A stretch of DNA of 33,964 bases from an uncultured Mycoplasmatota bacterium (GTDB lineage: Bacteria > Bacillota_I > Bacilli_A > RF39 > UBA660). Position 1 is the first letter of the stretch. Every line of letters begins with the position of its first letter. A program made the position numbers and the translations under genes. This document shows, piece by piece, positions 1 to 33,964 of this stretch. The DNA lies in contig CAMNRN010000005.1 in the NCBI GenBank assembly GCA_946553095.1, forward strand, positions 1 to 33,964. The letters are read 5' to 3'. The notes beneath the pieces were generated by a model that saw only the letters and a list, made by a program, of their open reading frames with translations, was not told the DNA's origin and ran no database searches.

Positions 1-161
<161 letters not shown>

Positions 162-2408
162 TTATTCATCATCACCAAAGAAATCATCAAAGAATTCATC
201 GTCAGTGATAACATTTTCGTTTAAAATGATACTATCGGCATCAACATTAATTTTTGGTTTTTCGATAGTTTTGTTTTCTTCAATTCGTTTAGGTAATTCA
301 GTTGTTTTGGTATCATCCAGTGTTAATAACGGATCTTTTTTTAGCTCTTCTTGCATTTTTTTTCTATTTTCGGCTTCTTCTTTATCTAACTCTTTAAATT
401 TTTCATCTAAATCTTTTAACATGGCGTCAATATCTAGAGAATTCATTGGAGGCTTATTCATATTTGGATTCCCCATTGGGTTCATCATATTTGAATTTCC
501 CATTTGATTCATCATATTTGGATTATTACCCATGAATGGGCTAGTCATTGGATTTCCGCCTCCCATGAAAGGATTATTTGCCTGAGGCATTTGTGATTGA
601 AAGGGATTTAAGTTAGGGTTTGGTTTAAATGAATTTGGAGCACCATAAGGATTTGTTGCAAAAGGATTGTTAGCATTCATCGAAGCCATTTTTTTACTCT
701 TTTCTTCAGTAACATATTTTTTCAAATCGAAAGTTTCGATGACTTTTTTTTCTCTAGATGGATACGGAGCTTCTTTTCTTTCAATTCCCCAGTTCATTTT
801 AAAGTCTGGTTCTAACTTAGTCCTAAAAGGATTAGTTCTTAAACGAATTATGATAGCTTCAAAAAGTTTAAGTTTTTGGAGGTCAGAGACAGTAATAAGA
901 GGTCTTGTCGCATTCTTATCTTTTTCATCAGTAACTTTTACTTCTCCACACATTTTACTTATTTCTTCTAAAGCTTTTAATTCAGTACTGATTAAGTATA
1001 CTAAATTACCACAGTTTCCTTTTATAACCTCAGCTACTTCTTGGCCATAAACGTCATTTAATTGGGCAAAGTTTTGAATGATAAATGTAAATCTTATATC
1101 TCGACTTCGAGCCGCGGATACCATAGAGTCAACGTCTTTAAGCGGTGGCATGTTGGCAAACTCATCAAGAATGAAATTTGTTCTAAATGGTAGTTTTCCG
1201 CCTTTTTCTTGAGCAACGTCAATAAGCGTTTCGTAACATTGTTTTATAAAGATTGTCATTAAGCTATGGTATGTTTTCTTTTCATCATGAATAATCATGA
1301 ATACAGCAGTTTTACCACTTCCGATTTCACGCATATCAAAATCACTGTAAGATAACATTTCACTTAGGTTTTCTTGACTGGAAAACTTTCTTATCTTTTG
1401 ACGGAAGGTTGATAGAATACCACCTTTAGTCTCATTTGGGGCATTGATGGTGTTAGAAGCAAAGATGTAAGGACTAGAATTTTCCCCTTTTAATCCAAAG
1501 TATTCTTTAATATAATTACTCGTTGCATATCTTTCTTCTCCGACAGTACTCATCAAGTTAACACTGTTAAGATTTACTTCTTTTTCTTTAGCATCCATGA
1601 ATAAACCAAGTGCTAAGCCCGAGAAATAGTCAGCTGCACTTTTTTCCCAGAAGTCAGATTCCGATTTATTTGAAGGGTCATATAAAATATTTAGGGCAAC
1701 GTCATCTAAAAGCTCGGTTGCTTTATCCACGTTATTGTTTTTATGATATAAATACGGTAAAGCAAGTGGGTTCCATGCATTTCCATTTTGGGGTTCACGA
1801 AAGTTTAAGACGATAATATTGTATCCTTTTTGTTTTAGATAATCACAAGAATACTTATATATTTCACCTTTAGGGTCTGTAATTACCATACTTTCACCTT
1901 TTTTGGCTAGTAAATTTACTAAAGGTTTTACAACTGTTTGCGTTTTCCCTGACCCAGTAGACCCAATTACTAAATTGTGGTACTCGCCATTGTCAACCCA
2001 TATTTCTTTACCATTATTAATAAGAGGAATACCGGCAGCTTCCACTATGTCGTCGTTTGGGCGAACCATTTCAACATTTTCTTGATTCTTTATTTCTTTT
2101 TCTTTAGCAAGTTTGGCATATCCATCACTAGACTTTTCTTTTAATTTTAAGCCAAATCCTCCACCCTTTTCTTTTGTAAATATGTAACTTGAGACACTTG
2201 TAAAAATGACAATCAATACCCCAATAAAGGTGATCAAAGTTAAGGGTAGATACTTTAATGAAAATGCTTCAAATGGTAGAAGTCCATAAAAAGAACCTTC
2301 ATTTAATAATGAAGTTAAGTTAAGCACGGCTATTGCACATAAATATAATAATAAGACACAATATAAGCAAAATAAGAAAAAATCTTTTGGTTCAACTTTA
2401 AATTTCAT
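162..2408 (-). CDS. VirD4/TraG-family type IV coupling protein with Asn/Pro/Met-rich tail
   Basis: Membrane ATPase that should recruit the substrate to the secretion channel. Two N-terminal membrane segments lie at about residues 9-31 and 53-75. Walker A GSTGSGKT is at about 149-156 and Walker B (ILDE) at about 413-416, followed by ANMPPL, as usual in TraG/VirD4 proteins. The 748 residues exceed the usual 550-650 because of a tail: about 585-670 is low complexity with repeated NPMG/NPNM units, then a charged helix rich in Glu/Lys, and an acidic end. A Shine-Dalgarno (GAAAGGAC) precedes the ATG. It is the last gene of the left T4SS operon. Function as a coupling ATPase is very likely; the substrate (DNA or protein) is unknown, since no relaxase lies nearby. 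Confidence 0.93.
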   Translation of the reverse strand: MKFKVEPKDFFLFCLYCVLLLYLCAIAVLNLTSLLNEGSFYGLLPFEAFSLKYLPLTLITFIGVLIVIFTSVSSYIFTKEKGGGFGLKLKEKSSDGYAKLAKEKEIKNQENVEMVRPNDDIVEAAGIPLINNGKEIWVDNGEYHNLVIGSTGSGKTQTVVKPLVNLLAKKGESMVITDPKGEIYKYSCDYLKQKGYNIIVLNFREPQNGNAWNPLALPYLYHKNNNVDKATELLDDVALNILYDPSNKSESDFWEKSAADYFSGLALGLFMDAKEKEVNLNSVNLMSTVGEERYATSNYIKEYFGLKGENSSPYIFASNTINAPNETKGGILSTFRQKIRKFSSQENLSEMLSYSDFDMREIGSGKTAVFMIIHDEKKTYHSLMTIFIKQCYETLIDVAQEKGGKLPFRTNFILDEFANMPPLKDVDSMVSAARSRDIRFTFIIQNFAQLNDVYGQEVAEVIKGNCGNLVYLISTELKALEEISKMCGEVKVTDEKDKNATRPLITVSDLQKLKLFEAIIIRLRTNPFRTKLEPDFKMNWGIERKEAPYPSREKKVIETFDLKKYVTEEKSKKMASMNANNPFATNPYGAPNSFKPNPNLNPFQSQMPQANNPFMGGGNPMTSPFMGNNPNMMNQMGNSNMMNPMGNPNMNKPPMNSLDIDAMLKDLDEKFKELDKEEAENRKKMQEELKKDPLLTLDDTKTTELPKRIEENKTIEKPKINVDADSIILNENVITDDEFFDDFFGDDE

Positions 2409-2437
2409 TTGTTTTTAGTCCTTTCAAACATATTACT

Positions 2438-2466
2438 ATTATACAACATATTTTATAAACATTAAA
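2438..2466 (-). promoter_or_regulatory. Possible internal promoter before the left virD4 gene
   Basis: On the minus strand a perfect TATAAT (2438-2443) lies 17 nt downstream of a weak -35 TTTAAT (2461-2466), about 30 bp before the ATG of the coupling-protein gene. The -10 matches consensus, but the -35 is poor and the region is AT-rich, so chance cannot be excluded. Confidence 0.35.
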
Positions 2467-2474
2467 TACCTTCT

Positions 2475-3353
2475 TTAATTAAAATCAATTGTATAATTTA
2501 ATATATTTCTTTCTTTTATAGTTATTTCATTACCTTTGTTGTCAATTATTTTATAAGTTTTTTGCTCAGTTGTTTCATCTTTAGAATAGGAAAATATTAA
2601 TGAAGATAATTTTAAAAATATTTCTTCTTTTTGATTAATAAAATCTTCTTTTGTTAAGTATGATTTTTTAGTTTGGATGCCTAATAAATTATAGGCTTTT
2701 TCTGGAGCGATTAATAATAAATTTTTAAATTTACTGATATAAGATATTAATTTATTTTTCTCTGTAATTTGTAATTTTTCATATTTATTATTGCCTGTTG
2801 TGTTAGTTATTTCATCAAAGTTATAGTTGTTTATGTAATTATTAAAGTTTGAAGTTGCAATAGGAATTATATTATAGGTATTAGTATTATTATCAACTAC
2901 TATTTCATAAATTAAGTTGTCTGTCAAAGAAGCATTTTCTGAGGTATATTCTTGACTTATTAGGTAACCTTTAATAAAGTAGTATTTTAAATCATTTTTT
3001 TCATAACCTTGAAACTCTTCAATAATAAAGGTTGGATTTTCATAATCTGTTTCTATTTTATTAAAAATATTATTCTGATTTATTTGATTATTTATTAAAT
3101 ATGTTTCGTGTAAAAGAGAATAAACTATATTAGTTTCTTTTGATATCAATGATTCATAATAATTATTTAATATATTTTGGATGGTATAGATAGTTCGATC
3201 GTCTTCATTGACATATTGTACTGGATGATTTGGTATTATTGGTGGTTTTTCTTCAGTTGGTGTTTTTTTGATTATTACAAGAAGGAGAAAACATAGAATA
3301 AATACAATTGTTACTATGCTTATTCCTATCAGAAAACTTTTTTTATTTGTCAT
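2475..3353 (-). CDS. Membrane-anchored extracellular T4SS protein, VirB8/TcpC-like candidate
   Basis: 292 residues: a short cytoplasmic N-terminus, one membrane helix at about residues 7-29, a Pro/Glu linker, then an outside domain. The stretch at about 55-110 has the helix-rich look of an NTF2-like fold start (tyrosine-rich, with SLLHETYL). In Gram-positive conjugation systems the bitopic protein with NTF2-like domains is TcpC/VirB8. The position between the wall hydrolase and VirD4 genes and the membrane layout suggest that role, but no sequence motif proves it. The start ATG has AAGGAGAG 6 nt upstream. It could also be an operon-specific protein of unknown role. Confidence 0.6.
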   Translation of the reverse strand: MTNKKSFLIGISIVTIVFILCFLLLVIIKKTPTEEKPPIIPNHPVQYVNEDDRTIYTIQNILNNYYESLISKETNIVYSLLHETYLINNQINQNNIFNKIETDYENPTFIIEEFQGYEKNDLKYYFIKGYLISQEYTSENASLTDNLIYEIVVDNNTNTYNIIPIATSNFNNYINNYNFDEITNTTGNNKYEKLQITEKNKLISYISKFKNLLLIAPEKAYNLLGIQTKKSYLTKEDFINQKEEIFLKLSSLIFSYSKDETTEQKTYKIIDNKGNEITIKERNILNYTIDFN

Positions 3354-3365
3354 ATTTCTCTCCTT

Positions 3366-5444
3366 TTATTTACAGCCATTGGCGACATATGATGTGTATT
3401 CATCAACTGAATTGTTTATTCTGTTTGGACATGTTACTTTTTTATTACTTGGGCGTTCAAAGTCAAGGCAAAAATTAAGACCAATGTCATAAGCAGAATA
3501 GTTTCCAGTGACATATTTTCTGGTAACAGGATATGAATTCTCTAGTTCAATATTAAAATATTCTAATTGAGCTTTTAATGATGTTGGTGACATGTTATTT
3601 TCACGAGCATAATTGATAACGTTTATTCTTCGACCATAACTCCATTGTATTAAACCAAATCCAGCTGCTTTACTGGCTGGCACATCCCAAATGTTATCGA
3701 TTGTATAACCACTTTGGTATTCTACTGCGTTTGTTCTAAAGGAACTTTCCGCGGCTATATTCATCATAATTCCCGCGGTGGCATTTTTAGAAAAACCACT
3801 AGCAATTAGAGCTTTACAGACGTTTTCTTTACCACCTTCATCGCCAACATCACCAATATTTATCGATTTATTAGCAATTGGTCGAGGGTTTTCTGGATCA
3901 ACATACTCTAATGGGTCAACTTTTTCATTGTTAACTCGAACTTCAAAGTGAAGGTGACACCCTGTCGAACTCCCACTGTTACCAACCATTCCTAACTTTT
4001 GGCCTTGAGCTACAGTATCACCTTCTTTTACTGTAACAGTTTTAGGATACATGTGTCCATATCTGGTGATAGTTCCATCATTGTGTTCAATTGCAACGTA
4101 ATTACCAAGACCACCACCACATTTATTTTTGTAATAACCATCGTTACTACATGAATCATTCATATTAATTACTTTTCCTTCTTTGGCTGCAATGACAACA
4201 TTATTATTACACGAAGCACCAATGTCAATAGCTCCATGGTTTGATGCAGTTCCTTGTATAGCACGCGGTCCAAAGTAAGATGTTATTCTTGTGGATGTGG
4301 GATCTCCACCATAGATATTAGGTGCAGTTTCTTCTTTACTTCCGATCGGCCACCAATAAGCATCGTTTTCGGTTAGATTAAAATATGTACAGTATGTTGC
4401 TAAGTTGTATATTTGATATTTTAGATCCATGTGGTCTGTTTCTGAAACATTGTTACTTTTTTCTTCATTATATGTGTTATTTAATATTTCATCATATTTA
4501 TTATCCTTGCTTAATCCATCCATTCTTCTTAATATTTGATTGGTTATTACCAAATAGTTTCTTTTATCTAAAGATACTATTTCTTCCTTATAAGAATCGA
4601 ATAAATATAAATAATCACTTATTGTAGTGTATAAATTTTGTAATTTTTCATATTCATCACTAGGAATATCATTGTCATAAGAAATACTACAGTCATCAAT
4701 ATTTAACACTTTACTATCATTACTATATAAGCCATTACTTAAGGCATTAGTTTTTAAGATTATCATTAAAGCTTTTTTTGTTTCGTCATTATAGTCTCCA
4801 TTTTTGGTGAAGGCATATGTTGCTCCGTAGATATACTCTTCAATTGGCATATTTTTAACCTCTTCTGTTTGACAAGTTTTGAGGTTAACTGTTGATTCGT
4901 TAAAGTCGCAGACTGATGATACGTAACCCTCTTGATTTTTATTTTTTTGACTTTCTTCTCCCGCGATTCCCATGTAACTTACAATGATAAAAAATATAAC
5001 AATTATAATAATTAATAGTATAACCCATGGGTTTTTTTTGATAAAATTAACAACTTTTAAAGATTGTTCTTCTTTTGTTTTTTTGGGAGGAAGACTTTCT
5101 AATGGAGAAAGGGTTGATGGTCTAAGGTTCGATGGTGGAGCCTGTTCTTCTTTTGTTTCTTCTGGTTGTTCTTCACGTTCTTCATTCTTTTCAAGTTCCT
5201 CTTCTTCATCTTCATGATTAAAATTGCTATTGTGTCGAGGGAGATTTTCTTTTTGATATAGCAAACGATTTTTATTATTAAGATTTACTTTTTTTCGAGG
5301 TTGGATGGTGATGTTTTGATCATTATCGTCTTTTTTTTCGGGATTTTTATTATTTTGAAAAGAATCTACATGAGCAGTAGATTCGCTATTTAAATTAGCT
5401 TGCAACAATGAGTTTTTGGCCCGATATTTATGATTTTTATCCAT
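3366..5444 (-). CDS. Cell-wall hydrolase of the T4SS: SpoIID-like region, M23 peptidase, phage-type lysozyme
   Basis: 692 residues that open a path through peptidoglycan for the secretion channel. The cytoplasmic N-terminus (1-135) is charged and disordered, with one membrane helix at about 138-158. Residues about 198-245 (EEYIYGA... then KALMIILKTNAL) resemble the SpoIID/LytB pattern, but the usual acidic catalytic position is not evident. The M23 LysM-type metallopeptidase domain (about 385-515) keeps H403-x3-D407, H464 and HLH at 497-499. The last 150 residues resemble phage tail lysozyme (AAESSF, GFGLIQWS near 595-602). It plays the part of PrgK/CwlT/TcpG proteins. The SD GGTGGTGA precedes the ATG. 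Confidence 0.88.
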   Translation of the reverse strand: MDKNHKYRAKNSLLQANLNSESTAHVDSFQNNKNPEKKDDNDQNITIQPRKKVNLNNKNRLLYQKENLPRHNSNFNHEDEEEELEKNEEREEQPEETKEEQAPPSNLRPSTLSPLESLPPKKTKEEQSLKVVNFIKKNPWVILLIIIIVIFFIIVSYMGIAGEESQKNKNQEGYVSSVCDFNESTVNLKTCQTEEVKNMPIEEYIYGATYAFTKNGDYNDETKKALMIILKTNALSNGLYSNDSKVLNIDDCSISYDNDIPSDEYEKLQNLYTTISDYLYLFDSYKEEIVSLDKRNYLVITNQILRRMDGLSKDNKYDEILNNTYNEEKSNNVSETDHMDLKYQIYNLATYCTYFNLTENDAYWWPIGSKEETAPNIYGGDPTSTRITSYFGPRAIQGTASNHGAIDIGASCNNNVVIAAKEGKVINMNDSCSNDGYYKNKCGGGLGNYVAIEHNDGTITRYGHMYPKTVTVKEGDTVAQGQKLGMVGNSGSSTGCHLHFEVRVNNEKVDPLEYVDPENPRPIANKSINIGDVGDEGGKENVCKALIASGFSKNATAGIMMNIAAESSFRTNAVEYQSGYTIDNIWDVPASKAAGFGLIQWSYGRRINVINYARENNMSPTSLKAQLEYFNIELENSYPVTRKYVTGNYSAYDIGLNFCLDFERPSNKKVTCPNRINNSVDEYTSYVANGCK

Positions 5445-5468
5445 TTACTTCACCACCATATCTTTATT

Positions 5469-7253
5469 TTATAATCCGCCTCCGGAACCAAAGGAATCCA
5501 GTTCTTCTTGGGTTACAACTACTTGTATACGCATTCTTCTATTTCCACAGATGAATAAGGCTTCTCCTTGATTATAATATTTAATACTTTCTTTTTCAGA
5601 TTCATTTAAATCAATTAGCTTAGATAAATCTTCAACAGCCTGTTTTCTAAGTCCCATGACTAAATAGTATGAGGCATTATCAAATATAGCTTTACCATGC
5701 ATAATTAAATTAGGAGCAGCAAAATCTGTCGGTTGTTGAGTAATAATAATTGTTCCTGTGTTGTATTTTCGGCTCCGTCTTTGAATTTGAGCTAAGAATT
5801 CAGCACCAAGTTCATTATGGGATGATAATAATACGTGTGCTTCATCTACCATCATAACTGTGTTAATGTTTTTATCTAAACATAGTCCCCATGCATATTT
5901 TAAAATATTGAAGAATAAAGCATTTTTGATATTTTCATCACTGTTCATCAATTCTTTGATATTGAATACAATAAAGTCACTTTCAATTGATAATGTCGTA
6001 TGTCCTGTGAAGTAATATCGAAGTTCCTTTATAAGCGGACGGATTTTTAATTCTAAACGTTCCATGACATCTCTTTCATGTGTAGCATCAGTCATCGATA
6101 AAAGTCGACCTTTAATTGTAGCGTAAACATCATCAAATGTTGGATAATCACTCGATGTTAATTTTGTAAAATCACTATCATAATCTATTTTATAACGTTT
6201 ATATGTGTCTTGAACAACTTCACTAAACATAGTTAGAACATCATCTTCAATGCTTGGTGAATAATATTTCATGAATGCTTTTAATTGACTAATTGTCCTG
6301 GTTAAAACTGTATAACCTAACCCTTGAGCTATTTCCTCTTCATCAGCATCGATTACTATTTCTAATGGGTTTATCATGCCGAATTCTCCGCCTTTACCTA
6401 AGTCAAGAAAATCTCCACCTAAACTAAGAGCCATATCTCCTAGTTCTCCTTCTGGATCAACACATACAACTTTTAAACCATTTCTAATATGAGTTCGAAG
6501 AAGTAACTTGGCCGCAGTTGATTTACCTGATCCGGATGTCCCAAGTAAAATCATGTTGGCATTGTTACGATTGTTTTCTTTTTTGATTTGGTATAAAAAT
6601 TGATTGAATAGAATGACACCACCTGAGAAATCAACACCAAATAATGTCGCAGCACCAGGATCTTTAATACTATCAAATATAAAAGGATACATAGCGGCAA
6701 TTGTCACAGACGGTATAGGAGTTCCTATTCTTTGTTCGATATCTTGAGGTGGAAAAATTGGCAAGATTGATTTTAATACTTTTTCTTGTTCAAACATCAA
6801 AGCTATGCCTTTCATTCCTAACGCATCTAGGTAACTTCTTACTTGAATTTTACGTAATTCTAGTTCTTCTTTGTTATCAGCCGTGATCATTAAATGCATT
6901 TGGAAGTCAAATATTCTCGCCTGTGTAGCTGCAAGCATTGTTATAAATTGCTCTAACGATTCATAATCTTGACGGATACGTTCTTGCATTGTATTGTCTT
7001 TTTCAGATTGATAACGTGTTTTTAAATCAGCTATCTCTTTATTTAACATTTTTTGAAGAACACTAAATTGAATAGGAATGTGTTTAATGGCTACTTTTAC
7101 ACCTTTAATGTTGGTTAGATCCGATAAATAGCCAGGATAAATGTTTTTAGGAAAGGAAACAATCGTATAAATAGTTGAATATTTTCCTCCTAAAACGAAA
7201 TCTGTTGGTCGAAATTCCATTCCTTTGGGTGCTATTTCACTTTTTAATTTCAT
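5469..7253 (-). CDS. VirB4-type ATPase, ATPase part of a split VirB4
   Basis: Energy-providing ATPase of the left T4SS. Walker A GTSGSGKS is at 238-245 and Walker B (MMVDE) at 467-471, followed by AHVLLS. The C-terminal QQPTDF and the helical region up to 594 are typical of VirB4/TrbE. Its N-terminus (IAPKG...DFVLG) matches residues about 200 onward of the intact VirB4 in the right-hand element, so the N-terminal domain is missing here and sits in the gene just upstream. The ATG lies 1 nt after the previous stop (TAAAATG) with GGTGAT as SD, which points to translational coupling. Both motifs are intact, so this is likely a working ATPase. Confidence 0.92.
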   Translation of the reverse strand: MKLKSEIAPKGMEFRPTDFVLGGKYSTIYTIVSFPKNIYPGYLSDLTNIKGVKVAIKHIPIQFSVLQKMLNKEIADLKTRYQSEKDNTMQERIRQDYESLEQFITMLAATQARIFDFQMHLMITADNKEELELRKIQVRSYLDALGMKGIALMFEQEKVLKSILPIFPPQDIEQRIGTPIPSVTIAAMYPFIFDSIKDPGAATLFGVDFSGGVILFNQFLYQIKKENNRNNANMILLGTSGSGKSTAAKLLLRTHIRNGLKVVCVDPEGELGDMALSLGGDFLDLGKGGEFGMINPLEIVIDADEEEIAQGLGYTVLTRTISQLKAFMKYYSPSIEDDVLTMFSEVVQDTYKRYKIDYDSDFTKLTSSDYPTFDDVYATIKGRLLSMTDATHERDVMERLELKIRPLIKELRYYFTGHTTLSIESDFIVFNIKELMNSDENIKNALFFNILKYAWGLCLDKNINTVMMVDEAHVLLSSHNELGAEFLAQIQRRSRKYNTGTIIITQQPTDFAAPNLIMHGKAIFDNASYYLVMGLRKQAVEDLSKLIDLNESEKESIKYYNQGEALFICGNRRMRIQVVVTQEELDSFGSGGGL

Positions 7254-7254
7254 T

Positions 7255-7821
7255 TTACATCACCGCCCCGAATGTCGTTTGGTCTCCACCATTTAAGAAA
7301 TTATCTAAAATCATTCTTAAATCATTATTTGATGTTTGCGTGGACTGAATTCCACTTGATGCTAATCCACTAATGATGTTATGAAGCTTCTTTTGAACTA
7401 TTTCTAATCTTTTTTCTTTAAATAAAATGTAATATTCTGTATCAACGACATTGTATTCAGCACTCATGAACATGTTGGCCTTGTTAATGTCTTGCATTAT
7501 TAGTTTTCTTAAAGCTCCATCAGTAGCATTATTGTACATTAATTGAAGATTTGATAAGTATACATCAATATCTACTGGCCTATCAGCAATTAATAACCAA
7601 AACTCAAAGTCAATACTATTGTACAAATTACGTAAATTAAATATCGTGGAATTTTGACTTACTTGATCAAGAATAAATATGTTTTTAGGCATAACTTTTA
7701 TCCCTGTAACAAAAGAACCATCATCAAGTTGAATCATACCATTTAAAATTTGCTTAATAGGTAGCCAATCTTCGGAATAACTAGTTCCTGTTTGAGAATT
7801 GCTATTTAGTTTCTGTGCCAT
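7255..7821 (-). CDS. VirB4 N-terminal domain as a separate protein
   Basis: About 188 residues that align along their length with the N-terminal domain of the intact VirB4 at 30124-32496: 'W/F-x-P', an acidic turn (LDDGS), GIKV, and NSIDF-x6-DRPVDI against NSIDY-x6-DKPINL. It lacks Walker motifs and ends 1 nt before the ATPase ORF, so the two should act as one VirB4. I chose the ATG at 7821, because the upstream GTG (7830) and ATG (7833) lie too close to, or inside, the SD (GGAAAGGATGG). It overlaps the end of the PrgI-family gene by 20 nt. A degraded ancestral frameshift is possible, but the placed SD and intact frames argue for a stable split. Confidence 0.8.
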   Translation of the reverse strand: MAQKLNSNSQTGTSYSEDWLPIKQILNGMIQLDDGSFVTGIKVMPKNIFILDQVSQNSTIFNLRNLYNSIDFEFWLLIADRPVDIDVYLSNLQLMYNNATDGALRKLIMQDINKANMFMSAEYNVVDTEYYILFKEKRLEIVQKKLHNIISGLASSGIQSTQTSNNDLRMILDNFLNGGDQTTFGAVM

Positions 7822-8122
7822 CGTACACACACCATCCTTTCCAATAATATCTTCTTTTATTTGTGTAAAAATTTACTATGTTTGTAATTAATTGTAATAT
7901 ATTATGATAATACATCACCGGCATAACGAGAAAACCAGTTATCGCTGCGGGCATAATGATAACGATTAGCTCGGTGAAGGTCGCATTTTGCATAATGATT
8001 AACAAAATTATTGTTAATGCACAACCTGAACCAAATAAAATCAAATCAATCGGAGTAAAAAATCCGAGTATTAATTGTGACTTTTTGGAGTTGGCTGGTA
8101 TTATATAATTATTATTTTCCAT
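7802..8122 (-). CDS. PrgI-family T4SS membrane protein
   Basis: 106 residues with two membrane helices at about 18-44 and 48-72, and a short basic, aromatic tail (YTNKRRYYW). Small two-helix proteins coded just before VirB4 are the PrgI (PF12666) family, roughly the VirB3 counterpart in Gram-positive conjugation systems. The order here, VirB6-like then PrgI then VirB4, is that family's usual setting. Start ATG with AGGGAA upstream. Its 3' end overlaps the VirB4 N-terminal gene, which suggests coupled translation. Confidence 0.8.
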   Translation of the reverse strand: MENNNYIIPANSKKSQLILGFFTPIDLILFGSGCALTIILLIIMQNATFTELIVIIMPAAITGFLVMPVMYYHNILQLITNIVNFYTNKRRYYWKGWCVYDGTETK

Positions 8123-8149
8123 TTCCCTATTCTATCCTTTCTAATTATA

Positions 8150-10444
8150 TTATTTAGAACCATTGGTCGTATTATTTTTAGCCCGTTGCTTAGCTTTTTC
8201 AGCACTCGCATAACTTCCTTTTGACTTGTAGGCTTGATTGATTTCATCCATTTGTTTTACGATATTTTGACTACCTTTGTTCATGTCGATAGCACCAAAG
8301 TTAGCAATAACTTTACCATCTCGATTTACTTTACTTACAGAATTACCATCAAGAGTGAACATGCGAGAAAATTCTTCTCCTCTGTTTGCCGCTGGAGTTT
8401 GTTTATCAACCGTGATTGTTCCTATAGCAGAACCACGCATTACATTGTCACCAACATTCTGCACTGTCGCTTTATAAAGTTGAGTGTACATGTTCGATAA
8501 ATTAGCAACTTTATTGGTGTGTTCAATTTTCGTCTTTTCAATTGCGTCGTTATATCCTTCAATATCAAAATCGGTTCCATTTAAATAATTCTGTTTATTA
8601 ATATTTTGTTTAGCAGTAGCCCTGGCTTCTTGTTGATTTAAACCTAACCCCATTAGTCTAGCTTCCTCGGTAGCTAGGGCGGAGTTATATGCGGTTCTAT
8701 TTAAATTATTAAAAGCAGATTTATCAACCATTGTACTAAAATCGGTTACGCCTTTTTGCGTTTCAATGTACTGGTTTAATGAGGATAGTGACATTTGAAG
8801 ACCTTGGGAATTGGCACTACTAACATATTTAAAGAATAGATCATTTAATTCTTTAACTGTATTTGGGTCACCCTTAAAATCTACTTGTGGCGGAATAATG
8901 TTAGCATCACTACTAAACTTGTCGACAAGTTTTTTTAGTTCACTTTCAAATGCGTCATAAGCACCACCGAATTTTGATGCTGCATTAATATCATCGTCGT
9001 ATCTCGACGTGCCTCCTGATGCCCAGTTTTCAACATGTTCAACCGCATCTGCAAGATGAGCTACACCAACACTTAGAGCATTATTATAGTGTGTCGCTCT
9101 GTAAGAATCTCTCTTGGCTTTTGCCGCTGTAGCTCCTTTTGCTCCAGCACCTGCGGCAGTATATATATCATTCATATTTTTGGCATTACGAGCTTTGTAT
9201 CCACCGCGAATAGCCCCCGAAACTGCACCACCTATGGCAGAAAAAGGAGATGCGAAAAATCGTTTATTAGCCAGTGATTTGTTGAAATTTTGAACTCCAG
9301 CAGTAACTCCTGCGCCAATAGCAGCTGTGGGAACAGCCATCGCTGAGACAGCATCAGTGAAGGTTTTAAGCGTTCCACCAAGTTCTATACCAAAAATCTC
9401 TTTAATGAGATTTGGTGCTTGTTTAACAAACATAAATATCCCCAGAATAACAAATACGATTAATAAACCACTCTGAATTATTCCTAAGTCATTTATACGC
9501 ATATATCCACCAAAATTATTGATTATAAAACTGACAAGATATATTCCCAAATACATAGATGCAATTCGAATGAAAACATCAGCAAAAGTTCCTATTGTTT
9601 GTTTGAGCCAAACACTAAAAACCTTTTTTCCTTTTTCTCCTGGAAGAACCCGAGCAACCACTGGAATCGGAGCAATAATTTGATAGAATATTAACTTAAC
9701 AGCTCTAACCGCTAATTCAATACAATAAATAAGTATAATAAAAAGTAAAAATCCACCAGATAAAGTTGAAACTACAAACATATAATCTATTTTACCTTCC
9801 TGAGCCGCATCACTAAAATTGGCAAATATTCGAAAAGATGCTGGATGATCTTTATCTGTTACTTTATCAATAGCCTCTTTAAGACTCATAGACCCAGGAA
9901 TTATAAACAAAAAATTGTTACTTGTTATACTTTCTGCACAAGAATCACTCGTTATGTCTTCGCAAAAAGTCAAGTCTGGGTGAAAGAAAACTCTAAAAGT
10001 ATTATATGCCAAGTTATTTCCGCCATTTTTGATCGTATCACTACTGTTTTCTCCTAATATTACATTGGGAATAATATCTGATTCTAAAATTGCTGTTTGA
10101 ATATTCATTGCCAATGTAAAAATAGTAGGCAAAACAGTAATAATGATAAGTGATACGACTACGTTCATTATAAGCTTAGGAAAGGAATCTTTTCCTTTGG
10201 CAAAATCATCAGGATTTATGACAGCTTTTAGTAGTGAATACGCTAAAATAAATAGCATGACAACACCAAGAACTATATATACTTTCTGAACAATTTCTAA
10301 ATATCCTGTTTCATTAAATATATTAATCTTAGCTAATGCTACAAATATTTCATAAACATTACGTATTAGGGTGTATACAATTCCATCAAGAAATAAAAAT
10401 ATCCAGAGAATGCCCGCCAAAATTACGTTAGCTCCTATTAACAT
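8150..10444 (-). CDS. VirB6/TrbL-like polytopic channel protein
   Basis: 764 residues. The first ~350 form a multi-pass membrane domain: helices near 1-25, 55-78, 90-115, 225-250, 282-305 and 320-342. A loop of about 100 residues with Cys pairs faces outside between the third and fourth helices. The rest (about 350-764) is a soluble Ala/Asn/Gly-rich region with predicted helices. This layout is that of the large VirB6-type proteins of Gram-positive T4SS. I chose the ATG at 10444, which has TAGGTG at good spacing; the GTG at 10453 belongs to that SD. The gene follows the pilin-like gene by a few bases. Confidence 0.85.
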   Translation of the reverse strand: MLIGANVILAGILWIFLFLDGIVYTLIRNVYEIFVALAKINIFNETGYLEIVQKVYIVLGVVMLFILAYSLLKAVINPDDFAKGKDSFPKLIMNVVVSLIIITVLPTIFTLAMNIQTAILESDIIPNVILGENSSDTIKNGGNNLAYNTFRVFFHPDLTFCEDITSDSCAESITSNNFLFIIPGSMSLKEAIDKVTDKDHPASFRIFANFSDAAQEGKIDYMFVVSTLSGGFLLFIILIYCIELAVRAVKLIFYQIIAPIPVVARVLPGEKGKKVFSVWLKQTIGTFADVFIRIASMYLGIYLVSFIINNFGGYMRINDLGIIQSGLLIVFVILGIFMFVKQAPNLIKEIFGIELGGTLKTFTDAVSAMAVPTAAIGAGVTAGVQNFNKSLANKRFFASPFSAIGGAVSGAIRGGYKARNAKNMNDIYTAAGAGAKGATAAKAKRDSYRATHYNNALSVGVAHLADAVEHVENWASGGTSRYDDDINAASKFGGAYDAFESELKKLVDKFSSDANIIPPQVDFKGDPNTVKELNDLFFKYVSSANSQGLQMSLSSLNQYIETQKGVTDFSTMVDKSAFNNLNRTAYNSALATEEARLMGLGLNQQEARATAKQNINKQNYLNGTDFDIEGYNDAIEKTKIEHTNKVANLSNMYTQLYKATVQNVGDNVMRGSAIGTITVDKQTPAANRGEEFSRMFTLDGNSVSKVNRDGKVIANFGAIDMNKGSQNIVKQMDEINQAYKSKGSYASAEKAKQRAKNNTTNGSK

Positions 10445-10453
10445 TATAATCAC

Positions 10454-11209
10454 CTACCCTATATCACATGTGCCATATGCACCAAATAGATTCATTAACA
10501 TCTCAACTACAATTGGCAAAAAGAAAATTAGTACAGCAAAAACAAACCTTTTCGCCGTAGTCATACTCGCCTTTTTTATAGCATCTTTATCATCTGCAAC
10601 TAAAGCTTTAATAAAATCAATTGTACTTAAAGCAAGCAAAGCTATAATGGCAATATATTTCATTAAATCCAATCCCCATTGTAACCAATAGGCGATTGAT
10701 CTATTATCATTTTTATCACCGAATAATGCATTGCAATTGGTGCCAGTTGAAATAGATGTAGTTCCTTTATCAGGTTTAGATTCAGAATTGACATCTGGTT
10801 TATTGTTATTATTAGCACTGTTATTATTGTTATTAGAACCAGGATTTTGATTATTACCAATTTGCGAACCTTTTATGCCAATTGAAATCGGATAAAGAGC
10901 ATTATTTTCGAACGTAAAAGAATATCCAATTGTTCCATCTGGATCTTGTTCACTTATTTGAACGTTTGATTTGCTAGGGCAACGGATTTTTCCATTATTA
11001 TCTACAAAATCCTCATAATTTTTTGTCGCCCTAACTATTTTGGAATTGGAATAAATGCCTGTGGCTGTAACCATTGTATTATTTATTGTAAATTTAATCC
11101 CCATTCTACCATTATCATATGTACAAGCGCTACTTGCATTAACACTTTCTATAAGGAAAAAAGAGAATATGAATAGCATTAGATTTATAATATAATGTTT
11201 CTTTTTCAT
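10454..11209 (-). CDS. VirB2/TrbC pilin-like protein with an N-terminal extracellular domain
   Basis: 251 residues. A signal-type helix at 5-25 (ends VNASSA, possible cleavage) is followed by an outside domain of about 85 residues with two Cys and beta-strand character, then an Asn-rich linker (about 122-142). The C-terminal ~90 residues carry two hydrophobic helices (about 180-200 and 218-240) separated by a short charged loop (DDKDAIKK). That two-helix end is the VirB2/TrbC pattern, here placed behind an ectodomain. It is the first gene of the operon, directly behind a strong promoter. The assignment rests on topology and operon position. Confidence 0.7.
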   Translation of the reverse strand: MKKKHYIINLMLFIFSFFLIESVNASSACTYDNGRMGIKFTINNTMVTATGIYSNSKIVRATKNYEDFVDNNGKIRCPSKSNVQISEQDPDGTIGYSFTFENNALYPISIGIKGSQIGNNQNPGSNNNNNSANNNNKPDVNSESKPDKGTTSISTGTNCNALFGDKNDNRSIAYWLQWGLDLMKYIAIIALLALSTIDFIKALVADDKDAIKKASMTTAKRFVFAVLIFFLPIVVEMLMNLFGAYGTCDIG

Positions 11210-11235
11210 GGTAAACGCCTCTTTTTCTTGTATTC

Positions 11236-11264
11236 ATTATAACAAATATTTTGATTGGTGTAAA
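11236..11264 (-). promoter_or_regulatory. Strong sigma-A-type promoter of the left T4SS operon
   Basis: On the minus strand, -35 TTTACA (11259-11264), a 17-nt spacer and -10 TATAAT (11236-11241): five of six and six of six matches to consensus. It lies about 27 bp before the ATG of the pilin-like gene and downstream of the lipid-operon terminator, so it should start the whole T4SS operon down to position 162. Confidence 0.8.
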
Positions 11265-11300
11265 ACTATTTATGAAGTATTTAAATTTATTTAAAAACAC

Positions 11301-11324
11301 AAAAAAACTAGACTAATTTCTAGT
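11301..11324 (-). terminator. Intrinsic terminator of the lipid operon
   Basis: On the minus strand the perfect stem ACTAGA/TCTAGT (11319-11324 with 11307-11312), with a 6-nt loop, is followed by seven T (11301-11307). The stop codon of the last acyltransferase (11313-11315) lies inside the loop. It separates the lipid operon from the T4SS promoter. Confidence 0.8.
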
Positions 11325-11915
11325 AATTTGAATATTCTGCCTTTTTAATTTTAATATTTCATTATATAAGTGTTTATTTGCTTCATCTAAATCTTCTTGC
11401 AGGGATACTTTAAATGGAGTGCCAAACCTTAAAATTGTGTTATGACTGCGGAAGTGATAATCTCCTGTGATGGCAAACGGAATAATGGTAGCATTCGTTT
11501 TCTGAGCTAAATATACAGCGCCTTTTTTAAATGGAAGTAATTCTTTGGCGGTTTTATTTCTAGTTCCTTCTGGGAAGATTCCAATGTTAGAATTTTCATT
11601 TAAATATTTTTTGGCAATTTCTAGAGAAGTTCCCCCGTGATTTTCACGATCAACACTTATACAGCCCATTAACTTAAAAAAAAGAGAAAATGGTCCTTCA
11701 AAATATTCTTTTTTGCTCATCCAATGAATCATTTTTGATGTGGCTATAATCACAGGAAATTGGTCTTTAAAATTTTGATGATTTCCACAGAAGATAATAG
11801 GACCATTCTTAGGTATTACATTTTTATTCACAATCTTTAAATTATAATACCATTTCCAAAATGGACTAAGCAAAAAACGAAGTATTTTATAGGGAAGTTC
11901 TTTTATTTTTGTCAT
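11313..11915 (-). CDS. 1-acyl-sn-glycerol-3-phosphate acyltransferase family (PlsC-like)
   Basis: 200 residues with the LPLAT/PlsC motifs: H46-x4-D51 (NHQNFKD), the VDR of block II near 88-90, FPEGTR at 114-119, and the Pro-containing block IV (IIPFAI) near 146. It should transfer an acyl chain to a lysophospholipid or related acceptor at the membrane. The ATG has AAGGAG 10 nt upstream and overlaps the ligase gene by 29 nt. It is one of two PlsC proteins flanking an acyl-activating enzyme, so the three may form one acylation route. The acceptor is not predictable from sequence. Confidence 0.9.
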   Translation of the reverse strand: MTKIKELPYKILRFLLSPFWKWYYNLKIVNKNVIPKNGPIIFCGNHQNFKDQFPVIIATSKMIHWMSKKEYFEGPFSLFFKLMGCISVDRENHGGTSLEIAKKYLNENSNIGIFPEGTRNKTAKELLPFKKGAVYLAQKTNATIIPFAITGDYHFRSHNTILRFGTPFKVSLQEDLDEANKHLYNEILKLKRQNIQITRN

Positions 11916-13638
11916 GATTTTCTAACTCCTTATAATCTATTTTACCATATAATGTTGTTGGGAATTCGCTTACAAATTCATATGCTTTGGGCCATGAATA
12001 TTTCGCGAGATTTTTTTCACAGAGAAGTTTTATCTCTTGCTTAATATTACTTGTTATTTTTTCATTTTCTTTTAATATTATTAGTGCTTTGGCAACATGA
12101 ATTTTGTAAGGATGGGATATGGGAATGACACAACATTTTAATACCTTGGGATGAGTTAATATTATATTTTCTATTTCTGATGGATATAAATTGAATCCCG
12201 ACGATACGATAATTCTTTTTAAACGATGGGTAAAATAAATGACGCCATTTTTATTGATATAGCCTAAGTCACCCGTATGAAGCCAAATCTTGCCATCATT
12301 ATGTTTTTTTAAAACATTTCTTGTCTCTTTTTTATTGTTAAGGTATTTCATCATGATTGTTGGACCATTTACACAGATTTCACCTATTTGCCCACATGAT
12401 AATTCAACTGTTGTATGGGGTTTACATATGCAAAATCGATTGCCAATCATAGGAATTCCAATTGATTCTGGTTCATTTGTACCATCAAATGTAAAAGCTG
12501 TAGCGGCGACAGATTCAGTCATTCCATATCCTTTTGTAATTTTGATATTAGCTCGATGTTTTTTTAAAAACTGATTCATCGCTTCTTCTAATTGGAGACT
12601 TAGAAAATCACCTCCACTGATAACATATTTAAGACATGATAAATCGATTTTCTTAAAATTATGATTTTTAGTAATAGATTCCCAAAGGGTTGGAACTCCC
12701 GCTAAAACTTGAGGCTTTTCCTTTTTTAAAATCTTGGCAAACCTTTTAGCATTAAATTCGGGAACTAATATTACTTCCACTTTCAAACATAAGGGACAAT
12801 GTAAGCAAACACCCAGTCCAAATCCATGAAAAATAGGAAGAATTGTGACTATTTTGTCTTGTGGAAGCATATTTTTAACATTTATTGCTCCTTGTTGTGC
12901 CTCTGCATTAAAACTATAATTTGAGATAAGAATTCCTTTTGGAGTTCCAGTTGTTCCACCACTATGAAGGATTAAAGCCGCATCTTTAGAACTGATTTTT
13001 GGTTCTATAAAATCTCTGTTGTTGGGACCCAAGTTTATGAAATCCAACCAACTTATACATTCGTCCTTAAATGAATATTTTTTTTTAATTTTAAAGTTTT
13101 TAGTTAGCTCATAGACAGTGCTTGTTAATAGTGGCATGGAGTTACTTACAGGAATAATAATCGTTTTATAAACATGTGTTTCTTTTAAAATCGTTTGTAT
13201 TTTTGAATAATTAAAATCGACTAAAAATAGAATTCGAGATTTTGATTCGTTTAAATATCTTTTAATTTCAGTACTAGATGATAAAGGATGAATCATGTCT
13301 ACAATGGCACCTATTTTGTTGATAGCATAAAAAGCAATGATAGCCTCGGGTATATTTGGTGTACAGATTGTTACAACATCTTTGGGTTTTACTCCTAAGG
13401 TTATTAAAGAATTACTTACACGATCGATACTCCTAAATAATTCATCATATGTTATTTTGTGGCCAAAGTAATTTAATGCAGTTAACTCAGTATCAGCTCC
13501 CACGGTGTGCTTTAAGTAATGATAAATTGTATGGTTAGTGAACTTTATTGTTCGATCTTTTTCTTGATAGTATTCTAACCATGGCTCTTTTATATTCCTA
13601 TGTTTAAAAATTCTTTTAAATAAATGGATTAGCTTCAT
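11887..13638 (-). CDS. AMP-forming acyl-CoA/acyl-ACP synthetase
   Basis: 583 residues of the ANL superfamily, activating a fatty or other carboxylic acid through an acyl-adenylate. Seen: the phosphate loop SGGTTGTPKG (226-235), GYGMTES (370-376), TGD (455-457), the hinge region HRLKRII (471-477) with SSGFNLYPSEIE, and the C-terminal catalytic Lys in YGKID (K566). All core motifs are intact. The gene starts inside the upstream acyltransferase stop (ATGA overlap) and overlaps the downstream one, so it is co-translated with two PlsC proteins. This recalls Aas-type acylation (acyl-ACP synthetase plus acyltransferase) with the parts as separate genes. Substrate unknown. Confidence 0.92.
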   Translation of the reverse strand: MKLIHLFKRIFKHRNIKEPWLEYYQEKDRTIKFTNHTIYHYLKHTVGADTELTALNYFGHKITYDELFRSIDRVSNSLITLGVKPKDVVTICTPNIPEAIIAFYAINKIGAIVDMIHPLSSSTEIKRYLNESKSRILFLVDFNYSKIQTILKETHVYKTIIIPVSNSMPLLTSTVYELTKNFKIKKKYSFKDECISWLDFINLGPNNRDFIEPKISSKDAALILHSGGTTGTPKGILISNYSFNAEAQQGAINVKNMLPQDKIVTILPIFHGFGLGVCLHCPLCLKVEVILVPEFNAKRFAKILKKEKPQVLAGVPTLWESITKNHNFKKIDLSCLKYVISGGDFLSLQLEEAMNQFLKKHRANIKITKGYGMTESVAATAFTFDGTNEPESIGIPMIGNRFCICKPHTTVELSCGQIGEICVNGPTIMMKYLNNKKETRNVLKKHNDGKIWLHTGDLGYINKNGVIYFTHRLKRIIVSSGFNLYPSEIENIILTHPKVLKCCVIPISHPYKIHVAKALIILKENEKITSNIKQEIKLLCEKNLAKYSWPKAYEFVSEFPTTLYGKIDYKELENHDKNKRTSL

Positions 13639-14201
13639 CTGATCCCCCTTAAATTTTCTTCTAATCGCATTCTTAACCGTTCGTTTTCAGCGGTTAAATT
13701 GGTGCTTTCTACGTAAAATGGTTTATCAATTTTTATGTATAACCTATTTTTTTGATATTTTCCTAAAATAGCTATCGGTAAAATTGGACTGTTTGTCTCA
13801 TAGGCCATTTTGATAGCACCTATTTTAAAATCCATAGTTAGTTTGCTCGTTTTGTTAATTGTTCCCTCGGGAAATATTCCTATTATTTCATCTTTTTTTA
13901 GATAGTTTGTTGCAAGCTTTATAGTTTCAGGATTCTTCTTTGATCGATCTACTGGTATGGCTTCTATACTTTTTAAAATTGGAGAAAGTATCCCTCGATA
14001 TAAAGAAGATTTGACAACAAAGTGAATTGGCCTTTTTGCTATTAATCCCATTGCTAAAAAGTCGTAATTACTCTTGTGATTAGATATTATTATTAACTTT
14101 CCTTTTGATGGGATGTTGTTGATTCCATATATTTTGGGATTAAATTTTATTTTTGTGTATATTTTTAATACAAAATGATATATTTTATAAAAAATTTTCA
14201 T
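13635..14201 (-). CDS. PlsC-like acyltransferase
   Basis: 188 residues with H42-x4-D47 (NHKSNYD), the VDRS motif near 84-87, FPEGT at 110-114 and the block IV stretch (ILPIAI) near 139. It is a paralogue of the 200-residue enzyme two genes downstream, but diverged. First gene of the lipid operon; ATG with AAAGGGGA upstream. Its stop overlaps the ligase ATG by 4 nt (ATGA). Membrane-associated glycerolipid acyltransferase activity is expected. Confidence 0.9.
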   Translation of the reverse strand: MKIFYKIYHFVLKIYTKIKFNPKIYGINNIPSKGKLIIISNHKSNYDFLAMGLIAKRPIHFVVKSSLYRGILSPILKSIEAIPVDRSKKNPETIKLATNYLKKDEIIGIFPEGTINKTSKLTMDFKIGAIKMAYETNSPILPIAILGKYQKNRLYIKIDKPFYVESTNLTAENERLRMRLEENLRGIR

Positions 14202-14360
14202 ACATTGTCCCCTTTATAGAACAATACGTTTTGGTTTGTTAAAGTATGATTAGAAAATAAATCTATTTTAAGTAAAAATTAGAACTTTTTTGACGTCGTC
14301 TTTATAACTTTTTGTTTTATAAATATATTAGTTTTTTTCACTTAATCTATTTTAAACCAT

Positions 14361-14410
14361 AAAAAAAGTGCAATAGTTAATCACAGCACAGTAATTAATT
14401 ATTACACTTT
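14361..14410 (-). terminator. Second of two tandem terminator hairpins after the small exported protein gene
   Basis: A 17-bp stem pairs 14394-14410 with 14365-14381, with two G-T positions and a 12-nt loop. On the minus strand it is followed by seven T (14361-14367). It backs up the hairpin at 14413-14448. The rest of 14202-14360 holds no gene I can support; the promoter of the lipid operon must lie here, but no convincing box stands out. Confidence 0.75.
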
Positions 14411-14412
14411 AT

Positions 14413-14448
14413 AAAAAATAAAATTACTAAGGGTTTCTCAGTAATTTT
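14413..14448 (-). terminator. First terminator after the small exported protein gene
   Basis: The 9-bp perfect stem AAAATTACT/AGTAATTTT (14440-14448 with 14420-14428) is followed on the minus strand by ATTTTTT (14413-14419). It lies about 15 bp past the stop of the 83-residue gene. Confidence 0.75.
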
Positions 14449-14462
14449 ATTAATAATCTATT

Positions 14463-14714
14463 TTATTTATTGTAATGATGACAGCCATTTCGTCTTTCAT
14501 GATTGTTTCTATGATGCTGACAGCTCTTATTATTAGGGCAATTGTTATCATTTTTTTCTTCGTAATATGGACATTCTTCGTTATGATATGGGCAGTTTTC
14601 TCTGATTGTGGCTCCATTGTTTATTGCATCATCATTATTATCGTTTGTTAATGCGTAAACCGTTGTAGTCATTAAGGCAAATGCTCCGATGCCAATAATT
14701 ATATACTTATTCAT
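14463..14714 (-). CDS. Small exported His/Cys/Asn-rich protein, possible metal binder
   Basis: 83 residues: a signal peptide or anchor at about 4-22, an Asn/Asp linker, then about 45 residues with six Cys and several His in CPYHNEECPYY and SCQHHRNNH-type clusters. Such spacing suggests metal binding outside the membrane, but no known domain is recognised. The ATG has GGGAGAG 8 nt upstream, and two tandem terminators follow, so it is a real single-gene unit. It lies between the chromosomal lipid operon and the element's attachment site, originally just downstream of tRNA-Trp. Confidence 0.7.
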   Translation of the reverse strand: MNKYIIIGIGAFALMTTTVYALTNDNNDDAINNGATIRENCPYHNEECPYYEEKNDNNCPNNKSCQHHRNNHERRNGCHHYNK

Positions 14715-14781
14715 ATAAATCTCTCCCTTATTTTTCTCTTAAAATTTTATCTAAACAAACATAAAGTTTGATTCATTCGCA

Positions 14782-14825
14782 TGGCAGGGGATGAGAGAAT
14801 CGAACTCCCAACTAAAGTTTTGGAG
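14782..14825 (-). other. Attachment site: displaced 3' half of tRNA-Trp(CCA)
   Basis: On the minus strand: anticodon loop CTCCAAA (14819-14825), 3' anticodon stem ACTTT, a 4-nt variable loop, T stem GGGAG, T loop TTCGATT, CTCTC, acceptor ATCCCCT, discriminator G and CCA (14782-14784). The ending CCCCTGCCA and the loop CTCCAAA are those of bacterial tRNA-Trp. Upstream of the loop the sequence (TTACA) cannot pair with ACTTT, and no AGGGGAT acceptor strand follows, so the 5' half is absent. This is what integration into a tRNA leaves at one end, with the crossover at or next to the anticodon loop. Confidence 0.85.
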
Positions 14826-14902
14826 TGTAAATCGACCACCCTCTGCATTTGCTCCTAATAACCTAATTATACAGGGAAATAGGGCATTTAGTCAATCATT
14901 TT

Positions 14903-14948
14903 TAATCAACTTTAATTCACGAATAATCAAAAATAATTAAAAATAATC
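14903..14948. repeat. Five helically phased TAATY units
   Basis: TAATC or TAATT starts at 14903, 14913, 14924, 14934 and 14944, i.e. steps of 10, 11, 10 and 10 bp. The flanking bases are mostly A. The spacing equals one DNA turn, so the units face the same side of the helix, as in protein arrays or intrinsically bent DNA. In such AT-rich DNA some repetition is expected by chance. Confidence 0.5.
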
Positions 14949-14964
14949 GACATCAGTTTAAGCA

Positions 14965-15018
14965 TTTGGTACACAATTGGTACAATAATTTTAGGCATTG
15001 TATTTCTTGTGTACCAAA
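14965..15018. repeat. Inverted 12-mer TTTGGTACACAA with an extra direct half copy
   Basis: TTTGGTACACAA (14965-14976) and its exact reverse complement TTGTGTACCAAA (15007-15018) are 30 bp apart. A shorter copy, TTGGTACAA, lies at 14977-14985, 11 bp after the first. The core 8-mer also occurs twice, as TGTACCAA, in the probable oriT (28488 and 28722). Confidence 0.7.
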
Positions 15019-15061
15019 ATAGCAAAAACTATTGTCTAGGGTTTAAATTATAATAACTTCA

Positions 15062-16642
15062 TTATATCTTAATTCTAGGCTCTAATGGGTCGATTTTTAT
15101 AGTATGATATAGAGCTTGAAATCCATCAAAAATGTGGTCAATCTCATCATCATCTAACACATTATCAATTTTCATAATTTTGTCAAATATAGGAAACAAC
15201 TCTCTAAAATAATTTTGACAGCGTTCTAATTGTATATCATAATTAGAATCATCAATAAACTCATTTCCTATTTTTTCTAACACACTTACTAACTTCTTAT
15301 TATCAGTAAATCGATTGGAAACAATACGATATAGGTCAGCCATATTTAATCCTAATTTATTATAAAATTCTTCCTCATATAACTGAACTAATTTTTTATC
15401 TTCATTATAATTAGCCTGTGCATAATAGGTTAGAGTAGTTTCTATATTTTCATGACCAACACGGTTTTGAATAGCCTTTAAGTTTTTTCCATGAGCAACA
15501 TAAAAAGATGTATTAGTAGCTCTCATATTTTTTAACGGTACTTCTTTTTTGAGACCTATTTTTTGAATAAACAATTTAAATTCTCTAGTATAGCGATCAG
15601 GGTCAACAATATCCATACTGTCCCATGCAGTAAAAATAAAATCATCATCGTTAACTACGAATCCACAAGCCTCTTTAAATTTTTTATAATTTTTTAACAA
15701 CTCTAAAACATAGCTCGTACAAATAATTTCTCTTTCACTTTTCTTTCGTTTAACAGGCTTAATTATATAACGATTATCTATTTTAGATTTAACAAACGCT
15801 CTTTCAATACTAACAGTTCCTCTAAACCAATTTATATCACTCCATTTTATTGCAAGAGCCTCTTCTCTACGACAACCCATATCCATCATAAAAGTAATGA
15901 GAGTTTTAAATCGAATATTCTCAAATTCTAGCTTTTCCTTTATATAATGCATTTCTTCATCAGTAAAGTATTCTTTATCTTCAGCAACAGCCTGTGGCTT
16001 TCTCTTTACATTATCAAAGGGATTACTAGATATTATTTTAAGGTCATTCTTAAAATAATTAAAAACTTTATGCACAAAAGAAAAGGGTTTATAAATTGTA
16101 TTCTCTGACAATCTTTTACCTTTATTTTTACCTTTAGTAGCAGGTCTATCCCATAAATAATCTACAAAACCTTGTGCATAATCATCATCTACTTTATTAA
16201 TAGGAACATCAAAAATGCCATAATCTAAAAGATATTTACTATTTTTAAAATCATAAATATCATTTTCATAAGTAGAAACCTGTATAAATTCTCTATCATG
16301 GTCTTTTTTTCTTTCCTTTAAATAAAGCTCTATACCATCACTTACTAAATTATATTTAGTTATTTTCCCTTTGGATTCGTTTATAGTTTCTTCTTTTTCT
16401 TTAATCTCTTTTTGATCTATCTCAATTTGCTCGAGCATTTCATATTTTATTCTTATTGCCTCTAATAAATTATGAACCAATTTTGTTCTTCGTTTATCAA
16501 AAGCAGGAATAGATATTCTAAAATCAGTTGAACTAGTTTCAGTAATATACTTTAAATCTTCATCCGTAATACCCAAGCGTTTAGCTTCGCTATAAGAAAT
16601 AGAAAAACGGTCAACAACTTTTTTGTTTAAAAGTTTGGCTAT
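15062..16642 (-). CDS. int: Tyrosine recombinase, element integrase (ATA start)
   Basis: 526 residues from the proposed ATA at 16640-16642. Catalytic residues (numbered from it): R258 in GCRREEA, Lys candidates near 298-301, KNMR at 371-374 (the first His of H-x-x-R is Lys), H397 in VGHENIETT and Tyr at 406 or 407. An extra ~100-residue C-terminal region follows, and a Glu/Lys coiled coil lies near 70-95. The only standard start is a TTG at 16576, without an SD. The ATA lies 8 nt after GGAGG, two codons past an in-frame TAG, and overlaps the excisionase stop as ATAG. It sits beside the tRNA-Trp fragment, so it is the likely element integrase. Confidence 0.9.
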   Translation of the reverse strand: MAKLLNKKVVDRFSISYSEAKRLGITDEDLKYITETSSTDFRISIPAFDKRRTKLVHNLLEAIRIKYEMLEQIEIDQKEIKEKEETINESKGKITKYNLVSDGIELYLKERKKDHDREFIQVSTYENDIYDFKNSKYLLDYGIFDVPINKVDDDYAQGFVDYLWDRPATKGKNKGKRLSENTIYKPFSFVHKVFNYFKNDLKIISSNPFDNVKRKPQAVAEDKEYFTDEEMHYIKEKLEFENIRFKTLITFMMDMGCRREEALAIKWSDINWFRGTVSIERAFVKSKIDNRYIIKPVKRKKSEREIICTSYVLELLKNYKKFKEACGFVVNDDDFIFTAWDSMDIVDPDRYTREFKLFIQKIGLKKEVPLKNMRATNTSFYVAHGKNLKAIQNRVGHENIETTLTYYAQANYNEDKKLVQLYEEEFYNKLGLNMADLYRIVSNRFTDNKKLVSVLEKIGNEFIDDSNYDIQLERCQNYFRELFPIFDKIMKIDNVLDDDEIDHIFDGFQALYHTIKIDPLEPRIKI

Positions 16643-16956
16643 GTTCTATTCCTCCAACTCTCAAGTTTTTCGGGAATATCATTTACAACTTTCTCATGAT
16701 TTTTAGCAAGATAATCATCAATGTCACCTAAACTAAAATATCTTTTATTTCCAATCCAAGTTACCTTTAATTGACCGTTATTTATAGCATTCGTTAATAT
16801 GTGTTTCGATAACATAGGATATAAATCTATAACCTGATTAATACTATACAAATCTTCATCTCTTGTTTTTTCTATTGAAACACCATCTTCATATTCTTTT
16901 ATCAATTTACCAATTTCTAAAAGTAAATCTCCCAAAGATATTTTTCTATTATCTAT
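16639..16956 (-). CDS. Excisionase-like winged-helix/HTH_17 protein (ATA start)
   Basis: 105 residues from ATA at 16954-16956; 98 if the TTG at 16935 is used. The C-terminal half (DLYSINQVIDLY...LTNAINNGQLKVTWIGNKRYFSLGDIDDYL) is the MerR-like excisionase fold: a helix-turn-helix with a wing and a final 'ID-YL' helix. Such proteins direct element excision with the integrase, and this gene is directly upstream of int. The ATA follows GGAGGGG with 8 nt after GGAGG, and an in-frame TGA lies immediately before it. A nearby ATG (16958-16960) opens only a three-codon frame. Confidence 0.8.
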   Translation of the reverse strand: MDNRKISLGDLLLEIGKLIKEYEDGVSIEKTRDEDLYSINQVIDLYPMLSKHILTNAINNGQLKVTWIGNKRYFSLGDIDDYLAKNHEKVVNDIPEKLESWRNRT

Positions 16957-16973
16957 TCATCACCCCTCCAACA

Positions 16974-17375
16974 TTACAATCTTGATATATCATAGGTTTT
17001 TTCTAAATTTTTGGTAATAGTATCTATAACAAAATCTCTTGCTTTATTATGCATTTCTCGAGCCTTAACATCTTCAAATGAATAAGAATCTAAATCTGCA
17101 CCATCCCACATATTCATATTATTACAATTTATATGTTTCCCAATAATAATCTCAATATGGTTATTTATTTTTCTATCATTAGGAAGATAAGCCCAAATGC
17201 ATAAGTCAAGGTTCGGATTATATTTATCAAATAATTTTAAAACACAACCTTGTTCTTTACCATTATTAAAAATTTCAACTACTCCATCAGTATTTATTTG
17301 GTCTTTATATAGTTGATTAATAACAGCTTTGAATATATCTTCACTTTTCTTTACTTTTTCATTCCATACTATCAT
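16974..17375 (-). CDS. Accessory protein of unknown function, 'EQG/IW' family
   Basis: 133 residues, no signal or membrane segment. It contains EIFNNGKEQG, then LFDKY, IWAY and later MW, YSF and a C-terminal amphipathic helix. The same order of motifs occurs in the protein at 20120-20713 (EPFCDGREQG, SLYNQ, IWSC, YF), so the two look like distant paralogues. ATG start, overlapping the upstream stop as ATGA, with GAGG 10 nt before. It sits between the DUF4375-like gene and the excisionase in an accessory block with anti-restriction candidates. Function unknown. Confidence 0.7.
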   Translation of the reverse strand: MIVWNEKVKKSEDIFKAVINQLYKDQINTDGVVEIFNNGKEQGCVLKLFDKYNPNLDLCIWAYLPNDRKINNHIEIIIGKHINCNNMNMWDGADLDSYSFEDVKAREMHNKARDFVIDTITKNLEKTYDISRL

Positions 17376-18109
17376 ATCTTTATATCCTCATTTAATTCAG
17401 TTATTTTTTTTATATATTCATCAGGAATATTATCAACTAAATAGCGTTCAAAATAGTTTTTCCAGCTCTCTTGAATGGCAAAATAATCTTTATCATAATA
17501 TTTTAATGATTTTAGCCTTGTTTGACAATCTTCTTCGTACCAATCATCATTACGATTTAATTCTTCAATCGCTGTTTTTATATAAGAAAAATCATCGAGA
17601 ACTTGCATAAATTTGTTTTTATCATCATAGTCACAATCACAATTATCTAAAAAATTATAAAGATAGCCTAAATCATCGCTATAATTATTTTCATGCCATT
17701 GATATAAACCACCATTTTCAACATGATAATTAAAATTACCAAACATAACGGCTGTTTTTTCATAGTCAGTAAGTTTATTCAAAAACTCATCTCGATCGCA
17801 TCCATCTTCCCATTTTTTATATGACTCATCCATAATATATTGCCATAGAGAATCAATTTTTGAATAAATCATATCTTTAAAAACCTCAACTCCCATATTT
17901 TCTTTAAATTTAAAAAATTGAACTATGGAATCTACATTATTATTACGAATATACTCATTAAAATCTTTAACTTCATCATCCGAAAATTCTACATCAACTT
18001 TGGAACTATACATATTGTTAAATAATTTTGTTAATTTAACAATGTCTAAACTTTCTTCCATTAAATTCAAATAATTTACAATATTGTTTATATATATTTT
18101 ATTCTCTAT
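17372..18109 (-). CDS. DUF4375/DMP19-like protein, possible DNA mimic (ATA start)
   Basis: 245 residues, very acidic, from ATA at 18107-18109. The motif VENGGLYQWHEN (about 130-141) matches the DUF4375 signature NGG-x-Q-x-x-x-N. The founding member of that family, DMP19, mimics DNA and titrates a DNA-binding protein, so an anti-repressor or anti-defence role is possible, though not shown. The ATA lies 7 nt after AAGGAGG, overlaps the previous stop as ATAG, and an in-frame TAA stands five codons upstream. The alternative TTG (18070) has no SD. The C-terminus is EDIKI, part of the shared junction pattern. Confidence 0.7.
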   Translation of the reverse strand: MENKIYINNIVNYLNLMEESLDIVKLTKLFNNMYSSKVDVEFSDDEVKDFNEYIRNNNVDSIVQFFKFKENMGVEVFKDMIYSKIDSLWQYIMDESYKKWEDGCDRDEFLNKLTDYEKTAVMFGNFNYHVENGGLYQWHENNYSDDLGYLYNFLDNCDCDYDDKNKFMQVLDDFSYIKTAIEELNRNDDWYEEDCQTRLKSLKYYDKDYFAIQESWKNYFERYLVDNIPDEYIKKITELNEDIKI

Positions 18110-18264
18110 ATTTTTTCCTCCTTAAAATATTTATCCCACTCATCTATATTAAAGAATCTACGATGATAAAGGATATATCGTATTTTCAAATTAAAAGGGG
18201 ATACCATCAAATAACGGTGTCCCCAAAACTTAATCCATTTCCATTTATTTTTAGTTATTCTCAT
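18106..18264 (-). CDS. Small basic, Trp-rich protein
   Basis: 52 residues, rich in Trp, Arg, Lys and Phe (WKWIKFWGHRY near the start, YHRRFFNIDEW near the end). It starts with ATG overlapping the ArdC-like stop (ATGA), 8 nt after AGGAG. Its TAG overlaps the next gene's ATA (ATAG), so it fits the operon without gaps. No known family is recognised. Its basic, aromatic make-up contrasts with its very acidic downstream neighbour. Confidence 0.6.
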   Translation of the reverse strand: MRITKNKWKWIKFWGHRYLMVSPFNLKIRYILYHRRFFNIDEWDKYFKEEKI

Positions 18265-19304
18265 ACTTTTAACTCCTGATAAACATCAGCCCATAAGCCT
18301 AAATTTTCATCATACATTTTCTTATAATTAGAAATAATTTTTTTTGAATTATTGACTATCATACTTAAAGAATCTTCTATTTCTTTAAAGTCTTTTTCTT
18401 TACTCCATGAATAAAGATAATTCATAGAATAACCACCTGTATCTAAACCTAAATATTTTGATACAACATAAGCAATTGACTCTGCCTCGGTTTCATATTG
18501 ATTTCTATGTTCTTCATACTCTATATTATTGTTTTTTAAATGTTGATGAGCAAGACCATGAGCATATTCATGAACGATAACTTTCAATCGCATAAGATTA
18601 CTTAATCCTTTTCTAATAGCGATAGTATTTGTTTCAAAATCACAATAGCCTTTAGCTCCATCTTTTATATCTTCATATTTTACTTTAAATCCATCTTTAT
18701 AAATTGCTTTAATAAATGTATCAGCAACACCATCTGCAGATGGGTCTTCTAAAACTGGATTTAATTCTTCCTCGATCGCATCCATAGGCATATTAGTATC
18801 AGTTACACTAAAGACATTACCTAATCCAAAGCCTGATAACTTTTGTTTATGAAAAACAACTCGATTATTAGTTTTATCTTTATACATTTGTTTTTCTTCA
18901 TTTGTTAATGCAAAATATGGTTTATAAGAAACACTTTCATCATCAGCTATAATTTTGGCTATATTATAAAACTGGGGCATATAAACTTTAATGCCATCGT
19001 AATCACCTTTATTTACATTATAACCCATCTTATTGAATGTTGTTTTAGATGCAACATATTGGGCTGTAGGGTCTTGTAACCATATAAGCAATTGATTATT
19101 GAAAGAGTAATTATTAAAATTGACAAGATTATCTAAAAACTTCTTAATATCACTTTCACTACTAAATTTTTTAATCGCCTCTTGTTTTAGTTCATAAATA
19201 ATATTTTTTAATTCATCTTCGATTCGTTCTTTTTCGGCGTCATCTTTTGTTTTACGAAATTCAAATCCAAGATCGTTAATTTTCTTTAATTTTTCTTCTA
19301 TTAT
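18261..19304 (-). CDS. ArdC-like anti-restriction protein with zinc peptidase domain (ATA start)
   Basis: 347 residues from ATA at 19302-19304. The N-terminal part shows the ArdC/DUF1738 pattern: NFNNYSFNNQLLIWLQDPTA, then ASKTTFNKMGYNVNKGD. A C-terminal metallopeptidase carries HEYAH at about 245-249 and an acidic helix (TEAES) near 272-276. ArdC-type proteins protect incoming DNA against restriction. A standard start exists only at TTG 19091, inside the conserved N-domain; the 71 codons before it contain no ATG, GTG or TTG. The ATA stands 8 nt after AGGAGG, and an in-frame TAG lies five codons upstream. This is one of the strongest cases for ATA initiation. Confidence 0.88.
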   Translation of the reverse strand: MIEEKLKKINDLGFEFRKTKDDAEKERIEDELKNIIYELKQEAIKKFSSESDIKKFLDNLVNFNNYSFNNQLLIWLQDPTAQYVASKTTFNKMGYNVNKGDYDGIKVYMPQFYNIAKIIADDESVSYKPYFALTNEEKQMYKDKTNNRVVFHKQKLSGFGLGNVFSVTDTNMPMDAIEEELNPVLEDPSADGVADTFIKAIYKDGFKVKYEDIKDGAKGYCDFETNTIAIRKGLSNLMRLKVIVHEYAHGLAHQHLKNNNIEYEEHRNQYETEAESIAYVVSKYLGLDTGGYSMNYLYSWSKEKDFKEIEDSLSMIVNNSKKIISNYKKMYDENLGLWADVYQELKV

Positions 19305-19316
19305 TAAATATTCCTC

Positions 19317-19754
19317 CTATATTCCTATATGACCATCATCAAGGTCATTTTTTTCATTATTTTTTTGATAATAAATATTTTTTACCTTATCGTAAATTTC
19401 ATCTATTGGCATATCATAATATGAATGAATAATGTTGATTACTTTGGAAAAATCACCAGTATAATAACACTCGTGATTATTTAACTCATATCGAATTAAA
19501 TCATCTATATTTATCCTTGATACAAAATCTTTTTTTAACTTTGGGGCAGTATTCTTTAAAAAGTTATCCAGTTTTTCTTTATTGGATTTATGAATATAAC
19601 CACCTGCACCAACTGAAATATACTCGTTATCAGGAGCATCTTTATGAGTTTTATTTTCATCAAACTGGTCATTACCAAAAGCCCAAAATACTCCTGTTTT
19701 ATTTAACTCTTTATTAAAATTATCATCATATTCTTTTTTTATTTCTTCAAATAT
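19317..19754 (-). CDS. Accessory protein resembling DUF7659-type plasmid/phage proteins (ATA start)
   Basis: 145 residues. The first ATG codon in frame is at residue 115, so no standard start gives a gene. The reading frame is open from ATA (19752-19754), which follows AGGAGG by 8 nt and an in-frame TAG by one codon, down to TAG at 19317. The protein reads as a real one: KTGVFWAFGNDQF, then SVGAGGYIHK, which recalls small plasmid/phage proteins with 'FAFs-x-QF ... GaGGY'. I recall these as DUF7659, with moderate certainty. It ends GHIGI and then GAGG, the shared junction. Function unknown. Confidence 0.75.
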   Translation of the reverse strand: MFEEIKKEYDDNFNKELNKTGVFWAFGNDQFDENKTHKDAPDNEYISVGAGGYIHKSNKEKLDNFLKNTAPKLKKDFVSRINIDDLIRYELNNHECYYTGDFSKVINIIHSYYDMPIDEIYDKVKNIYYQKNNEKNDLDDGHIGI

Positions 19755-19766
19755 AAACTATTCCTC

Positions 19767-20111
19767 CTAAATACTTATATCACTAAAATCTAAATGATAT
19801 TTTTCCTTTAAAATGTCTAGTGCCTCATTATAGACATAATCTTTGATTTCACTATCACCAAACATAATATCAAGTGATTCATCAATAAGTTTTTTATCAA
19901 AATTATTATATGATAAGTCTGCAAGTCTATTAGCACATACTTCAATAATTGGATTTTCACTTATTGATACATCTCTAGCATCTAACCATTCGGGAGTTAA
20001 CTCCAAATCAGGATAGTCTTCTTCAGCAATTTTTAAAGCTTCATCTAAATTATCAGTATCTATTTTCATCGTTTTTTCCAAAACTATTTTTACATCAATA
20101 TATTTAGCCAT
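19767..20111 (-). CDS. Accessory protein with the 'KYH' C-terminal domain
   Basis: 114 residues, acidic, soluble. ATG start 5 nt after AGGAGG. The N-terminal half (MAKYIDVKIVLEKT...) is not recognised. The C-terminal ~60 residues (LADLSYNNF..., then DYVYNEALDILKEKYHLDFSDI) resemble the ends of the proteins at 28782-29018 and 29036-29536, so a small domain is shared by three genes in two parts of the element. It ends SDISI followed by TAGGAGG. Function unknown. Confidence 0.7.
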   Translation of the reverse strand: MAKYIDVKIVLEKTMKIDTDNLDEALKIAEEDYPDLELTPEWLDARDVSISENPIIEVCANRLADLSYNNFDKKLIDESLDIMFGDSEIKDYVYNEALDILKEKYHLDFSDISI

Positions 20112-20119
20112 AATACCTC

Positions 20120-20713
20120 CTAAATTTTTATATTTAATTCTTTTCCTAAAAATTGATTTACTTGTGAAAGAGAGAAGTCGATAGCATCATCAAAATTATC
20201 CTTACTAAAATATTGAGCTTTCTCTAAATCATCCTGCATATAAAGATTTTGATTATTTTTTTCTTTAGAAGTAATAACCATTAAATCTTTATCCGTTTTT
20301 GATTCGCAAGACCATATATAAAATTGGTCGTCTGTTAACTGGTTATAAAGGGATAACATCAATCCTTGCTCTCTACCATCACAAAAAGGTTCAATACTTC
20401 CATAGATATCTTTTTGATATGGTTGTAATTGCTTAATCAAACGATTTATAAAAATTTCACTTGTTTGTAAACTGCTCGTTTTAGTAATATCAATTCTATT
20501 ACTAACTTTTTCTAAATAATCACACACTTTTTGACTATTATTGTTTTCAATATCTATAGTACATATAGCCCAATCCTCTTTTGTCAATTTAATCCTTGAA
20601 TCAGGATATACAGAGTCATAGAATGTTTGTAACTCTTCATGAGTAATAGTTCTTTTTAAACTGTTATAATGATTGACTATAACATCAACATAATTTTTTT
20701 GATTTTTTTCTAT
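20120..20713 (-). CDS. Accessory protein, 'EQG/IW' family (ATA start)
   Basis: 197 residues from ATA at 20711-20713, 7 nt after AGGAGG (a second ATA directly precedes it at 4 nt). The only standard start is TTG at 20587, 42 codons in and without an SD. The regained N-terminus (YVDVIVNHYNSLKRTITHEELQ) is helical and protein-like. The C-terminal half carries EPFCDGREQG, SLYNQ and IWSC and matches the protein at 16974-17375 in motif order. It ends LNIKI then TAGGAGG. No enzyme motif is seen. Confidence 0.72.
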   Translation of the reverse strand: MEKNQKNYVDVIVNHYNSLKRTITHEELQTFYDSVYPDSRIKLTKEDWAICTIDIENNNSQKVCDYLEKVSNRIDITKTSSLQTSEIFINRLIKQLQPYQKDIYGSIEPFCDGREQGLMLSLYNQLTDDQFYIWSCESKTDKDLMVITSKEKNNQNLYMQDDLEKAQYFSKDNFDDAIDFSLSQVNQFLGKELNIKI

Positions 20714-20724
20714 TATAATTCCTC

Positions 20725-21096
20725 CTATATTTTTATATTTTTTGTTAAATCATCTATATGGGTAACAATATTATCTAAACAATCATCCTCGAGTGGGTCA
20801 AAGGTAGTATAATTTAAACGGTCATCTTTATAAACATTAATCCATCTACTGCAATCATGCTCAATAAAGATATTCATATTTTCATCATTTAAGACATACA
20901 CCATAACAGGGAAGTCTTCTCTATATTTTGAAAGAGAATATTTATTTTTTAAATTTGATATAACATCATCTCTTATTTTATTCTCGGACTCAACTTCTTT
21001 TATACAATTTGTTATTTCACTTTCACTAAATCCAAATTGCTTTAACAAATCGGGTGCAACTTTGTCAAATTCTTTTTTTGTTTTACTATAATTTAT
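20725..21096 (-). CDS. Accessory protein of unknown function (ATA or ATG start)
   Basis: 123 residues from ATA at 21094-21096 (7 nt after AGGAGG), or 125 from the ATG at 21102, which lies only 1 nt after AGGAGG and is badly placed. The N-terminal ~65 residues are helical and charged (FGFSESEITNCIKEVESENK). The rest is beta-rich with FPVMVYVLNDENMNIFIEHDC and a Trp. It ends KNIKI followed by TAGGAGG. No family is recognised. Confidence 0.65.
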   Translation of the reverse strand: MNYSKTKKEFDKVAPDLLKQFGFSESEITNCIKEVESENKIRDDVISNLKNKYSLSKYREDFPVMVYVLNDENMNIFIEHDCSRWINVYKDDRLNYTTFDPLEDDCLDNIVTHIDDLTKNIKI

Positions 21097-21108
21097 AATC
21101 ATTCCTCC

Positions 21109-21954
21109 TTAACTAATATATTTTCTATGTGAAAATTTCACATTACTTTGATTAACCATTGCATAATGCATTGTTGTATCAATTTTTGTATGACCTAATA
21201 ATTTTTGTACTTGTTCTATTGGCATTCCTTTATCAATAGCTGTAGTTGCCATAGTTCTTCTAAATTTATGGGGATGAACTTTTTTTATATTTAGTTTTTT
21301 ACCCATATTTCTAATAATGCTTTCAACTGCTGATATTGTAATTCTATGATATGGTTTTATTTTTGAAACAAAAAGAGCTTTTTCTTCATCAGTTCTTAAA
21401 TTCAAGTATTGTTGTAAATGAATTTTTGTTCTTGCATCAAAATAAACTTCTCGCTGTTTATTTCCTTTGCCTAGAACTATACAAGAGCGATCTTCAAAAT
21501 TTACATCATCAATATTTAAATTTACTAATTCACCAACTCTCATTCCTGTTGAAATAAATAATTCTATTATTGCTAATTCTCTAACATGAGAACATTCATC
21601 TCTTAAATTTTCTATATTTTCATCCGTTAAAGTTTCTTTTACAACGATAGCTGTTTTCACTCGATGAATTCTTCTAACAGGACTTTTTAATATATAATCT
21701 TCATCTTCTAACCATGAGAAAAAACTTGAGAATATTCTTCTAATATTATCCATTGTTACGGAACTACAATTACTTTCTTCCTTATATTTAGATAAATATA
21801 AACGGATATCATCAGTTGTTATTTCTCTTATAGGTTTATCAACATCTTTGATAAACTTTAAAATAATATCTTTATAATATTTGATTGTTCTATTGGAACA
21901 ACCCTCAATATCTTTTGCAGATAAAAACATATTCATAAAATCTTCATTACTTAT
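21109..21954 (-). CDS. XerC/D-like tyrosine recombinase (probable ATA start)
   Basis: 281 residues from ATA (21952-21954), 275 from the ATG at 21936. Numbered from that ATG: SAM-like N-terminal domain at 1-90, catalytic R133 (TGMRVGEL), K158, H223-x-x-R226, H249 and Y258, all present. It has the compact length of XerC/XerD-type and small ICE recombinases. The ATA follows AAGGAGG by 11 nt, longer than in the other genes, and an in-frame TAA is three codons upstream; the ATG has no SD of its own. First gene of the integration/accessory block, directly behind the hairpin leader at 21984-22011. It may resolve or invert DNA in the element; its target is unknown. Confidence 0.88.
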   Translation of the reverse strand: MSNEDFMNMFLSAKDIEGCSNRTIKYYKDIILKFIKDVDKPIREITTDDIRLYLSKYKEESNCSSVTMDNIRRIFSSFFSWLEDEDYILKSPVRRIHRVKTAIVVKETLTDENIENLRDECSHVRELAIIELFISTGMRVGELVNLNIDDVNFEDRSCIVLGKGNKQREVYFDARTKIHLQQYLNLRTDEEKALFVSKIKPYHRITISAVESIIRNMGKKLNIKKVHPHKFRRTMATTAIDKGMPIEQVQKLLGHTKIDTTMHYAMVNQSNVKFSHRKYIS

Positions 21955-21983
21955 TCCAACTTATCCCTCCTTATAAGTAATAA

Positions 21984-22011
21984 TAAAAAGACCAACTATA
22001 TAAGTTGATCT
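21984..22011 (-). terminator. Hairpin with U-run, leader attenuator or terminator (copy 1)
   Basis: On the minus strand the stem AGATCAACT/AGTTGGTCT (22003-22011 with 21989-21997, one G-T pair), with a 5-nt loop, is followed by five T (21984-21988). It lies after the stop of the small membrane-protein gene and only about 13 nt before the AAGGAGG of the recombinase gene. There is no room for a promoter between them, so read-through must be possible. The same structure recurs at 33861-33886. Confidence 0.7.
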
Positions 22012-22030
22012 CTCGTAAAAATTGTAATTT
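21989..22030 (-). repeat. Leader repeat, copy 1
   Basis: Includes a 29-nt stretch (22002-22030) identical to 33877-33905, plus the matching distal hairpin arm. The conserved part runs 19 nt upstream of the hairpin on the minus strand (through TTTTTACGAG), so more than the stem itself is preserved. Confidence 0.85.
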
Positions 22031-22036
22031 CTTTAA

Positions 22037-22225
22037 TTATTTTTTAATCTTGTTTTTATTTTTTTCAGTAATACTCAACTGCGAAAAACAAATGCTCATT
22101 AAACTAGGGATTACAGCATATCCTGCACTTACTTCTCCTTTATTAAATAGTACATAACCTGCACCTATAAATGTTAAAATTATAAAGAAAATTGATAATA
22201 TTCTAAATACTTTTTTCTTTTTCAT
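22037..22225 (-). CDS. Small two-helix membrane protein
   Basis: 62 residues: a basic start (MKKKK), two hydrophobic helices at about 8-26 and 31-50, and a Lys/Asn-rich end. I chose the ATG at 22225; a longer frame from a TTG at 22276 would run over the upstream gene's end. GGAGAG lies upstream at a rather long spacing. Last gene of the cargo operon; partner or role unknown. Confidence 0.6.
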   Translation of the reverse strand: MKKKKVFRILSIFFIILTFIGAGYVLFNKGEVSAGYAVIPSLMSICFSQLSITEKNKNKIKK

Positions 22226-22244
22226 TAAATACTCGTCTCTCCTA

Positions 22245-22433
22245 CTATCTTTTGCTTTTATAATCAACAATTCCAATTATTCCTATAATTACAAAAGTTA
22301 CTGCAAGCAATAATGTTATTATCCATTTAGACATATCTTCTCCATTTATCAATAAGATGATAAATACTATGATTGCCAATATTCCAAATACTAATTTGAC
22401 TATTGAACTAATTAAACTCAATTTACTTTTCAT
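22245..22433 (-). CDS. Small two-helix membrane protein
   Basis: 62 residues with two membrane helices (about 8-29 and 36-55) and a basic C-terminus (DYKSKR). ATG with AGAGGAG at good spacing. It lies between the deacetylase gene and the second small membrane-protein gene; all three start with ATG, unlike the element backbone. No family recognised. Confidence 0.65.
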   Translation of the reverse strand: MKSKLSLISSIVKLVFGILAIIVFIILLINGEDMSKWIITLLLAVTFVIIGIIGIVDYKSKR

Positions 22434-22470
22434 ATTCGCTCCTCTTATTCAAAATGTAATTTGTAATTAA

Positions 22471-23862
22471 CTATTTAATAGAAAAGTAACTTTTTGTTTT
22501 ATCTAACTGTATATTTTTTAAAATAGCCATTTCTTCAACAGTTACAAAAGCATATCCTTCATTTTGTAATTTTTCCATAGCTAGTAAAGCACCGTCTACG
22601 GATGTTTCATATAAATCATGTAATAATACTATTGCACCATCATGGGCATTTTCAACTATATAATTTGCTATCCTATTTGCATCTTTATATTTCCAATCTT
22701 CTGTATCAAGATCCCATAAAATGGTATACATATTAGATATTTCTTTTATATTAGAGTTGATATTCCCATAAGGTGGTCTTAAATAAATAGTTTCACCATT
22801 AACTACATTTCTTATGGCATCATTAGTTTTCCTTATTTCATTTGTAACTGCATAATCATCTAGCTTTAAAAGATTTGAATGACTATAAGTATGACTACCA
22901 ATCAAATTTCCCATATCATAAGCCCTTTTTAATGTATCTTTATAATTATTTACACGATTACCTAAAACAAAAAATGTTACACGAGCATTGTATTTATCTA
23001 AATTTTCCAACAATTTATTTGTTCCAATATAACTAGGACCATCATCAAATGTAAAAGCAATTAACTTTTTATTGCTAAACTCTTTTAAATTTCTTTTTTG
23101 TTTATTAGTAATATTTTCCGCTTTGCTATATTTTAAATATTCTTCTTTTATTATTCCATTGAGTTCACTATATGGAATTAATATTTTTACCTCGCCCGCC
23201 GCATAATACGCAACTTGATATGGTGGAAATACTATTTCTAAACCATCATCAATAAAGTTGAAATATTCAAAATTTTCTGGTTTACTTTCTAAACCACTTT
23301 TAGCCATTTCTTCATCAAAATCTAAATTATTATCATTGCTATACTTCATAACATAATAGTATGAAAGACTCGATAATCGGTCTAAAGATTTATCGTTTGC
23401 TAAAAAATCTGTAATTGACACTATCTTATCTTCATTTTTATTGTAATAATAAGATTTATCACTTCTCATATAATGATTCCCACCAGTATATTCATAGACT
23501 GTTAAATGAACTCCTAAAACATCTTCGTTCTCACTTATTTTGTAATCTGTTTTAAACTCATATTTACTTGAATTCATATTTTCTAAATCCTTTATAACAT
23601 TTTTGAACTCTTCTTCTTTTTTCTGTAAATATTCATTTGTGTAAGCTAATATATTTTTGTTATTTAATTTAGGATAATTGATTTCAATTAAATAATTATT
23701 TGCTTCTTCTTTATAATTATCTGTTTTTCCTTTTCCAAATAAATTGTGATTAGAGTTATTAACATATAAACTTAAAAATCCAATCATTAAAATTATTGTA
23801 AAACAGAAAAATATTTTTCCGAATTTTGTTAATCTTCTTTTATGACTTTTTCTGTATTCCAT
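22471..23862 (-). CDS. PdaC-like membrane-anchored polysaccharide/peptidoglycan deacetylase
   Basis: 463 residues: basic N-terminus, one membrane helix (about 15-34), a DUF4163/DUF3298-type region (about 50-235, with YTGGNHYM) and a NodB deacetylase domain (about 265-455). NodB motifs: TFDDG (271-275), the zinc motif H324-x3-H328 (SHTYSH), RPPYG (362-366), the W-containing DTEDW (386-390) and LLHD (413-416). All catalytic residues are present. The order DUF3298-DUF4163-NodB is that of Bacillus PdaC, which deacetylates peptidoglycan and gives lysozyme resistance. ATG start with GAGGTG; own promoter. As cargo of the element it may remodel the host wall or protect it. Confidence 0.9.
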   Translation of the reverse strand: MEYRKSHKRRLTKFGKIFFCFTIILMIGFLSLYVNNSNHNLFGKGKTDNYKEEANNYLIEINYPKLNNKNILAYTNEYLQKKEEEFKNVIKDLENMNSSKYEFKTDYKISENEDVLGVHLTVYEYTGGNHYMRSDKSYYYNKNEDKIVSITDFLANDKSLDRLSSLSYYYVMKYSNDNNLDFDEEMAKSGLESKPENFEYFNFIDDGLEIVFPPYQVAYYAAGEVKILIPYSELNGIIKEEYLKYSKAENITNKQKRNLKEFSNKKLIAFTFDDGPSYIGTNKLLENLDKYNARVTFFVLGNRVNNYKDTLKRAYDMGNLIGSHTYSHSNLLKLDDYAVTNEIRKTNDAIRNVVNGETIYLRPPYGNINSNIKEISNMYTILWDLDTEDWKYKDANRIANYIVENAHDGAIVLLHDLYETSVDGALLAMEKLQNEGYAFVTVEEMAILKNIQLDKTKSYFSIK

Positions 23863-23956
23863 ACTGCAACACCTCTATAATACATTTAATATTTTATCAT
23901 AAAAAGCAAATCATAAATAAATTTTTGCTCTTCAAATTACTATTTGTCTCTTTGTT

Positions 23957-23995
23957 TGCTATATCTATTATAGCACAAAATTCGGCATATTTAAA
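23957..23995 (-). promoter_or_regulatory. Cargo promoter overlapping a 7-bp palindrome (operator candidate)
   Basis: Minus strand: -35 TTTAAA (23990-23995), 17-nt spacer, -10 TATAAT (23967-23972). The palindrome TGCTATA-N5-TATAGCA (23957-23963 with 23969-23975) covers the -10, as a repressor site would. It lies about 95 bp before the deacetylase ATG, and the leader shows no obvious structure. The -35 just abuts the end of virD4. Confidence 0.6.
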
Positions 23996-24000
23996 CTAAT

Positions 24001-25785
24001 TTACTCAAGTTCAAACTTGTTATTAACAGCCTTTAAAGTTTTTTCTTTCCTAAATTCATCTAAATTAAAACATGATATTTCAAATATCTTTTTCTTATTA
24101 GGAAGTTTTGTCATTTTAAAATTTATTGGATAATCACCAATAGGCTTAACAATAGCTTTAACAGGATACATCCTGGACTTCATAAATATAGCCTCGCCAA
24201 ATTTTAATTTCATCAACTCATCAGGCATCATTAACTCTCTTCCCATAAGTGATTTATCATTAGAAATATTATAATCTAATTGTTCTAAACGGGAAGAAGT
24301 AGAAACTCTAGCACTTGAAATTGTATATTTTCCTAAACGAGAACTAATTTCTTTAGCTGACTCATTATCCGAAGTAAGAAGATAAATCCATGAAGTATTA
24401 GATTTAATCGTTCCTGCCGACTCCTTGTATTTTTCTTTTAACTGGTCAAAATCCTGAATTACCAATACAAAACGAATATTACGAGAGCGTGAAACAGTAA
24501 TTTTATTAGACATAGAGTTTATTGGTGGCATGTTACATACCTCATCCAAAATAAAATTTACTCGTATTGGCATTCTTCCATTTGATAAAGCCTGTGCAGT
24601 ATTAACAAGTGCCTGATAACATTGATCGACAAACAAAGATGCAAGTTCATGTCTAGACTCTTTCTCATCAGGAATAATAAGAAATACTGCTGTTTTCTTT
24701 TTTCCAATATCATCTAACTCAAAATCAGTACGACTGGTAAGGTTAGCAATACCTGTATCACTAAACATTTTAATTGTTGTAGCAAGAACGGAAAAAAGAG
24801 TAGCACGAGTTTCACCTTTGGCAAACGAACCAGTAGCATAAGCCATCTTTGATAAAGAACCCATGGGCTTTTGTTGAAAATATAAATCTAACGAATTAAA
24901 TCTATCAATTGTTTTAGAGCCATGTTCAACAAGAAGATTATACAAAGAAAAAAGGTTAACTTCTGCCTCTGAATGAGCATCTTCGATTAATGCATAGCAT
25001 AAAGCAGATAATACTGCATTCGCCGATTTTTCCCAATACATATCTTTAGAAGAAAGATTTTTACATAATGATTTAGAAAAGTTTTCTATAATATCACCTG
25101 CAAGATCGATATTATTTTCGTTATAATATTTATAAGCAAGATGTAGTGGGTTCCAACCATCGGATGCAAAAGCATCTCTTAAGTTAATAACTCGTATATT
25201 ATATTTTTGTTTTTTTAGAAAATCAGCTGTATAGTTATAAAGCTCACCTTTGGTATCATTAATAACCATAGACTCACCTGCGTAGCCAAGATTAAATAAC
25301 ATAGGAAGTATCTCACATTGAGTTTTTCCTGAACCCGTAGAACCAATAATAAGAGTGTGATCGAATGAATCGGAATAATAAAATTTCCCATCTTGATATG
25401 TTACAGGAATCCCACCACTAGAAAGTTTAGAACCAATATTCCATGCTTTAAATTCGTGTTTGATTTCCTTTTTTGTCATCCATCTAGCACTACCATATTC
25501 AAAAGAACCATCTTCTTCGGGAAGTCCTTTTTTTCTATTCAATTTTAATTTAAACTCTTTATCATATTTTAGTACAAATAACATAACCAAAATTATCAGT
25601 AGAGATGTACCAAAAAATAATCCATAATCACTCAAAGCGAGTGTTGTTTTAATTAAATTAAAATTCCATGATAGCTTAATATCATTCTTAATAATATTTA
25701 CTAGATTATAGCAGACATTTGCTGATAATACAAAGCCTATAATAAAAATGAGAATATAATTAAAATATTTTTTAAAATTTACTAT
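24001..25785 (-). CDS. VirD4/TraG-family coupling protein of the element (ATA start)
   Basis: 594 residues from ATA at 25783-25785. Two membrane helices at about 9-26 and 55-75, Walker A GSTGSGKT at 148-155, Walker B (ILDE) at 412-415 followed by VCNMPPI. The first helix exists only if translation starts at the ATA; the nearest standard start (TTG 25635) would leave a single helix and has no SD. The ATA is 8 nt after AGGAGG, two codons after an in-frame TGA, and overlaps the upstream TAG as ATAG. It is related to the left coupling protein (shared WNPL, WEKSA, FILDE motifs) but lacks its long tail. It should dock the relaxosome to the channel. Confidence 0.92.
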   Translation of the reverse strand: MVNFKKYFNYILIFIIGFVLSANVCYNLVNIIKNDIKLSWNFNLIKTTLALSDYGLFFGTSLLIILVMLFVLKYDKEFKLKLNRKKGLPEEDGSFEYGSARWMTKKEIKHEFKAWNIGSKLSSGGIPVTYQDGKFYYSDSFDHTLIIGSTGSGKTQCEILPMLFNLGYAGESMVINDTKGELYNYTADFLKKQKYNIRVINLRDAFASDGWNPLHLAYKYYNENNIDLAGDIIENFSKSLCKNLSSKDMYWEKSANAVLSALCYALIEDAHSEAEVNLFSLYNLLVEHGSKTIDRFNSLDLYFQQKPMGSLSKMAYATGSFAKGETRATLFSVLATTIKMFSDTGIANLTSRTDFELDDIGKKKTAVFLIIPDEKESRHELASLFVDQCYQALVNTAQALSNGRMPIRVNFILDEVCNMPPINSMSNKITVSRSRNIRFVLVIQDFDQLKEKYKESAGTIKSNTSWIYLLTSDNESAKEISSRLGKYTISSARVSTSSRLEQLDYNISNDKSLMGRELMMPDELMKLKFGEAIFMKSRMYPVKAIVKPIGDYPINFKMTKLPNKKKIFEISCFNLDEFRKEKTLKAVNNKFELE

Positions 25786-26366
25786 ATATCATACCTCCTA
25801 GTATTATTTTGTAATTGATTAAGAGAACAACTATTATTTAAAAGTTCTTCTAAAAATAATCCACCATTATATAAAGAAACTACTTTACTATGAATTCCCA
25901 ACTTGGGATAGGTAGAATCTAAAATTACATTGTCATCTTTCATTTTTAATCTTTCATACTCTGATAGATTATCTTGGTATTTTTCAATAAGGGAATCATT
26001 TACTAAAAATCTCATCATTCCTTGGACTTTTTTCATTTCATTTTTACGAAATGGATAGAGAGCAGGAAATTCCATAGAGTCATCCTTATATTTTAAAAAT
26101 AGACAATGTTTTTTATCAACAGGTAATGACTGAATTAACAAATCTCTATCTAAACCCATGGAATAATTTTCTCTTAAAAATTTATTTAAAGAGAAACTTC
26201 TCATATCTAAATTTTGGTCTAATAGATTTCGATTGAGAGAAAGATTATAATTCACCAACATAAAATCCATAATATAATTTATTGTTTTTGTTTTAGCATC
26301 CATCGAATCATTCCCACACAACATATCAGTATTATTTAAATCTCTAGTTATATCCACAATATACAT
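25782..26366 (-). CDS. Relaxase-associated protein, possibly the detached C-terminal part of the relaxase
   Basis: 194 residues, ATG overlapping the relaxase stop (TAATG). It contains a central PALYPFRKNEMKKVQGMMRF stretch, and YERLK and other charged helices. No catalytic motif is recognised. Its place directly after the relaxase, and the sum of the two lengths (about 677), close to single-chain relaxases of gut Firmicutes as I recall them, suggest it is the relaxase C-terminal region made as a separate chain. That is an inference. It ends RRYDI, and its TAG overlaps the ATA of virD4. Confidence 0.6.
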   Translation of the reverse strand: MYIVDITRDLNNTDMLCGNDSMDAKTKTINYIMDFMLVNYNLSLNRNLLDQNLDMRSFSLNKFLRENYSMGLDRDLLIQSLPVDKKHCLFLKYKDDSMEFPALYPFRKNEMKKVQGMMRFLVNDSLIEKYQDNLSEYERLKMKDDNVILDSTYPKLGIHSKVVSLYNGGLFLEELLNNSCSLNQLQNNTRRYDI

Positions 26367-27817
26367 TATTTACTATAATCACCATCCAATTCATATTGCA
26401 GTTCATTTACAATTTGTTTTTCTTCTTGTTCCAATTCATACATCAAATGATTAACAGCTTGATTGATAAATCGCTTATAATTAAGTTCACGATAAAAATT
26501 TTTGTTTTTAATTTTATTATATCGATTAGAATCATAACCTAATCTTTTTAATGCATCATAATATTCTTTAATAGACATTTCATTATCTAGTGAAGAAATA
26601 GAAGAAACCAAAGAATCTACATCATAATCATATTTTGATTTTTTTATCCATCTTTGAAATACTTTTTTTATTTGATTGTTGTTAAGATCTGCAATTTTAC
26701 ATATTTTATATAAATCTTTTGCGATACTTCTTTTAGTATCATCTTTGACATAATCACTTTTACTCTTAAAATCGAGTTCATGAATATGCTTTTTTAAAAA
26801 CTCTTTTTCTCGTTCCATAAAATCCATAGCTTGATATCTTTTATAGTTTTGTAATATTTCATTACCTATTTTAGAGTACAAACGATTTAACTGGTCATTA
26901 TAGTATTTTCTTTTTTTATTACTATCCGACTGACCATATAAATCATTCAGCTCTTTTTGATGTTGTTCGAGTAGTCTTAAATATTTTGCATAATCATATT
27001 TAACGGAATCATGCAGAAGAATGTACTCGATAATGGTATTTAAATCTTTTTTATACATAATCATATTTTTAGAATTATATTGAAGTCTACCTGTTTTAGG
27101 TAAGGTATTATAAAAATTCAATAACATTTTATTTAAGTCCTTACGATATTTATCACTAAATAGCCTTTGACTTCTAATCCTATTTAATTCTTTTTTACTT
27201 ATCGTACCTGTTATATTTGTAAAAGTCTGATCACGAAGTTCATAAAATTTTTTATTATCAATTAAATAATTAGCAACATTACTCTTACAATTATAGATAA
27301 CTGACTTTGGATACTGTCCCACTTTTTTGGTAGGAACTTTCTCATAAATACAAAAATGAATATGGGGATGAGTAGGAGTATCACGATGCAAGGAACACAT
27401 CCACTCCACATTGTTAATATCCAAACCCATGTCCACAATCAAAGATGGCATAATATTATTAGTAAGACTATAAAAATCAATCTTTGTTACCAGACCATGT
27501 TCCAAAGCAAAGTCGGATGGAAAAGAGAGAAAGCCTCGCCAAAAGATACCTTTATCATTCATACCATTTAATTTGTCGATCGCATCTTTCTTTAAAATAT
27601 CCCCATTTGATGTCCATAAAAATGTCTCATCCTCTTCCGTTAAGTAGGAATCTTTATTAGAGAATAATGCATAATCTTTTAAAAGATTATATTCATCTAT
27701 ACTGGAAGAATCGGCTTTTTGTTTTTGAGATGCATAACTTATCCATTTTGAAATACCAACTCGTTTATTTTTAGGAGTTTTATACTCCATGTTAAAGACA
27801 ATTGCACTCTTACTCAT
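26366..27817 (-). CDS. MobL/MobP-like conjugative relaxase
   Basis: 483 residues. The three-His metal motif is HRDTPTHPHIHFCIYEK (H144, H150, H152 and H154), the form seen in the MobL/MobP3 relaxases of low-GC Gram-positives. A possible nicking Tyr is Y28 (WISYAS) near the N-terminus, but this is not certain. After about residue 210 the protein is helical and Lys/Tyr/Asn-rich. It would nick oriT and lead the strand into the recipient. ATG start overlapping the upstream ribbon-helix-helix gene's stop (ATGAGTAA). The probable oriT lies upstream at 28412-28781. Confidence 0.85.
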   Translation of the reverse strand: MSKSAIVFNMEYKTPKNKRVGISKWISYASQKQKADSSSIDEYNLLKDYALFSNKDSYLTEEDETFLWTSNGDILKKDAIDKLNGMNDKGIFWRGFLSFPSDFALEHGLVTKIDFYSLTNNIMPSLIVDMGLDINNVEWMCSLHRDTPTHPHIHFCIYEKVPTKKVGQYPKSVIYNCKSNVANYLIDNKKFYELRDQTFTNITGTISKKELNRIRSQRLFSDKYRKDLNKMLLNFYNTLPKTGRLQYNSKNMIMYKKDLNTIIEYILLHDSVKYDYAKYLRLLEQHQKELNDLYGQSDSNKKRKYYNDQLNRLYSKIGNEILQNYKRYQAMDFMEREKEFLKKHIHELDFKSKSDYVKDDTKRSIAKDLYKICKIADLNNNQIKKVFQRWIKKSKYDYDVDSLVSSISSLDNEMSIKEYYDALKRLGYDSNRYNKIKNKNFYRELNYKRFINQAVNHLMYELEQEEKQIVNELQYELDGDYSK

Positions 27818-28235
27818 CTTCTAACTCTTTCTTTTTAGATGACATTTTTCTTAAATCTTTTAGTACCAACTCTTCAGCTTTTTCCGTAATAGGATGTGGA
27901 ATAACTGATACATTAAGTTCTTCTTTCGTTTGTGGCACTTTTAAATGTTGCATAAAAATATCTTGTTGTTTTAGTAGCCAACGAGAATCGAACTCAATTC
28001 TATTTTGTACCACTATTAGCTGTTTAAAGAAAGGTTCAAAACTTTTCTTAAAAGCCACATCAAATAGATTTAAAAATTGTGATTGACTATCATTTAATTT
28101 ATTAGTCTGCATTTTCTCTCGTACTGCTTGATAAATAAACTCCGATAGTTTCATATTACATTTTTCAGCAAACAAAGTTATCTCGTTTTTTTCTTCAGGA
28201 CTAACTCTAAAATTTACAATAGCATCTTTTTTTAT
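27810..28235 (-). CDS. MobC-like ribbon-helix-helix relaxosome protein (ATA start)
   Basis: 141 residues from ATA at 28233-28235. The first 20 codons, lost if the TTG at 28175 is used, encode DAIVNFRVSPEEK, the beta strand and turn of a ribbon-helix-helix, followed by helices ending KLSEFIYQAVREKM: a textbook MobC/CopG N-terminus. The C-terminal half is helical. The ATA is 6 nt after AAGGG, directly follows an in-frame TAA, and overlaps the upstream stop as ATAA. It lies between the second ribbon-helix-helix gene and the relaxase, as expected for an oriT-binding nicking accessory. Confidence 0.85.
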   Translation of the reverse strand: MKKDAIVNFRVSPEEKNEITLFAEKCNMKLSEFIYQAVREKMQTNKLNDSQSQFLNLFDVAFKKSFEPFFKQLIVVQNRIEFDSRWLLKQQDIFMQHLKVPQTKEELNVSVIPHPITEKAEELVLKDLRKMSSKKKELEDE

Positions 28236-28411
28236 TTAGATCCCTTATCACTTGGAATAATTAAATTCAAATTTTTAAGAACAAAATCTTTTACTGCATC
28301 TTCGATTAAATCTTGTTGGGTCATTTTCTTTTTAGTAAGGATTTGTTTTAAGACTTCAAAAAGAGTGGCATCCACTCGACCTTTTAAAACACAACTTTCA
28401 TTATTATTTAT
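28232..28411 (-). CDS. Small ribbon-helix-helix DNA-binding protein (ATA start)
   Basis: 59 residues from ATA at 28409-28411, 8 nt after GGAGG. The upstream in-frame ATG (28426) forms part of the SD itself (ATGGAGGTGAT), so it cannot be the usual start. The sequence VLKGRVDATLFEVLKQIL, then TQQDLIEDAVKDFV, fits a ribbon-helix-helix dimer unit. It directly borders the oriT-like region with six TGTWTTAC iterons and a GGTACA palindrome, which it or MobC may bind. Autoregulation is possible. Confidence 0.75.
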   Translation of the reverse strand: MNNNESCVLKGRVDATLFEVLKQILTKKKMTQQDLIEDAVKDFVLKNLNLIIPSDKGSK

Positions 28412-28430
28412 AATTATCACCTCCATAATA

Positions 28431-28448
28431 GGTACACAAAAATGTACC
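28431..28448. repeat. Palindrome GGTACA-N6-TGTACC upstream of the mob operon
   Basis: Perfect 6-bp inverted repeat about 15 bp before the SD of the first ribbon-helix-helix gene. It lies where an operator would act on mob transcription. Related TGTACC halves lie at 28488 and 28722 and at the attachment end. Confidence 0.6.
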
Positions 28449-28526
28449 TTAAATAATTTTAATTTTGACTAATTTTTCCTGAAATAATGTACCAACTCAA
28501 AGGGGTCTTTTTAAGCAGGATAAGGG

Positions 28527-28684
28527 TGTATTACAAACAACACGCCAGTGGCGAGTTTACCCCTAAAATAAAGGACTTTTGAGTTTTATATTTGTATTAC
28601 AAAAATATTTTTGTTTTACTTTTGTATTACTGAAAAAGAGAAAAAATATATAAAAAAGGGGTACTTGTTTTACGAATGTATTAC
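28527..28684 (+). repeat. Six TGTWTTAC iterons
   Basis: TGTATTAC starts at 28527, 28593, 28623 and 28677; TGTTTTAC at 28612 and 28666; all in one orientation. Two pairs (28612/28623 and 28666/28677) have the same order, TGTTTTAC then TGTATTAC, exactly 11 bp apart, one helical turn. This suits dimeric ribbon-helix-helix binding side by side. Confidence 0.75.
28539..28557. repeat. GC-rich oriT-type hairpin
   Basis: AACACGCC-AGT-GGCGAGTT: a 7-bp stem with one internal A-A mismatch and a 3-nt loop, the only GC-rich island in the region. Hairpins of this kind adjoin nick sites in many oriTs. It is bracketed by GGGT (28524-28527) and ACCC (28559-28562). Confidence 0.6.
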
Positions 28685-28781
28685 AAATAACCCTTTTTAA
28701 GCACCTTAAAAATAGCCAGTTTGTACCAAAAATCTAAAATTTCATGAGTCATATTCAATTGAAATTAAAATATATTTTGTA

Positions 28782-29018
28782 CTAAATATCAACTTTTTTG
28801 TCTACATCAAAAAGAATGCCATACTTATCTTCTAAAAGATGAATAGTGGCACGATAAACTTCATCGATTAATTCATCATCTTTTACACGAGATTTAACAG
28901 CCTCATAGACAAAAGACTCATCGATATATCTATCATTATTTTTACTCATAACACCTGCAATTTCAAAAGCAAGTATTTCGGAATTAACATAGATTTCTTG
29001 TTCTTGTTCTTTTTCCAT
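28782..29018 (-). CDS. Small accessory protein made of the 'KYH' domain
   Basis: 78 residues, acidic. ATG 7 nt after AGGAGG. It consists almost only of the domain shared with the C-termini of 29036-29536 and 19767-20111: SEILAFEIAGVM, FVYEAVKSRVKDDELIDEVY, then HLLEDKYGILFDVD. It is the neighbour of, and probably a tandem duplicate from, the 29036 gene. It ends KKVDI. No known function; it could interact with the relaxosome, because it borders oriT. Confidence 0.7.
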   Translation of the reverse strand: MEKEQEQEIYVNSEILAFEIAGVMSKNNDRYIDESFVYEAVKSRVKDDELIDEVYRATIHLLEDKYGILFDVDKKVDI

Positions 29019-29035
29019 TTGTGTACCTCCTTAAA

Positions 29036-29536
29036 TTAAATTTGAATATTTACACTATATTCAATATGATATTTTTCATTTAAAATATTTATTGTTTTAT
29101 AGCATATATCATCAACTAAATTATTATCATCTATACGATGTTTTACAATTCCGTGAACAAAATTATAGTTAACTGAATCTAATCCACGAGAATTTAAGAT
29201 ATTAAAAATTTCATGAGCAAGCATTTCGGAACTAGATTTTACTTCTTCAGTTTCAAAAATCATATTATTAAAATTTAAAATATCTATACTTGAAAGAGTC
29301 TTACCATCTTCATGTACAACTTGATATGAATAGTTATTTATAAATGAATCATAGCTTATCTCTTTATCATCCGACCCATCCTCGTTACCCTCAAAAACTT
29401 TTATAATTTCTTCACTATTGTTAAATAATGCAACACCATCTTGATTAGTTTTATAGTTATGAGTAGATAACATATAATTAGAATCAATGTATAATATTTC
29501 TTTAATTTTTTTTAATTCTTTTAATTTATCTTCTAT
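29036..29536 (-). CDS. Accessory protein with C-terminal 'KYH' domain (ATA start)
   Basis: 166 residues from ATA at 29534-29536, 8 nt after AGGAGG; the first in-frame ATG (29473) is 21 codons later with no SD. The N-terminus is a Lys/Glu helix (KLKELKKIKEIL). The middle (about 30-95) has phenylalanine/valine strands with acidic turns. The C-terminal ~65 residues (SEMLAHEIFNIL, VKHRIDDNNLVDDI, INILNEKYHIEYSV) match 28782-29018. It ends VNIQI followed by TAA and AGGAGG. Function unknown. Confidence 0.72.
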   Translation of the reverse strand: MEDKLKELKKIKEILYIDSNYMLSTHNYKTNQDGVALFNNSEEIIKVFEGNEDGSDDKEISYDSFINNYSYQVVHEDGKTLSSIDILNFNNMIFETEEVKSSSEMLAHEIFNILNSRGLDSVNYNFVHGIVKHRIDDNNLVDDICYKTINILNEKYHIEYSVNIQI

Positions 29537-29548
29537 AAATAATCCCTC

Positions 29549-30124
29549 CTAATATAAACCATAAATAATAAAATGTGGGTCAATTAAGTCCACACTATTA
29601 AATGAAATTTTATTTTTCATAATCATAAAATGAAGATGGCATCCTGTACTAGCTCCTGTTGAACCAACTTGTCCGATTTTTTGACCTTTAACAATTGGCT
29701 CATCTTTTTCTACAACAATAGAATCATCGAGCATATGTCCATAAGCCGAATACAAAATGCCATTACTTGTTTGATGTTTTACATAAACATAGTTACCTAA
29801 ACCTATTTCACTAAACCCCACTTCATAGACTACACCATCCACACTTGCAAGTACATCAGTACCACAAGCTGAACCTAAATCTATTCCCGAATGGAATTTT
29901 GTTTCACCACTACCTAATGGATCTAATCTATATCCAAAAGGCGAAGTTACAGTAAAGGAACTACTAGATGTGAATGGAATCGAGAAATCATCATTGGCAA
30001 CAACGACAACTGCCTCGCCACCACTTGATGATTGACTACATAAAAGAGCGAGAAAGAGTACCAAAAGAAAGGGTAAAAATACTCCTCCTCCCAACATCAA
30101 ACCTATCTTTTTTATTTCATCCAC
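29549..30124 (-). CDS. Membrane-anchored M23 peptidase of the element's conjugation machine
   Basis: 191 residues: one membrane helix at about 8-28, a Ser-rich linker and a LysM-type M23 domain at about 55-175. The zinc and catalytic residues H78-x3-D82, H130, H163 and H165 (HLHF) are present, so it should cut peptide cross-links outside the cell. It is much shorter than the left wall hydrolase and has no lysozyme part. GTG start overlapping the VirB4 stop (TAGTG) with AGGTGG 6 nt before; this is the only clear GTG start in the element. Its stop runs into AGGAGG of the next gene. Confidence 0.88.
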   Translation of the reverse strand: MDEIKKIGLMLGGGVFLPFLLVLFLALLCSQSSSGGEAVVVVANDDFSIPFTSSSSFTVTSPFGYRLDPLGSGETKFHSGIDLGSACGTDVLASVDGVVYEVGFSEIGLGNYVYVKHQTSNGILYSAYGHMLDDSIVVEKDEPIVKGQKIGQVGSTGASTGCHLHFMIMKNKISFNSVDLIDPHFIIYGLY

Positions 30125-32496
30125 TAACGACCACCTGCAGTACCAAATAAATCTTTTTCTTCTTGGCGAAGATGAATTTGGATAGGCAATCGTGTATCTT
30201 GACTAATAACAAACAAACCTTGACCCCTAGATGCAGTAGTTAAAAATTGCATCTCGGACTCACTTAAGTTCATCATATATTTAACAGCCTCGATTTCTTT
30301 TTGACCTTGAGCCATAATTAAAAGATATGCACTATTATCGATGATAACCTGTCCATATCTCTCTAAACCAACAGCACTAAAGTCTATAAAATTTTGCGAA
30401 ATGTTCCATACACCACAATTATATTTACGAGCTCGTTTATTACATTTTTTCAAGAAATCTGCTCCATCAGGATTGTTAGGGTCGATAAGTAAATGTTCTT
30501 CATCGCAAACAAGGATAACCTGTTCATCACGATTTTTACTAATCTCATTCCAACACCAAGATAGAATATTAAAAAATTGAGATTTTAAAATAACATCATC
30601 GGAATCAACCAAACTATGAATATCTAGTACAATAAAATCAGTATCTTCATTTACATGAATAGAAGAAGTGCCATTGAATATTCTAGCATCTGCTCCGATC
30701 GTAGCTCGTTTTAACATGGAACTAATTTTTTCTAATGACTCGATAACATTACGAGCCTCTTTATTATGTTTGGCTTTATCCAAAGTTTCTTTTGTCTTGT
30801 TATATAAATCTTGCATAATGGGATAATCTTCACTTTTAAATTTAGATAAGTCGGTATCAAAATCGATACCTTTATCTTTATAAACCTCAATCAAAATTTC
30901 TTCAATTTTAGTAAGTTCATAAGCACTCAAGTCTTGAAGATAATATTTTATGAAAGTTCTAAAAGTTTGGAAATGCCTAGATAAATCATTATGGACATTA
31001 CCTGAATCATCACCATCATCAGCACCTTTACGAACCTCAAGAGGGTTCAAGATGCCTGAAATACCTGTACCACAATCTATCCAACAGCCTCCGATATTTT
31101 CGCACAAATCTTTATACTCTCGTTCAGGGTCTATGATAATAACTTTAGAACCACGACACCAAACACCTCGTACTAATTTTTTTATCAAAGTAGATTTCCC
31201 TGACCCTGATTTACCAACAATAACTGCATTACTATTATTTCTTTTGTTACTTCTTTTCCAAAGGTCGAAGAATAGTAGACCACCAAGGGCATCATTACCT
31301 AACATGATAGCATCGCCATCATCTTGTAAATTTTGAAAGATAAAAGGAAATGATGATGCAGTAGTCATCATTGGAATTGGTAGACAATATTGTTTTTCTA
31401 AATCGGAGTACATAGTAGGTAAACACATTTTTAAAGAACGCTCTTGTTCGAACATTAAATCAGCTCCACCTAAACCATAAGCTGAAAGAGTAGACTTAAG
31501 TTCCTTTTTTGTTCTTTCCATCTCTTCTTTAGTTTCACCATAACATAGAAAATTGACAGTAAGAATAGAAAACTTTTCATGCTCACGATCAATACGATTA
31601 ACAAGTTCTACAAAATCCTGCATTTGATTATTAAAAAGAATTTGATCGTTATAATCATTAACATTAATCATTTTAGATTTAAGTTCGGACATACTTTTTT
31701 TAAGAGTATTACTGATTTCTTGCGTATTAGTAGGACTAATAGTCATAACCATACGCGTATGATGAATATTAGCAACTGCACCAAGCCATCCAACACTTAC
31801 CATAGATGGATAGGAAATAAGAGTAACAATACTTACATGAGCATCACCTAATATTAAGTCTTTTTCATTGATTTTAAGCCCTTTGGGAGCGATTCGCTCT
31901 TTAAATGAACGGTTTATAGTAGTTGCATCTTTTTTGAAAATATCAAGAGAAGAAACGGGATTTAACATAACATATAAAAGTTCTCGCCATTCTTCACTAC
32001 AAACCTTTTCGGCATGAAGTCCCATAGCTGAAAATTCCTGAACCAAATCATTTATTTTTTGACTTAATAATGTTTCATTTTCTGCATCTTCTTCAATGAT
32101 AAGATAAAATTCTCGATTAACAACCGATTTTTTGTTATTAAGACTATTGATAAAATCATAATCTTCTTCTAAAAGTTTTGTCTTATATTTATTAGTTTCT
32201 TGTTTTATTTTAGAACCTAGAATGTTTAAATTATTTTCAAGATTAATTGGCTTATCAATACAAAACAACTTTACCTTATAATCAATGGAATTTAAAACTT
32301 TCTTTAATTGACTAACCTTTGTTTGCTGTTCTTCATCAAATAAAAGAGAAAGATTAATTGATCCAATTTTGATTCCACCAATAATCTTATTATTATCTAA
32401 AAAAACATAATTGTTCCAAACTTCATTAAATGGAACAAAATCTAATATGGTTTTAGGAAGTTTTTTATTTTTAACTTTGCTTTCCTTATCCCTTAT
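30124..32496 (-). CDS. VirB4-family conjugation ATPase (ATA start)
   Basis: 790 residues from ATA at 32494-32496. Walker A GKSGSGKS is at 428-435 and Walker B (ILVCDE) at 661-666. The first 76 residues exist only with the ATA start and align with the left VirB4 N-terminal protein (FVPFNEVW, DNNKIIGGIKIGSIN, NSIDYKVKLFCIDKPINL against WLPIKQIL, DDGSFVTGIKVMPKN, NSIDFEFWLLIADRPVDI). No ATG, GTG or TTG occurs in those codons before TTG 32268, which cuts into the conserved domain. The ATA is 8 nt after GGGAGG and overlaps the upstream stop as ATAA. It powers channel assembly and transfer. Confidence 0.94.
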   Translation of the reverse strand: MRDKESKVKNKKLPKTILDFVPFNEVWNNYVFLDNNKIIGGIKIGSINLSLLFDEEQQTKVSQLKKVLNSIDYKVKLFCIDKPINLENNLNILGSKIKQETNKYKTKLLEEDYDFINSLNNKKSVVNREFYLIIEEDAENETLLSQKINDLVQEFSAMGLHAEKVCSEEWRELLYVMLNPVSSLDIFKKDATTINRSFKERIAPKGLKINEKDLILGDAHVSIVTLISYPSMVSVGWLGAVANIHHTRMVMTISPTNTQEISNTLKKSMSELKSKMINVNDYNDQILFNNQMQDFVELVNRIDREHEKFSILTVNFLCYGETKEEMERTKKELKSTLSAYGLGGADLMFEQERSLKMCLPTMYSDLEKQYCLPIPMMTTASSFPFIFQNLQDDGDAIMLGNDALGGLLFFDLWKRSNKRNNSNAVIVGKSGSGKSTLIKKLVRGVWCRGSKVIIIDPEREYKDLCENIGGCWIDCGTGISGILNPLEVRKGADDGDDSGNVHNDLSRHFQTFRTFIKYYLQDLSAYELTKIEEILIEVYKDKGIDFDTDLSKFKSEDYPIMQDLYNKTKETLDKAKHNKEARNVIESLEKISSMLKRATIGADARIFNGTSSIHVNEDTDFIVLDIHSLVDSDDVILKSQFFNILSWCWNEISKNRDEQVILVCDEEHLLIDPNNPDGADFLKKCNKRARKYNCGVWNISQNFIDFSAVGLERYGQVIIDNSAYLLIMAQGQKEIEAVKYMMNLSESEMQFLTTASRGQGLFVISQDTRLPIQIHLRQEEKDLFGTAGGR

Positions 32497-32729
32497 AAAA
32501 TGTCCCTCCCTATGTGTGAGAGTAAAGTTACAATGTCAGTATCAGTAATTTCTTTTTGATTATTTAATCGTTTCATTTCATCTAATTTAATAATTAAAAG
32601 AATCAAATAACGATTAAACTCTGATACTGATTTTTTATGTTTAAAAGCAATTTTTCTAAATTTAGTCTTATCTTTAGGCTCAAGATATGTGTAAATAGCA
32701 GAATTATATAAATTCAATCGATTATTCAT
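32493..32729 (-). CDS. Small ribbon-helix-helix-like protein
   Basis: 78 residues. AIYTYLEPKDKTKFRKIA, then KSVSEFNRYLILLII, has the strand-helix-helix pattern of DNA-binding ribbon-helix-helix proteins, with a helical C-terminal tail (KEITDTDIVTLLSHIG). ATG with AAGG 9 nt upstream, overlapping the previous gene. Its stop overlaps the ATA of virB4. It may regulate the T4SS genes, though this is only suggested by fold and position. Confidence 0.6.
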   Translation of the reverse strand: MNNRLNLYNSAIYTYLEPKDKTKFRKIAFKHKKSVSEFNRYLILLIIKLDEMKRLNNQKEITDTDIVTLLSHIGRDIL

Positions 32730-33072
32730 AAGTAGATACCTTTTCTAAATGCTTAATAACACCATCATAATCATAAGTTCTTAAAATACCCATATTGAGT
32801 ATAGCAACAGGAACATCAACATAATTGTAGTTAATTGATCCACATATCTCTTTAATAATTCTACATTTTTTCAATACCTTTAGAAGTCCATTACTTTTTA
32901 TAAATGGATCTAAAATTACTTTTCCATTATCTATATAAACATCCTCTAAATTAAGAGTAATGTCGTGACACTCGATAGAGTTTTCATAGCGAAGTCTAAT
33001 ACGACCATTATGATATGTATAGACTCCGATATTATAGTGTTTACCTTTTAGTTTTATATTTTTTCTTCTTAT
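32722..33072 (-). CDS. DUF4313-like accessory protein (ATA or ATG start)
   Basis: 116 residues from ATA at 33070-33072 (7 nt after AGGAGG), or 118 from the ATG at 33078, which lies 1 nt after AGGAGG. Basic N-terminus. The middle reads ECHDITLNLEDVYIDNGKVILDPFIKSNGLL, like the DUF4313 pattern of mobile-element proteins (TvNL, then a D near 'N-N-p'), with a later SINYNYVDVPV. The assignment is moderate. Acts in an unknown way. Confidence 0.6.
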   Translation of the reverse strand: MRRKNIKLKGKHYNIGVYTYHNGRIRLRYENSIECHDITLNLEDVYIDNGKVILDPFIKSNGLLKVLKKCRIIKEICGSINYNYVDVPVAILNMGILRTYDYDGVIKHLEKVSTYE

Positions 33073-33084
33073 ACTCATTCCTCC

Positions 33085-33459
33085 TTATATATTAATATCA
33101 AAATTAAACTCATATTGATATTTTATTTTAGTATTTTTTATAAGCTCTAACATTTTATTTTCATTATTATATAACATTGATAATTTGTTAGCTACAAGTT
33201 CGGCATCTTTTAAACTTTTACAATAAACGCAAAACATACCATTTTCGGAATCGTAATCTAGTCTTTCATTCAAACTTGTATTTTTTTGTTCCAAATAGTC
33301 ATGGAAAGCATCATTATAGCAATGACCATCCCCATAACGACAGGAAATAGTTTTCTTTTCTAATACCCAATCATAACAATAGTCTTCTTGATCGAGTAAT
33401 ACTGCATATAAATTTTTATTATACTCAAATATTTCAAATGGCATTATATTTTTATTTAT
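33085..33459 (-). CDS. Accessory protein of unknown function, faintly Imm51-like (ATA start)
   Basis: 124 residues from ATA at 33457-33459, 6 nt after AGGAGG. The in-frame ATG (33444) would be 21 nt away from the SD. Aromatic and acidic; the stretch RLDYDSENGMFCVYCKSLKDAELVANKLSML recalls immunity protein 51-type sequences (Y-D-x-E-x-G-M-F), a weak likeness. Five Cys are spread through the protein. It ends FDINI, then TAA and GGAGG. Confidence 0.65.
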   Translation of the reverse strand: MNKNIMPFEIFEYNKNLYAVLLDQEDYCYDWVLEKKTISCRYGDGHCYNDAFHDYLEQKNTSLNERLDYDSENGMFCVYCKSLKDAELVANKLSMLYNNENKMLELIKNTKIKYQYEFNFDINI

Positions 33460-33469
33460 AATTTACCTC

Positions 33470-33844
33470 CTAAATTTTTATATTATTGAATTCTAAACTA
33501 TCGACTAATAATTGAATCGATTTTGAATCAGTAACTTTATAATTGTGAATTTTACCACCTTGTTGTAGATAAACAAGCCTATCAATAATGTCTTTCCTAA
33601 CTTGCGAATCACAATAATTTAAAAAACTACCAAAAGTAGTTATAATAGGCGATAAAAAGCCCAAACCATAATCATAAAACTTTAAATCTGTTTGACCGAA
33701 TTTGTCATTATAATCAACAATGAAATCAGGAATATCTTTATACCTAATTATAAAGTCCTTATCATCAATATCAACATAAATTAATCTCTCATTAGAATCC
33801 AAAATTTTTTTTAATTCTTTATCATTATAAAATTTTAAATTTAT
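33470..33844 (-). CDS. Accessory protein of unknown function (ATA start)
   Basis: 124 residues from ATA at 33842-33844, 7 nt after GGAGG, with an in-frame TAA immediately before it. The only standard start is TTG 33802, which lacks an SD. N-terminus NLKFYNDKELKKILDSNERL, similar to the start of 29036-29536 (KELKKIKEILYIDSN). The middle is beta-rich (YVDIDDKDFIIRYKDIPDF). It ends NNIKI followed by TAGGAGG. First gene after the hairpin leader at 33861-33886. Confidence 0.65.
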   Translation of the reverse strand: MNLKFYNDKELKKILDSNERLIYVDIDDKDFIIRYKDIPDFIVDYNDKFGQTDLKFYDYGLGFLSPIITTFGSFLNYCDSQVRKDIIDRLVYLQQGGKIHNYKVTDSKSIQLLVDSLEFNNIKI

Positions 33845-33860
33845 TTACATCCCTCCATAA

Positions 33861-33886
33861 TAAAAGACCAACAATAAAGTTGATCT
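33861..33886 (-). terminator. Hairpin with U-run, leader attenuator or terminator (copy 2)
   Basis: The stem AGATCAAC/GTTGGTCT (33879-33886 with 33865-33872, one G-T pair) is followed by TTTTATTA on the minus strand. The SD of the 33470-33844 gene (GGAGG) begins only about 9 nt past the U-run, leaving no room for a promoter, as in copy 1. Confidence 0.65.
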
Positions 33887-33905
33887 CTCGTAAAAATTGT
33901 AATTT
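33865..33905 (-). repeat. Leader repeat, copy 2
   Basis: Shares 29 identical bases (33877-33905) with 22002-22030 and the same hairpin partner arm. Both copies stand at the head of a block of ATA-start accessory genes. Confidence 0.85.
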
Positions 33906-33919
33906 TAGTGAATAGTAAC

Positions 33920-33964
33920 TTAATTTTCTTTTTTATTAAACATATGGCGTACTTTATCTATTCG
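33920..33964 (-). CDS. C-terminal end of a gene running in from the right
   Basis: An open frame ends at TAA (33920-33922), giving a basic last stretch RIDKVRHMFNKKEN before the leader hairpin. It is the only one of the three minus frames that reads like a protein end here and is placed as the gene before a terminator. Only 14 codons are visible, so this is tentative. Confidence 0.35.
   Translation of the reverse strand, partial: RIDKVRHMFNKKEN

Follow-up and report, generated by a model that had tools for sequence, protein, structure and literature searches.

The 33,964 nucleotide stretch of DNA analysed here (the window) carries a gene of 145 codons on its minus strand (19317-19754) which begins with ATA and encodes a DUF7659 protein. 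The gene and its ATA start region are well supported by sequence analysis. The start is part of a broader conserved pattern, which includes about a dozen neighbours and counterparts in related elements. According to the best explanation, to which a probability of about two in three is given, the gene is real and belongs to an integrative conjugative element, and its AUA start is a conserved design of that element, which would be read by the ordinary initiator tRNA, rejected by IF3 and probably low in output.

Identification of a DUF7659 gene with an ATA start

The frame runs from ATA (19754-19752) to TAG (19319-19317). In 5' to 3' order on the minus strand, AGGAGG (19768-19763) is followed by AA, an in-frame TAG (19760-19758), TTT and ATA, which places the TAG two codons 5' of the start and the AGGAGG 8 nt before it. 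The first-pass annotation had described a 145-residue frame after TAG TTT ATA with this AGGAGG 8 nt upstream, and the description was borne out, the strand being minus. The upstream gene ends at 19767, its stop overlapping the AGGAGG, and 12 nt separate that stop from the ATA. This upstream gene (19767-20111, minus strand, 114 amino acids) starts with ATG at a short distance of 4 nt from its own AGGAGG. When the DUF7659 frame was read through, its single in-frame ATG was found at codon 115 (19410-19412, minus strand), and GTG and TTG were absent from all 145 codons. The frame also contains one CTG (codon 62) and a second ATA (codon 5). This codon listing agrees with the earlier statement that no ATG precedes codon 115 and that no GTG or TTG is usable. 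The accompanying claim that ATA is required and not optional holds insofar as residues 1-114 cannot be made from any canonical start.

The Pfam match, homologue starts, frame length and codon score agree with the proposal of the first-pass annotation that this is a complete, real gene. When the entire 19-kb strand was resampled 40 times with a first-order Markov model, the longest stop-free run reached 107 codons, against 146 here. With the element's own genes as reference, codons 1-114 obtained a codon-usage score of +80 bits, against -112 and -221 for the other sense frames. The protein matched Pfam DUF7659 (PF24692) with 71 bits, above the gathering cut-off of 27 (E = 1.3e-19, residues 8-119, profile positions 4-123 of 135), and by this score it belongs to the family. 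Members of the family were detected by tblastn on plasmids of Vibrio, Salinimonas, Paraclostridium and Staphylococcus and also in phages. Full-length homologues starting at the same place had been suggested as a check, and they were found: ATG-started homologues in Paraclostridium and Vibrio coralliilyticus, both plasmid-borne, and in a related genome (L095, L093 and L033, respectively) have their N-terminus about 1-3 residues from the ATA, and other homologues start within about 8 residues of it in the alignment. The inspected homologues on plasmids and phages have canonical starts, whereas the window gene has ATA. In a closely related element (G003), the DUF7659 copy is decayed. It opens with ATG CTT GAA AAG ATA AGA AAT GAA TAC, which aligns to ATA TTT GAA GAA ATA AAA AAA GAA TAT of the window gene.

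A single-sequence AlphaFold model of the protein showed a mean pLDDT of 77.8 with a confident helix from residue 2, which also speaks for the gene. A fold search against PDB and viral models gave no usable match, and sequence matches in PDB were set aside as a functional clue, being designed proteins only. In the viral contigs searched, relatives of the Paraclostridium homologue were found and none of the window protein. As the DUF7659 genes found here are located on plasmids, on phages and in this element, where the window copy adjoins an ArdC-like gene, our guess is that they are accessory or establishment genes of mobile elements, perhaps acting against host defence.

Organization of the integrative conjugative element

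An integrase, an HTH excisionase, a MobL relaxase, VirD4 and a VirB4 ATPase occur together in this region, which identifies it as an integrative conjugative element. Its left boundary is near 15000, and the contig stops at 33964 before the element does, so that the right end is missing. The GC content of the element is about 25-33%. All the genes listed in this section are on the minus strand. At the left end, the tyrosine integrase (15062-16642) starts with ATA, as does its counterpart in L073; ATG is found in L045 and L049. The excisionase-like HTH_17 protein (16639-16956) has an ATA start, found in four of four elements. It is followed by an ATA-started gene for 245 amino acids (17372-18109), which is uncoupled, lying 151 nt from the upstream stop. 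The gene for an ArdC-N/IrrE-like metallopeptidase of 347 amino acids (18261-19304) starts with ATA and has the same layout as the DUF7659 gene, with the upstream stop inside AGGAGG and the ATA 8 nt further on. Beyond the DUF7659 gene and its upstream neighbour, ATA starts were found in genes for 197 amino acids (20120-20713) and 123 amino acids (20725-21096), the latter with an in-frame ATG 1 nt after GGAGG.

The VirD4-like coupling protein (24001-25785) is ATA-started and belongs to the CD1115 family, with 362.6 bits against equivalog NF045973 (cut-off 250). The MobL relaxase (26366-27817) starts with ATG and has no strong Shine-Dalgarno sequence. ATA starts were also observed for genes of 59 (28232-28411) and 166 amino acids (29036-29536) and for the VirB4-like ATPase (30124-32496). 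The conjugation ATPases of Mycoplasma-type elements (VirB4, NF045975) and of the CD1115 type (VirD4, NF045973) are related to those of the window element. The window VirB4 differs from the Mbov_0397 family in that it scored 507 bits against equivalog NF045975, below the cut-off of 590. The contig ends after three more ATA-started genes, coding for 116 amino acids (32722-33072, again with an in-frame ATG 1 nt after GGAGG), an Imm51-like protein (33085-33459) and 124 amino acids (33470-33844).

Common gene finders accept only ATG, GTG and TTG as starts. Standard gene finding would thus miss the DUF7659 gene, whose first in-frame ATG is codon 115 and which has no GTG or TTG, and other N-termini are trimmed, as in VirB4, which is reduced from 790 to 714 amino acids when read from its first canonical start. 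As a result, such elements probably contain more genes than are reported, and it is a fair inference, also drawn in the first-pass annotation, that their annotations lack whole genes.

ATA starts in the element and in the host chromosome

Starts were called by a strict rule, which requires GGAGG, a start codon 5-10 nt on and a frame opening at most 20 codons upstream. Ties were settled toward canonical codons, which makes the ATA count of the element conservative. By this rule, 15 starts with strong Shine-Dalgarno sequences were obtained in the element, 14 with ATA and one with ATG. The sampled host chromosome (about 380 kb) gave 55 starts, comprising 43 ATG, 6 GTG, 3 TTG, 2 ATT, 1 ATC and no ATA. 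The difference in ATA, 14/15 versus 0/55, is highly significant (Fisher P = 8e-14). In the whole host genome outside the element, GGAGG-N7-8-ATA was rarer than its reversed-pattern control (34 versus 68) and GGAGG-N7-8-ATG was enriched (125 versus 24). Among the chromosomal GGAGG-ATA sites checked, infC was the only clear gene start. A general host habit of starting genes with ATA is rejected on the basis of the 34 versus 68 control and of infC being the sole clear case among the outside sites checked. Sequencing error was rejected as the source, because the pattern is the same at many sites and in several independent assemblies. Reassignment of AUA to methionine was not supported, as ATA is an ordinary internal codon of the element at an isoleucine-like frequency (147 of 454 isoleucine codons).

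Eleven of the 14 ATA starts lie between -4 and +17 nt from an upstream stop. For the genes at 20725 and 32722, the in-frame ATG 1 nt after GGAGG could formally be the start. A layout of the form GGAGG-N-ATG-ATT-ATA, in which an in-frame ATG or GTG 1 nt after GGAGG precedes the ATA, recurs at 32722-33078, at 20725-21102 and in relatives.

Conservation of near-cognate starts in related elements

Related elements whose VirD4 is 70-93% identical to that of the window were grouped as clade A. The same bacterial family contains at least a dozen genera with such elements, and an order-level sample contained none outside the family of the host. In the orthologues, protein homology was used to fix the frame and the sequence to locate the Shine-Dalgarno, and the in-frame codon 7-9 nt downstream was read. 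The 75 cases obtained in this way, which are not phylogenetically independent, comprised 47 ATA, 8 ATT, 1 ATC, 5 ATG, 4 GTA and 10 other codons. At least four of the 47 ATA cases are ambiguous with an in-frame ATG adjoining (gene 25782 in three relatives and gene 16974 in L038). Orthologues without such a Shine-Dalgarno mostly have ATG starts. The ArdC-like gene has ATA in 9/9 elements (8/8 orthologues). Most copies of VirD4 have ATA, ATC or ATT, and a few have GTA or an unclear codon at that spacing. The relaxase has ATG and no strong Shine-Dalgarno in all clade-A copies with a readable start. This conservation between elements suggests that the ATA starts are under selection.

In more distant elements (48-50% identity), the VirD4 and ArdC-like genes have the same starts behind AAGGGGG, and some of these VirD4 copies also carry an ATG 2 nt after the G-run. 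A second element is present in the same host genome (G000:C6:5823-7598). Its VirD4 is 48% identical, AAGGGGG replaces GGAGG as Shine-Dalgarno, and its VirD4 and ArdC-like genes likewise have ATA at 7-8 nt. In the VirD4 copy of G003 (L038 8660-8700), a run of seven A right after the ATA shifts the frame by one base near the start, and this run is either an assembly error or a length-variable tract.

Initiator tRNA and infC of the host

Neither the window nor any of the clade-A loci yielded an initiator-like tRNA. The tRNA genes in these loci were only tRNA-Cys and tRNA-Gly near the integrase of G003, where the tRNA-Gly gene lies just beyond the integrase, and tRNA-Arg in L079; the window has none. 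Among the 26 tRNAs of the host, the initiator is a normal one (CAU) and a UAU anticodon is absent. Initiator anticodon loops were recovered from 11 of 13 host genomes; all of them were GGGCTCATAACCC (CAU), and none had the UAU form.

The host possesses the IF3 gene infC, which itself starts with ATA 8 nt after GGAGG. In related hosts, infC starts with ATA or ATC, and the spacing is almost unchanged. AUU, AUC and AUA starts are of the type which IF3 rejects, by which it regulates its own gene. Near-cognate, autoregulated infC starts are AUU in E. coli, AUC in Streptomyces and AUA in S. aureus. To our knowledge, AUA starts have been described in bacteria for a few single genes. In S. aureus, infC and ccpN start with AUA, and the AUA starts tested, those of ccpN and citZ, gave about 10-30% of AUG expression (PMC13009471). 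In Streptomyces, sigR has a GTC start behind a long Shine-Dalgarno and is repressed by IF3 (PMC5472188).

The element genes resemble these systems in part. They share with infC a strong Shine-Dalgarno and a near-cognate AUN start; however, infC is one housekeeping gene, whereas at least a dozen genes of a mobile element are concerned here, for which a response to IF3 is proposed. The sigR gene is similar in its non-canonical start after a long Shine-Dalgarno and its place in a coupled gene pair, but it is a single chromosomal regulator with another codon (GTC) and its IF3 response is experimentally shown. In ccpN and citZ of S. aureus, a low-GC Gram-positive, the Shine-Dalgarno before the AUA is likewise strong, and it is extended; unlike the element genes, they are isolated chromosomal genes (PMC13009471). 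A literature search for AUA starts across a mobile element returned no paper from the library that was searched.

Proposed mechanism and alternative explanations

The sequence carries the features of starts discriminated by IF3, namely a near-cognate start with a strong Shine-Dalgarno which is kept in relatives, and a host infC with such a start. The design shared by the element family consists of GGAGG, or sometimes GGGGG, as a strong Shine-Dalgarno 7-9 nt before AUA, or sometimes AUU or AUC, and this start is usually set just behind the stop of the previous gene. Most likely, AUA is decoded by the ordinary initiator tRNA of the host (anticodon CAU), with a third-position mismatch. The start would be held in place by the Shine-Dalgarno helix, and in most genes a ribosome which has just terminated would re-initiate there. 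Initiation by fMet-tRNA(CAU) at a low level is suggested because IF3 rejects AUU, AUC and AUA starts and because the tested AUA starts of S. aureus give about 10-30% of AUG output. The element proteins are probably made in small amounts, under control by IF3, since IF3 rejects such starts and infC of the host has the same signature; their output would probably rise when IF3 is scarce relative to ribosomes. The weak start would make expression host-dependent. These comparisons suggest that the element limits how much protein it makes by means of the weak type of start found at infC of its host. An extension, offered tentatively and more doubtful than the basic proposal, is that the whole element, in which nearly all genes with a strong Shine-Dalgarno have a start of the infC type, forms an IF3 regulon, in which transfer and integration would be gated jointly by the IF3/ribosome ratio of the host, without a regulator protein of the element's own. 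If control by IF3 is true, it would give a mobile element a simple means to sense the translational state of its host.

AUA might instead be tolerated through translational coupling without any regulation by IF3, a ribosome that stops in the next Shine-Dalgarno re-initiating at the nearest near-cognate codon. Most ATA starts indeed lie 10-17 nt past an upstream stop or overlap it by 4 nt, often as ATAG or ATAA. The genes at 17372-18109 and 28232-28411 (gap 370 nt) are nevertheless ATA-started though uncoupled, which speaks against coupling as the full account; their orthologues have ATA in the first case and ATA, ATT or TTG in the second. Moreover, chromosomal genes with strong Shine-Dalgarno sequences use ATG, and so do the relaxase and gene 25782 in spite of their tight coupling. 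Coupling as the sole cause is considered unlikely. Neutral drift is less probable still. It would require that ATG became ATA under G-to-A pressure in an AT-rich element and that a stronger Shine-Dalgarno made up for this, with no regulatory meaning. The low GC content and the strong Shine-Dalgarnos which accompany ATA are in line with this, but none of the 55 comparable starts in the sampled chromosome is ATA. The gene-by-gene conservation, with ATA kept in the ArdC-like gene (9/9) and the excisionase (4/4) and ATG kept in the relaxase at 53-80% protein identity, also argues against drift.

The two other explanations considered are very improbable. AUA might be read efficiently by an initiator tRNA with a UAU anticodon, or by some modified tRNA or factor that belongs to the element. 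A dedicated tRNA would account for the many AUA starts, and the right end of the element is absent from the contig; however, searches of the window, the fuller G003 copy, the other clade-A loci and the hosts revealed no such tRNA. The exchange of ATA for ATT or ATC in orthologues argues against it as well, as these codons are not expected to be read by a UAU tRNA. The DUF7659 frame might also be a chance open frame or a remnant which is not translated from ATA, in keeping with its sole close relative, in G003, being a broken copy. Against this stand the match to Pfam, the codon usage, the frame length and distant homologues whose N-termini begin at the same position. Weak initiation at AUA by the ordinary initiator tRNA therefore stays the preferred reading. 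In the mobile-element family described here, AUA starts are the rule for genes with strong Shine-Dalgarno sequences, and the elements are spread over a dozen or more genera within a single bacterial family. The conservation across elements, the difference from the host chromosome and the parallel with infC are additions beyond the first-pass annotation.

Other features of the element

The Imm51-like protein represents an immunity-type gene within the element, and it too is ATA-started. A polysaccharide deacetylase gene (PdaC/PgdA-like, 22471-23862) with an ATG start is carried as cargo. Near it is a second tyrosine recombinase (21109-21954), which has a 66% identical relative by a different conjugative element (L039). 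Just past the stop of the integrase, an imperfect hairpin, TTTGGTACACAA...TTGTGTACCAAA, was observed at 14953-15031, which is a possible att-site arm or terminator.
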